The notes under the pieces were generated by a model. The model ran no database searches, was not told the DNA's origin, and saw only the letters and a program-made list of their open reading frames with translations. DNA of 64,000 nucleotides, taken from assembly GCA_017533785.1 (NCBI GenBank), contig JAFWII010000029.1, positions 1 to 64,000 on the forward strand, in the 5' to 3' direction. The DNA comes from Erysipelotrichaceae bacterium. Its GTDB lineage: Bacteria; Bacillota_I; Bacilli_A; Erysipelotrichales; Erysipelotrichaceae. This document shows positions 1 to 64,000 of this stretch, piece after piece (within the stretch, counting starts at the first letter, position 1; each line of letters opens with the position of its first letter). A program made the position numbers and the translations under genes.

Positions 1-156
1 GAAATCTATGCTGATCATCAAGGTTTCTGCCTCCTCCTTGACAGTCGGAAGAGTATCAGCAGGAGAAGGCTCCTGGGGCGTAGAAAAAGAACACGCTGTA
101 ATGCAAAGCAATAAGAAGAGAAGCTTTGAGGTCAAAACGAATATTCTGAAAGTCAT
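1..156 (-). CDS. Lipoprotein N-terminus (partial, runs off left edge)
   Basis: Only the first 52 codons lie in the window. The start at 156 forms an ATGA overlap with the stop of the caspase-like gene upstream, so translation is probably coupled. The N-terminus (MTFRIFVLTSKLLFLLLCIT then AC) is a short basic segment, a hydrophobic stretch and a lipobox-like L-C-I-T-A-C, with Cys22 as the likely lipidated residue. A Ser/Pro-rich linker follows. This fits a membrane-anchored lipoprotein made together with the secreted protease. The rest of the protein is outside the window, so its function is unknown. Confidence 0.7.
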   Translation of the reverse strand, partial: MTFRIFVLTSKLLFLLLCITACSFSTPQEPSPADTLPTVKEEAETLMISIDF

Positions 157-1481
157 GATTTATATCCTGTTGTTGTTCTGTCGCCTATATATCGAATATG
201 ATAGTAATCATCTCCCGGGATATTAGCTAAAGCTGTATAAATGTTAGAGAGAACTGAAGAAGAGGTATTATCTTCCATTGCATCTTTATAATAACAAGAA
301 AAGACCATACATTTTACAGCATATTCTTCATCGTACCATCCGATAAATGATCGACCTAGTGTATTATAATCATATACATCAAAGGCATTAGCCCACGAAG
401 CATTCCCTGCATAACAGCAATCTAAAACAACAAAAGACCAGTATCCAGCAATATCATCAGTATCAACAATACACTGTCCGTCGTTTGTTCCAAAAGCTGT
501 TGCGCTGCCATGACCACTAAACGTAAACGCCCAGCTATCATATCCATTAATATAGTTTAACATTGTAGACCGCGCTGTATTATGATTCGAAAGATATTGA
601 ACGTTTGAAGAGTACCCTAGTAAGTCTAGAATATCATTATAATTCGAAGCTCTAACGTTTCGGTAAGTCACAGTATAGTCATCCACTCCTGTATCAGTAA
701 CATAGAAACACTTTGCGTCATAAGACTCTACTGTGCTTACCAGTTCGGTAGAACCGTTTATGCCATTGATCCAAAGCTCCATTGAATCGTCAAAAACAGA
801 AGCTTTGTAAATAAGTGCATAGTCCTCAGTTGGGTCAGATTTGTAATCCGACATTCTAACTATCATAGGATTAGAGATCTTTATGTCTACAAAATCAAAA
901 CCGTTTTGTTTACCATATTCTTTTACAATCGACCTTACATCTTCTTGATTAATTTGTGGAACTAATTGCTCGGTATAATCGTTAAATCTCTTATAAAAAA
1001 GTACACTGCCATCAATCGCATCAAAACACAATTTGACTGAATCATAAGGATTAGATACATTGCGTTCTTTTTCGAAATTAAAGACCCAGATATCGTCAAA
1101 ATACTTATATGCTGCTGTTTGACAATAGCCTTCTGGTATATAGCCTTTATTCTCCAAATCATTTATCATTTCGACGAAATCTAATTGTGTCGTTTTCGCT
1201 TCGAGAACTTGATTTGTGTTATTTTTCATTGAATTCATTCTAGAAAATGAAACCAAATTATCTTGGCGATCAAAAACAAATCTTTCGTCTTTTTCGTTCT
1301 TTATGATTATTGTTTCTTCTGTCTCTTCTCTTTTTGTAAACGAATCAGTATTAATCAATTCTTCTAATTTAAAATCAGAAATAATCTTTCTAATATGTGA
1401 TTCTTCTGCAGAAATAGAGCAGATAGGAAATAAAGCAAATACTACAAATACAGATAAAACGATTAGCAAAATCTTTTTCAT
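153..1481 (-). CDS. Secreted caspase/gingipain-like cysteine protease
   Basis: 442 aa with a clear signal peptide (MKKILLIVLSVFVVFALFPI...). The central part (about residues 80-260) has two PepSY-like segments with D-G-S-V-L and N-G-S-T-E turns. The C-terminal third carries the caspase-fold (clan CD) dyad: His in FTFSGHGSA (about residue 330) and Cys in FVVLDCCYAG (about residue 358), each after a hydrophobic strand. It is probably exported and self-processed or activated outside the cell. A strong ribosome site (GAGGAGAAAGGAA) precedes the ATG, and the stop overlaps the next lipoprotein start. The clan assignment rests on the two motifs, and C11, C14 and C25 cannot be told apart here. The AT-rich codons differ from the housekeeping genes to the right. 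Confidence 0.7.
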   Translation of the reverse strand: MKKILLIVLSVFVVFALFPICSISAEESHIRKIISDFKLEELINTDSFTKREETEETIIIKNEKDERFVFDRQDNLVSFSRMNSMKNNTNQVLEAKTTQLDFVEMINDLENKGYIPEGYCQTAAYKYFDDIWVFNFEKERNVSNPYDSVKLCFDAIDGSVLFYKRFNDYTEQLVPQINQEDVRSIVKEYGKQNGFDFVDIKISNPMIVRMSDYKSDPTEDYALIYKASVFDDSMELWINGINGSTELVSTVESYDAKCFYVTDTGVDDYTVTYRNVRASNYNDILDLLGYSSNVQYLSNHNTARSTMLNYINGYDSWAFTFSGHGSATAFGTNDGQCIVDTDDIAGYWSFVVLDCCYAGNASWANAFDVYDYNTLGRSFIGWYDEEYAVKCMVFSCYYKDAMEDNTSSSVLSNIYTALANIPGDDYYHIRYIGDRTTTGYKS

Positions 1482-1644
1482 TAGAGTTCCTTTCTCCTCG
1501 GGTTTTGAAACATATCACGCTGTCTATAAAGTATTTTTGTTCTGTAATTCTTCGGCCGACGAAGGATGAACGAAGCAATGGTTTTCACGGATACGCTTTC
1601 TTTAGTAGGTATATGATTTTTGATTAAACTATGAATGGCTTCAT

Positions 1645-1692
1645 ATATAAAATGACCCATTTGCGATACTCCATAATAATCAAATGGGTCAT
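1645..1692 (-). terminator. Terminator after the C39-like protease gene
   Basis: A perfect 12-bp stem (ATGACCCATTTG / CAAATGGGTCAT) with a 17-nt loop is followed on the minus strand by TTTTATATAT. It separates the C39-like gene from the caspase-like gene, which should therefore have its own promoter in 1482-1644; I found none convincing there. Confidence 0.75.
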
Positions 1693-1706
1693 GAAGACAC
1701 TAGTAG

Positions 1707-2819
1707 CTAGGAATTGATATGGACTCTGACTACAGAATACACCGCAAAATATGTTCTGTCAGCGGTGTTCACTGGATCCCAGATGATAGTCGAGGGAGTC
1801 GCATCCCACGGATCTGTCACATAGATATAAGTATCTGACGAAGTAATGTTAACGCCTCTGACAAGTACTGCATGCATTCCGCTTCCGCTGCAGGGATTGT
1901 ATCCATAAGTGAATACCGCTTCCGATCCAATGATCATGATCATCGGTCTTTCGTTCGCTATCTCCGAGTACATTGTCTGGTCAAAATTCATCGGTAGCGT
2001 GTCATTTCCCAAATCGCACGAATTGCTTTGAATTATGGAGGTATAACCACGTGAATAGATATAATTGCCTAATCCCGTTTTAAGTGTTGAAAGTGTAGTG
2101 TATGTACCTCCGTCAAGAGAGATGTAGCTGGATAGAACGTTGATTAAGGCGCCTCCACTAACGGAAGCGATGTTGCTGTAATAGTGCTCGTCGTAATACT
2201 GTATCAACATGGCAGCAGAAGTCTGCATGCATTTATAATTGCCACCGGAATACGCATCATGCTGATCAATCGCAGTCACTGCATAATCCAAAGTAATCAC
2301 TCCGGAATAGTCCCTTAACTGATTTTGGTATGCATTTTCAATCGCTTGATAATTCTGAAGCGAAGAAACGATATCGACATCCTCAAACCGGCAAAGAAAA
2401 GCGATTGGGATGACTTCGTTTGTCCTTGCGCTGCAAAGCACACCGTTTCGCAATACATCATATTCCAGCAAGCCGTTGTAATAGATCTTGTTCTCTTCTG
2501 TGAGTTTATCTTTTTCAAAACAGGCTTCAGTCACCTTCAACGTTCCGTGTAAGGCGAATACAGTGATATATCCACTTGTTTCGTTTCTTTTTAAGTGAAA
2601 GAGATAGCCCTTGACAGCATTCGTTCCATCATAGAGCGGATCCGAAGACACGATCTCAAATCCCGGTTCATTCTGACGGATATACTGAATAGCCAGATTC
2701 TCGGAAACAGAATAAACGCTTCGTACTTCTCTTCTTGATGATTCATCTGCGTAAACATTCGAGGTAAATAACACAGTTATAATCAGTGAAGTTAATAGAA
2801 CAGAAATAGCCTTTTTCAC
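1707..2819 (-). CDS. Secreted C39/papain-like cysteine peptidase
   Basis: 370 aa starting at GTG (MKKAISVLLTSLII...), with AAAGGAAA eight bases upstream; a signal peptide ends near VYADES. Residues about 40-160 resemble the propeptide of secreted cysteine proteases (NLAIQYIRQNEPGFEIVSSD). The C-terminal domain has a C39_2-type arrangement: Cys in YKCMQTSAAMLIQYY, His in GSGMHAVLVRG and Asp in VTDPWDA. It is likely an extracellular peptidase, made inactive and matured outside. It sits between a Cys-rich secreted peptide and a caspase-like protease, so peptide processing or defence are possible roles. Substrate unknown. Confidence 0.7.
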   Translation of the reverse strand: MKKAISVLLTSLIITVLFTSNVYADESSRREVRSVYSVSENLAIQYIRQNEPGFEIVSSDPLYDGTNAVKGYLFHLKRNETSGYITVFALHGTLKVTEACFEKDKLTEENKIYYNGLLEYDVLRNGVLCSARTNEVIPIAFLCRFEDVDIVSSLQNYQAIENAYQNQLRDYSGVITLDYAVTAIDQHDAYSGGNYKCMQTSAAMLIQYYDEHYYSNIASVSGGALINVLSSYISLDGGTYTTLSTLKTGLGNYIYSRGYTSIIQSNSCDLGNDTLPMNFDQTMYSEIANERPMIMIIGSEAVFTYGYNPCSGSGMHAVLVRGVNITSSDTYIYVTDPWDATPSTIIWDPVNTADRTYFAVYSVVRVHINS

Positions 2820-2896
2820 AATATGTTTCCTTTCTATGCGACCGTTTTGTCTAGTTTCAAATTCTTTGGATGATTCTCAAGAAATTAAACAGATTC

Positions 2897-3106
2897 TTAC
2901 TCACAGTTAAACCAACACCCGGTCCCGTTTGTACTGTTTGGGTTCTCTTCGCAAAACCATTCAAGTTCGTCTTCTTCGTTTATAACAAAATAGCAGTTCT
3001 TTTCATTATTCGTCCCATTGTTAACTTCTGCCGATACAGCGATATACCCAAAACAAGAGAAGAAGAAAACCAGTATCGCAAATAAGCGAATTATTCTCTT
3101 TAGCAT
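2897..3106 (-). CDS. Small secreted Cys-rich acidic peptide
   Basis: I chose the ATG at 3106 because GGGGGGTGA lies six bases upstream; an ATG seven codons earlier has no site. The 69-aa product has a signal peptide (MLKRIIRLFAILVFFFSCFG) with a likely A-V-S-A cleavage site. The mature peptide is about 48 aa, acidic and Asn-rich, with four cysteines (NCYF, WFCE, GTGCWFNC) that could form two disulfides. It has its own promoter and lies directly after the XRE/TPR regulator gene. It could be a signal peptide, a bacteriocin-like peptide or a substrate of the adjacent proteases. No family was recognised. Confidence 0.6.
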   Translation of the reverse strand: MLKRIIRLFAILVFFFSCFGYIAVSAEVNNGTNNEKNCYFVINEEDELEWFCEENPNSTNGTGCWFNCE

Positions 3107-3134
3107 TATTGTCACCCCCCGAGCCAAAAACTCT

Positions 3135-3162
3135 GCTATAGTTTCATTTTATTTACATGCAA
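3135..3162 (-). promoter_or_regulatory. Promoter of the small secreted peptide gene
   Basis: On the minus strand TTGCAT (3157-3162) and TATAGC (3135-3140) are separated by 16 bp. The predicted start lies about 25 nt before the ATG at 3106, leaving room for the GGGGGGTGA ribosome site. Confidence 0.45.
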
Positions 3163-3203
3163 ACTATTCTATTATTCTTCCCTTCCGATTTCTGCTAAAA
3201 ATT

Positions 3204-3244
3204 AAAACGAACTTCTTTTTTTGACAAAATCAGAAGCTCGTTTT
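3204..3244 (-). terminator. Terminator after the XRE/TPR regulator gene
   Basis: A 13-bp stem (AAAACGAGCTTCT / AGAAGTTCGTTTT on the minus strand, one G-U pair) is followed by AATTTTT. It lies just past the stop of the regulator gene. Confidence 0.65.
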
Positions 3245-3268
3245 TGCTGTTGTGCTGTATGCGTTCTT

Positions 3269-4510
3269 TTAGCAAGATTGCTTTTCAATATATTTCGATA
3301 GTTTTTTATAATTATGAGTATGTTTGACCAGATTGTGCATCTCCTCAAAAAGAATATCTCGGAAAAAGGTATCATTATCAAACAAATGGTAAAAAAGATT
3401 TTCGACTAAATAGTCTTCAAGTTTCTCTTCTGTTTCATTAGAGATGTATTTCATTTTATAGTAGCGTACAATTGTTCTTGACAGAGGACGATCCAAATCA
3501 TCTAAACAGATCGAATCGACAATCTTCGTCAATTCTGCATTTTTTTCAAGGATCTCCATCGCTTTAAACAAGAATAAATGATTCGTTTCCAAAACAGTTT
3601 TATCGTGTTTATGTACATTCAACATGAGCTCATAGCTTTTCAAATAATCATTCAAAACAAAATAACGGATTCCCATTCTCTTGTAAACCTGAAGACAGAG
3701 ATACCTGGGTAATTTTGACGCAAATTCGTTATCCGACACTATTAACTCAAGGCATTCCAAAGATCTCTTCTGATCGAGGCGATTGTTATATGTAAACGAG
3801 AGAATGGAATAAACACAATACCTGTAGGAAAACGAATTCCAGCAAGGATTATTGTCTTTATCTCGTAAAACCCTCTCATATCTGTGCTCAACATCCGCAA
3901 TATCGTTGCACATTTCTAAACGAAACAGATCATAATTGTTTATGTATACTCCATCCTTCCTGCATTTTTCTGCAAAATAGAAGAAGTCATCAAAGCTTCT
4001 GTTTATTTCCAAAGAATAATTCATTAAAAACGACAACGCAATCTCATAATCCGTTCCCGTCAGAAAATCAAGGCAATCCTTAATTAAGTAATAGAGATTC
4101 TTATTAGAATGATCCCCTTCTATATGACAGTTTAAATACGATTCGTACAGATCAAGCAATTCATAAATGTACAGTTTTCCCTCCGCAATTCTTTTTGCAT
4201 CTCTAATTCTTTTTCTGAGCATTTTGAACTGATTGACTGTGTGATCGTTTTTAAAAGAGAAGATGATGTCGGCAGAAAACCTATAAACCTGTTCAAATTG
4301 ACAATCTGTTTCGTCGAATGTTTTTCCAATTCTTTTTGAAAGCTCAGAATAAACGTTTTTAATACTGCAATAATTGCCAGATTCAATTCGATAAAGTGTC
4401 CTGGCTGTAGTGACGGATCCACAAATTGTTTCTTGTATCAAACCTAGCTTTACTCTGTAGTACCGAATGAGTTTTCCCAAAAAAGCATACTTTATATAGC
4501 CGTTTTTCAT
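3269..4510 (-). CDS. XRE-type regulator with helical (TPR-like) C-terminal domain
   Basis: 413 aa. Residues about 8-65 form a divergent helix-turn-helix (LGKLIRYYRVKLGLIQETIC, then TTARTLYRIESGN). The remaining 340 residues are all-helical, rich in Tyr, Leu and Asp, and look like TPR-type repeats. This is the plan of RRNPP peptide-sensing regulators such as Rgg and PlcR, which bind imported peptides with the repeat domain. Direct homology is not proven. The gene is followed by a small secreted peptide and two secreted proteases, which suits a peptide-signalling role. No ribosome site precedes the ATG: a TATAAT box ends eight bases before it, implying a nearly leaderless mRNA. Confidence 0.65.
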   Translation of the reverse strand: MKNGYIKYAFLGKLIRYYRVKLGLIQETICGSVTTARTLYRIESGNYCSIKNVYSELSKRIGKTFDETDCQFEQVYRFSADIIFSFKNDHTVNQFKMLRKRIRDAKRIAEGKLYIYELLDLYESYLNCHIEGDHSNKNLYYLIKDCLDFLTGTDYEIALSFLMNYSLEINRSFDDFFYFAEKCRKDGVYINNYDLFRLEMCNDIADVEHRYERVLRDKDNNPCWNSFSYRYCVYSILSFTYNNRLDQKRSLECLELIVSDNEFASKLPRYLCLQVYKRMGIRYFVLNDYLKSYELMLNVHKHDKTVLETNHLFLFKAMEILEKNAELTKIVDSICLDDLDRPLSRTIVRYYKMKYISNETEEKLEDYLVENLFYHLFDNDTFFRDILFEEMHNLVKHTHNYKKLSKYIEKQSC

Positions 4511-4518
4511 TTAGAATG

Positions 4519-4547
4519 ATTATATCAACAAACTACCTGCCATACAA
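4519..4547 (-). promoter_or_regulatory. Promoter giving a near-leaderless regulator mRNA
   Basis: TTGTAT (4542-4547), a 17-bp spacer and a perfect TATAAT (4519-4524) on the minus strand. The start codon begins eight bases after the -10 box, so the predicted leader is about 2 nt and there is no Shine-Dalgarno sequence. Confidence 0.6.
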
Positions 4548-4603
4548 ATGTAAGCACACAGCGAAATCAACAAAAAAACGCTGTGGACATAAGGAGCATA
4601 ACG

Positions 4604-5143
4604 ATGAATTCCCATATTAACTTGAAATTTGACAAAATCGGGAGCAGCAGAAATCTGCTTCCGGAGAACGTTTACCGCTGCCTGAAAGCGATCGACCCGG
4701 AAGAGACGGTAAAGGTCGCTGAGATCAATCCTTCCTGCGCAGACGGAGAGTCCCTGCATCAGGTATACGGTGTCCCGTATGAAAAAGAGCTGAACTGCCT
4801 GGTCGTTGCCGGCAGCCGCGGAGAAGAAACGACTTACGCCGCGCTGCTTGTCCCCTGCGGCAAAAGAGCCAGTATGAATTCCGTTGTCCGCACGCCACTC
4901 AATGCCAAAAAAGTCGTCTTTGCGGACCTCGAATACGTCATCCGTGAGACCGGCATGGAGTTCGGCAGCATCACGCCTGTCGGGCTTCCGGAAGGCTGGA
5001 AGATCCTGGCAGAAGAGACTGTCCTCGATCAGGAGACCGTGATCATCGGCGGCGGCAGAGTCTGCTCCAAGATCGAGATCCCGACCGCAGTGCTGAAGAC
5101 GCTTCCCGGGTTTATCGCCGTGAAAGGTCTTGCGAAAGAATGA
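4604..5143 (+). CDS. ybaK: YbaK/EbsC-type aminoacyl-tRNA deacylase
   Basis: 179 aa. Start at 4604 because TAAGGAG lies seven bases upstream; an ATG seven codons earlier has no site. The single domain matches YbaK/ProX-like trans-editing proteins, which hydrolyse mischarged tRNA such as Cys-tRNA(Pro) in the cytoplasm. Visible landmarks are residues about 55-60 (HQVYGVPYE), the strand CLVVAGSRGE and the late conserved segment GSITPVGLPEGW, followed by IIGGGRVCSKIEI. It is monocistronic with its own terminator. Substrate specificity within the family is not certain. Confidence 0.85.
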   Translation: MNSHINLKFDKIGSSRNLLPENVYRCLKAIDPEETVKVAEINPSCADGESLHQVYGVPYEKELNCLVVAGSRGEETTYAALLVPCGKRASMNSVVRTPLNAKKVVFADLEYVIRETGMEFGSITPVGLPEGWKILAEETVLDQETVIIGGGRVCSKIEIPTAVLKTLPGFIAVKGLAKE

Positions 5144-5149
5144 AGATAT

Positions 5150-5178
5150 GCCGATAAGCGATTATCGGCTTTTTTATT
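5150..5178 (+). terminator. Terminator after ybaK-like gene
   Basis: GCCGATAA GCGA TTATCGGC followed by TTTTTTATTT, seven bases after the stop codon. Confidence 0.85.
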
Positions 5179-5181
5179 TCC

Positions 5182-5216
5182 GGAAAAACAAAAAGAAGGC
5201 TGTTAAAGCCTTCTTT
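5182..5216 (-). terminator. Terminator of the amino-acid ABC operon
   Basis: AAAGAAGGC / GCCTTCTTT stem with a 7-nt loop; on the minus strand it runs into TTTTTGTTTTTCC. It lies just after the glutaredoxin-like gene and back to back with the ybaK terminator. Confidence 0.8.
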
Positions 5217-5235
5217 GCGTTTCAGAATGTCTGGT

Positions 5236-5547
5236 TCAGCACCCTTTTCTTCCGCTCTTGTAATCTTCTAGCGAACAGGCGTTTCGCTTGCTGTAGCTGA
5301 TCAGGCCGGCATCCGCCGGATCGACCGACACTCTGCCGTCCTCGAACACAAAAGCCGGAACACCGACGTCTCCGATCGCCTTCAGGTGATCAAAGACAGG
5401 GTTTGTATCGCGCATTCGGATGAACGCGCCCAGATTGGAGATGTTTTCGCCGATGTTTATGTACTCAAACTCATCTTCGCGTCCCTTAATCTGCTCATCC
5501 AGATAATCACAGTAAGGACACGTCGGCATGCCGTAGATCTTGATCAT
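5236..5547 (-). CDS. Glutaredoxin-like thiol protein (CPYC)
   Basis: 103 aa with a thioredoxin fold. The N-terminus MIKIYGMPTCPYCDYLDEQI places the redox-active CPYC at residues 10-13, and GVPAFVFEDG near residue 68 carries the cis-proline loop. It reduces disulfides or glutathionylated thiols in the cytoplasm. It is the last gene of an operon with an amino-acid ABC importer (26 bp after the binding protein), so it may reduce imported cystine to cysteine. That link is an inference from position. A ribosome site AGAGGAAA precedes the ATG. Confidence 0.75.
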   Translation of the reverse strand: MIKIYGMPTCPYCDYLDEQIKGREDEFEYINIGENISNLGAFIRMRDTNPVFDHLKAIGDVGVPAFVFEDGRVSVDPADAGLISYSKRNACSLEDYKSGRKGC

Positions 5548-5573
5548 ATTTTTCCTCTGCGGGCAAGTCCGTT

Positions 5574-6401
5574 TTATTCGTGGGACATGTCAAAGCCAAA
5601 GTACTTGTTGGACAGTTCGGCGAGCGAGCCGTCCGCTTTCTTGGCATTGATCACTTCGTTGATCACTTCCAGCAGTCTGGCGTTGTCTTCGCCCTTGACG
5701 ACCGGGATACCGACGTATTCGATCTTGACTTCTTCAACGATGTACAGCGGATCCTCCGGATGCGCACGCATATAGTCATCGAAGGAGCCTTTCGCATTCA
5801 GCGTAGCGTCAACTCTGCCGTTCAGAACGAGGTTGAGCGTTTCTTCCAGCGTGTCGACAGTCTCAACGTGGTCAACACCGGCGTCGATCGCGATGCTCTC
5901 AAATGTGGAACCGAGCGAGTTCGCAGTGACTTTGCCTTCCAGATCCGCGAGCGATTTGATCTCCTCGTTGTCGGTGCGGGCGATCAGGACAGTCGTGTTA
6001 TAGGCATACGGTTCAGAGAAGTCATAAGTTTCCTTACGGCTCTCGGTGATGCCGACGCCGTTGACGACCAGATCATAACGGCCGTTGGAGAGACCCATGA
6101 ACAGGCCTCCCCAGGCACCTTCGATGTATTCGACCTCGACACCGAGTTTTTCAGCGATCGCGGCAGCGACTTCGACGTCATAACCGACCAGCTTGTCGGA
6201 TTCATCATGGAATGTCCACGGACTCCAGTTGCCTTCCATGGCAACGACCAGTTTGCCGGCTTCCTGAATGCGGGCAAGATGATCCTTTTCCGCAGCTTCG
6301 GTGTTTTCCGGAGCGTTGTTGTTGCTTGGAGTGCCGGATGTGCAGGCTGCCAGGGATGCGACCAGAAGCAGCGCCAGTAATGCGGATAACAGTTTTTTCA
6401 T
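5574..6401 (-). CDS. Amino-acid ABC transporter substrate-binding lipoprotein
   Basis: 275 aa of the SBP_bac_3 family. The signal peptide ends in a lipobox (ASLAACTSG, Cys20). After a short Asn/Glu linker the bilobed domain begins at LVVAMEGNWSPWTFHDE, with GYDVEVAAAIAEKLG and the hinge segment DLVVNGVGITESRKETYDFS typical of polar amino-acid binders. It is anchored outside the membrane and delivers ligand to the permease encoded two genes upstream. The Trp-rich start and the partner glutaredoxin gene make cystine the best guess, but the ligand cannot be settled from sequence. Confidence 0.85.
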   Translation of the reverse strand: MKKLLSALLALLLVASLAACTSGTPSNNNAPENTEAAEKDHLARIQEAGKLVVAMEGNWSPWTFHDESDKLVGYDVEVAAAIAEKLGVEVEYIEGAWGGLFMGLSNGRYDLVVNGVGITESRKETYDFSEPYAYNTTVLIARTDNEEIKSLADLEGKVTANSLGSTFESIAIDAGVDHVETVDTLEETLNLVLNGRVDATLNAKGSFDDYMRAHPEDPLYIVEEVKIEYVGIPVVKGEDNARLLEVINEVINAKKADGSLAELSNKYFGFDMSHE

Positions 6402-6411
6402 CTTCGTTCTC

Positions 6412-7158
6412 CTATTCTCTGTTTTCTTTCAAGCGAAGGAATTCCTTTGTCCTTTCCTCTTTCGGATTCTCAAAGAATTCTTTCGCGCTGTTTTCTTCAA
6501 CGATCACGCCGTTCTCCATCAGAACGACACGTGAAGACACATTGCGGGCAAAGCCCATTTCATGTGTTACGACGACCATCGTCATGCCGTCGTTTGCCAG
6601 ATCGCGCATGACGTTCAAGACTTCGCCGATCAGTTCCGGATCGAGCGCGGACGTCGGTTCGTCAAAATAGATGATCTCCGGATCGGAGGCCAGGGCGCGG
6701 GCGATCGCCACACGCTGCTGCTGTCCGCCGGAAAGCTGATTGGGATAATAACCGGCACGATCCAGCATGCCGACTCTTTCCAGCATTTCCAGGCCTTTCT
6801 TTTCCGCCTGTTCCTTCGGGATCTTTCTTCCCGCTGTCAGACCGAGAGTGACATTCTCCAAAGCGGTCTTGTTCAGGAACAGGTTATAGTTCTGGAACAC
6901 AAAGCCGGTCTTGCGGCGGATACGCGCCTGGTCAGCTTTGGAGATGCCGTTCAGTTTGAACTCCTCTCCGTCAAAGACCATGATGCCGTCGTCTGCTGTT
7001 TCCAGGAAATTCATGCAACGCAGAAGCGTTGTCTTGCCGGATCCGCTCGGACCGAGCACGGAGATGACGTCTCCCTTATCGACCCGGAAACTGATGTCCT
7101 TCAAAACTTCGAGATCCCCGAATGTCTTGCGGATCCCTTTGATCTCCAGCATTGCCAT
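6412..7158 (-). CDS. Polar amino-acid ABC transporter ATPase
   Basis: 248 aa, a full single ABC domain: Walker [10 protein letters not shown] (about residues 36-44), Q-loop VFQNYNLF, signature [16 protein letters not shown] and Walker [14 protein letters not shown]. It hydrolyses ATP at the inner membrane face to drive import by the neighbouring permease. The start codon overlaps the permease stop (ATGA), so the two are translationally coupled. The closest families are GlnQ/TcyN-type importers of glutamine, cystine or other polar amino acids. Confidence 0.92.
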
Positions 7159-7832
7159 CAGCGGAGCCCTCCGTACGCGTTAAGGCGTTTTTCAAAGTAG
7201 CGCTGCAGCCAGGTCAGCACCGTCGAGAAGATCAAATAGATGAAAGCGACTTCGAGATACAGCGGCATCGCCCGGTATGTCCGGCCAACGATACGCTGTG
7301 TTGCCATGAACATCTCGACGACTGTGATATTGGCTGCCAGGGAAGTGTTCTTGATCATGGAGATCAGGGAATTGAACAGCGGCGGGACCGCTGTGCGGAA
7401 CGCCTGCGGCAGTACGATATGCCGCATGATCTGCACGTAATTCAGGCCGGAACAATAGCCTGCTTCCATCTGTCCGGACGGGACTGCCTCCAGAGCGGAG
7501 CGCATCGTCTCGGCACAATAAGCGCCTTCGTTGATGCCCAGGACCAGAACTGCTGCCGGAAAGGCTTCGATCATGACCCCGACACTGGGAAGACCGAAGA
7601 ATACAACGTACAGCTGGACCAGCAGCGGTGTGCCGCGAATGATCCAGATATAGAAACGGGAGATCTGTTTGAGCACCGGAACATTCGCGAACTGGATCAG
7701 CGCCACCAGGATCGAGATCACCAGCGCCAGCGTAAACGAAAGGATCGTCAGCGGGATTGTCATCTTTAAACCGGGCAGCAGGATCTTCCAGAAGGAATCC
7801 GCTAATAATTTCCAGGTATCACTTGAGATCAT
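7158..7832 (-). CDS. Polar amino-acid ABC transporter permease
   Basis: 224 aa, a HisM/TcyL-type permease with about five membrane helices. The EAA loop that contacts the ATPase is visible as [20 protein letters not shown], and [16 protein letters not shown] is the conserved segment after the second helix. It is the first gene of the operon permease - ATPase - binding protein - glutaredoxin. A ribosome site AAAAGGAGAAAG precedes the ATG and a promoter lies immediately upstream. A single permease gene implies a homodimer in the membrane. Confidence 0.92.
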
Positions 7833-7856
7833 TCTTTCTCCTTTTCTACTCTATCA

Positions 7857-7884
7857 ATCATACTTGCAGTGTGGTTCTTTGCAA
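7857..7884 (-). promoter_or_regulatory. Promoter of the amino-acid ABC operon
   Basis: TTGCAA (7879-7884), a 16-bp spacer and TATGAT (7857-7862) on the minus strand. The predicted leader is about 18 nt and contains the ribosome site. Confidence 0.6.
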
Positions 7885-7892
7885 GCGGAATG

Positions 7893-7920
7893 ACCGAAAG
7901 AAAGACCGCGGTTTGCGGTC
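7893..7920 (-). terminator. Terminator overlapping the end of the pseudouridine synthase gene
   Basis: GACCGC / GCGGTC stem followed on the minus strand by TTTCTTTC. The stem begins at the stop codon of the synthase gene. Confidence 0.65.
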
Positions 7921-8848
7921 AGAACAGTTTGTTGAATTCCTTGGGAACCGGTGCGATCAGCGAGATCTTCTGCTTCGTCACCGGATGGATGAAGATCAGT
8001 TCGGATGCGTGCAGTCCGAGACGGTTGATGGGATCTTCCCCGTCCCCGTATTTCTCATCACCGATCACCGGATGACCGAGGTTTTCAAGCTGCACACGGA
8101 TCTGGTTCTTTCTGCCGGTCTCGATCACCACATCCAGCATCGAATAACGCGGATTCTCCTTCAGCACTTTGTAATTGGTGATCGCTTTTTTACCGCCTCT
8201 GTCTTCCGAGACATAGACGAGGTTGTTGATGTTTTCTTTCAGGAAGGAGACGATCCGGCCTTCCTTCTGCGACATTTTCCCGGAGACGACCGCGATGTAT
8301 TTACGCAGTTTGATATCCTCATTCCAGTGCATCTTCAGCATGGAATGCAACTTGATATCCTTGGCGAAGACCAGGACACCGGAAGTATCCTTATCGATAC
8401 GGTGCAGGATATACGGTCTTGCCTTGGGGTCTTTCGCCTTCAGATAGGCTGACGCATAACTGTAGGCGGACTCGCGGTTTTTATCCGATTCGACCGACAA
8501 AAGGCCGGAAGGTTTGTTGATGGCCAGGAATTCGTCATCCTCGTAGATGATCCATTTCTTGAAGGGCGAGCGTTCAGGTGTCTTGGGACCGGCGGCTTTA
8601 TCCTTTTTCAGATCGTCACGGACAGGATTCTTTGCGATCTTGACTTCATCGTCTTTTGCCAGCGGATAATCGAATTTCGTGACGACCGATCCATTTACCA
8701 GGACTTTATGGCCGCCCAAAAGGTTTTTTACGCTGTTGCGCGAAAGATCGAGTTTGCCCAACAGGTATTCCAAAAGTGCAGCGCTTCTGGCGACTTTCCA
8801 CTGATGGGTATATGCGATCGGTTTTGGTTCGTTTACATTCTTTTTCAT
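7919..8848 (-). CDS. RluD/RluA-family RNA pseudouridine synthase
   Basis: 309 aa. An N-terminal S4-like RNA-binding segment (LDLSRNSVKNLLGGHKVLVN, about residues 30-50) is followed by the catalytic domain. The catalytic motif PYILHRIDKDTSGVLVFA holds the Asp that attacks uridine. GRKNQIRVQLENLGHPVIGD and GLHASELIFIHP are further RluA-family motifs. It converts specific uridines to pseudouridine, probably in 23S rRNA. I start at 8848 (MKKNVNE): the longer reading frame crosses a terminator, and a TACAAT box ends seven bases before this ATG, giving a leaderless mRNA. Confidence 0.88.
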   Translation of the reverse strand: MKKNVNEPKPIAYTHQWKVARSAALLEYLLGKLDLSRNSVKNLLGGHKVLVNGSVVTKFDYPLAKDDEVKIAKNPVRDDLKKDKAAGPKTPERSPFKKWIIYEDDEFLAINKPSGLLSVESDKNRESAYSYASAYLKAKDPKARPYILHRIDKDTSGVLVFAKDIKLHSMLKMHWNEDIKLRKYIAVVSGKMSQKEGRIVSFLKENINNLVYVSEDRGGKKAITNYKVLKENPRYSMLDVVIETGRKNQIRVQLENLGHPVIGDEKYGDGEDPINRLGLHASELIFIHPVTKQKISLIAPVPKEFNKLF

Positions 8849-8855
8849 CGCTACT

Positions 8856-8884
8856 ATTGTACAGGAAAAGAAAAAGGAAGTTAA
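8856..8884 (-). promoter_or_regulatory. Promoter giving a leaderless pseudouridine synthase mRNA
   Basis: TTAACT (8879-8884), a 17-bp spacer and TACAAT (8856-8861) on the minus strand. The -10 box is seven bases from the ATG, so transcription should start within about 1 nt of it. The -35 box lies inside the 3' arm of the preceding terminator. Confidence 0.6.
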
Positions 8885-8916
8885 CAGCGTTCGCTCGCGG
8901 AACGCCGGCAACTTCC
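8862..8916 (-). terminator. Terminator after the ArsC/Spx-like gene
   Basis: On the minus strand GGAAGTT...GCGTTC pairs with GAACGC...AACTTCC (small internal loops), followed by TTTTTCTTTTCC. It overlaps the promoter of the next gene, so the two genes are separate units. Confidence 0.65.
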
Positions 8917-8949
8917 CGGATCATTGCTTTTCGGTCTTATTGAGCCGCA

Positions 8950-9309
8950 TCAGATACGTGGAAGAAACTCTTCGGCGTATTCACTCTCTTTGAATCCGAC
9001 CAGAACAGCATCCTCCTTCACCAGGATCGGGCGCTTCACCAGCATGCCGTCGCTCGCAAGCAGATCGAGCATCTCCTCGTCGCTCATGAACGGCAGTTTT
9101 CTGCTGAGTTCATATTCGCGGTACAATCTGCCGCTGGTATTGAAGAATTTGTTCAGAGGAAGACCGCTCAGTTTCTGCCACTGACGGAGTTCTTCCTTTG
9201 AAGGATTCTCTTCCTTGATCGGCCGGACCGGGATCTCGATCCCGTTTTCCTTCAGCCATTTCAGCGCCTTTTTGCAGGTGCCGCATTTTTCGTAACAAAG
9301 GATCTTCAT
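8950..9309 (-). CDS. ArsC/Spx/YffB-family thioredoxin-fold protein
   Basis: 119 aa. The N-terminus MKILCYEKCGTCKKALKWL has the CGTC motif at residues 9-12, and the later segment MLVKRPILVKEDAVLVGF is the ArsC-family signature with the conserved R-P. Family members are either Spx-like RNA-polymerase-binding redox regulators or arsenate-reductase-like enzymes. A CxxC, as here, is seen in both Spx/MgsR and other subgroups, so I leave the role open. It follows upp and a 26-codon ORF with one base between; that short ORF carries the ribosome site GGAGGAG. Confidence 0.8.
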   Translation of the reverse strand: MKILCYEKCGTCKKALKWLKENGIEIPVRPIKEENPSKEELRQWQKLSGLPLNKFFNTSGRLYREYELSRKLPFMSDEEMLDLLASDGMLVKRPILVKEDAVLVGFKESEYAEEFLPRI

Positions 9310-9310
9310 C

Positions 9311-9391
9311 TTATCTCCTCCACGGGATCATCATCAGGATCATGAATATGACGATAAGCAGGGCAGCGATCCGTTTCAGCCAGATCTTCAT
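9311..9391 (-). CDS. 26-aa single-helix membrane peptide
   Basis: The ATG at 9391 overlaps the upp stop by one base (TGATG), and the TAA is one base before the ArsC/Spx-like start. The product begins MKIWLKRIAALLIVIFMILM and ends with a short basic tail (PWRR): a basic end, one hydrophobic helix and another basic end, as in many small inner-membrane peptides. Coupling on both sides suggests it is translated. The alternative is that it is a chance reading frame that carries translation between upp and the next gene. No family known to me. Confidence 0.45.
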   Translation of the reverse strand: MKIWLKRIAALLIVIFMILMMIPWRR

Positions 9392-10065
9392 CACGGCTTC
9401 GCCGGCTTGGCGTTCTTGTAGCCATAGGTGCCGTTCAGACGGTCGCCGATGTCGCCGGCTGCGGTAACGATGAAGCCGTCGTCGTTCAGGCCGCCCGGAA
9501 TATACATCGCGGTGTAGATCTTGACGTCCGGATACTGTTCGTAGATCAGCTTGACGCCGACATCGGATGCAAAGATCGACATGACTTTGATCTTCTTATA
9601 GCCGGCTTCCTTCAGATATTTGATCGTAGTGGCGATGCTGCCGCCGGTCGCCAGCGCCGGATCGACGATGATCGCCGGATCATCTTCCGCATCGACCGGC
9701 ATCTTGAAGTAATATGTTACCGGCTGCAAGGTCTGCTGATCACGGTACAGGCCGACATAACCGACTCTCGCTGTCGGAAGCAGAGTCTTCAAGCCTTCGA
9801 CCATGCCGAGACCTGCACGCAGGATCGGAACGATCGTAAAGGTCTCGGCGAGGACCGGGGATTTCATCGTTGTCAGCGGAGCCTCGACTTCGATCTCCTT
9901 CGTCTTCAGATCTTTCAGGGCTTCATAGCCCATCAGGATCGTCAACTCGGTGATGATCTCGCTGAATTCCTTGGACCCGGTATTGATGTCACGAAGCTTC
10001 GTGATCTTATGTGCAACTAACGGATGGTCTTCGAAACTGACTACATTTTTGGCAAAATCTTCCAT
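9391..10065 (-). CDS. upp: Uracil phosphoribosyltransferase
   Basis: 224 aa, slightly longer than the usual 208-210 because of a C-terminal Lys/Pro extension. It makes UMP from uracil and PRPP in the cytoplasm. The PRPP loop is IIVDPALATGGSIATT, and the uracil-binding region is MYIPGGLNDDGFIVTAAGDI, close to but not identical with the standard A-P-E-G form. FTIVPILRAGLGMVEGL is the family's N-terminal signature. It lies divergent from pyrR and uraA, so the three form a local uracil salvage locus. A GAGGTC ribosome site precedes the ATG. Confidence 0.93.
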   Translation of the reverse strand: MEDFAKNVVSFEDHPLVAHKITKLRDINTGSKEFSEIITELTILMGYEALKDLKTKEIEVEAPLTTMKSPVLAETFTIVPILRAGLGMVEGLKTLLPTARVGYVGLYRDQQTLQPVTYYFKMPVDAEDDPAIIVDPALATGGSIATTIKYLKEAGYKKIKVMSIFASDVGVKLIYEQYPDVKIYTAMYIPGGLNDDGFIVTAAGDIGDRLNGTYGYKNAKPAKP

Positions 10066-10091
10066 ATGTCAATGACCTCTTTTCTTTTTTA

Positions 10092-10100
10092 ATCTTACCA
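10092..10100 (-). promoter_or_regulatory. Extended -10 promoter of upp
   Basis: TGGTAAGAT on the minus strand, about 27 nt before the upp ATG; no good -35 hexamer is visible. Confidence 0.4.
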
Positions 10101-10112
10101 TGTTTCTTTCCG

Positions 10113-10140
10113 TTGACGGTATTGCACTTTCATGTAAAAT
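10113..10140 (+). promoter_or_regulatory. Promoter giving a leaderless pyrR mRNA
   Basis: TTGACG (10113-10118), a 16-bp spacer and TAAAAT (10135-10140). Six bases (GAAGGC) separate the -10 box from the pyrR ATG, placing the transcript start at the A of the start codon. No ribosome site is present. Confidence 0.65.
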
Positions 10141-10146
10141 GAAGGC

Positions 10147-10707
10147 ATGACAGACAAGATCACTTTAAAGACAAAGGTCCGGCTGATGGACGAAGCGACC
10201 GTAAACAGAACGCTTATGCGCCTGTCCTACGAGATCATCGAGAAGAACCCCGACACCGCGAATGTCGCGCTGGTCGGCATCGAGACCCGCGGATATCCGA
10301 TGGCGGAGATCTTACGCAATAACATCCGCAAGAACACCGGCATCGAGCTGCCGCTCGGCTCCATCAATATCAAATACTACCGGGATGACCTCGAAAAGAT
10401 CGCGGATAATCCCGAACTCAGGAAAGCGGATCTGCCTTTTTCCGTTGATGGCAGACACATCATCCTCGTGGACGATGTCCTTTACACCGGCAGGACTGTG
10501 AGAGCCGCGATCGACGCCCTGTTCGATCTCGGACGTCCGTCCAAAGTCTCGCTGGCTGTGCTGGTCGACCGCGGTCACCGCGAACTGCCGATCCGTCCGG
10601 ATTATGTCGGCAAGAATGTGCCGACCTCCCATAATGAAGTGATAAGTGTCCATTTTGATTCTGTCGACGGCATGACCAATGTCGAGATCCGGGAGAAAGA
10701 ATCATGA
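10147..10707 (+). CDS. pyrR: PyrR bifunctional pyrimidine regulator / uracil phosphoribosyltransferase
   Basis: 186 aa. The PRPP-binding loop HIILVDDVLYTGRTVRAA (about residues 101-118) and ALVGIETRGYPMAE near residue 40 identify PyrR. The family binds pyr mRNA leaders in the presence of UMP to promote termination and has weak UPRT activity. The stop overlaps the next start by four bases (ATGA). A typical PyrR binding-loop sequence was not seen in the uraA leader downstream, so its RNA targets may lie elsewhere. The ATG follows a TAAAAT box by six bases, so the mRNA is probably leaderless. Confidence 0.92.
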   Translation: MTDKITLKTKVRLMDEATVNRTLMRLSYEIIEKNPDTANVALVGIETRGYPMAEILRNNIRKNTGIELPLGSINIKYYRDDLEKIADNPELRKADLPFSVDGRHIILVDDVLYTGRTVRAAIDALFDLGRPSKVSLAVLVDRGHRELPIRPDYVGKNVPTSHNEVISVHFDSVDGMTNVEIREKES

Positions 10708-11168
10708 GCAAGATCATCGTCAGTGCCTGTCTGCTGGGTATTCCCTGCCGTTACGACGGGAAATCCTGTCCCAACGAAAGAGTTCTGAAGCTCGCTGAAA
10801 AGCATACCCTGATCCCGGTATGCCCGGAACAGAACGGCGGCCTGTCTACGCCCCGCCCGCCGGCTGAGATCATCGACGGAAAAGTGATCAATAAGGTCGG
10901 GACTGATGTAAGCGAACAGTATCTGCGCGGCGCGCAGATCGCTTTGGATGTCGCTGAACTGAATCAGGCGGACTTCGTACTGCTCAAGGCCAAAAGCCCT
11001 TCCTGCGGCAAAGGCAGGATCTATGACGGCAGTTTCAGCGAGAAACTGATTCCCGGAAACGGGAAGACCGCTTCCCTTTTTCTTGAAAAGGGTTACATCG
11101 TTTTTAACGAAGAAGAAATCGACCTTTTAGAGTCTGCGCTTATTGACAAAGACGGGTCCAACCGATAG
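10704..11168 (+). CDS. DUF523 family protein
   Basis: 154 aa. The start MSKIIVSACLLGIPCRYDG, the segment LIPVCPEQNGGLSTPRPPAE and the late LLKAKSPSCGKG are the hallmark motifs of DUF523, with conserved cysteines in each (residues about 9, 15, 39 and 101) that could bind metal or a cluster. The function of the family is unknown. It is translationally coupled to pyrR (ATGA overlap). The promoter for the downstream uracil permease gene lies within its last codons. Confidence 0.85.
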   Translation: MSKIIVSACLLGIPCRYDGKSCPNERVLKLAEKHTLIPVCPEQNGGLSTPRPPAEIIDGKVINKVGTDVSEQYLRGAQIALDVAELNQADFVLLKAKSPSCGKGRIYDGSFSEKLIPGNGKTASLFLEKGYIVFNEEEIDLLESALIDKDGSNR

Positions 11169-11171
11169 ACT
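11143..11171 (+). promoter_or_regulatory. uraA promoter inside the DUF523 gene end
   Basis: TTGACA (11143-11148), a 17-bp spacer and TAGACT (11166-11171), which overlaps the DUF523 stop codon. The predicted start near 11178 gives a leader of about 137 nt. Confidence 0.6.
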
Positions 11172-11177
11172 TTACAT

Positions 11178-11314
11178 AGTTGCACGGCTATCTTTAAAGC
11201 CAATACGAGATATTGGTAAGATGCGCGGCTATAGACTGTATTCGGTCATTCCTTCGCATGCTTGCCTTGTCTCCGGACAAGGTTTTTATTTACCGGGGCA
11301 ACAGGAGGAAATGT
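11178..11314 (+). promoter_or_regulatory. uraA mRNA leader (attenuator, possible riboswitch)
   Basis: The leader can form a long hairpin (ATCTT...CCAATA CGAGA TATTGG...AAGAT, about 11190-11223) before a complete terminator at 11265-11291. The AGGAGG ribosome site lies at 11303-11308. This order implies control by premature termination. The segment does not contain the consensus loop recognised by PyrR and does not match purine, preQ1, PRPP or other riboswitches I could check by eye. It may sense a pyrimidine by an undescribed RNA or a divergent PyrR site. Confidence 0.5.
11265..11291 (+). terminator. Attenuator terminator before uraA
   Basis: CCTTGTC TCCG GACAAGG followed by TTTTTATTT, 24 nt upstream of the uraA start codon. 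Confidence 0.8.
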
Positions 11315-12787
11315 ATGAAACTGATCTATGACATCAACGACAAACCTTCGTTCTCACAGAACCTGGTCTTCGCCTTCCAGCAGATGATCGCCATCATGGC
11401 GGCTACCCTGCTCGTACCGATGCTGATGAGCAGCTATGCCATGAGCGATGGTTCCACTCTGAACTTCGATCCGGCAGCAGCCCTGTTCGGCGCCGGTATC
11501 GGCACGATCGTCTACCTCTTCTGCTCCAAGAGAAAGAGCCCGGTCTTCTTAGGTTCGTCCTTCACCTTCTTAGGTGCTTATCAGGCGATCATCGGCATGA
11601 ACTACGGTTACTGGGGCGTCGTCCTCGGCATCCTGTTCGCCGGTCTCGTCTACGTCGTCATCGCCTTCGTCATCAAGGCGGTCGGCAGCGACTGGGTAAA
11701 CAAACTGATGCCCACTGTCATCATCGGCCCGATCGTTACCCTTATCGGTCTTTCCCTCTCCGGCACAGCGACCGGATGGATGGCCACGAACGGCGGCGCA
11801 GTCTACAGCCTGCTCACGATCCTGATCGGCTTCATCACCTTCCTGGCGATCGTTTATGCTTCCGTTCACGGCAGCAAGAGCGTCAAGCTCATCCCCTTCA
11901 TCGTCGGCGTCGGCGTCGGCTACATCATCGCCCTGATCCTGACCCTCATCGGCAGAGCAGCCGGTATCGAAGGTCTGCAGATCATGAGCTTCCAGCCCTT
12001 TACAGACGCTTTCGTACCTTTCAGCCTCAGATCGATCATCGATCTTCCGAAATTTGTCTTCATGAGAGCGATCAATGAAACGCCGGCCAACGTCCTGCCG
12101 ATCGACGGCGCAGCTCTCGGCAATATCGCCCTGACCTTCGTCCCGATCGCAGTCGTTGAACTGGCCCAGCATATCGCTGACCATAAGAACCTCGGCAACA
12201 TCATCAACCGTGACCTGATCACCGATCCGGGTCTCGACAACACTCTGATGGGCGACGGTTTAGGTTCCATCGTTGGCGGCTTCTTTGGCGGTGCCGCGAA
12301 CACGACCTACGGTGAATCCATCGGCTGTGTCGCCATCACCGGCAACGCTGCCACATCCACGATCTTCACAGCCGCGATCGGCTGCATGCTGCTGAGCTTC
12401 TTCACACCGTTCGTTGCAGTCATCAACACGATCCCGAAATGCGTCATGGGCGGCGCCTGTGTCGCTCTGTACGGTTTCATCGCTGTCTCCGGTCTGCAGA
12501 TGATCAAACATGTCGATCTCGGTAACAATAAGAACCTGTTCGTTGTCTCCGCGATCTTGGTCGTCGGCATCGGCGGTCTGTCCCTGACCTTCGGTACGAA
12601 CCCGGCTACCGGCGGACCTCTGCTCACCATCACTGCCTTAGCGACCGCACTGATCGCCGGCATCCTGACCAACCTTGTCGTCAACGGCGGCAAGATGAGC
12701 AGCCCGGACGATATCGTCGACCCGCTCACAGCGTCTGTCGACCAGGTCGAGGAAGTGCCTTTCGAAGATACCAATAAGAAAAAATAG
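11315..12787 (+). CDS. uraA: Uracil/xanthine permease (NCS2 family)
   Basis: 490 aa starting at 11315 with AGGAGG six bases upstream; an ATG four bases earlier reads into a 6-codon dead end. It is a membrane protein with many hydrophobic segments (about 14 expected for NCS2). VFAFQQMIAIMAATLLVPML is the first helix, and PIAVVELAQHIADHKNLGNI plus GDGLGSIVGGFFGGAANTTY are NCS2 hallmarks that include the substrate-binding glutamate (VVELAQH). It imports uracil with protons. Position after pyrR and opposite upp supports uracil over purines. Confidence 0.9.
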   Translation: MKLIYDINDKPSFSQNLVFAFQQMIAIMAATLLVPMLMSSYAMSDGSTLNFDPAAALFGAGIGTIVYLFCSKRKSPVFLGSSFTFLGAYQAIIGMNYGYWGVVLGILFAGLVYVVIAFVIKAVGSDWVNKLMPTVIIGPIVTLIGLSLSGTATGWMATNGGAVYSLLTILIGFITFLAIVYASVHGSKSVKLIPFIVGVGVGYIIALILTLIGRAAGIEGLQIMSFQPFTDAFVPFSLRSIIDLPKFVFMRAINETPANVLPIDGAALGNIALTFVPIAVVELAQHIADHKNLGNIINRDLITDPGLDNTLMGDGLGSIVGGFFGGAANTTYGESIGCVAITGNAATSTIFTAAIGCMLLSFFTPFVAVINTIPKCVMGGACVALYGFIAVSGLQMIKHVDLGNNKNLFVVSAILVVGIGGLSLTFGTNPATGGPLLTITALATALIAGILTNLVVNGGKMSSPDDIVDPLTASVDQVEEVPFEDTNKKK

Positions 12788-12813
12788 TCCTCGCTTAAAT
12801 TCGAATAACGCAA

Positions 12814-12859
12814 AAAGATCTCCGATTCTGCTGATTGGCAGTTTCGGAGATCTTTATTT
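12814..12859 (+). terminator. Terminator after uraA
   Basis: A 12-bp outer stem AAAGATCTCCGA / TCGGAGATCTTT with an inner CTGC/GCAG stem, followed by ATTTGTTG. It may also serve the convergent minus-strand gene at 12908. Confidence 0.65.
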
Positions 12860-12907
12860 GTTGATTGAACTTCCACTAATAATCTTTGGCTTTCGAAAAC
12901 AAGCGAT

Positions 12908-13462
12908 CTATTTGATGAACCCTTCCATGATGCCTTTATAAATCTCGATCATCTTACGATCGGATTCTTTACTGCCGTCATATCCATTTATTACGCCGCA
13001 GTAATTCTCAGAAGGAGTTCCGGCTTTTATTGTAAAAAGCCAGGGCATATAAACTCCTTTTTCTCCGTTTCTCTCGGGGAGAACAGAACCCATGGCCGAT
13101 TCAAAACGATCAAGGTACGGGGTTAACGGATATACATCGCTATAACAATCTAAGTAGTAAATAGTTATATCTGTATCTTCTGCTGCTTCATTGATGAGTT
13201 TAACTGCTTCCTGACAGTTGGGACAACTTGCAGAACCGAGGTAAAAGACAGCCGAGCCTTTATCATTGATCAGTTCCAGTGCTTCTTCTGGTGTGATTCC
13301 AACAAAACAATGATCGACCGAGTTCATTCCTTTATAAGCGCTCATGTCTACTCTATATCCGCTGATTTTCGTTATTGGATACTGCTCTTTTAAGAAAGAA
13401 CAAGACACTATGAACGATGATGCAATAAGCAGCAAGATGAAACAGATGCAGCGTTTACACAC
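12908..13462 (-). CDS. Thioredoxin-fold lipoprotein (CPNC; bacteriocin-accessory type)
   Basis: 184 aa. I prefer the GTG at 13462, which has GGAGG eight bases upstream and gives a clean lipoprotein signal (CICFILLLIASSFIVSCS). An ATG at 13498 overlapping the previous stop is the alternative. The mature part has a thioredoxin-like fold with the redox motif in AVFYLGSASCPNCQEAVKLI. This arrangement resembles the PedC/BrcD-type accessory thioredoxins found beside bacteriocin genes, though the match is by motif only. It is exported and lipid-anchored, likely forming or reducing disulfides outside the cell. It is the third gene after an AgrD-like peptide ORF. Confidence 0.65.
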   Translation of the reverse strand: MCKRCICFILLLIASSFIVSCSFLKEQYPITKISGYRVDMSAYKGMNSVDHCFVGITPEEALELINDKGSAVFYLGSASCPNCQEAVKLINEAAEDTDITIYYLDCYSDVYPLTPYLDRFESAMGSVLPERNGEKGVYMPWLFTIKAGTPSENYCGVINGYDGSKESDRKMIEIYKGIMEGFIK

Positions 13463-13494
13463 TCTATCAACCTCCGAGGATAATTGTGAGCCAA

Positions 13495-14232
13495 TCATTT
13501 CGAAGCACCAAGATTTTGTTTCATTTGTATAAATTCATCTGCGTCTTTTGGAAATCGGATCTTTGTCACATCTTGCCAAACTTTCGCATCTGTCCTGTAG
13601 CCAAGTATTGCATCGTCTTCCAACGTCGATTCGTCTATAAGCATAAATGTGTCCGGATACGGGAGAATTTGATAGATTCCTCCACGAGCTTCTCTTCTTT
13701 TTCCGGTCACTAAATAGTATACGTTTCCCTCTTCGATCTGTGTGCCTTCGATTCTCCTGGTTACATACGCAGGGAGGTCGTATCCGTTTTCTTTGATTGT
13801 TCTAATTTGTTTTTCCAGAGATACTGGATCTTGTCCTTTTGCATATCTGTCAAACGGCAAGGTGCCACCAGCGATCGCGAAGCCAACGCATTCGCCTTCT
13901 TCGATGTCCCCAATAAACACTCTAACTATTTCCAGTTGTCCGTATGTATAGATTCCTCCATATACATTCGCATCGCTCCAATAATTATCATATCCATCAA
14001 TCGAATTGATCTTCGCGATAACGCATAATCCTATATCCTCTTCAAAAACCGGCGCTCTATCAGAAGATTCATCGATGGACAGAATTGTTTCATTGCCCTC
14101 AAGTTTCATTGCGGCTTTTCTTATCGTGTTCACCTGACCCTTATCTAAGCAGTTATTCCATTTGGTTTCGACAGAAGCAGAAGCGCACGAAACAGTCATT
14201 ATCATCAACAACACAACAAGTATTTTCTTCAC
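13495..14232 (-). CDS. Secreted lipoprotein of unknown function
   Basis: 245 aa. I start at the GTG at 14232 (MKKILVVLLMIMTVSCASAS) because GAGGTGG lies five bases upstream; another GTG lies three codons earlier. The lipobox-like V-S-C-A marks a lipoprotein or exported protein. The mature region is acidic with many Tyr and Gly residues (GGIYTYGQLEIVRVFIGDIE; GNVYYLVTGKRREARGGIYQ) and looks beta-rich. I recognise no family. It lies between an AgrD-like peptide ORF and a thioredoxin-fold lipoprotein gene, in the same AT-rich block. Confidence 0.6.
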   Translation of the reverse strand: MKKILVVLLMIMTVSCASASVETKWNNCLDKGQVNTIRKAAMKLEGNETILSIDESSDRAPVFEEDIGLCVIAKINSIDGYDNYWSDANVYGGIYTYGQLEIVRVFIGDIEEGECVGFAIAGGTLPFDRYAKGQDPVSLEKQIRTIKENGYDLPAYVTRRIEGTQIEEGNVYYLVTGKRREARGGIYQILPYPDTFMLIDESTLEDDAILGYRTDAKVWQDVTKIRFPKDADEFIQMKQNLGASK

Positions 14233-14307
14233 AACATCCACCTCTTATTCTAGTTGCCATATGAATACAGATTATTAATCGCAAGATTATTCACTTTCAT
14301 TTTATGA

Positions 14308-14463
14308 TTAATCTCCCTTTAATCGTGATACTCTAACAAGTTTCAGATTCTCCTTAAGTTTTCTTACATCTTTTTGATAATTGCCTCTAGTTGATGTGTT
14401 TGAAATAGATGAAATTGCAAGTTTTTTAAGTAACTCACATATTACTTCAAGAATGGATTGCAT
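14308..14463 (-). CDS. AgrD-like autoinducer precursor (short ORF)
   Basis: 51 aa with a very strong ribosome site (AGGAGG, nine bases before the ATG). Residues 1-19 (MQSILEVICELLKKLAISS) form an amphipathic helix like the AgrD leader. The centre S-N-T-S-T-R-G-N-Y is polar and ends in an aromatic residue, and the tail (QKDVRKLKENLKL) is highly charged. AgrD precursors have this three-part plan; the ring residue is usually Cys, but Ser is used in S. intermedius-group autoinducers, and here Ser or Thr would be needed. Fragments of an agr-type regulator and kinase lie 115 bp away on the other strand. No AgrB peptidase gene is visible. Confidence 0.45.
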   Translation of the reverse strand: MQSILEVICELLKKLAISSISNTSTRGNYQKDVRKLKENLKLVRVSRLKGD

Positions 14464-14577
14464 TTCCCCTTTCCTCCTGTCTATGGTTTCAATTTATCCA
14501 ATTGCAACCAATAAATCTATTTATTTGATGAATCGGGGGGGGTTAATTGTGATAAAGCCAAATTTCACATTATTTGA

Positions 14578-15014
14578 TCCAAATATATCTTAATCGGCTA
14601 TGTACGAAAAAAGGCATTTTATCATTACGATATGAATGGTGTTAAAAAGGCATTTATTAGCTACGCAAATAAAAGATTGTCGGACCTTTATATATTGGGA
14701 TATTGATTTACCTGAAACAAACGGATTTCAAGCTGCATATTTGATATATGAAAAGCAGCCTGACGCTTGTATCGTTTTTTGCACAATCCATAACGATCTG
14801 GACTTTGACTCGTTCAAGCTCAATCCATTTTACTTCGTTAAACAATGGTCATGAGTTTATTAAAACGCACAAAGAAGAAGAACATGGATATGGAGTCAAG
14901 ACAATTGAACAGGTAGCCGAGAAATATGGCGGATTTATATCCTATGCTCAGACTAAGAATCAACTCGTTGCAACAGTTCTACTCCCGCTAAGGATTATCG
15001 CTCAAGACAAATGA
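14578..15014 (+). pseudogene. Decayed agr-type response regulator fused to histidine kinase remnant
   Basis: Two broken pieces on the plus strand. The first reads as an AgrA-type receiver: NKRLSDLYIL, then after a frameshift near 14698 (an extra G) DIDLPETNGFQAAYLIYEKQ with the phospho-acceptor Asp, ending NPFYFVKQ. Its DNA-binding LytTR domain is missing. From about 14845 another frame continues as the end of an AgrC-type GHKL kinase: EEEHGYGVKTIEQVAEKYGG with the G-x-G ATP-lid motif, then VATVLLPLRI. So a deletion joined the end of the receiver to the end of the kinase. No start codon or ribosome site serves the whole. It is a relic of an agr quorum-sensing locus. Confidence 0.7.
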
Positions 15015-15022
15015 ATGGTTTT

Positions 15023-15502
15023 CTAAGCTTCGTTAACAAGTTTCCCGGAGATATGTTCCGGAATCAGTTTAAAACACAATGTTCCTTTCAGTGACTTGCC
15101 GATCTCGTGCTGGATATACTCTTCGTCATCCGTGAACTTGTAACAAAGCGCTCTCGAGATCTTTTCGGTCTCCTCAAGGCTGTCGACGAATTCGATATGA
15201 CCGAAGACGATCACGCTTTTGATATTCAGCGCCCATTCACCTTCTCTGCGGTAACCTTCGTCATAGACGCAGAAGGAAGCCCTGTCATCGGCTTTCAGGG
15301 CATCGATCTTATGACCGGTCTTCCCGCCATGGAAATAAATACAGCCGGATTCCTCGTCATAATAATGGTTGATCGGCATTCCGTAAGGATAGCCCTCTAG
15401 GCCGTTAACCGACAGCACGCCGCGGACCTCTTTCTTCAGGATGGCGATGCATTCCTCTTTGCTCAATGCCTGTTTTTTGCGTACGATCTCTCTGAATTCC
15501 AT
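15023..15502 (-). CDS. Pyridoxamine 5'-phosphate oxidase-family flavoprotein
   Basis: 159 aa, a single split-barrel FMN-binding domain. GVLSVNGLEGYPYGMPINHY and CIYFHGGKTGHKIDALKADD are typical of the NimA-like PPOX subgroup found in anaerobes, where the conserved His lies near residue 70. Members reduce nitro compounds or act on unknown substrates with flavin. The family does not by itself predict drug resistance. It follows the ASCH-GNAT gene by two bases, with an AAGGAAG ribosome site inside that gene's end, so the two are co-transcribed. Confidence 0.8.
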   Translation of the reverse strand: MEFREIVRKKQALSKEECIAILKKEVRGVLSVNGLEGYPYGMPINHYYDEESGCIYFHGGKTGHKIDALKADDRASFCVYDEGYRREGEWALNIKSVIVFGHIEFVDSLEETEKISRALCYKFTDDEEYIQHEIGKSLKGTLCFKLIPEHISGKLVNEA

Positions 15503-15504
15503 AG

Positions 15505-16470
15505 TTATCTTCCTTCTGTTTTATTGAGCGGGATGCGCGTAAAGCAGCGTCTTTCATCCTCGTGGTGGATATAGGCTCCGTTCTTCAGCATGACGTTCAG
15601 AGAAGCGGTGTTCTCTTTATAGCAGCTCATATAGATCTCATCTTCCGCGAAATCCGGAAGTTTCTGCAGCGCTTCCACTGCCAGACGGAGACCCAGCCGG
15701 CCATAGCCGCGGCCGCGGTATTCCGGCGCGATGGCATAGCCGATATGTCCGGAACCATTCCGCAGGATATCGTTGAGATAATGGCGGACCTTGAAGATCC
15801 CGACGATCTCCTTCTCTCTCCATAGCATATAGCAGGTCTGCGGCACGTGTTCCGGCTTCAGACCGATCCCTTTCGCATAGTTGATCATCTTCGGGATGGT
15901 CACATCACGGAAGGTCTCGAACCCTTCGCCGAGATGGTTGTTCTCAAAACCGTTTTCTGCCGGGATCTTCTGCCAGATCCGGTATTCTTCCTCCGCGTCT
16001 TCGGGGCAGGTCGCCTTCAGAAACAGACGCGGATAAACGAGTTCGAATTCCTCCAGAACGATGAGGCTGTACTCGCTGAATTCTTCTCCGCATTCCGCCA
16101 GCTCTCTGCGGAAAAACGGATCATGGACAGAACGGTAATATTCCAGGCTGCGGTCGCCTTCCCCTTCCTTGTACGCGTGCTCGGCATCGATGTCCCGGTA
16201 GGGAACGGTACGGATCCTCCCTTCGCGAATGATGCACACGGCATTCCCTTTTGAATCGGTGATCACGCTGTAGCCGCCGGTCACCGGCAGCTCTTCCTCT
16301 TCGTCGTACTGATAACAATCATAAGCGGAACTGGTCGCAGTCTTGATGCCGGTCAGCACCAGAAAAGCGAGCTCATCCGGCGCGTCGCCGAATGACCAGA
16401 CGTCATATTCTCCGGTCAGACCGGATTCCTTCCACAGCGCTTCCGCGCTTCGTCCGATTTTATTATCCAT
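15505..16470 (-). CDS. ASCH domain - GNAT acetyltransferase fusion
   Basis: 321 aa from the ATG at 16470. Residues about 1-150 are an ASCH domain (DELAFLVLTGIKTATSSAYD; later GNAVCIIREGRIRTVPYRDI), a fold tied to RNA or modified-nucleoside handling. Residues about 165-320 are a GNAT acetyltransferase with the acetyl-CoA loop GHIGYAIAPEYRGRGYGRLG and the late segment ENTASLNVMLKNGAYI. The two domains are usually separate proteins. Substrates of both are unknown. A TATAAT box ends six bases before the ATG, so the mRNA is probably leaderless; the longer upstream reading frame has no site. Confidence 0.8.
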   Translation of the reverse strand: MDNKIGRSAEALWKESGLTGEYDVWSFGDAPDELAFLVLTGIKTATSSAYDCYQYDEEEELPVTGGYSVITDSKGNAVCIIREGRIRTVPYRDIDAEHAYKEGEGDRSLEYYRSVHDPFFRRELAECGEEFSEYSLIVLEEFELVYPRLFLKATCPEDAEEEYRIWQKIPAENGFENNHLGEGFETFRDVTIPKMINYAKGIGLKPEHVPQTCYMLWREKEIVGIFKVRHYLNDILRNGSGHIGYAIAPEYRGRGYGRLGLRLAVEALQKLPDFAEDEIYMSCYKENTASLNVMLKNGAYIHHEDERRCFTRIPLNKTEGR

Positions 16471-16476
16471 GAGTCC

Positions 16477-16482
16477 ATTATA
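16477..16482 (-). promoter_or_regulatory. -10 box six bases before the ASCH-GNAT start
   Basis: Perfect TATAAT on the minus strand, followed by GGACTC and the ATG. The -35 region is only T-rich. Predicted start at the A of ATG. Confidence 0.5.
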
Positions 16483-16721
16483 GACACGTTTCCCATGAAG
16501 AAAAAGACGTCCAGCGGACGGTTTGACCTGCCGGAAACCGGAAAAGGGCAATGAACAGAGACTGTTTTTGTCTGAGATGCCGCGGCAGAACGCGGCAGCG
16601 GTGCTAATAACCTGCCAATGGAGGCGAAATAGTAAAAAAGTTTATGATTCCGCCCTTTTTGTCAATTATTAGGACGAATATAGTCTTTTTTATACTTATA
16701 CTCTGATCGGTCTCACTTTCG

Positions 16722-16750
16722 TTGACTTGGATTTTATGGCTCAATAAGAT
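16722..16750 (+). promoter_or_regulatory. Promoter of the GcvT-like gene
   Basis: TTGACT (16722-16727), a 17-bp spacer and TAAGAT (16745-16750). Predicted start near 16757. Two palindromes follow directly and could block elongation or initiation. Confidence 0.6.
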
Positions 16751-16755
16751 GAAAT

Positions 16756-16768
16756 TGAATCTGATTCA
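16756..16768 (+). promoter_or_regulatory. Operator palindrome TGAATC-T-GATTCA
   Basis: A perfect 6-1-6 inverted repeat at the predicted transcript start of the GcvT-like gene. The protein that binds it is unknown. Confidence 0.45.
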
Positions 16769-16780
16769 TTGCATACAATG
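16767..16780 (+). promoter_or_regulatory. Operator palindrome CATTG-CATA-CAATG
   Basis: A 5-4-5 inverted repeat downstream of the predicted transcript start. The core ATTG-N4-CAAT recurs upstream of the operon A promoter (29975-29986) and is like sites of FCD-type GntR regulators, two of which are encoded in this window. Confidence 0.45.
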
Positions 16781-16793
16781 AACAGACGAGCAT

Positions 16794-17969
16794 ATGGAGG
16801 ATATCATCATATCAAAGAAGACACCGTTTTATGATGTCGGAGTCAAGTATGGAGCCAAGATGGCCGAATTATTCGGATACTGGCTTCCTGCAGAGTACGC
16901 CACCGGACACGCAGAAGAGTATATCGGCACCAGAACGAGAGCCAGTCTGTGTGATCTCGATTACATGGCAGTCGCGACGATCAAGGGACCGGACGCGTTT
17001 GCCTACATCCAGAAAGTATTCACGAACGACTTCACCACCCTCGGTATCGGAGGCATCCGCTACACTGCGATCCCCAACGAACAGGGCAACATGGTAGATG
17101 ACGGTACCTGCTGGCATACCGGTGAGAACGAGTACATGTTCATCAGCGGAGACGAATCCGACTATGCCTGGCTCGAGAAGAATGCGGAAGGTTTCGACAT
17201 CGAACTGACCAACATCACGGACCAGTGGACGACCCTCGCCCTGCAGGGACCTCTCTCACGGAAGATCCTGGAGAAACTGACGGACGTCGACCTCGGATTC
17301 AAGTTCTATACCTTCAAAAAAGGAAAGGTCGGAGGGGTCGACTGCACGATTGCCAGGATCGGCTTCACCGGCGAATTCGGCTATGAGATCCATTTCAGTT
17401 CCGAACTCGGGACCGAGATGTGGGAAAAGGTCATGGCTGCCGGCAAAGAAGAAGGCATCGTTCCCTGCGGGCAGCTCGCGCTTGAAAGCCTGCGCCAGGA
17501 AGCCGGAATGATCCTCGTGGGCAACGAGCACAACAAGACCATCAACCCGTTCGGGGCAAGCATCGGCTGGACGGTAAAACTCGGAAAGACCAATGATTTC
17601 AACGGACAGCAGGCACTTAAGGAGATCATCAGGAACGGCGTCACGAAGACGCTGGTCTGGTTCAGAGTTGACGGGATCGTCGAAGCAAAGACCGGCGATC
17701 CGATCTTCAGCGGTGAAAAAGAGATCGGTTATGTGACAAGCGGATCGCTGACCCCCGGAACAGACCACAGCACAGCGCTCGGTTATGTCCGTCCGGAATA
17801 CGCGATCACCGGTTCGCATTACACGATCTGCAGCGACGGCACGGGATACGACGCAGCCCTGTCTCTCGTACCGCTGTATGACCCCGGCAAATACCGCCGG
17901 ATGGGAAGAATCCCGGCTGAGCACGCGGCCGCAGCGATTCTTTGTCTGAGTCAGACAGAAACTGCATAG
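16794..17969 (+). CDS. GcvT-like folate-dependent aminomethyltransferase/demethylase
   Basis: 391 aa. The GcvT fold is shown by KKTPFYDVGVKYGAKM near the start, IRYTAIPNEQGNMVDDGTCW, and ARIGFTGEFGYEIHF (about residues 182-196), the folate-domain signature. GYVTSGSLTPGTDHSTALGY belongs to the C-terminal barrel. Such proteins move one-carbon units from amino or sulfonium donors to tetrahydrofolate. No other glycine-cleavage gene is nearby, so a stand-alone demethylase is likely. The start is uncertain: the ATG at 16794 has no site upstream, while a good GGAGG lies just inside it (16796-16800) without a standard start codon at the right distance. Confidence 0.8.
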   Translation: MEDIIISKKTPFYDVGVKYGAKMAELFGYWLPAEYATGHAEEYIGTRTRASLCDLDYMAVATIKGPDAFAYIQKVFTNDFTTLGIGGIRYTAIPNEQGNMVDDGTCWHTGENEYMFISGDESDYAWLEKNAEGFDIELTNITDQWTTLALQGPLSRKILEKLTDVDLGFKFYTFKKGKVGGVDCTIARIGFTGEFGYEIHFSSELGTEMWEKVMAAGKEEGIVPCGQLALESLRQEAGMILVGNEHNKTINPFGASIGWTVKLGKTNDFNGQQALKEIIRNGVTKTLVWFRVDGIVEAKTGDPIFSGEKEIGYVTSGSLTPGTDHSTALGYVRPEYAITGSHYTICSDGTGYDAALSLVPLYDPGKYRRMGRIPAEHAAAAILCLSQTETA

Positions 17970-17979
17970 AATAATAAAG

Positions 17980-18035
17980 ACCCGCTGACGCAGGCGGTGC
18001 CGATACCGGAAGCGCTGTCTGCCCGGCGGGTTTTA
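17980..18035 (+). terminator. Terminator after the GcvT-like gene
   Basis: ACCCGC / GCGGGT outer pairing around a GC-rich branched interior, followed by TTTTA, just after the stop codon. Confidence 0.45.
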
Positions 18036-18066
18036 CTATGCGAAAGCAGACACTTCTTCTGTTTTT

Positions 18067-18104
18067 GCCAAAAAACCGTCTCCTGAGAGATGGTTTTTGT
18101 TTTC
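18067..18104. terminator. Bidirectional terminator
   Basis: AAAACC-G-TCTC / GAGA-T-GGTTTT with a CTGA loop; runs into TTTTGTTTTC on plus and TTTTTT on minus. It can serve both the GcvT-like gene and the convergent LtaS-like gene. Confidence 0.65.
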
Positions 18105-18142
18105 TTCAGAGGCTGTCCGGAGTCTGTCCCAGCGCTTTTCTG

Positions 18143-20101
18143 CTATTCTTTTTCGACCGGATCGGTGATGTAGTCGCGCAGATGGAAGTAGTCGGTGTCC
18201 ACGATCGCCCGGCCGACCTTGATGAGGTTGCGGACTTCCGCCGAGATCCGTTCGACTTCGTTTTCACTCAGCGACTTGCCTTCGAAGGGATTGAATTCTC
18301 CGTCGTAGACAGTGTAGATGCCTTCGTTAGTGATCCAGTCGCCGTTCGCGAACATCACTCTCGTATCCCCGTTGAAGATGTCTGTTCCCATGTACAGACG
18401 CGGATCGTAGTTCAGCCCGAACAGGTTGGCGATCGTCGGAACGTGGTCAAAGGTCGAGCAGACGTCCTCGACTGTCTCTGTCGGAGTGCTTGCGCAATAG
18501 AGGATCAGCGGCGACTTGTAGAAGCCGTGGGTCCCGTAGCGGTCGGCATACTGGGTGTATTTGCGGATCACCTGGGTGTCCAGATTGAACGGATGGTGAT
18601 CCGGCCAGAAACAGATGACAGTATTGTCGAGTTTTCCTTCTTCCTCAAGCGCGTTCAGGAGCGTCTCCAAAGACTTGTCGAATTCCATAGTCTTGGAGAT
18701 AAAGCGTTTGAGTTCGATCGGGTATTCGGGATGGACTTTATTGATCTCTTCGAGATAATGGTTTCCGTAATAGGAATACTCGTCATACGGCCAGTGCATG
18801 GTCGAAGTGACGATGAAGGTGAAGAACTTGTCAGAATGGATGAAATCCGGAAGCGCCTGCTCCATCAGTACGTTGTCCGACTGCCAGCCCTGGACGATCG
18901 GGATATCGAGGTCATCGATATCCTTATAGACATCGATCCCGTAGGAATGGTGCAGTTCGGTGCGGTCATAGAACTGGTCATCCCAGTTGTGGAAGGAGAA
19001 GGTATCGTACCCGGCACGCTTGAATAAAGCAGCCATGGAGTTGTTCAGATCGTTGGGGGTAGCGGTATAGACCGTGCAGGCAGAACCGTAGGGCATCATC
19101 GAAGTCATGGATACGAGTTCAGAGTCGCCGGTGCCGCAGCTGAAGACCGGGGTGTAGTGGTTCGGAAACTGATAGCCTTCAGTCATCATTTTATAGATCG
19201 TCGGGGTCAGTTCCGGATCGATGCCTACATAGTCCAGCGATTCGACCAGGAAATAGATGAAGTTATAGCCTTCATAGATCCCTGTCTTCTCGTTCTTCTG
19301 TTCAACTTTCCGGTTCAGCAGGAACTGATCGATCGACTTTACGGTCTCATCGGTTTCCTTTTCCATATCCGCGATCCAGCGGATGTCGTCGAATTCCCGG
19401 ACCAGCGGATCCTTTTCGATCACTTCCGGAGTCTCTGTTGGTTCCGGCGACGTTTCCGCCGTCGCGTCCGGCGCTGTCGTATCCTCAATGATCAGACGGT
19501 CTTCCTTTTTATTCAGGACGGCTGCGATATCTTCAAAGAAGAAGGTGTTGACACCGGTCTCCCTCACGATGAAGTCAAAGTTGTCCTGATTCTCGTAGGC
19601 GTTGCGGTAGTTCAAAGAGCCGTAAGGCAGCGTAAACATGACCACCGCAAAGATCACCAGCGAGAGCAGGAAAGTGCGCAGCGAGACTTTATTCTCCGCT
19701 TTGTTTTTCAGATTGATCAGCAGGAACGCGAAAGCTGGCAGCAGTGTCAGCCAGTACTGCGGTTTGGCAGTCTTGATGAAATACCAGGCAAAAACGCCGA
19801 CCCGGAAGCCACCGACAGCGTACTGCTGGAAACTGTAGTAGCCGTTCAGGAAGTTCTTGAACTGCAACTCCAGGAAAGCGTAAGCACCAAAGAGCAGCAG
19901 GACCAGGAAGCCCAGGATCAGCGATACTTTCGGAGATGCCTTTTTCAGCGCAAAAGAGAGGATAATGGCCAGCGCGAAAGACACCGCCAGCATCCTCGCG
20001 ACTGCGATCAGTTCGATTTGGCCGAAGGATACCATCCCGAAGATATAATCAATAAAATACAGGCAAGCGAACAGGCTTAAGCCATATTTGTAGGAAGTCA
20101 C
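18143..20101 (-). CDS. LtaS-like phosphoglycerol transferase (sulfatase fold)
   Basis: 652 aa from a GTG at 20101. Four to five N-terminal membrane helices (first about 200 residues) and a disordered Pro/Thr/Glu linker precede an extracellular alkaline-phosphatase/sulfatase domain. NFIYFLVESLDYVGID holds the first metal-binding Glu, YTPVFSCGTGDSELVSMTSM the catalytic Thr (GTGDSE), and CFWPDHHPF further metal ligands. The family polymerises glycerol-phosphate from phosphatidylglycerol onto lipid anchors. Upstream in-frame codons lack a ribosome site, whereas TATACT ends exactly six bases before the GTG, indicating a leaderless mRNA with a GTG start. Confidence 0.82.
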   Translation of the reverse strand: MTSYKYGLSLFACLYFIDYIFGMVSFGQIELIAVARMLAVSFALAIILSFALKKASPKVSLILGFLVLLLFGAYAFLELQFKNFLNGYYSFQQYAVGGFRVGVFAWYFIKTAKPQYWLTLLPAFAFLLINLKNKAENKVSLRTFLLSLVIFAVVMFTLPYGSLNYRNAYENQDNFDFIVRETGVNTFFFEDIAAVLNKKEDRLIIEDTTAPDATAETSPEPTETPEVIEKDPLVREFDDIRWIADMEKETDETVKSIDQFLLNRKVEQKNEKTGIYEGYNFIYFLVESLDYVGIDPELTPTIYKMMTEGYQFPNHYTPVFSCGTGDSELVSMTSMMPYGSACTVYTATPNDLNNSMAALFKRAGYDTFSFHNWDDQFYDRTELHHSYGIDVYKDIDDLDIPIVQGWQSDNVLMEQALPDFIHSDKFFTFIVTSTMHWPYDEYSYYGNHYLEEINKVHPEYPIELKRFISKTMEFDKSLETLLNALEEEGKLDNTVICFWPDHHPFNLDTQVIRKYTQYADRYGTHGFYKSPLILYCASTPTETVEDVCSTFDHVPTIANLFGLNYDPRLYMGTDIFNGDTRVMFANGDWITNEGIYTVYDGEFNPFEGKSLSENEVERISAEVRNLIKVGRAIVDTDYFHLRDYITDPVEKE

Positions 20102-20107
20102 AAAACA

Positions 20108-20136
20108 AGTATACTCAAATTTGTCACTTAGGTCAC
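20108..20136 (-). promoter_or_regulatory. Promoter giving a leaderless GTG-start LtaS-like mRNA
   Basis: GTGACC (20131-20136), a 17-bp spacer and TATACT (20108-20113) on the minus strand, then six bases (TGTTTT) and the GTG. Confidence 0.55.
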
Positions 20137-20249
20137 GTGCAATTAAATAACGACTTATTTTCAAGATTCTTTTTTGGAAGAGCCACAAAAGAGAGATGAT
20201 ACAGTCTGATTGTGCCTCCTCGCAGGAAATGTGTCGATATAGTTTTGCA

Positions 20250-20285
20250 TAGCAAAAAAGACGACTGTTTTTCAGTCGTCTTTGC
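20250..20285 (-). terminator. Terminator at the end of operon A
   Basis: AAAGACGACTG / CAGTCGTCTTT with a 5-nt loop, running into TTTTTTGC on the minus strand. The stem includes the last codons of the TPI-like gene. Confidence 0.85.
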
Positions 20286-21054
20286 GTTTGTAGGCTTTCA
20301 GCGCCTGCCGGATCAGCAGGTCAAATTTCGTCGCATCCCAGGCAGCTCTGCCGGTGAACAGACCATCGATATGTTTCTGCACGATCAGCTCGTCAGCGTT
20401 GGTCGGATTGACACTGCCGCCGTAGAGGACCGGGATCTCCTTGCCCTTCTTGCCGAAGAGTTCCTTGAGACATTTCTTGATCTCCTTGTGCATCTCTTCC
20501 GCATAGTCAGCCCTGGCCGGAGTGCCGTTGACACCGATCGACCAAACAGGCTCGTAAGCGACCCAGACTCTGTCGAGATCTTCTTCCTTCACGCCGTGAA
20601 GACCGACTTTCAGCTGGGTGCGCAGGACTTCGGCACTGATGCCGAAATCTTTCTCTTCCGCTGTCTCACCGATGCATAAGAGGGTCGTGAAGCCATGCTT
20701 CAGGGAAGCAAGGACTTTCTTGTTTTCCTCAACGTCTGTCTCATTGAAGACGTGTCTTCTCTCGGAATGACCGATCATGACGAGGTCGATGCCGAGTTCC
20801 TTCAGCATCAGCGGCGAGATCTCGCCGGTGAACTGACCCTGGTCTTCCCAGTTCATGTTCTGGGCGCCGATCATGATGTTGCGGTGATCGACTGCCTGCG
20901 AAGCGCGCTCCAGCGTCGTAAAGGACGGGATGATGAACATCGTGATATCCGGGATATCCTTGGTCTTCTTCTCGAGCTCTTTCAGGTAGGCAACTGTGTC
21001 GGCAGTGTTCTTATACATCTTAAGGTTGCTGCCGAAAAAGAGTTTCTTTGTCAT
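20272..21054 (-). CDS. Triosephosphate isomerase homologue (TpiA or erythrulose-phosphate isomerase)
   Basis: 260 aa with all TPI catalytic residues: Lys in GSNLKMYKN (residue 12), His in VMIGHSERRHVF (about 96) and Glu in VWVAYEPVWSIG (about 170), plus the phosphate loop VLYGGSVNPTNADEL. It interconverts an aldose and ketose phosphate. The gene is paired with rpiB (one base between them) at the end of a sugar operon, not with gap/pgk. The same pairing occurs in tetritol and erythrulose pathways, where TPI homologues (EryH/LerI) turn L-erythrulose-1-phosphate into D-erythrulose-4-phosphate. I infer that role here, but ordinary TPI activity cannot be excluded. Confidence 0.85.
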   Translation of the reverse strand: MTKKLFFGSNLKMYKNTADTVAYLKELEKKTKDIPDITMFIIPSFTTLERASQAVDHRNIMIGAQNMNWEDQGQFTGEISPLMLKELGIDLVMIGHSERRHVFNETDVEENKKVLASLKHGFTTLLCIGETAEEKDFGISAEVLRTQLKVGLHGVKEEDLDRVWVAYEPVWSIGVNGTPARADYAEEMHKEIKKCLKELFGKKGKEIPVLYGGSVNPTNADELIVQKHIDGLFTGRAAWDATKFDLLIRQALKAYKRKDD

Positions 21055-21055
21055 T

Positions 21056-21499
21056 TTATTTACGGTTCATGTCGTATTCGACGAAAGCGTCGACTTTCGG
21101 CTGGGAAGAGCAGCCGGGTACGAATTCGTTAGTCAGGAAAGCTTCGACCAGCTCTTCTCTAAGCTTGTAGCCGGTGGTGAAAGCGCCCAGGCAGGCGATG
21201 TTGGCGTCGTTGCTGAGGCGGGCTCTCTTGGCGGAATAGATATCGGAGATCAGCGCGGCGTATGCGCCTTTGACCTTGTTGGCAGCGATCGAAACACCGA
21301 TGCCGGTACCGCATAAAAGAATACCGCGGTCATAATCGCCTCTGGCGACAGCTTCCGCGACAGCAGCGGCTGTGTGCTGGTAGATCACGTCTTCAGAACC
21401 GAAGTCCGTTACTTCGCCAAGCCCTTTCTTGTTGATGAATTCGATTACCTGTTGTTTTGCCTCTTCGGCGTTTGGATCACATCCGATAGCGATTTTCAT
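21056..21499 (-). CDS. rpiB: RpiB/LacAB-family sugar-phosphate isomerase
   Basis: 147 aa. GILLCGTGIGVSIAANKVKG (about residues 65-84) carries the catalytic Cys of RpiB, and MKIAIGCDPNAEEAKQQVI is the N-terminal phosphate-binding start. ARLSNDANIACLGA completes the family signature. RpiB interconverts ribose-5- and ribulose-5-phosphate; the EryI/RpiB2 relatives interconvert D-erythrulose-4- and D-erythrose-4-phosphate. The adjoining TPI homologue favours the second role. A good ribosome site (GGAGGAG) precedes the ATG. Confidence 0.88.
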   Translation of the reverse strand: MKIAIGCDPNAEEAKQQVIEFINKKGLGEVTDFGSEDVIYQHTAAAVAEAVARGDYDRGILLCGTGIGVSIAANKVKGAYAALISDIYSAKRARLSNDANIACLGAFTTGYKLREELVEAFLTNEFVPGCSSQPKVDAFVEYDMNRK

Positions 21500-21585
21500 G
21501 ATTATCTCCTCCTAAATGATTCCTCGTTCTGGCAGACCCTGCGGTCTTAGTCGGAAAAGCCCTTTTCCATGCGCTGTGATGAACA

Positions 21586-22341
21586 TCAGCGCAGGGCAAG
21601 AGCTTCTTCTTCGGTTGGTTCAATGATTTTCTTGTCGTGCGCGTAGGCATCCACGTAGTACGGCAGATCGGTCAGACGGCGGCTCAGATTCTCGCTGAAA
21701 AGACGGAAGACCTTTTCTTCATTTCGCTCTTTCAGCGCGTCCAGATAGTCATAGTGCGTCTGGACGATCTGCTTTCTGGATTCTTCGGTATCCAGCAGAC
21801 TGTGACCGTAGATCAGCTTGAAGAAAGCGAGATTGTCCCATAACTGTTCGATCATCGCGCAGATCCGTTCCATCCGGCTGATCCTGTAGATCGTGAAATG
21901 GAATCTCCGGTTCTGCCGGTAACTCTCGATCGGTTTGGAATCCGAATCCATAACGATCCGTTCGTACTCTTTCTGCAGCATCTCCAGTTCTTCGATATCC
22001 GCATCCGTAAGATTTCTGCAGGCAAACTGCGCAGCGATCGGTTCCAGCGCTCTTCTGGCCATATAGATCTGCTTGATATCGTCCTCGGACAGTTTCACGA
22101 GCCGCATCCCGACATAGGGGATCGACTCCGCCAGACCTCTTTTCTCCAGATCAAACAGCGCCTCCCGGACCGGCATGCGGCTGACGCCAAGCTGTTTGGC
22201 GATTTCGTTTGCGTTCAGTCGGTCTCCCATCAGAAGTTTCCCTTCCATGATCCATTCCATCAGGATGTCGATGACCTGTTCGGAGAGGGCGTTTTTCTGA
22301 AACAGACTGCCTGAATTTTCCTGCATCGTGATACGCGTCAT
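21586..22341 (-). CDS. GntR-family regulator (FCD domain)
   Basis: 251 aa. Residues about 18-85 are the winged helix (MGDRLNANEIAKQLGVSRMP then VREALFDLEKRGL). The rest is an all-helical FCD effector domain with metal-binding histidines (FHFTIYRIS; THYDYLDAL). It probably represses or activates operon A, in which it lies, in response to a sugar acid or phosphate. A candidate operator ATTG-N4-CAAT is found upstream of the operon promoter and near the GcvT-like gene. The ATG has only a weak AAGTGA site, and a TTGCAT-17-TATAAG pair ends four bases before it, so it may also be made from a near-leaderless mRNA. Confidence 0.85.
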   Translation of the reverse strand: MTRITMQENSGSLFQKNALSEQVIDILMEWIMEGKLLMGDRLNANEIAKQLGVSRMPVREALFDLEKRGLAESIPYVGMRLVKLSEDDIKQIYMARRALEPIAAQFACRNLTDADIEELEMLQKEYERIVMDSDSKPIESYRQNRRFHFTIYRISRMERICAMIEQLWDNLAFFKLIYGHSLLDTEESRKQIVQTHYDYLDALKERNEEKVFRLFSENLSRRLTDLPYYVDAYAHDKKIIEPTEEEALALR

Positions 22342-22386
22342 GTCACTTATATTTTAGCCTATTTTCCTATGCAATAGAGTGCTGAA

Positions 22387-22992
22387 TTATAAATCCAGCC
22401 TGGCAACGGCCGCACGGAGAATGCTGACTTCCGCGGTCTCTTCGATCAGCTGCGCCGTATGCTCGGCGTTGATCGCGTCCTTGCCCATGGCGACCAGACC
22501 GTGGTCGACAAGCAGGAAGCCCGGAAGCTCCGGATTCTCTTTCAGGATCTCCTCGACCATATAGAAATATTCCGGTTTTACCATCGGCGCCGGAACGTCC
22601 AGAGTCGGCAGATCGGCGTTCATCTTCAGCTGGGAGTGCCAGGTGATGCGTTTCAGCGGTTTCTTCGAAGAAGAATATGCGATGCTCCAGGGAGCATGCG
22701 TATGCACGACCGCATTGACGTTCGGGCACAGACGGTAGATCAGGCCGTGAAGCAGCGCTTCTCTGGTGGGTTTGCCTTCGCCGCTGACTTTGTTACCGTC
22801 AAAGTCAGTGATGACGAAGCCGTCGACAGTCGCATCTGCGAAAGAGCTGCCGCTGGCCTTGACGATCATCAGATCCTGGCCGGGGACACGTGCGCTGACA
22901 TTGCCGCCGCTGTTCATCTGAATGCCGCGGGCATACGCTCTCTTGCATGCTTCCACGAGCTGTTCGCAGATGGGTATAAGTTTCTCGTCCAT
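22387..22992 (-). CDS. Class II aldolase/adducin-family protein (operon A)
   Basis: 201 aa. Zinc ligands are visible in NAVVHTHAPWSIAY (His-x-His) and the later VDHGLVAMG; QMNSGGNVSARVPGQDLMIV and VKASGSSFAD form the phosphate-binding part. The family cleaves or decarboxylates sugar phosphates and includes L-fuculose-phosphate aldolase and 3-oxo-tetronate-4-phosphate decarboxylase (OtnC). The catalytic Glu usual at about residue 73 is not obvious, since the region reads GKPTREALLHG. A paralogue sits next to the same two partner families in operon B. Confidence 0.82.
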   Translation of the reverse strand: MDEKLIPICEQLVEACKRAYARGIQMNSGGNVSARVPGQDLMIVKASGSSFADATVDGFVITDFDGNKVSGEGKPTREALLHGLIYRLCPNVNAVVHTHAPWSIAYSSSKKPLKRITWHSQLKMNADLPTLDVPAPMVKPEYFYMVEEILKENPELPGFLLVDHGLVAMGKDAINAEHTAQLIEETAEVSILRAAVARLDL

Positions 22993-23005
22993 TGTCTGTT
23001 TCCTC

Positions 23006-24259
23006 CTAATAATTGTGATCTTCCTTGCGGATCACGCCCCGCTCGACCATTTCGTCGATCATGTGATGGGCAGCCTGGATCCCCCATTCCTTCGTATCCA
23101 GATTGCCGGGGATCGTGATGAATTCCAGGTTCGGGTTGTCGATCTTGCGGATCTCATCGATGATGATCTCATCGACTTCCGGCCAGTAGAGTTCCTCGCC
23201 CTTCCGGGTATTGTGACGCATGCCGTCAGTCGGAAGCAGGACCTTGACCGGATAATCGATCGCAGCCAGGCGTTCGCGGAAACTGGCAGTAGCATCCGCC
23301 GCCTCGTCCGGAAGCAGCTTGATGTGGGCCATCGTCGCGTTGTGGTACATGACCTTGCGCTCTTCGGTCCGCGGCGGGAATTCCGACGGAGCGAAATCGA
23401 TGAAATCGATGCCGCCGACACTGACGACGAGCGGGACTCTGGCCTTCACGCTCTTGCGCAGCCGGGTGCAGGCGTTCTCGCCATAGGAGAAGCCGCCGCC
23501 GAAATACTCTTCGGTGATCTCATGGACCGTCATATCCAGGATACCGTCGATCAGGCCTTCCTCCGCCATCTGCTCCATCGTCGGTCCGCCGACGCCGGTC
23601 GCATGGAAACCGAGAGTTTCGAAACCGCAGCGTTCCAGTTCATCGATCGCGGCACAGCAGCCGGTATTGGTGATGCCCATCAGGGTCACGCCGATGACAG
23701 GCCTGTCGCCCTTTTTCAACACATGACCGGCTGTTTTGACCATGCCGATACAGCAGGCGGTCGCATTGGCGATGACCTGCCGGGTGACCAGATTCAGGCC
23801 GGTGAAGTCACAGATCGCAGGAATGACAACGATATCCTTTTCGCCGACGACCGGATCGAAGGTCTTGCGCCCGCAGGCAATGGTCGTTGCCATGACTTTC
23901 GGAAAGCCGATAGGCAGCGAGCGCATCGCGGATGTCGCCATGACCGTATTCTGCAGACCGCCGATCGATACGACGCCGTCGATCTGTCCGTCATCATACA
24001 GTTTTCTGACGTATTTGGTCACCGCGCCCCGCATGAAGTCGATCTTTTCGCCTTTGCTGCGGGGTTCGAGATCCTGCCAGTGAACGCCCATGACCTGAAC
24101 GATGTCCTCACGGGATACATCATAATTATACGATGGATACGGGCCGGTCGCGACGTCGATGACCAGACCTTTCATGCCTTCCTTTTCGACCAGTTCACGG
24201 ATATACTGCGCCTCTCTGTATTTCGTGTCGCAGCTTTCTATGATTGCGATTGTTTTCAT
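23006..24259 (-). CDS. Tm-1-like ATP-binding domain protein (UPF0261), operon A
   Basis: 417 aa. The N-terminal half begins MKTIAIIESCDTKYREAQYI and contains GVVSIGGLQNTVMATSAMRS, the Gly-rich loop of Tm-1-like/UPF0261 proteins. The C-terminal half has VIGVTLMGITNTGCCAAIDE and FHATGVGGPTMEQM. The family's ATP-binding fold was defined from plant Tm-1; the bacterial role is unknown, although members occur in sugar-acid and aromatic catabolic operons. Here it lies between an MBL hydrolase and a class II aldolase, the same trio as in operon B. It is likely an enzyme acting with them on a phosphorylated or acid sugar. Confidence 0.85.
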   Translation of the reverse strand: MKTIAIIESCDTKYREAQYIRELVEKEGMKGLVIDVATGPYPSYNYDVSREDIVQVMGVHWQDLEPRSKGEKIDFMRGAVTKYVRKLYDDGQIDGVVSIGGLQNTVMATSAMRSLPIGFPKVMATTIACGRKTFDPVVGEKDIVVIPAICDFTGLNLVTRQVIANATACCIGMVKTAGHVLKKGDRPVIGVTLMGITNTGCCAAIDELERCGFETLGFHATGVGGPTMEQMAEEGLIDGILDMTVHEITEEYFGGGFSYGENACTRLRKSVKARVPLVVSVGGIDFIDFAPSEFPPRTEERKVMYHNATMAHIKLLPDEAADATASFRERLAAIDYPVKVLLPTDGMRHNTRKGEELYWPEVDEIIIDEIRKIDNPNLEFITIPGNLDTKEWGIQAAHHMIDEMVERGVIRKEDHNY

Positions 24260-24280
24260 ATTGTGCCTCCGAGCAGAGCG

Positions 24281-24310
24281 CTGTAAAGACCCCCGAAAGG
24301 GTCTTTACAG
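24281..24310 (-). other. Intercistronic hairpin
   Basis: A perfect 12-bp stem (CTGTAAAGACCC / GGGTCTTTACAG) with a 6-nt loop lies between the MBL hydrolase and Tm-1-like genes. It has no T-run, so it is more likely an mRNA stability element than a terminator. Confidence 0.5.
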
Positions 24311-24334
24311 CTGTGTATATGGGACAAGACGGAA

Positions 24335-25216
24335 TTATTCACCGAAGACCGGCAGACGGCCGTTTTCTTTCTCGTACGCTTCAACGTAGTCGGACAGCAG
24401 ATAATCGTGCGCGAGCAGAAGATGCTTGTGCGGATCGACGCCTGCTTCCTTGCAGCGTCTGAGCGTATCGCGGATGGTATTCCAGGATGCGACGATATCA
24501 ACATAGCGTCCCGGCGGGAGAATGTCGTAATGCAGGTTTGCTTCGACTTCCGGAGTGGTGTCGATGTTGCCCATAACGAATACGGAGTCGCCTACGCAGT
24601 AGTACGGGCCGTTCTTTGTCTGCGCGACGATCGTCTGATGGCCCGGGCAGTGACCGAAGCTTTCATAGACGCTGAGTCCCGGAAGGATCTCAGTTTCGCC
24701 TTCTACGAATTCGAAGCGTTCCTTAACGCCTTCCTGATCGAACGGAGCGATAACGACGTCGCCGTCCTTGGCGATGATCGGTCTTTCATAGCTCTTGAAA
24801 TGGAGCGGAACCGGGTTATGGGCATATTCCCATTCCTTCTTGTTGACGATCAGACGCGCCTTGGTGAATTTTTCAAGATAGAAGACATGGTCCCAGTGCA
24901 GGTGAGTGAAGACGACCATATCGATCTCAGCCGGTGTATGGCCGACTTTCTTCAGCATGGATTCGATATCATCGATGCCTTCTCTCTGCCAGGAGCCTTT
25001 GTGATGGTATTTGTTGGCGCGTTCTGTCCAGGCCATGCCGGTGTCGACCATGACCAGCGTTCCGTCTTCGCCTTCAAGCAGGAAAGTGAAATCCGGAAGC
25101 GGTACCGGTTCGTCCTTGACGTCTTTCAGGTACGGCTTGCAGGAAAAATGATAATGATATTCCAGCGGTTTGGTCGGGATAAAGCCAGTGTTCAGTGGTG
25201 TGATCTTGAAATTCAT
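24335..25216 (-). CDS. MBL-fold metallohydrolase, AHL-lactonase-like (operon A)
   Basis: 293 aa. The dinuclear metal motif is VFTHLHWDHVFYLEKF (about residues 104-119), preceded by LVMVDTGMAW; further ligands are FGHCPGHQTIV, YYCVGDSVF and LLAHDYLL. The subgroup includes N-acyl-homoserine lactonases and other lactone or ester hydrolases. Inside a sugar operon, opening of an aldono- or keto-lactone is more likely than quorum quenching. It is homologous to the operon B gene at 46619-47431, with the same spacing pattern HLHWDHVFYL / HLHWDHVYYL. It is cytoplasmic, with no signal peptide. Confidence 0.85.
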   Translation of the reverse strand: MNFKITPLNTGFIPTKPLEYHYHFSCKPYLKDVKDEPVPLPDFTFLLEGEDGTLVMVDTGMAWTERANKYHHKGSWQREGIDDIESMLKKVGHTPAEIDMVVFTHLHWDHVFYLEKFTKARLIVNKKEWEYAHNPVPLHFKSYERPIIAKDGDVVIAPFDQEGVKERFEFVEGETEILPGLSVYESFGHCPGHQTIVAQTKNGPYYCVGDSVFVMGNIDTTPEVEANLHYDILPPGRYVDIVASWNTIRDTLRRCKEAGVDPHKHLLLAHDYLLSDYVEAYEKENGRLPVFGE

Positions 25217-25242
25217 GAGTGTTCCTCCTTTTTTAGATATGT

Positions 25243-26196
25243 TTAATCGATCTTGTTTTCCTGACGTTTTCTGGTAACAGTATCGATCAGGACCATGATA
25301 ATGATGACGGCGCCGATAACTAAACCCTGTGCCTGCGCCGGGATCCCGGTCAGGTTCATGACGTTAACGACGATGGTAAGGATCAGTGCGCCGGCGATCG
25401 TGCCGAGCACGCCGCCTTCGCCGCCTTTCTGGGAAGTTCCGCCGATTACAGCGGCAGCAACGGTCTGCAGGCCGTAGGTATCACCCATCGCCGCGTCGGC
25501 AGCGTTCAGCCGCGCTGTCATCAGCATGCCGGCGAAAGCCGCGCAGATCGAGCAGATAACGAAGGCGGACAGAACGATCCGGCGGGTCGGAACAGCGGCG
25601 TATTCCGCTGCGACCGGGTTGGAACCGTACTGATAGATCCGGCGTCCGAGCGTCGTCTTGGTCAGAAGCACATACAATATGGCGACGACGATCAGGGCAA
25701 ATATCACCAGGACCGGGATCGGACCGACGTAGCCTGTGCCGAACCAGGTGAAGGACTGCGGGAGATCATAGATGACCTGGCCGCGCATGATCGCGATGCC
25801 GAGACCGGCGATGACCCAGTTCGTGCCGTAAGTGGCGATGAATCCGGGCAGGATACCGGCAAGCGTGCCGTTGATCAGACCGATGACGACACCGATCAGA
25901 ACACCGATCAGAGCGGCGACCGGTACCGATACGCTGCTCTTGATGAGCTGGGCGACGACGCAGCCGACAAGACCTGCGGTCGCGCCGACGGAAAGATCCA
26001 TCGTGCCCGTCAGCAGGACCGCTGTAAGACCCGATGAGAGGATCAGCAGCAGTGAAGCCTGACGGAAGATCGTGATCATGTTTTTGACGGTGCGGAAATT
26101 CGGGGCGATGATCGAGGACAGGATGATCAGGACGACAAGTCCGATCAGGCTGTAGAAGGCGGTCGATTCTTTCAGTGACTGTTTAAATTTTTCCAT
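25243..26196 (-). CDS. Sugar ABC transporter permease 2 (operon A)
   Basis: 317 aa, a RbsC/BPD_transp_2 permease. I start at the ATG at 26196, preceded by AAAGGGGAAAG; a longer in-frame stretch upstream only overlaps the previous permease gene. Hydrophobic segments run throughout. LSVGATAGLVGCVVAQLIKS and GAVIGGTSQKGGEGGVLGTI-like text (A-V-I-G-G-T-S) are the permease signatures. It pairs with the neighbouring permease as a heterodimer and uses the two-domain ATPase upstream in the operon. Confidence 0.9.
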   Translation of the reverse strand: MEKFKQSLKESTAFYSLIGLVVLIILSSIIAPNFRTVKNMITIFRQASLLLILSSGLTAVLLTGTMDLSVGATAGLVGCVVAQLIKSSVSVPVAALIGVLIGVVIGLINGTLAGILPGFIATYGTNWVIAGLGIAIMRGQVIYDLPQSFTWFGTGYVGPIPVLVIFALIVVAILYVLLTKTTLGRRIYQYGSNPVAAEYAAVPTRRIVLSAFVICSICAAFAGMLMTARLNAADAAMGDTYGLQTVAAAVIGGTSQKGGEGGVLGTIAGALILTIVVNVMNLTGIPAQAQGLVIGAVIIIMVLIDTVTRKRQENKID

Positions 26197-26210
26197 GATC
26201 TTTCCCCTTT

Positions 26211-27161
26211 CTACGCTTTCGCCTTGCGGCTGGTGATCAGCGCGTTGACGATGATCGCCGCGAGGACGATGCCGCCTGTGGACACGCTCTGATAGATCGC
26301 CGGAACGCCGCAGATATTCAGGCCGTTCTGGATGACCTGGATCAGAAGGACGCCCAGGATGGTGCCGGCGACATTGCCCTTGCCGTGACGCAGGGAAGTT
26401 CCGCCCAGGACAGTTGCCGCGACAGACTGGAATTCCAGGCCGTTGGCGACGATCGGCTGTCCGGATTCGACACGGCACAGCATCATCAGTCCGGCAATAC
26501 CGGTCAGGAAACCGGCAAAGGCGTAGGCCTTGATCAAAGATCTTCCGGGGTTGACGCCGGCAAGCGTCAGGGATTCCGGGTTGCCGCCCAAAGCGCGGAT
26601 GTTGGCACCGAGCTTCGTGCGCTTCAGCATAGTATAGGTCAACAGGAACATCACAGCCGCGACCCATACGTTATTCGGAACAAGGAGCACCGTTTTGGTG
26701 AATGTCCGGTAAAGCTCGCTGGCGAAGTAGATCGAGGCGCCGCCGGTAAGCAGGAGCGCGATCGAGTTCACGATGTTCTGCATACCGTAGGAAACGATGA
26801 ACGGAGGCAGGGAGAACTTCGATACGAAGAAGCCCTTGACTACGCCGATCAGGATCGCGACCAGCACGCTGATCGCCATGCCGACCGGAAGCGGTACGCC
26901 CTTGATCGCCAGCCAGACAGTCAGTACGGTAACGATATTGACGACTGCGTTGAGAGACATGTCGATACCTTCAGTGAGGATGACGATCGTCTGGGCAAAA
27001 GCCATGATCATCAGCGGTACACACTGCAGCAGGATGTTCCGGAAGTTTCTGGTCGACAGGTAAAGAGGTTCGATGAGCGAGAAGATCACGATCATCGCGA
27101 CCAGCATGTAGACGACCGGCGGGATGCTCCTGACGATATCCTTAAATGACTTGTTTTTCAT
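26211..27161 (-). CDS. Sugar ABC transporter permease 1 (operon A)
   Basis: 316 aa, RbsC-like, with about eight to ten membrane helices. TILTEGIDMSL-type text near residue 62 (VILTEGIDMSLNAVVNIVTV) and ATVLGGTSLRHGKGNVAGTI near residue 250 are the family's conserved loops. The ATG overlaps the ATPase stop (TAATG), which couples the two. Having two different permease genes is usual for some ribose/galactofuranose-type importers. Substrate unknown. Confidence 0.9.
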   Translation of the reverse strand: MKNKSFKDIVRSIPPVVYMLVAMIVIFSLIEPLYLSTRNFRNILLQCVPLMIMAFAQTIVILTEGIDMSLNAVVNIVTVLTVWLAIKGVPLPVGMAISVLVAILIGVVKGFFVSKFSLPPFIVSYGMQNIVNSIALLLTGGASIYFASELYRTFTKTVLLVPNNVWVAAVMFLLTYTMLKRTKLGANIRALGGNPESLTLAGVNPGRSLIKAYAFAGFLTGIAGLMMLCRVESGQPIVANGLEFQSVAATVLGGTSLRHGKGNVAGTILGVLLIQVIQNGLNICGVPAIYQSVSTGGIVLAAIIVNALITSRKAKA

Positions 27162-28669
27162 TATTCAGCACCTCCCAGCATCATCAGCTCACCGATCTTT
27201 TCCTGATTGAAGTCCGGGTCTTCCCGTTTGACTTCACCGGTGATCTCTCCTTCTTTCATGATGTAGATGCGGTCACTCATACCGATGATCTCCGGCAGTT
27301 CAGAGGAGATCATGATGATCGCCTTGCCCTGGGAAGCCATCTGGTCCATCAGATTGTAGATCTCCATCTTGGCGCCGACGTCGATACCGCGGGTCGGCTC
27401 GTCGAAGATCAGGATCTCCGGATCCTGGGAAAGCCATTTTGCCAGGACGACTTTCTGCTGATTGCCGCCGGAGAGGAAACGCGTCTTCTTGCCGACACTG
27501 GTCGTCATGATGCGCAGTTTTTCCTTGAATTCTTCCGCGATCTGGTTGATCTTTCCGTTGTTGACGAAGAAGTTCGGGAAGATCTTCAGCAGGGATACGG
27601 CGACGTTGTTCTGAGCGATCGATTCATTGAGCGCCAGGCCCTGGCGCTTGCGGTCTTCGGAGATCAGGCCGATCCCCATCTTGACAGCGCTGGTCGGAGT
27701 CTTCGGCATCGCTTCTTTCCCGAAGACCGTCATTTTGCCGGAAGCGATCGGACGGATGCCGTAGATCATCTCTGCTGTTTCGGTACGGCCGGCGCCGACA
27801 AGTCCGGCAAGACCGACGATCTCGCCCTTGCGGACGTTGAAGCTGACGCCTTTGACACGGCCGCCCTGGTCGCAGAGACCTTCGACACGCAGCGCTTCTT
27901 CATTGAAATCGTTTTTGTTGCGGACATAGACCTGCGATACATCGCGGCCGACCATCATTTTTACGAGTTCGGCATCGGAACATTCATTGATGCCGACACA
28001 GCCGATCTTCTTGCCGTCACGCAGGACCGTGATGCGGTCGCCGATCTGCGGGAATTCCTGCATGCGGTGCGATACATAGATGATGCCGAGTCCTTCGCTT
28101 TTCAGCTTGCGGATCTGGACGAACAGCGATTCGACTTCTCTTTCGGAGAGGGTGGAGGTGGGTTCATCGAAAACGATGATCCTCGGCGAAAAGGACAAGG
28201 CTTTCGCGATCTCTACCATCTGCTGCTCGGCAACGCTCAGGCTGCTGACGGCTCTGGTGACGTCGATATACTCGCAATTCAGAGTTTTCAGCAGAGCCTT
28301 TGCGTCTTCATTCATCTTTTTCAGATCGAGAAGTCCGAGTGCCGTCTTCGGCTCACGGTTCAGAAATATATTCTGTGCTGCATTCAGATAGGGAACCAGG
28401 GAGTTCTCCTGATACACAGCGACGATCCCTTTATCAATGGCGTCTTTCGTGCCGGTCAGTTTCAGCGGCTGGCCGTCCAGAAAGATCTCGCCTTGTTCGG
28501 CCTTGTATGCGCCGAGCAGCACCTTTGACAGCGTGCTTTTTCCGGCGCCGTTTTCACCGACCAGAATATGGACTTCCCCTTCCTGAAGATCGAAATCGAC
28601 GTCGTCGAGCGCCTTCATGCCGGGGAACAGCTTGGTGATATGTTTTGCTTCTAAAATTGTTTTTCCCAT
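27161..28669 (-). CDS. Sugar ABC transporter ATPase, RbsA/MglA type (operon A)
   Basis: 502 aa with two ABC domains. Domain 1: Walker A GENGAGKST (about residues 38-46), signature LSVAEQQMVEIAKALS, Walker B IIVFDEPTSTL. Domain 2: degenerate Walker A GLVGAGRTE (normal for this family), signature LSGGNQQKVVLAKWLS and Walker B ILIFDEPTRGID. It drives uptake of a monosaccharide or related polyol/acid through the two permeases. It is separated from the binding-protein gene by an 80-bp gap containing a hairpin. Confidence 0.93.
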   Translation of the reverse strand: MGKTILEAKHITKLFPGMKALDDVDFDLQEGEVHILVGENGAGKSTLSKVLLGAYKAEQGEIFLDGQPLKLTGTKDAIDKGIVAVYQENSLVPYLNAAQNIFLNREPKTALGLLDLKKMNEDAKALLKTLNCEYIDVTRAVSSLSVAEQQMVEIAKALSFSPRIIVFDEPTSTLSEREVESLFVQIRKLKSEGLGIIYVSHRMQEFPQIGDRITVLRDGKKIGCVGINECSDAELVKMMVGRDVSQVYVRNKNDFNEEALRVEGLCDQGGRVKGVSFNVRKGEIVGLAGLVGAGRTETAEMIYGIRPIASGKMTVFGKEAMPKTPTSAVKMGIGLISEDRKRQGLALNESIAQNNVAVSLLKIFPNFFVNNGKINQIAEEFKEKLRIMTTSVGKKTRFLSGGNQQKVVLAKWLSQDPEILIFDEPTRGIDVGAKMEIYNLMDQMASQGKAIIMISSELPEIIGMSDRIYIMKEGEITGEVKREDPDFNQEKIGELMMLGGAE

Positions 28670-28691
28670 ATATCACTCCATCTTTTTAGAT

Positions 28692-28723
28692 AGAATGCCC
28701 GCTTCCGGGGAAGAGGGCATTCT
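28692..28723 (-). other. Hairpin between binding-protein and ATPase genes
   Basis: AGAATGCCC / GGGCATTCT with a 14-nt loop. Such elements after a binding-protein gene usually stabilise or partly terminate the mRNA so that the binding protein is made in excess. Confidence 0.6.
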
Positions 28724-28749
28724 ATAGGCTGATTAAAACTACTGTGTGA

Positions 28750-29880
28750 TTACTGTAAAGCGTTGAACCAGGCGTTGCCGTTGATGTAGCCTTCAACTGT
28801 TTCAGCATTGATCAGCGGATCGTTGTTGGCAGTCGGGAACGGGATGAAGCGGCCGACCGGCTCAGTACCGTCGTTCAGATACTGAACAGCGTAAGCGGCA
28901 GCGATGTAGCCGGATCCGTACGGGTCTGTGTTGTAGGATTCGAACATGTCACCGTTCAGGACAGCGTTTGCAGCGTCGACGGAACCGTCAAAGCCGGAGA
29001 CCAGAACGCCTTCGATGCCGGCGCCCTTCAGAGCCTGGACAGCACCTAATGCGCTTTCGTCGTTAGCACCGATGATGCCCTGGATGTCGCTGTTGCCCTG
29101 GAGCAGGTTCTCAGTAACGGACATACCTTCGGTTCTCTTGAAGTTAGCAGTCTGGGAAGCAACGATCTTGATGTTCGGGTATTTTGCGAATGCATCGTTG
29201 ATGCCGTTGAGACGTTCGATCGCATTGGCAGCTCCCGGCGGACCTTCGAGGATGATGATGTTGCCTTCGCCGTTTAATGCTTCCGCCATTTCGGTAGCGA
29301 TGGTGTAGCCTGTTTCATAGTAGTCGACACCGGTACGGAGGAAAGTATCCTCAGCAGCCGGAGTACCGATCGTCAGAACGATAACGCCTTCATCCTGAGC
29401 AGCGCGGACACCAGGCATGATGCCGTTGGAGTCAGCACAGTGAACGATGATGGCATCACAGCCCTGCTGGACCATGTTTTCCATGATACGGACCTGTTCT
29501 TCAACAGAGTCACCTGTGGAAGGAGCCTGGCAGATCGCTTCAAAGCCCATATCTTCACCGGCTTTTGCGACACCTGCAGACTGTGCGTTCATATACGGGT
29601 TCGTTGTGTTCTTAGCGATGTAACCGATCTTGTACGGTTTTGCTGCCTTGATGTCTGTTGCGACAGTTGTGCCGATACCGGTGATCGGAAGTTCGCTTGC
29701 ATCAAGAACAGTTGCTTTGGAAAGGCCGCTGCTTGCCGGAGTCGGTGTCGGGGCCGGTGTTGTTTCGGTCTCGGCTGTAGCTTCCGGTGTAGGAGCCGGC
29801 TGGTTGGAGCCGCTGTTGCATCCTGCCAGTACGATCAGGGCAACCAGCATGGTAGCGATGATAAGCTTAGAGAGTTTCAT
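28750..29880 (-). CDS. Sugar-binding lipoprotein (RbsB-like), operon A
   Basis: 376 aa. Lipobox LIVLAGCNSG (Cys20), then a Pro/Thr/Glu linker to about residue 50, then a type-1 periplasmic-binding fold: KPYKIGYIAKNTTNPYMNAQ, GCDAIIVHCADSNGIMPGV, IIGANDESALGAVQALKGAG and LVSGFDGS. It binds the transported sugar outside the membrane and is the first gene of operon A. A strong promoter and a cre-like palindrome lie directly upstream. The ligand is unknown. Confidence 0.92.
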   Translation of the reverse strand: MKLSKLIIATMLVALIVLAGCNSGSNQPAPTPEATAETETTPAPTPTPASSGLSKATVLDASELPITGIGTTVATDIKAAKPYKIGYIAKNTTNPYMNAQSAGVAKAGEDMGFEAICQAPSTGDSVEEQVRIMENMVQQGCDAIIVHCADSNGIMPGVRAAQDEGVIVLTIGTPAAEDTFLRTGVDYYETGYTIATEMAEALNGEGNIIILEGPPGAANAIERLNGINDAFAKYPNIKIVASQTANFKRTEGMSVTENLLQGNSDIQGIIGANDESALGAVQALKGAGIEGVLVSGFDGSVDAANAVLNGDMFESYNTDPYGSGYIAAAYAVQYLNDGTEPVGRFIPFPTANNDPLINAETVEGYINGNAWFNALQ

Positions 29881-29916
29881 TTACTCTTCCTCCTTCTGCG
29901 TTGGCAGCTCTATATA

Positions 29917-29930
29917 TGGAAGCGCTTCCA
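29917..29930 (-). promoter_or_regulatory. cre-like palindrome TGGAAGCGCTTCCA
   Basis: A perfect 14-bp palindrome matching the CcpA/LacI-family cre pattern (TGNAANCGNTNNCA), starting a few bases after the predicted transcript start of operon A. Position suggests repression by carbon catabolite control. Confidence 0.75.
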
Positions 29931-29941
29931 ACGTCAAATTC

Positions 29942-29970
29942 ACTATATACGCAAGCAAACCGCTTGTCAA
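29942..29970 (-). promoter_or_regulatory. Promoter of operon A
   Basis: TTGACA (29965-29970), a 17-bp spacer and TATAGT (29942-29947) on the minus strand. Predicted start near 29935. Confidence 0.85.
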
Positions 29971-29972
29971 GG

Positions 29973-29988
29973 ATATTGTATCCAATAT
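29973..29988 (-). promoter_or_regulatory. Palindrome ATATTG-N4-CAATAT upstream of the operon A -35
   Basis: An inverted repeat directly upstream of the -35 box. It shares the ATTG-N4-CAAT core with the site before the GcvT-like gene and is a candidate site for the GntR protein encoded in operon A. Confidence 0.5.
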
Positions 29989-30073
29989 TCAATATTTTTT
30001 TATTTTGGGTCGTTTTCCCTGCTTTTTTCTTGCTTTTTCCGTCAGAAAAGCGGCAAAAGACCTGTAAAAGCAT

Positions 30074-30103
30074 ATAAAAAGGCTGTCACTTTTGTGACAG
30101 CCT
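30074..30103 (-). terminator. Terminator of the acyl-CoA operon
   Basis: AGGCTGTCAC / GTGACAGCCT with a 4-nt loop, running into TTTTTATATG on the minus strand. Confidence 0.9.
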
Positions 30104-30121
30104 GGGGGGTCGGAAGATCGA

Positions 30122-31900
30122 TCAGTAATTATATGTATAGGTGCTGGTCTTCCATTTCGGCGGGATGACCGGGATCTGCAGATAGGAATCGTACTGTCCG
30201 CCGGTGTGGATGACATGGATGCCGTCGCCGTTGTCGACCTGGTGGTTCATGTTGTTGTCGTGGAACCATTCGGTCTTGATGAACTTGCCGGCCAGACGGA
30301 CGACGATGTATTCGCCCTTGTGCCATACACGGCTGTGCGGGTACATCTCGATGTCGATCGGATAGACCTTGCCCTGCTCCATCGGCTCGTTCTTGCGGTG
30401 AGCGGCGACCGGCTGGAAGTCTGAGGAGTATTTCGGATCAAGTTCACGGTGAGAGCCTCTCGCAAAGCCCCAGGCGCCGCGGTATTCCGCGCCCATGCAG
30501 CGGAGCGGGACGTATTTTCCGTCTTCTCCGTACTTCAGGACCCACGGGAAGAGATCCATGTTGTCATGACCGCGGCATTCAATGTTCAGATGCAGCTTCA
30601 TGAAGCCGGTGACTTCGGTCTCTTCCGGAACGAGGAACTTGAATTCCGTCGTTTCAGTCTTCGGATCATAGCAGACTTCCGCTTCTTTTTCGATCGGCTC
30701 ATAGGAAGCGCCCATCGTGGAAGCGTCCAGATAGATCTTGCGGTATTCGGTGCGCTTCAGCGGGAATTCATTCTCACGGCGGTAGCCGTAGCCGGTGTAG
30801 TCATAATCGTAGGCGTCCATGACCTGGAGACGGACTTTCGGTGTGAATTCCCAGCCGTTGTTGACGTCTTTGCAGTAGCGGTCATAGAAGCGTTTGAGGT
30901 CTTCGAGGTTCTCCGGGTTGTAGCTGTCCGGCCATTCGAATTCACGGTGCGCACGCAGCCATTTTTTCGGGGAACGGATACGGCGGAAGCCTTCGACAGA
31001 GCCTCTTAAATGATGGTGGACCCAGCCGCAGGTGACATAAGCCGGGATACGGATCTTCTCCCATTTGACGATCTTGTCTTCCCAGTATTCGTTCATCAGC
31101 GGATACTTGTGGATCATCTCGATGGTGTTCTCCATGTAGGTCTTGTTGGCACAGGTGTTGATGATGCCGGATTCATAGTCCGGGTTCGGTACGCCGCCGC
31201 AGAAGAAGGACTCGCGGTACAGATCGCCGATGCCTTCCCAGGCAGCGATACAGGCCAGATGCGGCGGCTGTTCCGCAGCGATCTTCCAGTGGGACATACA
31301 GACGCCGGAGTTGCCGAACAGGGTGACTTTGCCGTTGCACCATTCCTGCTTGGCGATCCATTCAACGGTATCGTAGCCGTTCTTCGCGTCGTCGGTGCCC
31401 CAGAGATTGACGTTGCCTTCGGAGTTGCCGATGCCGGTCGGGTCGGCGTTGACGATCGCGTAGCCGTTGCGGCACCAGTAGCCCGGGTCAGCGGCTTCGA
31501 ACTTCGCCATTTCGGAAACGGTCTTCGGCGGAACGCCCATCAGTTTCCAGTCATCCATGCCCTCAGCCGGACGCTTACCGAACGGACCCCAGCAGAGGAT
31601 CGCCGGGACCTTTTCGGTACTGTCGCTCGGAAGATAGACGTCGGCGTAGATCCTCGTGCCATCGCGCATATAGATGCTCTGGTCCTGCATGCATTTGACG
31701 CCCGGACCGGCTTCATAGGTGCGCGGATTGAGTTTGCCGCAGTAGCAGAAGCCCATTCCGGTCGGAATGCCGGCAGCCCGCATGGCATCCATCTCTTCTC
31801 TGGTCTTGCCCGGATTGCCCTTGATGAAGGGGACGTCGTACTCGACGCCGTCAAAAGTTCGCTTGATATAGATGATTTCACGTTCTTTCTTTTCAGACAT
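30122..31900 (-). CDS. CocE/NonD (peptidase S15) family hydrolase
   Basis: 592 aa. An N-terminal alpha/beta-hydrolase domain contains MRDGTRIYADVYLPS and the nucleophile elbow KVTLFGNSGVCMSHW (G-N-S-G-V, about residue 203). NADPTGIGNSEGNVN is a conserved loop of the S15/CocE class. A C-terminal jelly-roll domain follows. CocE-type enzymes hydrolyse aryl or acyl esters, while S15 enzymes release X-Pro dipeptides. In an operon that activates and reduces a carboxylic acid, an esterase or amidase releasing that acid is the likely role. There is no signal peptide, so the substrate is cleaved in the cytoplasm. Confidence 0.82.
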   Translation of the reverse strand: MSEKKEREIIYIKRTFDGVEYDVPFIKGNPGKTREEMDAMRAAGIPTGMGFCYCGKLNPRTYEAGPGVKCMQDQSIYMRDGTRIYADVYLPSDSTEKVPAILCWGPFGKRPAEGMDDWKLMGVPPKTVSEMAKFEAADPGYWCRNGYAIVNADPTGIGNSEGNVNLWGTDDAKNGYDTVEWIAKQEWCNGKVTLFGNSGVCMSHWKIAAEQPPHLACIAAWEGIGDLYRESFFCGGVPNPDYESGIINTCANKTYMENTIEMIHKYPLMNEYWEDKIVKWEKIRIPAYVTCGWVHHHLRGSVEGFRRIRSPKKWLRAHREFEWPDSYNPENLEDLKRFYDRYCKDVNNGWEFTPKVRLQVMDAYDYDYTGYGYRRENEFPLKRTEYRKIYLDASTMGASYEPIEKEAEVCYDPKTETTEFKFLVPEETEVTGFMKLHLNIECRGHDNMDLFPWVLKYGEDGKYVPLRCMGAEYRGAWGFARGSHRELDPKYSSDFQPVAAHRKNEPMEQGKVYPIDIEMYPHSRVWHKGEYIVVRLAGKFIKTEWFHDNNMNHQVDNGDGIHVIHTGGQYDSYLQIPVIPPKWKTSTYTYNY

Positions 31901-31942
31901 TGAAATAACCCTCCTTCCTGATCAGCAGAACGATTGTAAACA

Positions 31943-32632
31943 TCAGCGGTAGAAATAGGAAGTGTCCCTGCCTTCGTCGACCGAAGCGGCATACTTGACC
32001 GTGTCGAAATGCTCGTGCAGCAGGCGGACCGCTTTCTGCGTATCGCGCTGTTTCACGGCATCACAGATCGCCTGATGCTCCTCGATCAGACCGGGGACTC
32101 TTCCCGTCGTGCGGACTTCCAGATTCCGCCAGCGGCGCAGGTGCAGGTAGGCGTCGTCCAGGATCGTCTGGATCCCGCCGCGGCCTGCCTTGTCGAGCAG
32201 CACCTGGTGAAATAAGTCGTCGGTATAAAAGTATTCCTGAAGATAGCCGTTGCCCTTGGCATAGGCTCTCTTCTGTTCGTTGATCATTTTCTGCAGTAAG
32301 ACCGTCAGTTCCTCGATGCCATCGTTCGCTTCGATGATCTGCATGACCACCGCGGTCTCGCTGGCTTCGCGGAGAAAAAGGATATCCGCGATCTTGTTCA
32401 GGTCGATCAGGGAAACGAAACTGCCGCGCTGCGGATAGACTTCCAGCAGTCCCTTTTCGCGGAGCTTGGCAAAAGCGCCGCGCACCATGTGGCGGGTGCA
32501 GCCGTAGACCGCGCAGAGCTCATTCTCGCTGATCGCGTCTCCCGGCAGATACTCGCAGTTGACGATCTTTTTCAGCAGGTCATCGTAGATCTCCTCGCTG
32601 CTGATCATGGAGTGTTCCTGGAGTTTATTCAT
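31943..32632 (-). CDS. GntR-family regulator (FCD domain) of the acyl-CoA operon
   Basis: 229 aa. Winged helix at residues about 12-75 (GDAISENELCAVYGCTRHMV then RGAFAKLREKGLL), then an FCD-like helical domain (LIEEHQAICDAVKQRDTQKA). The start overlaps the end of the acyl-CoA ligase gene by eight bases, and the GGAGG site lies in that gene. It likely controls the operon; the palindrome TTGTCGACAA at 41731-41740, before the first gene, is a candidate target. Confidence 0.82.
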   Translation of the reverse strand: MNKLQEHSMISSEEIYDDLLKKIVNCEYLPGDAISENELCAVYGCTRHMVRGAFAKLREKGLLEVYPQRGSFVSLIDLNKIADILFLREASETAVVMQIIEANDGIEELTVLLQKMINEQKRAYAKGNGYLQEYFYTDDLFHQVLLDKAGRGGIQTILDDAYLHLRRWRNLEVRTTGRVPGLIEEHQAICDAVKQRDTQKAVRLLHEHFDTVKYAASVDEGRDTSYFYR

Positions 32633-34226
32633 CTGCCTGTTCCTCCTTCTTCAGGATCCTGCCGTCGGGACCGGCGTACAGTTTCTGTGCCAGTTCCTGC
32701 CGTTTGACTTTTCCGCTCGCCGTGACCGGAAAGCGGTCAAAGGGGATATAAGCATCCGGGACCTTGTAGTCCGCAAGCTCCTTCTTCAGGCGTAAACGGA
32801 TCTCGTTTTCCTGCAGGCTCTCCCCTTCTTTGAGGATGACGCAGGCGGCGATCCGTTCCTGGATCACCTCTGCGGGGATGGATACGACGCAGACATCGGA
32901 AAGCCACGGGCACTGTTCCAGCATGACGTTCTCGATCTCCTGCGGAGAGATGTTTTCGCCGCCGCGGATGATCAGATCCTTGCAGCGTCCCTTGATATAC
33001 AGATAGCCGTCCTCATCGAAACAGGCGATATCGCCGGTCTTCAGCCAGCCATCCTCATCGATCGTCTCCTTCGTCAGCTCCGGCATATGGTAATAGCCCT
33101 GCATGACGTTGTAGCCGCGCACTTCCAGCTCCCCTTCCTCACCGCAGGGCAGAACGCGTCTGTCATCCAGGGAAACGATCCGCGTTTCCATGTTGGGAAG
33201 GATCTTGCCGGCATTGCGGGCATTCTTTTCGTCCGGATCCGTCAGCGGAGAGAACGATACCGCCGGGGAAGTTTCAGTCTGCCCGTAGGAAGGCACGAGC
33301 CTCAGGGTCGGGAAACCGCGGCAGACATCCATATATTCCGAAGGCGAAATGCCGCTGCCGGCTATGATGCCGCAGCGCAGCGAAGAAAGATCGTAGTCTC
33401 TGAAATGCGGATTGCGCAGCATCGCCAGGAACATCGCCGGCACGCCGTTCAGGATCGTGCAGCGGTTCTCTTCGATGCATTCGAGCGTCGGTCTCGTCCG
33501 GAAAGAAGTCACCGGGCACATCGTGCAGCCCAGGATGATCGAGGAGATCAGACTGGAAGTCAGTCCGAAGCAGTGGAACAGGGAGACGCCGATGAACATC
33601 CGGTCCTCCGCGGTCCAGCCCATCGCTTCGATCGTGGCGCGGGCGGTATTGGTCAGGTTGTAATGGCTCAGCATGACGCCTTTCGGCTGTCCGGTCGTGC
33701 CGGAAGTCAACAGCATCGCCAGCACATCGTCCGGACCCGCTTCAGGCGCAGGCAGTTCTGTCTGCTTTTCGGTTCCGGTAAACTTCTCTTCGGTAAGGTC
33801 GCCGACACTGCCGCCGACCGGCACCGCCAGCAGATCAGGGAATTCCTCCTGCAGAGCGGAAACGATCGGCAGGAATTTCACATCCTTATGGCCGTCTCCG
33901 TAAAGCAGGGCTTTCAGTTCCGCGTAGCGGATGATCCCGCGGACCTCGGATCCCTTGAAAGAGGTGTTTACCGCGACCGGCAGGCAGTCGAGCTTGACGG
34001 CAGCGAGAAAAGCGACGATCCAGTTATAGGAATTGGCGCACCAGATCCCAAGATGATCGCCGTGCTTTATCCCGGAATTCAAAAGACGCACCGCGAAACA
34101 GCTGCTGCTGCGGTCGATCTCAGACCATGTGAAAGCCTTTCCGTGAAAGATCACGGCTGTCTTTCCGGGCGATCTTCTGACCGTATCCTGCAGGTATTCT
34201 GTCAATGTGCGTCTTTCGAGTTCCAT
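32625..34226 (-). CDS. Acyl-CoA synthetase (AMP-forming)
   Basis: 533 aa of the ANL superfamily. The P-loop is AMLLTSGTTGQPKGVMLSHY (about residues 171-190), the A5/A7 region is VPSYGQTETSPAVSF and GWLKTGDIACFDEDGYLYIK, and the C-terminal domain has GGENISPQEIENVM plus the catalytic-lysine motif TASGKVKRQELA. It activates a free carboxylic acid to its CoA thioester with ATP. In this operon it would prime the CoA cycle that the class III CoA transferase then sustains. The closest named relatives are medium-chain and aryl-acid ligases; the substrate is not determined. Confidence 0.9.
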   Translation of the reverse strand: MELERRTLTEYLQDTVRRSPGKTAVIFHGKAFTWSEIDRSSSCFAVRLLNSGIKHGDHLGIWCANSYNWIVAFLAAVKLDCLPVAVNTSFKGSEVRGIIRYAELKALLYGDGHKDVKFLPIVSALQEEFPDLLAVPVGGSVGDLTEEKFTGTEKQTELPAPEAGPDDVLAMLLTSGTTGQPKGVMLSHYNLTNTARATIEAMGWTAEDRMFIGVSLFHCFGLTSSLISSIILGCTMCPVTSFRTRPTLECIEENRCTILNGVPAMFLAMLRNPHFRDYDLSSLRCGIIAGSGISPSEYMDVCRGFPTLRLVPSYGQTETSPAVSFSPLTDPDEKNARNAGKILPNMETRIVSLDDRRVLPCGEEGELEVRGYNVMQGYYHMPELTKETIDEDGWLKTGDIACFDEDGYLYIKGRCKDLIIRGGENISPQEIENVMLEQCPWLSDVCVVSIPAEVIQERIAACVILKEGESLQENEIRLRLKKELADYKVPDAYIPFDRFPVTASGKVKRQELAQKLYAGPDGRILKKEEQADE

Positions 34227-34244
34227 AGATTATCCTTTTGTTTT

Positions 34245-35489
34245 CTAGCCGATGCGGACCGTATCCGTCGCTTCGCCGGCAGCGATCATCGCATCGATCT
34301 GTTCCCTGGTGTAGCCCAGTTCCGCGAGCACTTCACGGGTATCCTGGCCTAAGAAATGAGCGGGTTTGTATTCCGGCAGTTCCGTATCCTGGAACATAAC
34401 CGGGGTGCGGACCATCGTCCGTTTGTTGCCGTTGGGGAAAGTGACTTCCGTCAGGATGTCGCTGGCGAACGCCTGCTCGTCCTTCAGGATCTCGTCCCAG
34501 GTCTGGCAGACCGCGAACGGCAGGTCGGCCTTCTTCATCTGGCTGACCCAGTATTTGACGTCGTGCTTGGCGACTTCCTCGTTGAACAGCGCATCCCATT
34601 CCTCGAGATGGTTGACCAGATTGGTCTGCGGATAGAAACGCGGATCGTTGACGAGGTCCGGACGGTTCAGCGCTTCGCCGACGAACTTGTTGAAGAGACG
34701 GTCGTACGCCGGTACCGAGAACATGAACCAGCGGTCGTCCGAAGTTCTTCTGGCGGAGTTCAGCGGGTTGGTCAGTTCCGCCTTGCGGATCGGATACTGG
34801 GTGGACTTATCGCCGTACTGGCTGGCGATCAGGTACAGGGAGACATCCCTGACACCGCTGTGATAGAGGCTGACGACGACCTTGTCGCCGCGGCCGGTCT
34901 TTTCCGCGCGGTATAAAGCTGCCAGAACACCGGAAGCCAGGCTCATCGCGACCTGATGGTCACCGAAGCCGGCCAGCGGCATCATCGGCTCGCTGCCTTT
35001 GTCATAAAGCGTTCCCATGACGCCGGAATGTGCGAAGTAAGCGGTGAAGTCGAAACCCGGCAGATCCTTGTCGGGACCCTTCTCACCGTAACCGGAGACG
35101 ATGCCGTAAACGAGTTTCGGGTATTTGACTTTCAGAGTATCGTAGTCGAGGCCGGCTCTCTCGAGCGCAGGCTGACGCCAGTTGGTCAGAAAGATATCGG
35201 CGTTCGCGATCAGTTTTTCAAGAGCCTCACGGCCGGCTGCGCTCTTGGTGTCGAGGGTGACACAGCGCTTGCCGGTATTCTCCAGGGTAAAGCTCGTATC
35301 TTCCGGATCACCGAACGGACGGCCTTCGTTGACCGCGGTGTAGCGCAGGTCGTCGCCTTTCGGACGTTCGACCTTGATGACGTCGGCGCCCAGGTCCGCG
35401 AGGTAACGGGCGCAGCAGGGAGCAGCGATGAAAGTCGCCAGCTCAACGATCTTGATGCCCTCTAACGGGCGGGTATTGTATTCGGTCAT
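34245..35489 (-). CDS. Family III CoA transferase (CaiB/BaiF, FldA/HadA-like)
   Basis: 414 aa. IKVVELATFIAAPCCARYLA-type start (KIVELATFIAAPCCARYLAD), ADVIKVERPKGDDLR, and the catalytic-Asp loop GEKGPDKDLPGFDFTAYFAH (about residues 134-153) define the family. It moves CoA from the reduced product to a new substrate acid, conserving ATP. The homologous positions in C. difficile (hadA) and C. sporogenes (fldA) Stickland operons lie beside the same dehydratase genes. Its ATG overlaps nothing upstream, but the dehydratase stop is at the same base, so the genes are tightly packed. Confidence 0.9.
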   Translation of the reverse strand: MTEYNTRPLEGIKIVELATFIAAPCCARYLADLGADVIKVERPKGDDLRYTAVNEGRPFGDPEDTSFTLENTGKRCVTLDTKSAAGREALEKLIANADIFLTNWRQPALERAGLDYDTLKVKYPKLVYGIVSGYGEKGPDKDLPGFDFTAYFAHSGVMGTLYDKGSEPMMPLAGFGDHQVAMSLASGVLAALYRAEKTGRGDKVVVSLYHSGVRDVSLYLIASQYGDKSTQYPIRKAELTNPLNSARRTSDDRWFMFSVPAYDRLFNKFVGEALNRPDLVNDPRFYPQTNLVNHLEEWDALFNEEVAKHDVKYWVSQMKKADLPFAVCQTWDEILKDEQAFASDILTEVTFPNGNKRTMVRTPVMFQDTELPEYKPAHFLGQDTREVLAELGYTREQIDAMIAAGEATDTVRIG

Positions 35490-36610
35490 TATTTACTCTC
35501 CATCATTTCCTTGAACGATTCGATGATCGTCGCAGCCTGTTCGTAATTCTCCATCTGGCGGTCGACCTCGACCTCCACGATCGGCAGTCCGGCTGCCTTG
35601 CAGGCGTTGCGGATCAGCGGATAATCGAATTCTTCGGGGTCGCAGAACTTCGTCAGGATCATCAGCACACCGTCGGCTTCGACGGCCTTGGCGGTCTCGA
35701 CCAGGGTCTCGACACGGCGCTTCAGCGGATCATAGAGCACGGAGCAGTTGTCCCTGCTGGCGTGTTTCTTCGCCAGCGCGACCAGTCCGTCGTTGCCTGC
35801 TTCGATATCTGTCTTGTACTGACGGCTTTCGGCGGCGATATCATCCGCCACGATCTGCAGTCCGTTTTCATCGAGGATCTGCAGCAGCGACGGTGCGTCG
35901 GCCAGGATGCCGGTCGTAACGATGCGCAGTTTCTTTCCTTCTGCTTTCTGTTCTTTCAGCTCCTTCAGGAACTGTTTCAGCAGGGCGGAGTGCTCCTCTT
36001 TGCGTAAGAAGGTCGCGCTCTTGAAGATCCAGCTGCGCTGCTGGGCGCTGATCTCCGGATGAGCAGCCAGTTCCTTTACGGTCTCGCGCATCAGCGCGTT
36101 ATGTTCGTTGTAGATCTCCAAAGAGACGCGCAGCAGTTTTTCGGAGAAGACCTTGCCGGTCGCCTTCTGCAGGTCGGCGATGACTCTCTCATAACTGTGC
36201 AGCGTATACTCGAGCGCATACTCCGGCTTGCGGTTCTGCGGATAGGTCATCGGGATAAAGGGGATCGACGGAACGGCGTATTTCCAGTTCTCGCCCAGGA
36301 CTTTCAGAGAGTCGCAGAGAGAGGGAACGATTAGGGCGCTGACGCCTTCGTAAGCGCCTTTCATGCCCAGTTCCAGGATCGACTGCACGATCGAACAGAT
36401 GAAGGCCGGGAAATAGCGTTTGGACTGGTTCAGCTGCAGATCGCCGCCCCAGGCGCCCATCGGGACAAGACCCATGGAGTGGACGATCTCTTCCGGCGTA
36501 TAGACCGGCGCGACCAGCACGATCTGCTTGCCTTCCGCCAGATAGCGTTCTTTCAGGGCTTCCGGATGTTCGGCTGCCTCTTGGAATTTCTTCAGGATAT
36601 CGTCAAGCAT
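35489..36610 (-). CDS. 2-Hydroxyacyl-CoA dehydratase, beta-type subunit
   Basis: 373 aa of the HgdB/HadC/FldC family. VAPVYTPEEIVHSMGLVPMG near the start and conserved cysteines in FPAFICSIVQSI, VPSLCDSLKV and LTKFCDPEEFDYP could bind a [4Fe-4S] cluster. With the neighbouring subunit it forms the oxygen-sensitive dehydratase that removes water from (R)-2-hydroxyacyl-CoA to give enoyl-CoA by a ketyl-radical route. It needs one electron from the activator encoded upstream. Substrate chain is unknown. Confidence 0.88.
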   Translation of the reverse strand: MLDDILKKFQEAAEHPEALKERYLAEGKQIVLVAPVYTPEEIVHSMGLVPMGAWGGDLQLNQSKRYFPAFICSIVQSILELGMKGAYEGVSALIVPSLCDSLKVLGENWKYAVPSIPFIPMTYPQNRKPEYALEYTLHSYERVIADLQKATGKVFSEKLLRVSLEIYNEHNALMRETVKELAAHPEISAQQRSWIFKSATFLRKEEHSALLKQFLKELKEQKAEGKKLRIVTTGILADAPSLLQILDENGLQIVADDIAAESRQYKTDIEAGNDGLVALAKKHASRDNCSVLYDPLKRRVETLVETAKAVEADGVLMILTKFCDPEEFDYPLIRNACKAAGLPIVEVEVDRQMENYEQAATIIESFKEMMESK

Positions 36611-36611
36611 C

Positions 36612-37844
36612 TTAAGCCTCCTTGTTGGACTGCATGATCTCAGTCAGTCCCTGGACACGGGTATCGTACTGGGCCTCGGAGAAGTTGCGCGGATCCGCCT
36701 GGTCGCCGTCGAAACTGACGACCGGGATATCGCATTCCTTCCCGATCTGGCGGCTCATCTCGTACATGAAGCCGCTCCACAGTTTGCAGGAACGGTTGGT
36801 ATGGACCAGCAGGCCCTCCACGCTGTTGTCCTTGCAGAGCTTGATCCGCTTGTCTCTTGCGTATTCGAGGTTGATCGCGTTCGGCACTTTCGCATAAGTG
36901 CGGCACATGTCGTCGAAGTCCTTGTAGATGAAACCGAATGCGTCGGCATAGATCGTGGTGACCATGTTGATGCCACGGTCGCGCAGACCGTGCGCAGTGA
37001 CCCGCAGCCACGGCCAGCAGGCGATGCCTTCGAACATGATGCGGTATTTCTCTTCGCCGCGGTAGGTGCTGACGCCCTTCTCGTGGTTTTCCTTATATTC
37101 CTTCAATAAGGTCTCCATCGCTTCCGCCGCTTCGAGCTTGCCTCTGGCGGTGACCATGACAGCCATGTGATTCAGCAGGTCAAAGCCGTTGAACGGAGAC
37201 GGCGTGTATTTCGCGGTAGCCGTCGCTTCAAGCCAGGCGCGGCTGGTGCGTCCGGAGATCTCCATGACCTCACGGTAGCGGTCCCAGCTCCATTTCTTCC
37301 CGGTGATCTCCTCCAGCTGTCTGATCGCGTCCAGGAACTGGTTTTTGATATACGCGACTTCGGAGTCGGAGACTTCATAGTCGGGATTGAACGGGATATC
37401 GATCATGATCATCGGGATATTGAGTTCTCTTGAGAGGTTCTCATACCATTTGATCATGCAGTTGCAGATGTTGTTGCAGCATAAGACGTAGTCCGGCATC
37501 GGCACCGGCTGTTCATCAGCCTGGGCGCCGGATGCGTACGCCAGCGAGATGCGCGCGTAAGCGCAGATATCGTTGGAATAGCCCTGTCCTTCCGCGACCG
37601 AGCACATCCTTTCACCGCCGCCGCGGGCGGCAATGCCGGCTGCCTGGTTTTCCGGGTAGCAGACATACAGACCGAGCGTCTCCGGGATCTCGACCGGGAA
37701 GTTGCTGGAGCACCAGCCGACGAGCTCTCCCCTTTCCTTGGCTGCGAACGCGTCATCATACGCCTTCTTGGCGATCATGTTGAGCTTGTATTTCGCAGAA
37801 TTCGGATCCAGAGGCGGTCTCTGTTTCTTGATTTCTTCAGCCAT
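36612..37844 (-). CDS. 2-Hydroxyacyl-CoA dehydratase, alpha-type subunit
   Basis: 410 aa from the ATG at 37844, which has AAAGGAGAG upstream; an earlier ATG ten codons back has none. Family features are WCSSNFPVEIPETLGLYVCY, MCSVAEGQGYSNDICAYARI, YVLCCNNICNCMIKWYEN and LVHTNRSCKLWSG, several of which supply cluster-binding cysteines. It pairs with the next gene product as the HgdA/HadB/FldB-type subunit. The start overlaps the activator gene by eight bases. Confidence 0.88.
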   Translation of the reverse strand: MAEEIKKQRPPLDPNSAKYKLNMIAKKAYDDAFAAKERGELVGWCSSNFPVEIPETLGLYVCYPENQAAGIAARGGGERMCSVAEGQGYSNDICAYARISLAYASGAQADEQPVPMPDYVLCCNNICNCMIKWYENLSRELNIPMIMIDIPFNPDYEVSDSEVAYIKNQFLDAIRQLEEITGKKWSWDRYREVMEISGRTSRAWLEATATAKYTPSPFNGFDLLNHMAVMVTARGKLEAAEAMETLLKEYKENHEKGVSTYRGEEKYRIMFEGIACWPWLRVTAHGLRDRGINMVTTIYADAFGFIYKDFDDMCRTYAKVPNAINLEYARDKRIKLCKDNSVEGLLVHTNRSCKLWSGFMYEMSRQIGKECDIPVVSFDGDQADPRNFSEAQYDTRVQGLTEIMQSNKEA

Positions 37845-38637
37845 CTTTTCTCTCCTTTGCAGTAGCGCGTTCATACGCGTGGATCGCCGCTCCGAGCGCG
37901 CCTGTCAGCTGCGCCAGCGGCGAGTATTCGATCTCTGTTCCGAGTTCTTCCGCAAGCGCCTCGCGGACGCCGCCGTTGATGGCGACACCACCGCTCATGC
38001 AGACTTTTTCCTCGATACCTGTCCGTTTGGCCAGCGCGCCGACGCGGCTGGCGACGGATCTGCAGATACCCTTGACGAGCGCCGGGATGTCGGCGCCGTT
38101 GGCAAGCTGGGAGATGACTTCGGATTCCGCGAACACCGTGCAGGTGCTCGAGATCTTCAGCGCCTCCTCCGCCCTGGCTGCCTCTTCTTCCAGCTGAGAG
38201 ACGTCGAGCTGCAGGATATTGGCCATGACTTCCAGGAAGCGGCCGGTGCCGGCAGCGCACTTATCGTTCATCAGGAAGCCGGTCATCCGCCCTTCCTCGT
38301 CGAGCTTCATGACCTTGGCGTCCTGTCCGCCGATATCGATGACAGTCCGTACTTCCGGGAACAGGAAGTGACTGCCCTTGGCGTGACAGCTGAGCTCGGA
38401 AAGCTGCGCATCCGCCTCTTCGTAGGTTTTTCGCCCGTACCCGGTGACAACGGTATAGGCGATCTCCTCATTTGTCAGACCGGAACTCTTCAGAAGCTCC
38501 TCCCTGACGGTCCCGGGACCTTTGGTGCCGGTCCCGGCGTGGATCAGATAGGTCGATACGACTTCGCTGCCATCCTTCAGGATGACGCCTTTGGAGGTCG
38601 TCGAACCGATATCGATCCCCATTGTGTAACAGCTCAT
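37837..38637 (-). CDS. 2-Hydroxyacyl-CoA dehydratase activator (ATPase)
   Basis: 266 aa of the BadF/BadG/BcrA/HgdC family. YTMGIDIGSTTSKGVILKDG is the ASKHA phosphate loop; VIDIGGQDAKVM and MNDKCAAGTGRFLEVMA carry the second loop and the Cys that, with a second conserved Cys (STCTVFAESEV), holds a [4Fe-4S] cluster between two subunits. It uses ATP to push one electron into the dehydratase. It corresponds to HadI/FldI. The stop overlaps the next start by eight bases. Confidence 0.92.
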   Translation of the reverse strand: MSCYTMGIDIGSTTSKGVILKDGSEVVSTYLIHAGTGTKGPGTVREELLKSSGLTNEEIAYTVVTGYGRKTYEEADAQLSELSCHAKGSHFLFPEVRTVIDIGGQDAKVMKLDEEGRMTGFLMNDKCAAGTGRFLEVMANILQLDVSQLEEEAARAEEALKISSTCTVFAESEVISQLANGADIPALVKGICRSVASRVGALAKRTGIEEKVCMSGGVAINGGVREALAEELGTEIEYSPLAQLTGALGAAIHAYERATAKERKDG

Positions 38638-39734
38638 TTCGCCGCTTTTGCCGCTTTGATCGAAGCGATCATTTTTGGAACGACTTCAAACAGGTCACCG
38701 GCGATGCCGTAGGTAGCTGCTTCAAAAATCGGGGCGGAAGGATTGGTGTTGACCGCGATGACGGTCTCGGAATCCTGCATGCCCGCTTTGTGCTGGATCG
38801 CACCGGAGATGCCCAGCGCGACATAGATCTTCGGACGGACGGTCTTGCCGGTCTGTCCGATCTGCAGTTCGTGGTCCAGCCAGCCGGCTTCGACTGCCGG
38901 ACGGGAACCGGCAACGACGCCGTTTCCCAGGACATCGGCGAGCTCCTGTGCGAGCGCCATGCCTTTTTCGACGTCTTTGGAGATGCCGGCGCCGACAGCG
39001 ACGACGATCTCCGCACCGGTCAGATCGACGCCCTTCTTTTCTTCGGTGACGATCTCCACGACCTTGACGAGCGGATCCTTCAGGGTGACGGAGTAGTCTT
39101 CCACGAGGACATTCTTCGCCTTGGTTTCGTCGAATTCGCCCTTCTTCATGACGCCCGGGCGGACCGTCGACATGCAGGGACGGAAACGCGGGCAGGTGAT
39201 CGTAGCCATCATATGACCGCCGAAAGCCGGACGTGTCATCTTGAGGTTGGTGTCTTCCATTTTGAACTTTCTCGTCGAGAGATCGATCGAGGAAGCTTCC
39301 TTCAGGAAGTCGAGGTATTTGTTCATATCGATGTCGAGATGGGTGCAGTCCGCGGTCAGGCCGGTATGCAGTCTTGCCGCGCAGCGCGGCGCCAGGTCAC
39401 GGCCGATCGTGGATGCCCCGATCAGCAGGACTTCCGGTTTCTTGTCCATGACGATCTGGCAGAGCGCGTCTGCATAGGTCTCGGAGGAGTAATCCTTCAG
39501 AGCCGGATCCTCGATCACGTAGACCTTGTCGGCGCCGTAGCCGCCAATCTCGTTGGCGAGGTCTTTGACGTTATAGCCGAGCAGAACGCCGACAAGTTGG
39601 GAATGACGCTCATCCGCCAGCTTGCGGCCTTCGGAAACGAGTTCGAAATCCGTTTCCATCAGTTTGCCGCGGCGCTGTTCACAGAAGACCCAGATATCGC
39701 GGAAATCTTCGATCTTTGCACTGTTGTATTCCAT
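38634..39734 (-). CDS. etfA: Electron-transfer flavoprotein alpha subunit
   Basis: 366 aa. The C-terminal FAD domain contains GSRPAVEAGWLDHELQIGQT, GKTVRPKIYVALGISGAIQH and AVNTNPSAPIFEAATYGIAG, the EtfA signature. An N-terminal extension of about 60 residues precedes the nucleotide-like fold (VGVLLGYNVKDLANEIGGYG), as in anaerobic Etf proteins linked to acyl-CoA reductases. No extra ferredoxin domain is present. With EtfB it passes electrons to the acyl-CoA dehydrogenase, possibly by bifurcation with NADH. The ATGA overlap joins it to the activator gene. Confidence 0.92.
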   Translation of the reverse strand: MEYNSAKIEDFRDIWVFCEQRRGKLMETDFELVSEGRKLADERHSQLVGVLLGYNVKDLANEIGGYGADKVYVIEDPALKDYSSETYADALCQIVMDKKPEVLLIGASTIGRDLAPRCAARLHTGLTADCTHLDIDMNKYLDFLKEASSIDLSTRKFKMEDTNLKMTRPAFGGHMMATITCPRFRPCMSTVRPGVMKKGEFDETKAKNVLVEDYSVTLKDPLVKVVEIVTEEKKGVDLTGAEIVVAVGAGISKDVEKGMALAQELADVLGNGVVAGSRPAVEAGWLDHELQIGQTGKTVRPKIYVALGISGAIQHKAGMQDSETVIAVNTNPSAPIFEAATYGIAGDLFEVVPKMIASIKAAKAAK

Positions 39735-39743
39735 GGGAGCCTC

Positions 39744-40544
39744 CTAGATCAGCTGCGCTTTGGCGAGCTTTGCCGCCAGCGCATCGGTCTTTTCCTGTGT
39801 CGTTCCTTCCAGCATCTCGCCGCCCTTGGCGACCGGCGGGGTAAAGGACTGGAAGATCGTCGTCGGAGAACCGGCCAGACCGATCGTAGTCTTATCGATC
39901 AGCGGTTCATTTTCCAGTGTCGGGTAATCGAGCACGGTGATCGGTCTGTCGAAGCATTCCAGGATGCCGCGGACCGTCATGTAGCGGGGTTCATTGAGTT
40001 CCTTGATGCAGGTGATCAGGACCGGCGTCTCGACCTCGACTTTCATATAGCCGTCTTCAGTCATGCGTTTGACGAAGACTTTGCCGTTTTCGTATTTCAC
40101 TTCCCCGGCGTAGGTGACCTGGGGGATGTTCAGTTTTTCCGCGATCTGCGGGCCGACCTGAGCGGTATCGCCGTCGATCGCCTGTCTGCCGCAGAAAATG
40201 ATGTCGTCCTTCTCAAGACCGAGGTGATGGATGCCTCCGGCGATGACCTGGGAGGTCGCAAAGGTATCGGAACCGCCGAATTCACGGCCGGAGATCAGGA
40301 CAGCCTTGTCGATGCCCATCGCATAGAGTTCGCGAAGCATGCTTTCGGCAGCCGGCGGACCCATGGTGACGGCGATGACTTCACAGCCTTCCTGGTCCTT
40401 GATCTGCAGGGCAGCCTCAACGGCATTGAGGTCGTCGGGGTTGATGATCGTTTTCATCGAAGCCCGGTCGAGGACACCGTTCTCTTTAACAGCGACTTTC
40501 CCGGATGTGTCCGGAACCTGTTTTACACATACATAGATCTTCAT
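39744..40544 (-). CDS. etfB: Electron-transfer flavoprotein beta subunit
   Basis: 266 aa. MKIYVCVKQVPDTSGKVAVK, the loop VIAVTMGPPAAESMLRELYA and FCGRQAIDGDTAQVGPQIAE identify EtfB. It binds the second flavin or AMP and docks on the dehydrogenase. Gene order acyl-CoA dehydrogenase - etfB - etfA matches the bcd-etfBA, acdB-etfBA and carCDE loci of anaerobes. Confidence 0.92.
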   Translation of the reverse strand: MKIYVCVKQVPDTSGKVAVKENGVLDRASMKTIINPDDLNAVEAALQIKDQEGCEVIAVTMGPPAAESMLRELYAMGIDKAVLISGREFGGSDTFATSQVIAGGIHHLGLEKDDIIFCGRQAIDGDTAQVGPQIAEKLNIPQVTYAGEVKYENGKVFVKRMTEDGYMKVEVETPVLITCIKELNEPRYMTVRGILECFDRPITVLDYPTLENEPLIDKTTIGLAGSPTTIFQSFTPPVAKGGEMLEGTTQEKTDALAAKLAKAQLI

Positions 40545-40553
40545 AGCTTCCTC

Positions 40554-41696
40554 CTAGCGCAAGAGCGAATTGGCGATGACCAGCTGCTGGATCTGGGAAG
40601 TACCTTCGTAGATGCTCATGATCCGCGCATCGCGGTAAAGACGTTCGACTTTGTAGTCCTTGATATAACCGTAACCGCCGAAGATCTGGACAGCCTTGTA
40701 GGCGACGCGGTTCGCCATTTCAGAGGCGAAGTACTTGGACATCGCGCATCTTGTGGAGGCGTCCGCCGTATTGGCGTCCTTGGCGATCGCGGTGGAATAG
40801 ATCAGTTCTCTGGCTGCTTCGATCTCGGTCGCCATATCGGCGATCATGAAGCTGACGCCCTGGTTGGCCGCGATCGGCTTGCCGAACTGTTTGCGCTCTT
40901 TTGCATAGCGGACCGCTTCTTCAAGACAGCCCTGCGCCAGGCCGAGCGCCTGCGCGGAGATGCCCAGACGGCCGTTGTCCAGTGTCTTCATGGCCATCCG
41001 GAAACCGTCGTTCAGCGGTCCCAGAAGATCAGCCTTGGAAACGCGGACATTGTCCATCGTGATATCGGATGTCGGATAGCCGTTGATGCCCATCTTGGCT
41101 TCCGCCTTGCCGATCGTGATGCCCGGCAGTTTCAGGTCGACGATGAACATCGAGATACCGCGGCTTCCCTTTGCGGCCGGATCCGTCTTGGCGTAGATGA
41201 TCGCGTAGTCGGCGATCGGAGCGCCGGAAACGAAGCATTTGCGTCCGTTCAGGATGAAATCATCTCCGTCCGCGACAGCGGTGGAAAGCGTGCCGCCGGC
41301 ATCGGAACCGGCACCCGGTTCGGTCAGCGCGAAGACGATGTGCTTCTTGCCGGACGCGATATCAGGCAGGTATTTCTTCTTCTGTTCCTCATTCCCGCAC
41401 ATGACCAGCGGTCCTCCGCCGAGGGAGTTCGGGGTATTGGCATAGATCGCCAGTACCGGGCAGACGCGGGCAAATTCCTCGATCATCAGCACGTAAGCCA
41501 GAGAGTCCCCTCCCTGTCCGCCGTATTCGACCGGGATCTTGACCCCCGTAAAGCCGTAACGGGCCATCTTGTGGTACATTTCCGCTTCATATCCGCCTTC
41601 CGTATCGAGCTTTTTCTGCAGCTCGTCAGTGAATTCGTTCTCGGCGAAATTGCGGAAATTCTTTCTCAGCAATTGGTATTTCTCCGGGAGAATCAT
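40554..41696 (-). CDS. Acyl-CoA dehydrogenase (enoyl-CoA reductase direction)
   Basis: 380 aa. The FAD region has CFALTEPGAGSDAG-like text (IVFALTEPGAGSDAGGTLST, about residue 125), GNEEQKKKYLPDIASGKKHI precedes it, and the catalytic base sits in SIYEGTSQIQQLVIAN (Glu about residue 367). Partnered with EtfBA and a dehydratase, it most likely reduces a 2-enoyl-CoA to the saturated acyl-CoA, as AcdB, AcdA and CarC do. It is the first gene of a ten-gene operon, with AACGGAGGT upstream of the ATG. Confidence 0.9.
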   Translation of the reverse strand: MILPEKYQLLRKNFRNFAENEFTDELQKKLDTEGGYEAEMYHKMARYGFTGVKIPVEYGGQGGDSLAYVLMIEEFARVCPVLAIYANTPNSLGGGPLVMCGNEEQKKKYLPDIASGKKHIVFALTEPGAGSDAGGTLSTAVADGDDFILNGRKCFVSGAPIADYAIIYAKTDPAAKGSRGISMFIVDLKLPGITIGKAEAKMGINGYPTSDITMDNVRVSKADLLGPLNDGFRMAMKTLDNGRLGISAQALGLAQGCLEEAVRYAKERKQFGKPIAANQGVSFMIADMATEIEAARELIYSTAIAKDANTADASTRCAMSKYFASEMANRVAYKAVQIFGGYGYIKDYKVERLYRDARIMSIYEGTSQIQQLVIANSLLR

Positions 41697-41730
41697 GATG
41701 TTTTAACCTCCGTTTTCTTTCTTTGTCAAC

Positions 41731-41740
41731 TTGTCGACAA
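41731..41740 (-). promoter_or_regulatory. Palindrome TTGTCGACAA before the acyl-CoA operon
   Basis: A perfect 10-bp palindrome 35 bp upstream of the acyl-CoA dehydrogenase start. A possible -10 (TATCAT, 41751-41756) would start transcription just before it, so a bound GntR protein could block the operon. The promoter assignment is weak. Confidence 0.4.
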
Positions 41741-41789
41741 CTTCAATACTATGATATCTCATTGTGCTTTTTTTGACATTGTAACAAAG

Positions 41790-41818
41790 CACAAAAAAGC
41801 CCTTTTTTCAGGGGCTTG
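41790..41818 (-). terminator. Terminator of the toxin-antitoxin operon
   Basis: AAGCCC / GGGCTT stem running into TTTTTTGTG on the minus strand, about 70 bp after the toxin stop codon. Confidence 0.7.
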
Positions 41819-41887
41819 GTTTGTGTTGCGACTTATTTGCGTATTCTTAATATCTAATAGCGCCTTTTATGTCAGCTGCAAGAACAG

Positions 41888-42211
41888 CTATAACCCTTCT
41901 TTAAGTGCGTTTAGCTGTTCGCGTCTTCCATAGATGACAGCGGTTACCCAAACTATATTGCGATCATTATCAATATAGTAATATACGAGATAATTCTTCA
42001 CCCGCATAACATGATATCCGCGAGAACGCCAGGGCTCCATATCAACAACCGGATATCTTTCAGGCAAAGAATCAAGATTGGACATCTCACTCTTTAGATG
42101 GTCTGCCCACGCTTTAGCGGTATCGGGAACCAAAAGTTCCTTTGAAATATACGAAACGATATCTTGAATCTGACCGACTGCTTGAGGAGTTAATTCTACC
42201 GAATAACGCAT
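41888..42211 (-). CDS. RelE/ParE-family toxin
   Basis: 107 aa from the ATG at 42211. YSVELTPQAVGQIQDIVSYI and YHVMRVKNYLVYYYIDNDRN are typical of the RelE/ParE fold, with the basic and aromatic C-terminal strand VWVTAVIYGRREQ. Members either cut ribosome-bound mRNA or poison gyrase, and the subtype cannot be decided here. The start lies two bases past the antitoxin stop (TGAGTATG); a TTG overlapping that stop is an alternative. Confidence 0.8.
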   Translation of the reverse strand: MRYSVELTPQAVGQIQDIVSYISKELLVPDTAKAWADHLKSEMSNLDSLPERYPVVDMEPWRSRGYHVMRVKNYLVYYYIDNDRNIVWVTAVIYGRREQLNALKEGL

Positions 42212-42213
42212 AC

Positions 42214-42510
42214 TCAAATAGTCTTGAGGATCTTTTCAAAAGCCTGATCAACGGAAAGTCCGTTCCCGGACAAAGCCTCTTCGTATCCCTTTTGCATCAT
42301 CTCATCGAATTGTTCTTTGGTCATGTCCTCGAGAACAGGAGATTTCGGCACAGACAACGAATAAGGGATTCCGCCAGTCATGATGATCTGCCTGTATAAG
42401 GTATCGATCAAAACAGAGACTGGTATTCCGATTCTTTCCAGAATAGCTTCCGCCTGTTCTTTAATCTCTGGGCGAACTCTCGCGACCACATTAGCTGTTT
42501 TGGTAGCCAT
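42214..42510 (-). CDS. RelB/DinJ-family antitoxin
   Basis: 98 aa from the ATG at 42510, which has GGAGG eight bases upstream; a GTG three codons earlier overlaps the site itself. The N-terminus (KTANVVARVRPEIKEQAEAI) followed by GIPVSVLIDTLYRQIIMTGG is the ribbon-helix-helix of RelB/DinJ. The C-terminal half should bind and block the toxin. It normally represses its own promoter, which is rich in short inverted repeats. Confidence 0.82.
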   Translation of the reverse strand: MATKTANVVARVRPEIKEQAEAILERIGIPVSVLIDTLYRQIIMTGGIPYSLSVPKSPVLEDMTKEQFDEMMQKGYEEALSGNGLSVDQAFEKILKTI

Positions 42511-42540
42511 GTTCTTCACCTCCGAATATCATACAATAGA

Positions 42541-42569
42541 AATATAGCATTTTGTATATCGTTTCGCAA
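42541..42569 (-). promoter_or_regulatory. Promoter of the toxin-antitoxin operon
   Basis: TTGCGA (42564-42569), a 17-bp spacer and TATATT (42541-42546) on the minus strand; nearby ATTGTATGATA repeats could be the antitoxin's operator. Confidence 0.5.
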
Positions 42570-42635
42570 TACATATTCTACATCATAATCATTTTGGAGA
42601 TAGCATTGCTTTTTTTGAATGCTTTACCGGGTATA

Positions 42636-42671
42636 ACAAAAAACAGAAATATGTTGTATTTCTGTTTTTAT
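42636..42671 (-). terminator. Terminator after the YczE-kinase fusion gene
   Basis: AAAACAGAAATA / TATTTCTGTTTT with a 5-nt loop, running into TTTTTTG on the minus strand. Confidence 0.75.
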
Positions 42672-42700
42672 AGAATATCACATTGATGTGTTGCCGATAA

Positions 42701-44011
42701 TTAAGCAGAACGTTTTTCCAGGACGTCGCGGATCATCTTCAGCGCCATCTCGGCAGCTTCGTCGATGCCGATCTCATCGGAACGGACGCAGAGGTCATAG
42801 TGTTCCGCCATGCCCCAGGTCTGACCGGTGATCTGCAGCGAATAGTTCTTACGGAATTCATCCTCGTGGCGGACGTATTCGGTCGCTTCTTCAACGCTCA
42901 TGCCGTTCATCTCCGCAAAGCGTTTTGCTCTTGCCTCAAGTTTCGCGCTGACAAAGAGGTCGAAGGTGTGCGGACGGTCTTTCAGAACATAGGCGCCCAG
43001 ACGGCCGACGATGACACAGTTCTCTTTGGATGCGACGTCGCGGATGATCTGCGACTGCGCGTCGAAGACCTGCTGCTGTCTCGACGGGTTCTGGGAATAG
43101 ACATAGGACTGCTGATAGAGAGAGTACAGCAGAGAGTTGGTGTTTCTTTCCTCGACCTTGCTGACTTCGTCGACAGTCAGGCCCATCTTGGCGGCTGTCT
43201 CAGTCAGCAGAGCGTAGTCATAAAAGGCATAACCGAGTTTCTCGGCCAGGATCTCGCCGATACGGTGGCCGCCGGAACCGAGCTCGCGTTCGACTGTAAT
43301 GACATGCGGGAAGCCGCTGATCTCTTCGGCGGTATGAACGGTCTTGACCGGAGCAACGCCCAGGAATCGGTCGACAGTCTTGTTGAGCAGACGGGAGAAG
43401 ACACCGACAAAGAAACCGACGAGAACGGCCGCCAGGATCGTGCCTTCACGGACCGCTTCCAGTTTGTGGAAGACGACCAGGGAGATGATCGTCGTCATGG
43501 CGATCATCGTGAAGTCGACCATGATCTTGACCTTGCCGAATTCTTTTCCGATCTTCTGGGAGATGACGGAGATCGCGCCTTCGGAAGCCATCGTTAAAAG
43601 GTTTGCCTTGACCTCCAGGAAAACGCCGATACCGTCAAGAGCGCAGGCAAATACTGCCATCGCGACGGCGATGACATAGTTCGCGGGGGTCACCCCGGCG
43701 AACAGTCTGTTGGCGAAGTCGATGAAGAAGCCGAAGATCACAACAGCGACGAGCTGCAGGAAACGGGTCGGCCGGAAGGCTTTCCCCAGCAGCACGATCT
43801 GGATGATAACGAATACGACATTGATCAGCGTATTGAAATTGCCCATGGAAAGCGGAAAGATCTGGCTCAGCACATAGGCGAGCGAAGCGGAAGGCGAAAC
43901 ACCAAGTCCCGAACGGGCGGAAAGCGCGATACCGCAGGAAAGGATGAACAGTCCTGCCACCAGCAGGAAACTGCGTTTTAACAGATCGGTCGTATTCAGT
44001 TTGTTTTTCAT
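42701..44011 (-). CDS. YczE/YitT-like membrane protein fused to a cytidylate-kinase-like domain
   Basis: 436 aa. Residues about 10-215 form five or six membrane helices of the YczE type (LLVAGLFILSCGIALSARSG, then SLAYVLSQIFPLSMGNFNTL). Residues about 225-436 form a cytoplasmic cytidylate-kinase-like (AAA_26) domain: VITVERELGSGGHRIGEILA with the modified P-loop, NCVIVGRLGAYVLKDRPHTF and HYDLCVRSDEIGIDEAA. The kinase half is usually a free protein. The fusion puts a nucleotide-binding switch on a membrane protein of unknown transport role. A terminator separates it from operon B upstream. Confidence 0.82.
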   Translation of the reverse strand: MKNKLNTTDLLKRSFLLVAGLFILSCGIALSARSGLGVSPSASLAYVLSQIFPLSMGNFNTLINVVFVIIQIVLLGKAFRPTRFLQLVAVVIFGFFIDFANRLFAGVTPANYVIAVAMAVFACALDGIGVFLEVKANLLTMASEGAISVISQKIGKEFGKVKIMVDFTMIAMTTIISLVVFHKLEAVREGTILAAVLVGFFVGVFSRLLNKTVDRFLGVAPVKTVHTAEEISGFPHVITVERELGSGGHRIGEILAEKLGYAFYDYALLTETAAKMGLTVDEVSKVEERNTNSLLYSLYQQSYVYSQNPSRQQQVFDAQSQIIRDVASKENCVIVGRLGAYVLKDRPHTFDLFVSAKLEARAKRFAEMNGMSVEEATEYVRHEDEFRKNYSLQITGQTWGMAEHYDLCVRSDEIGIDEAAEMALKMIRDVLEKRSA

Positions 44012-44028
44012 AGTCTTCCCCTTTAAAA

Positions 44029-44062
44029 ACCTGACAACGCTATTATATTCGCGTTGTCAGGT
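44029..44062 (-). terminator. Terminator at the end of operon B
   Basis: A perfect 12-bp stem (ACCTGACAACGC / GCGTTGTCAGGT) running into TTTTTAAAG on the minus strand. The loop contains TATAAT on the minus strand, which could start the next gene. Confidence 0.85.
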
Positions 44063-44094
44063 CCTCTTCATCAGGCAATTGAACAAAAATAGTC

Positions 44095-45366
44095 TTATTT
44101 CACATATCCCCATTTGTCAAGCGACGCCTGGAGTTCCGGATAGGCCTTTGCCTGTTCGCAGAAATCACCGCCCTTGCAGACGATATCGATCGCCTGCTGC
44201 ATCGCTCTGGCACCGGCTGTCGTTCCCATCGGATGGCCCTGGATCGAGCCGCCGGCTGCAAGCACGATATTCTTACCGGCTTCTCTGACGTAGCGTTCGA
44301 GGATGCCCGGGTGGACACCGCCGCCGATGCTGGGCATCGTCGGCTTGATGTTCCCAAGAGGCAGCGTCAGCTGCTGGAGGATCTGCAGGTATTTCTGCTT
44401 TCTCAGCGGATAGCCGCCGTACGGCGTATTCAGCATGACGATGTCGGCGCCTGCGATACGGGCCAGTTTGCCGACTGCCAGCGGGGTCGCCATACCGCTC
44501 AGGCTCGCTTCACAGAACATGCCGGCACCGGCCGAGTGACCGAGGATCGGCAGTTTCGTGTTCTCCGCGATGAATTTCAGAGTGCTGTAGCCGAGCACGG
44601 AAAAGTTGACCATCAGGCCGTCCGCGCCGGCCTCCTCGACCTTGCGGATGCTGTCGAGCAGTTCAGAGACACCGCCGGTGACGTTGACGAAGTATTTCGT
44701 TTCCTTGCCGGTCTTTTCCGCGGCCTTGCGGGCTGCTTCCTTGTAGGCTTTGACGCGTTGCTCGGGTTTCGAGTAGACCGGATTCCCGAAGAGCTCGTCG
44801 TCCTTGATGATGTCGACTCCGCCTAAAGCGGCTTCGTAGAAGATATTGGCGCCGGCTTCCTGAGAGATGCCGGTGCAGGGCTTGACCATGTTCAGCAGAA
44901 GCGGACGCTCCGTGACGCCGAACAGTTTCTGGACGCCCTCGATGCCGAAGCGCGGACCTTCGAAACGGTTCAGGAAAGCTTCGCTGAACTCGATGTCCAT
45001 CAGTTTGACCTGGGCGCTGGTCGAAGCGTCGTTGCCCAGCAGGGAGGTGATCATCAGCGGGAAATCGCTTCCGAAGTTGACCGTCGGATACGCGATCTGG
45101 ATCAGATAGCCCATCTTCTCCCCTTCGTAGACCGCGAGGTCTGTCGGCGGGACTTCGAAGATATTGACGACCTTGCCCATGTATTTTTCGCGGATCTCCT
45201 CGGTGATGCCCGGGATCGGGACCCAGGTGCCGATCGTCTGGCCTACTGCCAGCGATTCCGCTTTTTTGATGATATCGACTTCCGCGGGAAGTTCGATGTA
45301 ATAGCTGGCGATGACGACATCGGCCTTTTTTGCTGTCTCAGGCAGCATGAATCCTTTTTCATCCAT
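44095..45366 (-). CDS. RuBisCO-like protein (form IV, possibly OiaX-like)
   Basis: 423 aa, a RuBisCO large-chain homologue. The metal-binding and carbamate motif is kept as GGVDIIKDDELFGN (about residues 183-196). The active-site KPK becomes NMVKPCTGIS, and the loop-6 lysine of carboxylating forms is lost (region reads LNTPYGGYPL), so it cannot be a true RuBisCO. Known RLPs tautomerise or decarboxylate: DK-MTP-1-P enolases, and OiaX, which decarboxylates 3-oxo-isoapionate-4-phosphate to L-erythrulose-1-phosphate. It ends an operon with UlaG, an MBL hydrolase and a class II aldolase, so decarboxylation of a 3-keto sugar-acid phosphate is my best guess. Confidence 0.85.
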   Translation of the reverse strand: MDEKGFMLPETAKKADVVIASYYIELPAEVDIIKKAESLAVGQTIGTWVPIPGITEEIREKYMGKVVNIFEVPPTDLAVYEGEKMGYLIQIAYPTVNFGSDFPLMITSLLGNDASTSAQVKLMDIEFSEAFLNRFEGPRFGIEGVQKLFGVTERPLLLNMVKPCTGISQEAGANIFYEAALGGVDIIKDDELFGNPVYSKPEQRVKAYKEAARKAAEKTGKETKYFVNVTGGVSELLDSIRKVEEAGADGLMVNFSVLGYSTLKFIAENTKLPILGHSAGAGMFCEASLSGMATPLAVGKLARIAGADIVMLNTPYGGYPLRKQKYLQILQQLTLPLGNIKPTMPSIGGGVHPGILERYVREAGKNIVLAAGGSIQGHPMGTTAGARAMQQAIDIVCKGGDFCEQAKAYPELQASLDKWGYVK

Positions 45367-45377
45367 AATCCAAACCT

Positions 45378-46616
45378 CTATTCCCAGCCATAGGCTTTCA
45401 ATAGTATTTTAAACTCATCTGCTACCACTTTGGCAAATTCCGGATCATTTACGGCTGCGTCGACGATAACGAGTTTTGTATTCGGAGAAACTCTCTCCCT
45501 GAATCTTTCGACCATCATCTCATCGATCGCCGGATCTGCGATCGGACCTCCCGGCGATGTCGTCTGACATCCTCCCTTCGTCGGAACGACCAGTGTTACC
45601 GGTTTTTTCGCGGTGGCGAGACGCTCACAGACGGTATCGACAAGTTTGACTGCTTCGGAAGGAACGACCTTGGAATGCCAGATGTTCTGGTTATGCAGGA
45701 TCGACTTTCTCTCCCTGAAGTCCGCCGGCAGGAACGTGCCGGTCTCTTCGTTGTAGTAATCGTTCATGTCGAGCCCGCCCGGGACGACCAAAGTCGGAAG
45801 ACCGTACTCGAGGGATTTCAGCAGACGGTTCTTGGCACCGGAACAGTAGCCGCCGAAGAGTTCGCAGACGATCTCGTGAAGCGTGTAATCAAGCACGGCA
45901 TTGATCTGCCCCTCTTCGATCAGAGATTCCATACAGCGTCCGCCGACGCCGTTGGCATGGAAGACGACCGTCTCATAATCGGTGCCTTCAGTGATCAGGC
46001 GGAGAGCTTCCATCGTGCCCTTGGTCGTTTCGCCCAGCATCGTCGCGGCGATGATCTTATGACCGCCGGTCTGATGATAGACTTCCCCGTATTTGACGAG
46101 GCCGGCTGTCGCTGCGCAGACGGAACGGATCAGGGTCTTGGTGATCGGATTGAGGCCGGCGATATCAGCCACGGTCGGGACGACGAAGATGTCTTTTTCA
46201 CCGACGAACTGCTCCATCTCACGGCTGCCGCAGGCAAGTGCCGAGGAAAGGACTTTCGGGAAGCCGAACGGCAGAGCCTTCATGACCGGCGCCGCCATGG
46301 CGCCGTTCTGGCCGCCGCCAACGGACATGATGCCATCGATCTTTCCTTCCTTATACAGTTTGCTTATCAGTTCGACAAGACCGGAAGTCATCGCTGCGAT
46401 CTTTTCCGGTTTGTTCAGTTTCAGGAAAGAATCCCGGTCCAGGGAAGCGTAACTCAGTACTTCGAGCGGCTGGATGTCACCCTTTCCTACGTCAAGGTTC
46501 CAGGTGCTGTTATCAATAAGCAGGGTATTGAGACCCTGCTTATTGATCATTTCCGCTGCGAAAAGAGATTCTTCCAGTTTGGTGTCCAGAGATTCTAAAA
46601 TCGCAACTGTCTTCAT
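45378..46616 (-). CDS. Tm-1-like ATP-binding domain protein (UPF0261), operon B
   Basis: 412 aa, a paralogue of the operon A protein. MKTVAILESLDTKLEESLFA, DGIMSVGGGQNGAMAAPVMK and FHANGVGGRCMESLIEEGQI match it position by position. The C-terminal region has VTLVVPTKGGCQTTSPGGPI, corresponding to VLLPTDGMRHNT in the other copy. No signal peptide or membrane segment. It lies between the RLP and the MBL hydrolase genes, so it may act directly before or after the RLP step. Confidence 0.85.
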   Translation of the reverse strand: MKTVAILESLDTKLEESLFAAEMINKQGLNTLLIDNSTWNLDVGKGDIQPLEVLSYASLDRDSFLKLNKPEKIAAMTSGLVELISKLYKEGKIDGIMSVGGGQNGAMAAPVMKALPFGFPKVLSSALACGSREMEQFVGEKDIFVVPTVADIAGLNPITKTLIRSVCAATAGLVKYGEVYHQTGGHKIIAATMLGETTKGTMEALRLITEGTDYETVVFHANGVGGRCMESLIEEGQINAVLDYTLHEIVCELFGGYCSGAKNRLLKSLEYGLPTLVVPGGLDMNDYYNEETGTFLPADFRERKSILHNQNIWHSKVVPSEAVKLVDTVCERLATAKKPVTLVVPTKGGCQTTSPGGPIADPAIDEMMVERFRERVSPNTKLVIVDAAVNDPEFAKVVADEFKILLKAYGWE

Positions 46617-46618
46617 TT

Positions 46619-47431
46619 TTATTCGCCGAGTTTCTTGCCGACCAGTTCGAGCATTTCCGGTGCATGTGCACAGAGGACGAATTCCGGACCGGCTGCGCGG
46701 TGTTTCAGTTCAACGATACTGTTCCAGGTCTCATTGATGTTGACGAAACGGGACGGCGGAGTGATCTCATAACCGATCTCCGGAACAGCCTTCAGGTTGT
46801 CCAGCGTGAAGATCAGGTCGCCGGCTAAATGGTAGTCGCCCTTCTTGGTATGAACGACAACGTTCTGATGACCGACGGAATGACCCGGCGTCGGGTATAC
46901 GCTGATGCCGTCGAAGATCTCGCATTCGCCGTCGAGCAGGACGAATTCACGGCCTTCCCACTGCGGATGGATGCGCGGTTCGATGTTCAGACGCGGATCT
47001 TCATAGCTCTTGTAGTAGAGCGGGATCGGGTTCTTGGCATATTCATATTCCTTGCGCTGTACGTAGAGCTTTGCGTTCGGGAATTCGCTGAGGTAGTAGA
47101 CATGGTCCCAGTGCAGGTGTGTGAAGATGATGTCTGTGATCTCTGCCGGATCAACGCCGATCGCCTTCAGCTGGTTTGTGACGATCTGGTCTTCGCTCTG
47201 GGTGGAACCCGGATGATGATACTTGTTGGCGATCTCAGTGGAAGACATGCCTGTGTCGACCATGATCTTCTTGCCGTTGCCTTCGATATAGAAGCAGGCT
47301 ACCGGCAGATAGGCGGTGTCATCTTCGCCCGGCTGGAGATAATACTTGTGTGTTGTATTGTGGTAGAGATAGTTTTTCTTACTGGCGGTAACGATACCGG
47401 TGTTCAGAGTTGTGACTGTGTATTCCTGCAT
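46619..47431 (-). CDS. MBL-fold metallohydrolase, AHL-lactonase-like (operon B)
   Basis: 270 aa. The metal motif is IIFTHLHWDHVYYLSEF, with KIMVDTGMSSTE before it and TPGHSVGHQNVVVHTKKGDY, HLAGDLIFTL and VLCAHAPEML after it. It is a shorter paralogue of the operon A hydrolase. A ligand difference from the operon A copy is the last His context (CAHAP versus LAHDY). Lactone opening is likely, and the true substrate is unknown. There is no export signal. Confidence 0.85.
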   Translation of the reverse strand: MQEYTVTTLNTGIVTASKKNYLYHNTTHKYYLQPGEDDTAYLPVACFYIEGNGKKIMVDTGMSSTEIANKYHHPGSTQSEDQIVTNQLKAIGVDPAEITDIIFTHLHWDHVYYLSEFPNAKLYVQRKEYEYAKNPIPLYYKSYEDPRLNIEPRIHPQWEGREFVLLDGECEIFDGISVYPTPGHSVGHQNVVVHTKKGDYHLAGDLIFTLDNLKAVPEIGYEITPPSRFVNINETWNSIVELKHRAAGPEFVLCAHAPEMLELVGKKLGE

Positions 47432-47447
47432 TTTTGTTTCCTCCTGC

Positions 47448-48059
47448 TTATTTCCCGAGTAGCAGATCCATCTTGCGTTTTTCCCAGAGGATCTGTGCGG
47501 TTTCTTCGATCAGTTCCGCTGTCTGACCGGCTTTGACAGCCGTTTTATCCATCGCGACGAGTCCATGGCGTTTGAGCAGGAAGCCCATGACGCCCGGATT
47601 CGCGTCGATCGCCGCGAAGACCTTCGGAAGTTCTTCCGGCGTAACGGACTGGGTAGTGACGTCAACGACCGGCATCGGCACTTTGAATTTCAGTTCCGTA
47701 TGCAGCGTGACGAGGTCGAGCTGGTCGAAATACATGGAGACGAGGATCGAGTATACGCTGTGCGTATGAACGATGCCGCCGATCTCCGGATATCTCTTGT
47801 AAAGATTGCCGTGAAGCGTGCACTCACGGGTGGGTTTGAATTTCCCGTCAACGAGGTTGCCGTCGAAATCCGTGATGCAGAGATTGTCTTCGGTGCAGCT
47901 GCCATAGGTAAAGCCGCTCGGCTTTACGATCATCAGCTCCGTTCCGGGGATACGGGTGCTGAGATTGCCGCCGGTCCCGGTCTGGATACCGGATTCATAA
48001 GTCCGCTTCGCTGCTTCGAGGAAATCGTTCTTCGCTTTAACAAATTCGGTGGAGCTCAT
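47448..48059 (-). CDS. Class II aldolase/adducin-family protein (operon B)
   Basis: 203 aa from the ATG at 48059, with AAAGGA six bases upstream; a TTG five codons earlier overlaps that site. Zinc ligands lie in GGIVHTHSVYSILV and LLKRHGLVAMDK; TGTGGNLSTRIPGTELMIVK is the phosphate-binding part. It is a paralogue of the operon A aldolase. As there, the Glu that starts catalysis in fuculose-type aldolases is not in its usual place (region KPTRECTLHG), so decarboxylation or isomerisation is as likely as aldol cleavage. Confidence 0.82.
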   Translation of the reverse strand: MSSTEFVKAKNDFLEAAKRTYESGIQTGTGGNLSTRIPGTELMIVKPSGFTYGSCTEDNLCITDFDGNLVDGKFKPTRECTLHGNLYKRYPEIGGIVHTHSVYSILVSMYFDQLDLVTLHTELKFKVPMPVVDVTTQSVTPEELPKVFAAIDANPGVMGFLLKRHGLVAMDKTAVKAGQTAELIEETAQILWEKRKMDLLLGK

Positions 48060-48085
48060 AATAATTCCTTTCAAAACAGATAAAT

Positions 48086-48111
48086 AAGGCCGCAGGGAAA
48101 ACCGCGGCCTT
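48086..48111 (-). other. Intercistronic hairpin
   Basis: AAGGCCGC / GCGGCCTT with a 10-nt loop between the esterase and aldolase genes, without a T-run. Confidence 0.5.
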
Positions 48112-48122
48112 AACTTAGATGA

Positions 48123-48926
48123 TCAGTCTACAAGTGTTCCGGCCAGCGGCAGCCATTCAAGGACGCGGCGGATCGCAGGATCCCAGTAATCCCAGTTATG
48201 GATACCCGGGGATTCCTCGTACGTCAGGTCGATGCCTTCTGCCAGCATGGCGTCACGGAAACGCAGATTGGCTTCATATAAGAAGTCTTCGGTGCCGCAG
48301 CACTGATACAGTTTCGGAAGTCTTCCCTCCTTCTGACGTTTCGGCAGAAGGGCGAAGAGGTCGTCATCGCTTCCCTTGATCTCTCTGTCGCCGAAGATGT
48401 CTTCGATCGGCATTCTGGAAGTCGGGCCGCCCTTGAAGGTGCCGTCTTTGCTTCTTGCCGTCATGTCGAGACCGCCGGAAAGGCTGGCAGCCGCGCCGAA
48501 CATCTCCGGCTTCTCGCCCATCAGACGGAAGGTGCCGTAGCCGCCCATCGAAAGACCGGCGATGAAGGTATCTTCTCTTCTGGTCGAGACCGGGAAAGTA
48601 TTGTTGATGAATGCCGGAAGTTCTTCAAGCATATAGGTCATGAACTTGCCGCCGTGGACCATATCCACGTAGCAGCTGTTGGTCACCGAAGCGCTGACGA
48701 CACAGAGGGATTTCTCCTGCGCATAGCGTTCGATGCCGGTGTTTCTCGTCCAGACCGTGCAGTCACCGTGCATTCCATGAAGCAGATAGAGGACCTGATA
48801 CTTCTTTCCCTTGTAATAAGGCTTGGCATCCGGTTTGAACGGCTCATCCGGGGTCGGTAAGACGACCCGGATGTCCGTATTTGTAAACAACGTCGTCGAG
48901 AATAACTTAACGTCGATCAGTGCCAT
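48123..48926 (-). CDS. Esterase of the EstA/S-formylglutathione-hydrolase type
   Basis: 267 aa alpha/beta hydrolase. VLYLLHGMHGDCTVW is the oxyanion region, FIAGLSMGGYGTFRLMGEKP the nucleophile elbow (Ser about residue 122), CCGTEDFLYEANLRF the acid region and SPGIHNWDYWDPAI the catalytic His. Relatives hydrolyse short-chain or feruloyl-type esters. No signal peptide, so it acts on an imported ester or acyl-sugar. Placed between UlaG and the aldolase gene, it may remove an acyl group from the sugar taken up by the operon's transporter. Confidence 0.85.
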   Translation of the reverse strand: MALIDVKLFSTTLFTNTDIRVVLPTPDEPFKPDAKPYYKGKKYQVLYLLHGMHGDCTVWTRNTGIERYAQEKSLCVVSASVTNSCYVDMVHGGKFMTYMLEELPAFINNTFPVSTRREDTFIAGLSMGGYGTFRLMGEKPEMFGAAASLSGGLDMTARSKDGTFKGGPTSRMPIEDIFGDREIKGSDDDLFALLPKRQKEGRLPKLYQCCGTEDFLYEANLRFRDAMLAEGIDLTYEESPGIHNWDYWDPAIRRVLEWLPLAGTLVD

Positions 48927-48938
48927 AAGGACTTCTCC

Positions 48939-50045
48939 TTATAAGACGGAATCGAACGGTACGTTTCTCGGGTTCTCGAAGCAGTCTTCGAATCCGCGCG
49001 GATGGTGGTAGTACATGATGTCCTTATCCTGCGGATAGGTGTACTGACCGCCGACCTGCCAGAAGAACGGATGGAACTGGTAGTTGTTGCGCGGTTTCTT
49101 GAAGTCATAGACCAGACGGATCTCTTCGGTATCTGCCTGGAAGTTGCTCCAGATATCATGATGGATCGGGATAACGACCTTGCAGCGGAGAGACTCAGCC
49201 ATTCTCAGGATATCGACGGAAGTCATCTTATCCTGGATACCGATCGGGTTTTCACCGAAGGCGCCGAACGCGACATCGATGTCATGTTCCTTGCCGTGCT
49301 TCGCGAAGCCGATGGAGAAGTGGGAGTCACCGGAATGATAGATGTTTCCGCCCGGAGTCTTGATCAGGAAGTTGACGGCCTTTTCATCCATATCGGTGAG
49401 CAGGTTCTTGCCGGCAAGTTCTTCTCTGTCCGGTCCTGTGGAATCGGTCGTGACGAGGCAGGTACGGTCGAAGGCTTCGAGACATACGATCTCGAGGTCC
49501 TTGAACTTGAAGGAATCGCCAGGCTTGACAACTCTGCAGCGGTCAGCCGGAACACCCCATTTCTGCCATAATTCACAGGATTTCAGCGGTCCGATGAACG
49601 GTACCGGGATCTCGTTGCCGTTTTCATCAGTCGTGGTCATACCGGATTTGATGACATGAGCAGCCCATTCTTCGCTCATATGATCGTGATGGTAGTGAGT
49701 AGCCAGAACTGCGTCGACATGTTTGAAAGCGAACGGATCGATAACGAACGGTACGTTGCGGAGGTTCGGCTGCATCTTGCGGGCACCGCTCATGTTGGCC
49801 ATCTGATGTCCGACAGCCATCTTGCCGTTGCCGTGTGTGCGTTTGCCGTTACCGGTCCAGAGGTCGATCGTGATGTTGGTGTTGGCCGGGGTCTTCATCC
49901 AGATGCCGACACAGCCGAGCCACCACATGGAAACGTTTCCTGCCGGAACTTCCTTTTCTTCGATCTCTTCAACAAGCCATGTTCCCCATTCCGGGAAGGT
50001 CTTCTTGATCCACGATTCTCTGGTGATTTCGTCGATTAAGCTCAT
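48939..50045 (-). CDS. ulaG: L-ascorbate-6-phosphate lactonase UlaG homologue
   Basis: 368 aa, aligned along its whole length with E. coli UlaG from memory: [49 protein letters not shown] and [16 protein letters not shown] all match. The metal motif is [15 protein letters not shown] (D/H differences at one position from E. coli), with [20 protein letters not shown] further on. UlaG opens the lactone of L-ascorbate-6-phosphate to 3-keto-L-gulonate-6-phosphate. No Ula PTS gene is seen; an ABC importer lies directly upstream. The substrate may thus be a related lactone phosphate. Confidence 0.9.
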
Positions 50046-50069
50046 AGTTCTTTCTCCTTTTTTGATTTA

Positions 50070-51083
50070 CTAAGCCGCCTTCTTTGAAAGACGTCTCTTT
50101 AAGTTGTTGAGCGGGGTGCCGGGCTGATTCGCCATATCCATAGCTACCGCTACGATGATGATGATACCCTTCGCCATATCCTTATAGATAGACGGAACGC
50201 CCATCAGGTTCATACCGTTTTCGATGACACCGATCAGGAAGGCACCGAGGATTGCGTTCTGGATGGAACCGGAACCACCACGCATGGAGACACCGCCGAC
50301 GACGATGGCAGCCAGGACGTTGTTTTCGTAGTTCTTCGCCTGTCCCGCGGAAGCCTGCTGGTTCATACTGGAAAGAACGAAACCGGCTAAAGCGCCCATG
50401 AAACCGGAGATGATGTAGGCGATCAGGATGACTTTACGAGCCGGGACACCGGACAGTTCGGAAGACTGACGGTTGCCGCCGACGGAGTAGACCTGACGGC
50501 CGTAAACAGTATGGTTCAGAATGATGTAGGCAAACAGAATGCATGCCAGCATGATGTAGACCGGGATCGGGATACCGAGCCAGCGGACCTGTCCGATGTA
50601 GTCCATCAGCGTACAGCCGTTGACATAGATCAGGGTGTTGCTGGTGACCAGCTGAACGAAACCGTAGAGGACTTCGTTGGTAGCCAGGGTCAGCAGGAAG
50701 GCCGGGATGTTGAATCTCGAGAGGATCAGACCATGGATCAGACCGCTCAGGACGCCTGCGCCGAGACCTAAGAAGATCGCCAGTGCGACGTTGCTGCCGC
50801 CGACACCCTTGTTGAGGATCGTCATAGCGACGATCGCGCCGGATAATGCCGCGTTACCGGATACGGTACGGTCGATGCCGCCAAGCAGGACTGCGAAGCA
50901 GGCACCGCAGATCATGATACCGATCAGGGATACGGAGTAAAGAATATTGACAAGGTTCTTATAGCTGAAGAAGGTACCTTTTGTCGCGATCGTGAAGAAG
51001 ACAGCCAGGATCAGCAGAACGAGGATACGGCTGCTGCCGAGGATCGCCTTTACGACCGGATTGTTCTTAACGCTGTTGCTCAT
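50070..51083 (-). CDS. Sugar ABC transporter permease 2 (operon B)
   Basis: 337 aa, RbsC-like, with about nine membrane helices. FAVLLGGIDRTVSGNAALSG and AAIVVGGVSMRGGSGSIQNA are the conserved loops. The C-terminus is short and basic (NLKRRLSKKAA). It partners with the second permease encoded at 52608-53624. It lies two bases after the ATPase gene. Confidence 0.9.
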   Translation of the reverse strand: MSNSVKNNPVVKAILGSSRILVLLILAVFFTIATKGTFFSYKNLVNILYSVSLIGIMICGACFAVLLGGIDRTVSGNAALSGAIVAMTILNKGVGGSNVALAIFLGLGAGVLSGLIHGLILSRFNIPAFLLTLATNEVLYGFVQLVTSNTLIYVNGCTLMDYIGQVRWLGIPIPVYIMLACILFAYIILNHTVYGRQVYSVGGNRQSSELSGVPARKVILIAYIISGFMGALAGFVLSSMNQQASAGQAKNYENNVLAAIVVGGVSMRGGSGSIQNAILGAFLIGVIENGMNLMGVPSIYKDMAKGIIIIVAVAMDMANQPGTPLNNLKRRLSKKAA

Positions 51084-51084
51084 A

Positions 51085-52605
51085 TTACGCAGCCTCCTTT
51101 GTCTCGTTTACAAAACCGGAGCTTGCGAGCAGGATGTCTTCCTGAGTAGCGACGCCGTTATTGAATTCCTTGATGATTCTGCCTTCACGCATAACGATGA
51201 TGCGGTGAGCAACACGCAGGACTTCCGCGATATCCGAAGATACCATCAGTACGGCAACACCCTTGCTTGCCAGATCTTCGATAATGTTGTAGATCTCGTC
51301 TTTCGCGCCGATATCGATACCGACAGTCGGTTCGTCGATCAGAACGACTTTCAGATCACGGGTAAGCCATTTACCTAAGACGGCTTTCTGCTGGTTACCA
51401 CCGGAGAGGTTACCGACCTGGACATTCGGGTTAGCCGGACGGAGGTCTGTCAGCTCAACGGCTTTGCGGCCAAGCGCGTCTTCATCTTTCTTATTGACGA
51501 AACCGCCCTTTGCGATCTTGTCATAGCTTGTCAGCGCGACGTTGCCTGTTACGGTAAGCAGCGGGGAGAAGCCCTGAGTACGACGGTCTTCCGGGATCAG
51601 ACCGAAACCGTTCGCAACGGATTTCTTGATCGTCGGTTTGATGGGCTTGCCTTCGAAGATGATCTCGCCCTTATCAAACGGATCCGCACCGTAGATCGAA
51701 CGGACGACTTCGGTACGTCCGGAACCGACCAGACCGGTCAGAACGAGAACTTCGCCTTTTTTGACCTGGAAGCTGACATCGTAGTAGTAACCGAGATGTG
51801 TCAGATTCTTGACTTCGAGTTCCGTTTCGGCATCACTGGTGTGCAGTGCACGGGAAGCGGTGGATTCGGAGATCTCCTTACCGATCATCATCTTGACGAC
51901 TTCGGACGGAACGATGTTTTCCTTTTCGATAACACCGGCATTCTTACCATCGCGCAGGATCGTGATGCGGTCGGAGAGGTTGAATACTTCTTCCAGACGG
52001 TGAGAGATATAGATAATGGAAACGCCTCTGTCGCGGAGCTGGTTGATGATCTTGTAGAGCAGTTCGGATTCTCTGGAGGACAGAGAAGCGGTCGGCTCGT
52101 CCATGATGATCAGTTTTGCTTCGGTAGCAAGGGCTTTCAGGATTTCGACCATCTGTTTCTGGGCAACGGACAGTGTTTCGACGATGTCAGTCGCCTTTAC
52201 CGGGAAGCCGTAGCGATCGATCAGTTCCTGGATCTGTTTCTTTTCGGAAGCGTCGGAAATGAAACCGAATTTGCTGGTTTCCTTACCGAGAAGGATGTTT
52301 TGATAAACGGAAAGGGTCGGAACTAAGGATAATTCCTGGAAGATGACCGCGATACCAGCCTCAGCTGCGTCTTCACGGCTGTTGATCTCGATCTCTTTGC
52401 CATCCATAAAGATCTGTCCGCCGTCTTTGGAATAAACGCCGGTCAGGATCTTGATCAGGGTCGATTTACCTGCACCGTTTTCTCCTAACAGCGCATGGAC
52501 TTCGCCCTTGCGAACATCGAAGTTGACATGGTCAAGCGCATGGACATGAGCGAATATCTTTTCGATATTCTTCATCTCAAACAATAATTCGTTCTTTTCA
52601 CTCAT
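51085..52605 (-). CDS. Sugar ABC transporter ATPase, RbsA/MglA type (operon B)
   Basis: 506 aa with two ABC domains. Domain 1: Walker A LLGENGAGKSTLIKIL, signature LSVAQKQMVEILKALA, Walker B IIMDEPTASLS. Domain 2: GLVGSGRTEVVRSIYG, LSGGNQQKAVLGKWLT and VLIDEPTVGID. It energises sugar uptake. It lies between the two permease genes and is only two bases from each, so the cluster is transcribed as one. Confidence 0.93.
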   Translation of the reverse strand: MSEKNELLFEMKNIEKIFAHVHALDHVNFDVRKGEVHALLGENGAGKSTLIKILTGVYSKDGGQIFMDGKEIEINSREDAAEAGIAVIFQELSLVPTLSVYQNILLGKETSKFGFISDASEKKQIQELIDRYGFPVKATDIVETLSVAQKQMVEILKALATEAKLIIMDEPTASLSSRESELLYKIINQLRDRGVSIIYISHRLEEVFNLSDRITILRDGKNAGVIEKENIVPSEVVKMMIGKEISESTASRALHTSDAETELEVKNLTHLGYYYDVSFQVKKGEVLVLTGLVGSGRTEVVRSIYGADPFDKGEIIFEGKPIKPTIKKSVANGFGLIPEDRRTQGFSPLLTVTGNVALTSYDKIAKGGFVNKKDEDALGRKAVELTDLRPANPNVQVGNLSGGNQQKAVLGKWLTRDLKVVLIDEPTVGIDIGAKDEIYNIIEDLASKGVAVLMVSSDIAEVLRVAHRIIVMREGRIIKEFNNGVATQEDILLASSGFVNETKEAA

Positions 52606-52607
52606 GG

Positions 52608-53624
52608 TTATTTACCTGCATTTTCCTTTTCACGTGCCAGAGCAGCAGCTCTTGTTGTACGCTTCTGCATGAATTCGTTGTAGTAAGCGTCGAATACGAG
52701 CATCAAAACGATGATAGTACCACTGATGATGGACTGCTGTGCGGTCGTCATGTTGAACTTCAGGACACCGTTACGCAATACCTGCATGAACAGGACACCG
52801 ATCAGAGTACCGATCATGTCACCGCGGCCGCCGGAGAAAGCTGCGCCGCCGATAACAGCAGCAGAGATCGCCTGCAGGTTCAGAGCAGTACCGGTATTAA
52901 CGTCACAGGTGCCGTTACGGCCCAGGGTGAACATGGCAGCTACGAAGGACATGAATCCTGCGATAGTGAAGGCAACCATCTTGACCTTGATGAAGCTGAT
53001 ACCGGAATACTCTGCAGATTTGCGGTTTGCGCCCATCGCGTAGATATATGTACCCATCTTGGTTTTCTTCAGGAAGATCTGCATGACCACTGTCAGGATC
53101 AGCCATACGATCGTAACATAATAGATACCGTTCGGCAGTCTGCCGCCGAGGGCAGCCATCGTCGGGTTCTTGATCATTTCAGAAGTGATCGAACCATACT
53201 GGTTACGGACAGCCAGGACATAGGTGATTCCCTGGAAGATCATACCTGTCGAAAGTGTGGCGACAAAGTCCGGAACCTGAAGGATAGCGACGACGAAGCC
53301 GTTGAACAGACCGGAGAGCAGACCGCCCAGCAGGCTGAGCAGAACGATCGCGATCAGTGACATAGCGGTGTAGTGGTAGAGGTGTGCAAAGATCATGCAG
53401 CACATACCGACAGCCAGACCTCCGGAAAGGTTGTTACCGCCGGTGATGATACATGTCGTGACACCTATAGCAATAAGGCCGATGAAGGCCGCTTCACGCA
53501 GCATCGAAGTAATGTTGTCCCATGAGAGGAAAGTGTCGGTCGTCAGCGTAAAGACAACGGTCAACACTATCAACAGAACAAGTGAAATGATTCGACGCAG
53601 CGTTTCCTGTCTCATTTGTTTCAT
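52608..53624 (-). CDS. Sugar ABC transporter permease 1 (operon B)
   Basis: 338 aa, RbsC-like. TTCIITGGNNLSGGLAVGMC and SAAVIGGAAFSGGRGDMIGT are the signature loops. The N-terminal helix follows a basic start (MKQMRQETLRRIISLVLLIV). The C-terminal tail is long and charged. It follows the binding-protein gene after a 92-bp gap with a hairpin. Confidence 0.9.
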   Translation of the reverse strand: MKQMRQETLRRIISLVLLIVLTVVFTLTTDTFLSWDNITSMLREAAFIGLIAIGVTTCIITGGNNLSGGLAVGMCCMIFAHLYHYTAMSLIAIVLLSLLGGLLSGLFNGFVVAILQVPDFVATLSTGMIFQGITYVLAVRNQYGSITSEMIKNPTMAALGGRLPNGIYYVTIVWLILTVVMQIFLKKTKMGTYIYAMGANRKSAEYSGISFIKVKMVAFTIAGFMSFVAAMFTLGRNGTCDVNTGTALNLQAISAAVIGGAAFSGGRGDMIGTLIGVLFMQVLRNGVLKFNMTTAQQSIISGTIIVLMLVFDAYYNEFMQKRTTRAAALAREKENAGK

Positions 53625-53660
53625 AAATTAGACTCCTTATTTACTACGTTTTTTTATGAA

Positions 53661-53691
53661 AATCGACTGGGTTTATCCCACCCAGTCGATT
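53661..53691 (-). other. Hairpin between binding-protein and permease genes (operon B)
   Basis: A 12-bp stem (AATCGACTGGGT / ACCCAGTCGATT) with a 7-nt loop, followed on the minus strand by TTTCAT. Like the one in operon A it probably favours high expression of the binding protein. Confidence 0.65.
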
Positions 53692-53716
53692 CGCAAAATC
53701 TTTAGACTAAACGGAA

Positions 53717-54796
53717 TTACCAACGCATATCCGGTGTGATGGAGCTGACGTTGCTTGCATCAACCGTGATCGGAGGCATCTTTGTGACCGGAGTCTTTGT
53801 GAATGTGCTTGTGTCGATGTTACTGTTCAGGTACAGCATCATGATACGAGCAGCTGTCTTACCCTGTTCCTTACAGTTGGTGTAGACAGTACCTGTGATG
53901 ATACCCTGTTCGATGTATTCCAGAGCCTTTGTTTCACCGTTAGCGCCCCAGATGATGATGTCGCCGCTCTTACCAGCGTTCTGAACTGCCATACCGGCAC
54001 CTTCAGCCATCTGATCGTTATGAGCGAAGACAGCGTCGATTTCATCACCATACTTTGTGAGGTAGTCGTTCATCAGGTTCTGAGCCTTTTCCATGTTCCA
54101 GTCAGCCGGCTGGGAATCCAGAACTTCGATGTTCGGGTATTCGGACTGAAGTACGGACATGAAGCCGTCCTGCAGCTTAACGCCACGAGCAGCGCCGACT
54201 GTAGCCTCGATGATGACGATCTTGCCTTCTCCACCAAGAGCATCACCGATACGACGAGCGATGACCTGGCCAGCTTCGAAGTCGGTCATGGAAACTAATG
54301 CAGCATGCGGTTCAGTTGTACCCATGTTGATGCAGACGACCGGGATACCAGCTTCTTCAGCTTCACGTACAGAAGCGGAGAGGACATCCGGGTTGATTGT
54401 CTGTAAGAAGATTCCGTCATAACCCTGAGCAACTAAGTCGGAGATGATCTTAGCTTCCTGTTCAGCATCGCCTTCCGGATCGAAGACGTTTAATGTTGTG
54501 TTGGACCAGTAGCTTAATTCTTCACGGATACCGTTGCCCCATGCAGTAGCGTTAGCTTCGGAAGCACGAGTCGGAACCCAAGCGAACTTCATCTCGTCTT
54601 CGTAAGGATTCTTTGTTCTTTCAACAAAGCCGAGACCACCAGTTGTTGCGGTGTTGTTGTCTGTGTTTGTGTTTGTGTCAGCAGCCGGTGTGTCGTTGTT
54701 AGCCGGTTTTGTGTCGTTTGCAGCGTTAGCGGATCCACAAGCAGCCAGAGAGACTACGAGCAGAAGGCTAACCAGAATTGCAGCTAATTTTTTCAT
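53717..54796 (-). CDS. Sugar-binding lipoprotein (RbsB-like), operon B
   Basis: 359 aa from the ATG at 54796 (AAGGAAAAA upstream; the earlier in-frame codon has none). Lipobox LVVSLAACGSA (Cys20), an Asn/Thr/Asp linker, then the type-1 binding fold: MKFAWVPTRASEANATAWGN, GYDGIFLQTINPDVLSASVR, IDAVFAHNDQMAEGAGMAVQ and IIIWGANGETK. First gene of operon B. It is only distantly like the operon A binding protein, which suggests a different ligand. Confidence 0.92.
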   Translation of the reverse strand: MKKLAAILVSLLLVVSLAACGSANAANDTKPANNDTPAADTNTNTDNNTATTGGLGFVERTKNPYEDEMKFAWVPTRASEANATAWGNGIREELSYWSNTTLNVFDPEGDAEQEAKIISDLVAQGYDGIFLQTINPDVLSASVREAEEAGIPVVCINMGTTEPHAALVSMTDFEAGQVIARRIGDALGGEGKIVIIEATVGAARGVKLQDGFMSVLQSEYPNIEVLDSQPADWNMEKAQNLMNDYLTKYGDEIDAVFAHNDQMAEGAGMAVQNAGKSGDIIIWGANGETKALEYIEQGIITGTVYTNCKEQGKTAARIMMLYLNSNIDTSTFTKTPVTKMPPITVDASNVSSITPDMRW

Positions 54797-54824
54797 CTGT
54801 TTTTCCTTTCCGGGCAAGCGCTGT

Positions 54825-54838
54825 TGAATGCGCTTACA
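54825..54838 (-). promoter_or_regulatory. cre-like site before operon B
   Basis: TGTAAGCGCATTCA on the minus strand matches the cre pattern with one mismatch and lies downstream of the predicted operon B transcript start. Confidence 0.45.
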
Positions 54839-54852
54839 TATTCCCTGCCTAT

Positions 54853-54882
54853 ATACTACCGATTACGCAAACAGACCGTCAA
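54853..54882 (-). promoter_or_regulatory. Promoter of operon B
   Basis: TTGACG (54877-54882), an 18-bp spacer and TAGTAT (54853-54858) on the minus strand. The leader is about 50 nt. Confidence 0.5.
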
Positions 54883-54980
54883 TGCTTTTCTGTTTTTTGC
54901 ACATAATTTCATCTTTTTTTCCATGAATTCGCTTACAAAAAGCCGAAAATGTCACATTTTCACAAATCTTTCATACAAGA

Positions 54981-54996
54981 ATGAAATTAATTTCAT
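54981..54996. promoter_or_regulatory. Palindrome ATGAAATTAATTTCAT, copy 1
   Basis: A perfect 16-bp palindrome about 100 bp upstream of the operon B promoter. A second copy overlaps the kinase promoter; both probably bind the SorC regulator. Confidence 0.6.
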
Positions 54997-55331
54997 TTTT
55001 CATATTTCATGTTTTTTGCCGAAGGATTAACAAATAGGACGTAAAGACTCCCTCTTTTTTCCAAACCTTTTACAATTATCTGTTTTGTTCTGCGAAACTG
55101 ATATATATATATATTCCCAATCATATAGCCCTGACTGACATGCCGATCAAAACAGATATCGACTTTCCTGCCATTGAAGTAATTGATTCAGCTGCAGAAT
55201 TTCTCAAAATCGTATTCAGCTTTCAAAATCATATCATGTTTATCACTTTGCACATATTTTCATCCATAAAGAAAATGTATCCGCTTCTATCTGCACATTT
55301 TAGTATATTGAAGTTTTTGCTCAGAGCAAAA

Positions 55332-55347
55332 ATGAAATTAATTTCAG
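55332..55347. promoter_or_regulatory. Palindrome ATGAAATTAATTTCAG, copy 2
   Basis: Matches copy 1 in 15 of 16 bases and covers the -35 region of the kinase promoter, as expected for a repressor site of the adjacent SorC gene. Confidence 0.6.
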
Positions 55348-55370
55348 TCGATGAATGAATATGCTACTAT
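55342..55370 (+). promoter_or_regulatory. Promoter of the kinase-SorC-aldolase operon
   Basis: An extended -10 TGCTACTAT (TACTAT at 55365-55370) with a poor -35 (TTTCAG) 17 bp upstream. Predicted start near 55377, 22 nt before the kinase ATG. Confidence 0.45.
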
Positions 55371-55398
55371 GGAAGTAACAGATTCAGGGGGAAACACT

Positions 55399-56859
55399 AT
55401 GAACATTCTATCTGTCGATGTCGGCACCACCAGCATGCGCGGCATCCTCTACAGCGCCAAGGGAAAGGAACTCTCTCTCGTCAGCCGTTTGACTCCTCTT
55501 ATTTTTATCGATAATTTCATTGAACAGGACGCGCTGGTCCTGAAGGACAAGCTTTTTGAGATCGTCCGTGAGACAGCTGAAGCCAATTCAGTTGATGCGA
55601 TTGTCGTGACCGCTTTCCGCTCCGCACCTGCCCTTTTCGATAAAGAAGGCAGACCGCTGAGCAACTTCATCATGTGGCAGGATACCCGCAACAAGGAGAT
55701 CTGTGAGCGCATCGCCCCCAGAAATAAAGAGATCTATCAGAAGGTCGGCGCAAAAGTGAACGCCGTCTTCACCGCTTCCAAGGTCACCTGGTTCAAGGAG
55801 CACCTGAACGAAGCCTATCAGAAAGCTTATAAAGCCCTGGTCGTGCCGGATTATCTGATCAACACGATGACAGGTGCCTTCACAAGCGACAAGACCTACG
55901 GCAGCCGCACCGGGATCATGAACATCTTCAGCTGTGACTACGACAAAGAGATGGTCGATCTGTATAATCTCGATCTCGAGAAGCTCCCGGAACTGGTCGA
56001 TGTCGGCTCGGTCGTCGGCTATACGACCGAAGAATTCGAAAAAGCGACCGGTGTCAAAACCGGCACCCCGGTCATCTCCTCCGGCGGCGACCAGCAGAAC
56101 TCCGCTCTCGGTCTGGGCGAACTGGATGAATCCTCTCTGGTCATCAACTGCGGAACCGGCGGCTTCATCATCTCGCTGGTCGATCAGCCTTATCTCGAGA
56201 ATGAGGCGATGATCTGCAACGCGTCCGCCGTACCGGGAAAATATGTCCTCGAATCGAACGTGCTCGCTTCCGCAGCTGCCCTGAACTGGATGCTGAAGGA
56301 ACTCTTCCCGGAACTGTGGAACGACGGCCATCCGGATTTCAAACGTTTCCACGAACTGGTCGGCAAATCCGCGCCCGGTGCCAACGGAGTACGCATCGTC
56401 CCGCTGTTCCAGGGCTGCGGCTCCCGTGACTGGAACCTCGACGCACGTGCCGGATTCACCCATATCTCGCTCGGCAACACCCGCAACGACCTTGGCAGAG
56501 CGATGCTCGAAGGAATTGCCGCAGAGATCGTCAAGAGTGTCCGCGGATTCCCGGAAAAGAGCCAGAATGTTTCCCGTATCTATGTCGGCGGCGGTCTGAC
56601 CAAGAGCGATCTCTTCGACCAGATCCTCTGTGACATGCTGGGCAAGCCGCTGGTCCGTTACGATGACGCCCAGGCGACTGCGATCGGTGCCTTTATCTCG
56701 GCGGCAGTCACCCTGAAACTGTACCCGGATTACGAGACCGCATTCGCGAAAGCCAGAGAAGGCGCCAAGACCTTCACCTTTGAACCCGACCCGGAGATGC
56801 ATGCCTTCTATCAGGATGTCATCCGGGACACCGAAGAAGTATATAAGAGTTTAAAATGA
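55399..56859 (+). CDS. FGGY-family carbohydrate kinase
   Basis: 486 aa from the ATG at 55399, which follows GGGGGAA; an ATG 16 codons earlier lacks a site. LSVDVGTTSMRGILYSAKGK is the phosphate-1 loop, FIMWQDTRNKE the sugar-binding region, VISSGGDQQNSALGLGELDE the catalytic-Asp region, and SRIYVGGGLTKSDLFDQILC the C-terminal FGGY part. It phosphorylates a sugar, polyol or keto-acid imported unphosphorylated. In context it could make L-xylulose-5-phosphate or phosphorylate ascorbate or ketogulonate. The family alone cannot tell these apart. Confidence 0.88.
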   Translation: MNILSVDVGTTSMRGILYSAKGKELSLVSRLTPLIFIDNFIEQDALVLKDKLFEIVRETAEANSVDAIVVTAFRSAPALFDKEGRPLSNFIMWQDTRNKEICERIAPRNKEIYQKVGAKVNAVFTASKVTWFKEHLNEAYQKAYKALVVPDYLINTMTGAFTSDKTYGSRTGIMNIFSCDYDKEMVDLYNLDLEKLPELVDVGSVVGYTTEEFEKATGVKTGTPVISSGGDQQNSALGLGELDESSLVINCGTGGFIISLVDQPYLENEAMICNASAVPGKYVLESNVLASAAALNWMLKELFPELWNDGHPDFKRFHELVGKSAPGANGVRIVPLFQGCGSRDWNLDARAGFTHISLGNTRNDLGRAMLEGIAAEIVKSVRGFPEKSQNVSRIYVGGGLTKSDLFDQILCDMLGKPLVRYDDAQATAIGAFISAAVTLKLYPDYETAFAKAREGAKTFTFEPDPEMHAFYQDVIRDTEEVYKSLK

Positions 56860-57893
56860 CACCCGCAAATAACACTCTGGACATGCTGGAATCGGCTTCC
56901 CTGTCCAAGAATAAGAAAGCCCTGCAGGAATACGCCTTCCTTTCGCAGGTAGCCGATATGTATTACAACCAGAATATGATGCAGGCAGATATCGCGAGCC
57001 AGCTCTATTTCTCACGCTCCAAAGTATCCCGTCTGCTCACCAGGGCAAGGGAAGTCGGGATCGTCGATATCAAGGTCAAGCACGTCCGCGACCGCGTCAC
57101 GGCACTTGAGGAAGTCTTCCGCAAGACATTCGGGCTGAAAGATGCCGTCATTATCTCCAGCTTCGAAGGAGACAGCTACGATCGGACGCTCGATGCCGTC
57201 ACCGACTTCGCCTCGATCTATGTCTCCAACCTGCTGAACGGAAAGATCCATCTTGGCGTATGCAGCGGTAACGCCGCAGACCGCACCAACCGCAAGATCC
57301 GTCCGATCCACGAATGTCAGCTTGACGTGATCCAGCTCGTAGGCACCGTCTCCAATGCGCAGCAGGCAGTAGAAGCACGCGAGATCAGCAACCATCTCGC
57401 CGCGATCTTCCACGGCAACAACTATGCGCTGAACGCGCCGATCTATATGGAGAACGATATCGCCCGTCAGGAACTGCTGAACGACCCGAACGTGCGTCGC
57501 GTTACAGACAAGTTCAAGGACTGCGATATCATCCTTACCGGCCTCGGCGGTATCGACGTCAGCCGCCTCAAAACGGCGGAGATCATTCGTGAATACCAGA
57601 CGGATAAACAGGCAAAGGAGCTGCAGGAAAAGGGAGCAGTCGGCTGTGTATGCATGATGTATTACGACATCAACGGTGAACGCGTTGACTGTGAATGGAA
57701 CGACAAGTGCATCTGTATGCCGATCGAGGGAGTAAAAAAGAATCCGATGACCATCAGCGTTGCCTGCGGCGACTATAAGACCATGTCCATTCTCGGCGCA
57801 TTGCGCGGCCACATCCCGAACGTTCTGATCACGGATATCAACACCGCCACGAGAGTCCTCAAGAAGAACGAAGAACTGTTCAAGAAAGGCTAA
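56856..57893 (+). CDS. SorC-family transcriptional regulator
   Basis: 345 aa. The helix-turn-helix is YYNQNMMQADIASQLYFSRS followed by KVSRLLTRAREVG (about residues 37-70). The C-terminal sugar-phosphate-binding domain of the NagB/RpiA fold contains IHLGVCSGNAADRTNR and IILTGLGGIDVSRL. Such regulators leave DNA on binding a phosphorylated sugar. The start overlaps the kinase stop (ATGA). The two ATGAAATTAATTTCA palindromes in the divergent region are its probable operators, linking this operon to operon B. Confidence 0.88.
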   Translation: MTPANNTLDMLESASLSKNKKALQEYAFLSQVADMYYNQNMMQADIASQLYFSRSKVSRLLTRAREVGIVDIKVKHVRDRVTALEEVFRKTFGLKDAVIISSFEGDSYDRTLDAVTDFASIYVSNLLNGKIHLGVCSGNAADRTNRKIRPIHECQLDVIQLVGTVSNAQQAVEAREISNHLAAIFHGNNYALNAPIYMENDIARQELLNDPNVRRVTDKFKDCDIILTGLGGIDVSRLKTAEIIREYQTDKQAKELQEKGAVGCVCMMYYDINGERVDCEWNDKCICMPIEGVKKNPMTISVACGDYKTMSILGALRGHIPNVLITDINTATRVLKKNEELFKKG

Positions 57894-57896
57894 ACC

Positions 57897-58550
57897 ATGT
57901 TAGAAGAACTGAAAGCGGAAGTCGTCCGCATCGCCAAAAAGGCACAGAATGCCGGTCTGTGCAAGCACAAAGCCGGCAACGTTTCCGTTCTCGATCCCGA
58001 GACCGGTTACATCTGCATCACCCCTTCCGGTGTCGACCGCGATTATCTGACTCCGGATCAGGTGTGCGTCATCGATAAGGAGCTAAATGTCATCGAGGGC
58101 GGCAAACCGTCAAGCGAGACGCTGATGCATGTAGAGTGTTACAAGGAAAGAGAAGATATCCGGGCGATCGTCCATACGCATTCCGCCATGGCATCCGCTT
58201 TTGCCTGCCTGAACCGGCCGATCCCGTCCTTCATCTTTGAACTCTTCGTCTTCCATCTCGACAACGGCGTTATCCCGGTCGCTCCCTATGCCCTTCCGGG
58301 CACGACGGAACTCGCCAGGAACGTCGCCCTCACTGTAAAACGCTCCGACCTCGTTCTGATGGAACGCCACGGCACGATCGCCGTCGGCAAAGATCTGAGC
58401 GAGGCGTATGAAAACGCCGACTACATCGAGGAACTGGCGAAGATCTACTACACGATCCTGACTCTGAACAACGGACAGGACTGCAAACTGTTCACGCCCG
58501 AAGATTTCCAAAAGTGGAAATATCCGAGTCAGATCAAAAAGGAAGACTAG
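57897..58550 (+). CDS. Class II aldolase (fuculose/rhamnulose-phosphate aldolase-like)
   Basis: 217 aa. CKHKAGNVSVLDPETGYICI and ITPSGVDRDYLT form the phosphate site. KPSSETLMHVECYKERED carries the catalytic Glu in its normal place, and AIVHTHSAMASAFA and MERHGTIAVG the zinc histidines. This third aldolase, unlike the two operon A/B copies, therefore keeps all usual aldolase residues. It may split a ketose-1-phosphate into DHAP and an aldehyde. It is three bases after the SorC gene. Confidence 0.85.
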   Translation: MLEELKAEVVRIAKKAQNAGLCKHKAGNVSVLDPETGYICITPSGVDRDYLTPDQVCVIDKELNVIEGGKPSSETLMHVECYKEREDIRAIVHTHSAMASAFACLNRPIPSFIFELFVFHLDNGVIPVAPYALPGTTELARNVALTVKRSDLVLMERHGTIAVGKDLSEAYENADYIEELAKIYYTILTLNNGQDCKLFTPEDFQKWKYPSQIKKED

Positions 58551-58552
58551 TC

Positions 58553-58582
58553 AAAACGGCTGCCGGGCAGCCGTTTTTCTTT
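58553..58582 (+). terminator. Terminator of the kinase operon
   Basis: AAAACGGCTGC / GCAGCCGTTTTT stem with a 3-4 nt loop and T-run, two bases after the stop. Confidence 0.85.
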
Positions 58583-58587
58583 TCACA

Positions 58588-58615
58588 TCAAAAAGGACCG
58601 TTACCGGTCCTTTTG
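58588..58615 (-). terminator. Terminator of the UlaE-AraD operon
   Basis: AAAAGGACCG / CGGTCCTTTT with a 4-nt loop, running into TTTTTGATG on the minus strand. It abuts the convergent terminator. Confidence 0.85.
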
Positions 58616-58619
58616 TCAT

Positions 58620-59486
58620 TTAGTCTTCGAATACTTTGTCAAGACGCTCACGCAGGAAATTGCAGGAATACTTCAGGTTTTCCTCCCAGCATTCCGGATG
58701 ATCGTTCCAGAATTCGCCGTTGAACATGCGGACGCCGAGTTCCTTCAGTACTTCCAGATTGGAGATGTAGTCGGTGATGCCGGTCCCCCACGGAACGCTG
58801 CGGTCGGTCTTCGGTTTCGTCTCTTTCAGATGGCAGGCCAGGATATGTCCGGCGCCGGTGCGCAGATCGTCATTGACAGTCTTTTCATAACCGAAGTCAT
58901 GACGGGCGCCGGCCAGGTTGCCGATATCCGGATAGACGCCGAGATACGGGCTGTTGACCAGATTGACATAGGTCATGCCTTTTTCGACGGTGTCGATAAA
59001 GTCGCGGTCCATCATCGTCTCGAAACCCATCAGGACGCCTCTGCGGGCAGCCATCTCAGCCGCGATCTTCAGGTTCTTGATGAATTCCGCTTTTGTCTCT
59101 TCGTTGGCCTCCTCATAATAGCAGTCATAGCCGGCGAGCTGGATGATACGGATGCCGATATCGGCAGCGAAATCGATCGCCTTCTCCATGATCTCCATCG
59201 CCTTCTCGTGCTTTTCCTTTCCGAGGGAACCCAGGGAGTATTTGCGCTGGGCGCTGAAGCACATCGTATAGATCGGTGTGCCGGTCTTCTTCATCAGCGC
59301 GACCAGTTCATCCTTCTGCTCCTTGGTCCAGTAAAGGCGGCTGATCTTCTCGTCGGTCTCGTCGATCGAGATCTCGATCCAGTCAAAACCGGCCTTTTTG
59401 CAGGCATTGAGCTTTTCCTCCCAGGTAAGGTCCATCGGCATGGACTTTTCGTACATGCCGAGCAGATATTTTCTAGTTCTGGCCAT
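58620..59486 (-). CDS. ulaE: L-ribulose-5-phosphate 3-epimerase UlaE (SgbU) type
   Basis: 288 aa, close to the 284 of E. coli UlaE. The start at 59486 lies inside the end of the araD gene, with GGGAGC before it. [58 protein letters not shown] and [16 protein letters not shown] match UlaE motifs along the whole chain. It is a TIM barrel that converts L-xylulose-5-phosphate to L-ribulose-5-phosphate. Metal ligands are the Glu and His of GFETMMD, YPDIGN and [10 protein letters not shown]. OiaC decarboxylases share the fold and are the main alternative. Confidence 0.88.
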
Positions 59487-60168
59487 AGTAAGCTCCCGGG
59501 CCGTGTTTGCGCAGATAGTGCTTGTCCAGCAGTTCCTGCTGCATTCTGTCCGCAGCCGGGTTGATCGTCTTCGACAGGAACGCCATCTTGGCGACTTCTT
59601 CGAGGACGACTGCGTTATGAACGGCATTCTCCGCGTCAGTGCCCCAGGTGAACGGGCCATGGGAATGGACCAGTACGCCCGGCATCTGATCGGGATCGAT
59701 ACCTCTCTTCTTGAATTCCTCAACGATGACGTTGCCGGTCTCAAGCTCATATTCGCCGGCGATCTCTTCCGGTGTCATCTTTCTGGTGCACGGAATGTCT
59801 CCGTAGAAATAGTCACCCTGAGTGGTGCCCAGCGCCGGTATATCCTTCCCGGCCTGCGCCCAGCCTACGGCAAAGGTGCTGTGAGTATGAACAACGCCGC
59901 CGATGTTCGGGAAATTGCGGTAGAAGACAAGATGGGTCGGAGTGTCACTGCTCGGCTTGTAGTGTCCCTCGACGACGTTGCCTTCAAGGTCGACGACGAC
60001 CATGTCTTCCGGTTTCATATTGTCATATTCGACGCCGGACGGCTTGATGACGAACAGTCCGCTCTCACGGTCGATGGCGCTGACATTGCCCCATGTGAAG
60101 GTGACCATGTGGTATTTCGGCAGTAAAAGATTGGCGCGGCAGACTTCTTCTTTCAGTTTCTCTAACAT
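59473..60168 (-). CDS. araD: L-ribulose-5-phosphate 4-epimerase (AraD/UlaF)
   Basis: 231 aa, the exact length of E. coli Ara[80 protein letters not shown] and [19 protein letters not shown] are all AraD signatures with the three zinc histidines. It converts L-ribulose-5-phosphate to D-xylulose-5-phosphate, entering the pentose-phosphate pathway. Whether it works on arabinose, ascorbate or xylulose carbon is set by its partners; here it is with UlaE, as in the ula and sgb operons. Confidence 0.93.
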
Positions 60169-60178
60169 GTTGGTTCTC

Positions 60179-61213
60179 CTATTCTGTCACTTCGTAGATC
60201 GCAGCTTCGTTTCTGGTGTGGTTGGAGGCCAGGATGTATTCCTTGCCGTTGTGATGGATGACGTCCAGGTTGGCCGGACCGCCGCCCTGATCGACAGTGT
60301 GGACCTTATATTCGCCGTTTTCGTATGTCAGGACGAAGCACTCGCAGTCGATACGGCGGATGCCGGCGACAAAGCAGGTCTTGCCGGTCAGGGTCGTACT
60401 GACCAGTGCATGAGCAAAGTCGATCTCATTCGGATAAGTGTAATCGACTTCGTATTTGCCGTCTTTCAGTTTGTAAACATGGATCGTATTTCCGTGGAAC
60501 GGTTCGATCGTCATGATCTCTTCCTGACCGTCACCGTCGATATCCGCGACCGCGATCTCGGAGATGTTGCCGTCGAGGATCTTTTCGACTTTCCAGTCCT
60601 CGCCGTCATGCGGCGGAGTCACGCGGACGATGCCGTAGTCGGAACCGAAGTATCCGCAGACGCGTCCGTCATATTCACCGCGGGTATAGCCGTGGTTGCG
60701 GAAGTAGCCGTCGCCGATCTGGCGCAGAACGACATTTTCATTATCAAGATCTGCCGGAACTTCGCCGACATAGATCTGACCCGGTCTTGTCCAGTCACCT
60801 TTATCGCGTTTGTCTCTGGCGATCGTCGCGCAGATGACATAATCCTTGCCGTCGACATGATAGATATCGAAACGGTGCAGATACGGAAGGTTGAAGACAT
60901 CCTTCACTTCCCAGCCTTCTTCGGTCTTCCTGCCCCAGACCAGCTTGGATGCGGACGGGGAGATCTTCAGATAGAATTCGTTGACAGCCAGAAATTCGCC
61001 TGTTCTTGTCTTGAACGGAATGATGGACATGCATCCGCCTCTGTTTCCCTGCCAGACGACTTCCTTCTTCTCGAAGTTTTCACCGGTGTAGGAGTAGCAT
61101 TCGCTCTCCGGATTCTCGGATGCGAAGAATGCATAAACGTCATCACCGATGTCGATATGGCTGGTGCAGTAGCAGCGGACGATGTCGTCCAGATGGATTT
61201 TTTTGAATTGCAT
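60179..61213 (-). CDS. Cytoplasmic FG-GAP/VCBS-like beta-propeller protein
   Basis: 344 aa, no signal peptide. Repeating strands rich in Tyr, Trp and Gly suggest a seven-bladed propeller; [20 protein letters not shown] (about residues 214-233) is an FG-GAP-type calcium loop. Other blades include [20 protein letters not shown] and [25 protein letters not shown] proteins are normally exported, so a cytoplasmic copy leading a sugar-epimerase operon is unusual. It could be an epimerase, lactonase or lyase of propeller fold. I do not recognise a characterised relative. AGGAGGCAA precedes the ATG. Confidence 0.7.
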
Positions 61214-61251
61214 GAGTATTGCCTCCTAATGATTTCGTATAAACCACCTAC

Positions 61252-61257
61252 AGTATA
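61252..61257 (-). promoter_or_regulatory. -10 box of the propeller-AraD-UlaE operon
   Basis: TATACT on the minus strand, about 39 nt before the ATG; the -35 region is weak, and a cre-like site lies just upstream. Confidence 0.45.
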
Positions 61258-61286
61258 AGGCATTTCGGGATTTGGTGCATGAATAC

Positions 61287-61300
61287 TGAAAGCGATTTCA
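61287..61300 (-). promoter_or_regulatory. cre-like site TGAAATCGCTTTCA
   Basis: Full match to the cre pattern (TGNAANCGNTNNCA), centred about 39 bp upstream of the -10 box of the propeller-AraD-UlaE operon. Confidence 0.65.
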
Positions 61301-61454
61301 TAAATTGGAACATATGTGCGGAAATCGTTCCCGCAGGAAGTTTTCGGAGTCCTGTTTCGGCTGATCGGAGAAGGCGGCCGGACAGCCGGCGTTAGAAACA
61401 CCGGCACGATCAGAAAACAGCAGAACCTCCGCTTTCTGCAGTTTTTTCAACTCT

Positions 61455-61484
61455 TTCACAACATACAGAAAATTATTGTAAAAT
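61455..61484 (+). promoter_or_regulatory. Promoter of ppk2
   Basis: TTCACA (61455-61460), an 18-bp spacer and TAAAAT (61479-61484), preceded by TG. The leader holds GGGGGA before the ATG. Confidence 0.5.
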
Positions 61485-61511
61485 AAGGAGAATCATAAAG
61501 GGGGATTTTGA

Positions 61512-62789
61512 ATGTACAACCACTATGTATACGATGGTACAAAGAAATTTGATATCACCAAAGCACCCACCAGCGACAAGAAGTTGTGCAGCGACCGCGA
61601 GGAAGCTGCAGCCAGAATGCAGGCCAACAACGTTGAGATCGATAGCCTGCAATCAAAGCTCTATGCCGATAAAAAAGAAGGTCTGATCATCCTCTTCCAG
61701 GCAATGGATGCCGCCGGCAAAGACGGCACGATCCGGGCTGTCTTACAGTGTCTCAGCCCCCATGGCGTTCACGAGTCCGCCTTCAAGGCTCCGAACTCCA
61801 CTGACCTGGCACACGACTTCTTATGGCGTATCGAGTCCGAAGTTCCGATGAAGGGCGAGATCGCGATCTTCAACCGTTCTCATTACGAAGATGTCCTGAT
61901 CGGTAAAGTCAAGGAGCTGTACATGAAGCAGGACTATGCGGAACGCATCGACCGCAGCAAGATCATCGAGTACCGTTACGAAGACATCAAAAACTGGGAG
62001 ACCTACCTCTGGCACAACAACGTGCGCGTCGTCAAGATCTTCCTGAACGTCTCCAAGGAAGAACAGGCTGCCCGCTTCCTGTCCCGTATCGAGGAACCGG
62101 AAAAGAACTGGAAGTTCTCCGAGAACGACTGGAACGAGCGCAGCTACTGGGACGCTTACCAGCAGGCATTCGAAGACTGCATCAACAAGACATCCACCAA
62201 GATCGCTCCGTGGTACGTCGTACCGGCTGACCATAAGTGGTACATGCGCTATGTCGTCAGCGAGATCATCCTTTCCACCCTGAGAGAGATGAATCCGAAG
62301 TATCCGGAAGTCACCGAACAGCGTCGTGCCGAGTTCCAGCAGCTGAGAGAGGCGATCCTCGCCGAACTGCCGGAAGAAAAAGCACAGGAAGCTTCCGCAA
62401 AGGCCAAGATGCGCGCTGCCAGAAAGATCAGCGAGGAAGTCGAAGCCAAGAAGAAGCAGGAAAAGAACACCAGAAAGAAAGTCCGCGATCTGCAGAGAGC
62501 CGTTGAAAAAGCCAACAAGGCCTTCAACAAGGGCAAAAAGAAGATCGCCAAAGCGCAGGAAGCCCTCGAATCCGCCAAGGAAGAAAAGAAGGAAATGGCG
62601 GTCGAACAGGCAGTCAAGCAGGAAAAAGACTTTGAAAAAGCTGTTGAGACCAAGGCTGCAGAAGTAAAGAAGACCGCACAGCCGGAAGTCAAGAAAGAAG
62701 CCAAAGCGGAAGTCAAAGCAGAAACAAAGCCGGCTGAAAAGAAAGCTCCGGAAAAAAAGACCGCCAAGACACCCGCGAAGACCAGATAA
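61512..62789 (+). CDS. ppk2: Polyphosphate kinase 2 with long charged C-terminal tail
   Basis: 425 aa. Residues about 1-285 are a class I PPK2 domain: Walker A LFQAMDAAGKDGTIRAVLQC (about residues 57-76), the NSTDLAHDFLWRI segment, and EIAIFNRSHYEDVLIGKVKE with the lid arginine. It transfers phosphate between polyphosphate and nucleotides. Residues about 295-425 are a Lys/Glu/Ala-rich helical tail ending in KKAPEKKTAKTPAKTR, like histone-H1 or nucleoid-protein tails. The tail could bind DNA or polyphosphate and is not part of the usual family. A ppk1 gene is convergent. Confidence 0.9.
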   Translation: MYNHYVYDGTKKFDITKAPTSDKKLCSDREEAAARMQANNVEIDSLQSKLYADKKEGLIILFQAMDAAGKDGTIRAVLQCLSPHGVHESAFKAPNSTDLAHDFLWRIESEVPMKGEIAIFNRSHYEDVLIGKVKELYMKQDYAERIDRSKIIEYRYEDIKNWETYLWHNNVRVVKIFLNVSKEEQAARFLSRIEEPEKNWKFSENDWNERSYWDAYQQAFEDCINKTSTKIAPWYVVPADHKWYMRYVVSEIILSTLREMNPKYPEVTEQRRAEFQQLREAILAELPEEKAQEASAKAKMRAARKISEEVEAKKKQEKNTRKKVRDLQRAVEKANKAFNKGKKKIAKAQEALESAKEEKKEMAVEQAVKQEKDFEKAVETKAAEVKKTAQPEVKKEAKAEVKAETKPAEKKAPEKKTAKTPAKTR

Positions 62790-62805
62790 GTCTGAATCAC
62801 TGAAA

Positions 62806-62840
62806 CAAAAAGCATTTCCCGGAAAGGAAATGCTTTTTTC
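62806..62840 (+). terminator. Terminator after ppk2
   Basis: GCATTTCC / GGAAATGC with flanking A and T runs (AAAA...TTTTTT). Confidence 0.85.
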
Positions 62841-62849
62841 TTGCCCGGA

Positions 62850-62881
62850 CAAAAATCATCCGCCGGGGTACGGCGGATGAT
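62850..62881 (-). terminator. Terminator after ppk1
   Basis: ATCATCCGCC / GGCGGATGAT with a 7-nt loop, running into TTTTTGTCC on the minus strand, a few bases after the stop. Confidence 0.8.
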
Positions 62882-62887
62882 GGGGGG

Positions 62888-64000
62888 TTATTTGTTTTTC
62901 TCCTCAGCCGGTGCGGGAGTTTCCGGAGCCGGCTGGCCGGTCTCCTGCGGTTTCGGTTTACGCGGCGCGCGTCTGCGCGGTTCGTACTTCGTTTTGAAAA
63001 CGATTCCCTTGTGCGCTGCCGTGACCGGATGCGGTGCGACGCTCGGCAGAACTTCCTTGGAGGCGATGGTCCGTTTCATCATCTCGTTCTGTACGGAAAG
63101 CTCCTCTTCGTCATCGTAGATCCTGCAGAGCTCGCCCTTTGAATTCATGATTCTAGCCTTGGTGTTGTCGCGCAGGCAGAGATCAAGATAATCGTGCAGC
63201 CTCTGACGGATATCCGCATCCAGGATCGGGACGCCGATCTCGACACGGCGCTCGGTATTCCGGGTCATGAAATCCGCGGAAGCGATATACATCTTTTCAT
63301 AGCGGCCGGTGCCGAAAACAAAGATGCGGCTGTGTTCCAGGTAACGTCCGACGATCGAACGGATATGGATATTGTCTGTTTTGCCCGGGACTTCCGGAAG
63401 GATACAGCTGATGCTGCGGACGATCAGGTTGATCTGCACCCCGGCAGCGCTGGCTTCCTGAAGCTTCATGATGATCTCCTCGTCGGTGATCGCATTCATC
63501 TTGCATAAGATCCGGCCGTTCTTGCCCTTGCGGGTCTCGCGCTCGATCAGCCGGATGATCGTCTGCTTCAGGGAAACAGGCGAAACGATCAGGCGTTTGT
63601 ATTTCCCGTTCAGGATACCGGCCATCATGTTCTGGAAGAAACTGATGCAGTCAGTGATGATCTCGGGATCAGCCGTCATATAGGCAACGTCGGTGTACAG
63701 TTTGGCGGTGCTTTCGTTGAAGTTGCCTGTCGCGATAAGGGCGGCGTGCTGAAGCTTCCTGCCGTTCTTGCGGGTGATCAGGCAGATCTTGGAATGAACT
63801 TTGTAATCCTCGAAGCCGTACATGACGGTACAGCCGGATTCGGCAAGCTTTTCCGCGTAATCGATATTATGCTGTTCGTCAAAGCGTGCTTTCAGTTCGA
63901 TCAGGACTGTAACGTCCTTGCCGTTTTCCGCAGCCAGGCAGAGGTAATCGACCAGACGCGCGCGCTTCGCCAGACGGTAGATCGTGATGCGGATCGAAAG
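62888..64000 (-). CDS. ppk1: Polyphosphate kinase 1, C-terminal part (runs off right edge)
   Basis: The last 370 residues of PPK1; the reading frame is open to the window end, so the true start lies outside. GKDVTVLIELKARFDEQHNI and SGCTVMYGFEDYKVHSKICL carry the first catalytic His (HSK). LQHAALIATGNFNESTAKLY, IVRSISCILPEVPG and YLEHSRIFVFGTGRYEKMYI (second His) follow. It makes polyphosphate from ATP. Beyond the usual end lies an 80-residue tail rich in Arg, Lys and Pro (EPRRRAPRKPKPQET). Together with the basic tail on PPK2 this suggests both bind polyphosphate or DNA. Confidence 0.9.
   Translation of the reverse strand, partial: LSIRITIYRLAKRARLVDYLCLAAENGKDVTVLIELKARFDEQHNIDYAEKLAESGCTVMYGFEDYKVHSKICLITRKNGRKLQHAALIATGNFNESTAKLYTDVAYMTADPEIITDCISFFQNMMAGILNGKYKRLIVSPVSLKQTIIRLIERETRKGKNGRILCKMNAITDEEIIMKLQEASAAGVQINLIVRSISCILPEVPGKTDNIHIRSIVGRYLEHSRIFVFGTGRYEKMYIASADFMTRNTERRVEIGVPILDADIRQRLHDYLDLCLRDNTKARIMNSKGELCRIYDDEEELSVQNEMMKRTIASKEVLPSVAPHPVTAAHKGIVFKTKYEPRRRAPRKPKPQETGQPAPETPAPAEEKNK

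Follow-up and report, generated by a model that had tools for sequence, protein, structure and literature searches.

What reaction does a RuBisCO-like protein (RLP) serve in a gut bacterium, where its gene is the last of an operon for a sugar ABC transporter and several hydrolases? The question arises from the window, the whole 64,000-nucleotide stretch analysed here from an Erysipelotrichaceae bacterium (contig JAFWII010000029.1). The host genome is a 1.8 Mb draft of 88% completeness, and the RLP is its sole PF00016 protein. A preliminary description of the gene had proposed metal-dependent proton chemistry or decarboxylation without CO2 fixation, and had read this from two lost lysines.

44095-45366, minus strand: RuBisCO-like protein (RLP), 423 aa, ATG start, final gene of operon 1

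The open reading frame matches PF00016 at 148 bits and PF02788 at 34 bits, both above cut-off, and falls beneath the cut-off of the type III RuBisCO model in the curated profile search. Its AlphaFold model, made with a 31-row alignment, has a mean pLDDT of 91.5, and the top structure matches are the MtnW chains 2oej, 2oek and 2oem with a TM of about 0.9. By alignment and predicted fold, the protein is a form IV RLP with the RuBisCO large-subunit fold and homology across both domains. As aligned, it shows the form IV combination of replaced carboxylase residues and a retained metal cluster.

The residues were numbered by alignment to the form I RuBisCO of Paracoccus (L114). The metal cluster lies in GGVDIIKDDELFGN, just as the preliminary description had quoted it, with K188, D190 and E191 on RuBisCO K201, D203 and E204. 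Also retained are K175, H294 (here H277), N123 (here N112), G380, G381, G403 and G404. The two lysine losses had been read correctly as well, both motifs being letter-exact. MVKPCTG gives K162-P163-C164, with K162 on K175 and C164 on K177, and LNTPYGGYPL places G318 on the loop-6 K334.

Hence neither lysine of the carboxylase, K177 or K334, is present, and the pattern differs from true RuBisCO as had been claimed. Relative to RuBisCO, the active site also carries the changes R295S, H327M, S379G and E60G, which the preliminary description had missed. R295, H327 and S379 we take to form the second-phosphate site of RuBisCO, so one phosphate site is probably gone.

These features recur among the relatives. 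K201, D203, E204, K175 and H294 are unchanged in 88/88 non-redundant RLP rows, and position K177 is Cys in 78, Asp in six, Asn in four and Lys in none, and the RLP references examined have no Lys there either. K334 is missing in all 23 rows of the clade that holds the window's RLP and kept in 63 of the 65 other RLP rows. It is also kept in 63/64 rows with an acid at position 60 and in 0/24 rows without one. E60 and K334 were lost jointly once or twice, in the window's clade plus the MtnW-branch row L086. With so few events behind the association, its Fisher P-value was not used. As judged from the alignment, the residue pattern is conserved and not a product of chance, and it argues against CO2 fixation.

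The two lysine losses were rejected as evidence of function, being too unspecific, since MtnW shows both. The preliminary description had held the pattern to be distinct from MtnW, and this part fails. In the MtnW reference, V and S replace the two lysines. Row L086 of the MtnW branch is also without both and has a Cys at K177, as does PDB 4nas, an entry titled MtnW whose aligned sequence here is FKACAG. The description had itself named shared substitutions in MtnW as the finding that would speak against it, and the alignment places substitutions there at both K177 and K334.

The ancestry was resolved with the best 80 of 148 relatives. The stretches L017-L109 gave no RLP row from L038, L063, L084, L098 and L108 and two from L037, while L107 and L109, as duplicates of L018 and L019, entered neither the trees nor the counts. 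In a 46-row tree, the RLP falls in a 23-row clade with support of 100/99, and MtnW is its sister branch with 93/90. No inner branch of the tree is longer than the one that separates OiaX and its kin from the clade. A 94-row tree is concordant.

The clade spans three phyla, Bacillota, Chloroflexota and Actinomycetota. Among named relatives, Erysipelotrichaceae drafts are the nearest, including L018 and L019 from goat and sheep gut, and the gene is present in 14 of 315 genomes of the order. By the tests run, the protein belongs to neither MtnW nor OiaX. In a search that reached little of the subscription literature, we found no publication on this clade or on an RLP with UPF0261.

Gene context is a better guide to function than the lost lysines. 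Upstream of the RLP gene, operon 1 comprises the following.

45378-46616, minus strand: UPF0261 (Tm-1-like) protein, putative substrate kinase; PF06792 and PF23189, with the Tm-1/Saro_1862 fold
46619-47431, minus strand: metallo-beta-lactamase-fold (MBL) hydrolase, probable lactonase; PF00753, AHL-lactonase-like but beneath cut-offs
47448-48074, minus strand: ald1, class II aldolase/adducin family; PF00596, beneath the AraD, MtnB and OtnC cut-offs
48123-48926, minus strand: putative esterase; PF00756
48939-50045, minus strand: UlaG, L-ascorbate-6-phosphate lactonase family; NF008688 at 590 bits against a cut-off of 306
50070-54817, minus strand: sugar ABC transporter of operon 1 (permease, ATPase, permease, binding protein)
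53717-54817, 52608-53624, 51085-52605 and 50070-51083, minus strand: the ABC genes in transcription order

The order of transcription is ABC transporter, UlaG, esterase, ald1, MBL, UPF0261 and RLP with small gaps, that between UPF0261 and RLP being 11 bases. UlaG also matches PDB 2wyl at 481 bits. Promoter and terminator scans gave chance-level results.

Two other features lie beyond the RLP gene on the same strand. One (42701-44011) is a DUF6198/YitT-like membrane domain fused to a cytidylate kinase-like domain. The other (34245-41696), just downstream of the operon, reads from its open reading frames as a cluster of a CoA-transferase, EtfAB, an acyl-CoA dehydrogenase, and 2-hydroxyacyl-CoA dehydratase subunits with their activator.

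A second operon, paralogous to operon 1 and without an RLP, occupies 20272-29880.

20272-21054, minus strand: TpiA2, a second TpiA, LerI-like; PF00121
21056-21499, minus strand: RpiB2, a second RpiB, DerI-like; PF02502
21586-22341, minus strand: GntR-type regulator of operon 2, read from the open reading frame, with homologues at the corresponding position of L196, L197 and L200
22387-22992, minus strand: class II aldolase-family protein of operon 2
23006-24259, minus strand: second UPF0261 protein; PF06792, and NF002674 at 341 bits against a cut-off of 335
24335-25216, minus strand: second MBL-fold lactonase-like protein
25243-29880, minus strand: sugar ABC transporter of operon 2, read from open reading frames, with L197 and L200 in the same order

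Its order is ABC transporter, MBL, UPF0261, aldolase, GntR, RpiB and TpiA. The RpiB-TpiA pair lies 23 kb from the RLP gene; both are second copies, the housekeeping RpiB and TpiA being on other contigs. Operon 2 resembles two loci of relatives that do hold an RLP. In L096, UPF0261, RLP, RpiB, TpiA, ald, ABC and MBL stand together, and in L088, ABC, MBL, UPF0261, ald and RLP do so, RpiB and TpiA being absent from the stretch read.

The same partners recur across the clade, in counts that exclude the window itself (22 of the 23 rows). An RpiB and/or TpiA lies within 9 kb of the RLP in 12/22 clade loci and 1/65 other RLP rows, and an MBL in 10/22 and 1/65. The class II aldolase family follows with 11/22 against 5/65 and UPF0261 with 12/22 against 11/65, and none of these counts are independent draws, as 12 of the 22 loci come from the window's own family. 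The RpiB/TpiA linkage recurs outside that family in the cultured Paenibacillus pasadenensis MER37 (L020) and Clostridiaceae (L096), and in the Actinomycetota locus L023 as a partial TpiA match. RLP, RpiB and TpiA are contiguous in L100-L102. Ten of the 22 loci have no nearby RpiB or TpiA, some of them on short contigs.

A galactitol-type PTS adjoins in L100 and L103-L106. The neighbour of the RLP is UPF0261 in loci of the ABC type and a PTS in those of the PTS type, and no clade locus has both UPF0261 and a PTS IIC within 9 kb. Genome-wide, four g19 genomes have the PTS without UPF0261, and the four g1 genomes as well as G065, G069 and G116 have UPF0261 without the PTS. Both occur in G089 and G084 and neither in G080. 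A strict alternation of the two was thus rejected, being true of neighbourhoods and broken genome-wide by G089 and G084.

In two loci of the clade (L021 and L024), the RLP instead neighbours a TIM-barrel (TBST) protein along with UPF0261. RLP beside UPF0261 and one or two TBST proteins is seen in these two and in other RLP lineages (L026, L028-L030, L038, L039, L048, L049, L054, L062 and L068). UPF0261 and TBST are the pair fused in plant Tm-1, so RLP meets UPF0261 in two settings. Separately, the RLP of L109 (G080, about 16400-19000) comes directly after AraD and a partial UlaE match, which reflects a deletion or else a join made in assembly.

The sister branch and the aldolase-family neighbours bring up a first alternative. 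In it, ald1 would act like MtnB and dehydrate a ketose phosphate, and the RLP would enolise the resulting diketone, as in methionine salvage. The sister position of MtnW (93/90), its rank as the closest solved structure, the aldolase-family gene in half of the clade loci and the 87 bits of ald1 against MtnB (cut-off 137) all fit. The RLP itself, however, scores beneath the cut-offs of both MtnW models (TIGR03332, 297 against 513.6; NF007095, 337 against 409). It also has Asn112 where MtnW has a Lys, K98 in Geobacillus kaustophilus MtnW at the N123 position, which is presumably the base.

That position is Asn in 86/88 RLP rows and Lys only in the MtnW-branch row L086; Lys is also found in L110 and five MtnW-type PDB alignments among those listed. 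Moreover, TpiA and RpiB have no place in such a pathway, and the PTS locus L100 has no ald gene. We consider an MtnW-like tautomerase unlikely.

TpiA and RpiB point instead to the oiaX operons. The annotated oiaX neighbours are called here LerI, ApnO, ApnL and DerI, the last being also an NCBIfam name. Plasmid records were searched with the RLP and with RpiB2. Of eight annotated oiaX loci taken from the RLP search, four are rhizobial operons that run oiaX, four-carbon acid sugar kinase, triose-phosphate isomerase and RpiB, and a ninth, reached through RpiB2, has the same oiaX-kinase-TpiA-RpiB order. The kinase adjoins oiaX in seven of the eight.

The partners of OiaX are found here too, with LerI and DerI homologues at 20272-21499 in the window and contiguous with the RLP in relatives. 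Over 252 aa, TpiA2 has 44% identity with the TpiA encoded in an oiaX operon. In the TpiA tree, it and its pathway relatives lie on the same side as the oiaX-operon TpiA, apart from the housekeeping TpiA, and the two share an extended loop, with IGVNGxPA or a similar motif, not present in the housekeeping copies. RpiB2 matches an oiaX-operon DerI with 47% identity across 93 aa. It reaches 123 bits against NF051858 (DerI), beneath the cut-off of 240, and does not group with DerI in an RpiB gene tree in which several rows are local BLAST fragments. On these comparisons, the assignment of RpiB2 to DerI appears less clear than that of TpiA2 to LerI.

The upstream genes do not correspond. The window and 101 related stretches gave 0 matches to the DUF1537 kinase, the ApnO-like PGDH_C protein, the Gfo/Idh dehydrogenase and the large lactonase-like protein of the oiaX operons. 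DUF1537 occurs elsewhere in 6 of the 14 RLP genomes, the window's own included, on other contigs. Judged by homology, then, the downstream end looks like that of the oiaX operon and the upstream end looks different. The RLP itself gives 184 bits against the OiaX model NF042437, whose cut-off is 700.

Decarboxylation is a reported RLP reaction: PMC6302742 states it for 3-oxo-isoapionate-4-phosphate, and PMC10176493 cites it among the RLP reactions. Analysis of the gene context suggests that the RLP probably works like OiaX though it is of a separate lineage. In the apionate pathway, the decarboxylation product is L-erythrulose-1-phosphate.

We favour, at slightly below even confidence, the reading that the RLP would do a job like that of OiaX, decarboxylating a beta-keto-acid phosphate to a tetrulose phosphate. 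A lactone or acid would be taken up by the transporter, the MBL protein would open the lactone ring, and phosphate would be added by UPF0261 in the ABC-transporter loci or by the PTS in the others. The substrate would be monophosphorylated, because the second-phosphate residues R295, H327 and S379 are gone. K188, presumably carbamylated, would hold Mg2+ together with D190 and E191. The RLP would then strip CO2 from a five-carbon beta-keto sugar-acid phosphate, the reverse of the bond-forming step of RuBisCO.

The metal would hold the enediolate left after CO2 loss, which would then be protonated. The product would be L-erythrulose-1-phosphate, or D-erythrulose-4-phosphate directly. TpiA2 (LerI-like) and RpiB2 (DerI-like) would convert the tetrulose phosphate to D-erythrose-4-phosphate, and the four-carbon sugar would thereby enter central metabolism. 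The route to the beta-keto acid is unexplained in this scheme because the upstream homologues of the oiaX operon have no match in the window or the 101 stretches; no ApnO-like oxidase is encoded near the RLP. The scheme also gives no role to ald1, UlaG and the esterase.

The functional guess of the preliminary description is thus supported in part, on evidence other than the one it gave. Proton chemistry or decarboxylation without fixation is plausible, with decarboxylation favoured, and the lysine losses prove neither.

The missing oxidation step would not matter to an isomerase, which would form the tetrulose or pentulose phosphate for TpiA2 and RpiB2 from a ketose phosphate by 1,3-proton transfer. 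No oxidised substrate is necessary for it, and the oxidoisomerase of the oiaX operons is encoded in none of the loci. A 1,3-proton transfer is reported for the Rhodospirillum rubrum RLP. Isomerisation is a known RLP reaction (PMC6302742, PMC10176493). Nevertheless, the rhizobial RLP that partners TpiA and RpiB is annotated as a decarboxylase, and we rate the isomerase as quite unlikely.

The same kind of C5 beta-keto-acid phosphate could also be cleaved by a transcarboxylase/hydrolase of the Xanthobacter type. The products of that reaction are 3-phosphoglycerate and glycolate. Transcarboxylation of 3-oxo-isoapionate-4-phosphate is indeed reported in PMC6302742. TpiA2 and RpiB2, the most specific partners, would then be needless, which leaves this reaction very improbable here.

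UlaG in the RLP operon, far above its cut-off (590 against 306 bits), suggests a different decarboxylation. The RLP would replace UlaD and convert 3-keto-L-gulonate-6-phosphate to L-xylulose-5-phosphate, from which UlaE and AraD would give D-xylulose-5-phosphate in an ABC-fed ascorbate pathway. UlaE and AraD are nearby and above cut-off, the sole PF00215 protein of the host's genome is PyrF, and seven genomes, this one included, have only one PF00215 match each.

The controls turn against it. Among 20 UlaG-positive, RLP-negative genomes, only four have a UlaD-like match as judged by score, and a missing UlaD is uninformative because the other 16 lack one. Three genomes (G089, G116 and G084) carry UlaG-est-UlaE-prop-AraD-MBL-UPF0261 without an RLP, and their RLP sits with RpiB-TpiA. 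Within the clade, UlaG is found only at L027 (33%) and in close relatives. The RLP is hence neither restricted to nor required in UlaD-lacking UlaG pathways. We rejected it as a UlaD substitute, absence of UlaD being common in the controls and RLP-free UlaG operons existing, and the replacement together with its onward route is decidedly improbable.

Beside AraD and UlaE lies a 344-aa protein (60179-61213, minus strand) with FG-GAP-like repeats by reading of its open reading frame. This beta-propeller protein has no Pfam or NCBIfam family and no PDB match better than an E of 0.2. Relatives lie between UlaE and AraD in the UlaG operons of L193, L194 and L198, in genomes without any PF00215 match. 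A possible role for it is that of the decarboxylating or rearranging enzyme otherwise missing from an ascorbate-like pathway without UlaD.

To return to the favoured decarboxylase, its substrate would have to be phosphorylated, and in operon 1 the candidate is UPF0261. The model of this protein matches Tm-1 (Z about 42) and PDB 9mpy (Z 33), the structure of the Novosphingobium aromaticivorans UPF0261 protein Saro_1862 in complex with acetovanillone. That organism begins acetovanillone breakdown with MarK, 'a single-component kinase' (PMC13101465). We infer that Saro_1862 is MarK, and a kinase role of UPF0261 appears likely from this analysis. HpeHI was rejected as a precedent for such a kinase, being an ATP-grasp dikinase (PMC12167813).

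The fuller claim is possible though doubtful: a separate RLP lineage would have independently become a sugar-acid-phosphate decarboxylase in a pathway whose kinase is of the UPF0261/Tm-1 family. If true, this orphan family would gain a role in carbohydrate catabolism, and RuBisCO scaffolds would have reached reverse carboxylation at least two times, feeding the same tetrulose-phosphate isomerases. UPF0261, found beside RLPs in two settings and in plants as Tm-1, gains a concrete hypothesis.

Few RLP functions are known, and the MtnW-adjacent clade would fill a branch between an enolase and a decarboxylase. Its testable tie to tetrulose-phosphate metabolism would shed light on the diversification of RuBisCO chemistry. 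The point of the tree where E60 and K334 were lost together would be the one at which RLPs abandoned the loop-6 machinery.

Compared with RuBisCO forms I-III, the RLP has the same fold and keeps K201/D203/E204, K175, H294 and N123, whereas K177, R295, H327, K334, S379 and E60 are all changed. With MtnW, the 2,3-diketo-5-methylthiopentyl-1-phosphate enolase among form IV RLPs, it shares the fold, the retained metal cluster and the lack of a Lys at K177 and K334. It differs by Asn112 in place of a Lys, by scores beneath the MtnW model cut-offs, and by the linkage of its clade to RpiB, TpiA, UPF0261 and MBL, with no mtnX or mtnD neighbour seen.

OiaX, the form IV 3-oxo-isoapionate-4-phosphate decarboxylase that the preliminary description had set beside MtnW, is a remote homologue, about 28% identical and outside the 23-row clade. 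It keeps R295 and K334, both replaced in the RLP, yet it shares the TpiA and RpiB operon partners. Both systems place an RLP and a putative kinase in a sugar-acid operon, with a dedicated TpiA-RpiB pair in that operon or a nearby one. The oiaX operons have the DUF1537 kinase where the clade loci have UPF0261 or a PTS. As to MarK, the neighbour of the RLP is a full-length UPF0261 protein with the Saro_1862 and Tm-1 fold. The sole bacterial UPF0261 structure found binds an aromatic ketone, whereas the context here is that of sugar acids, on which this protein would be the putative kinase.
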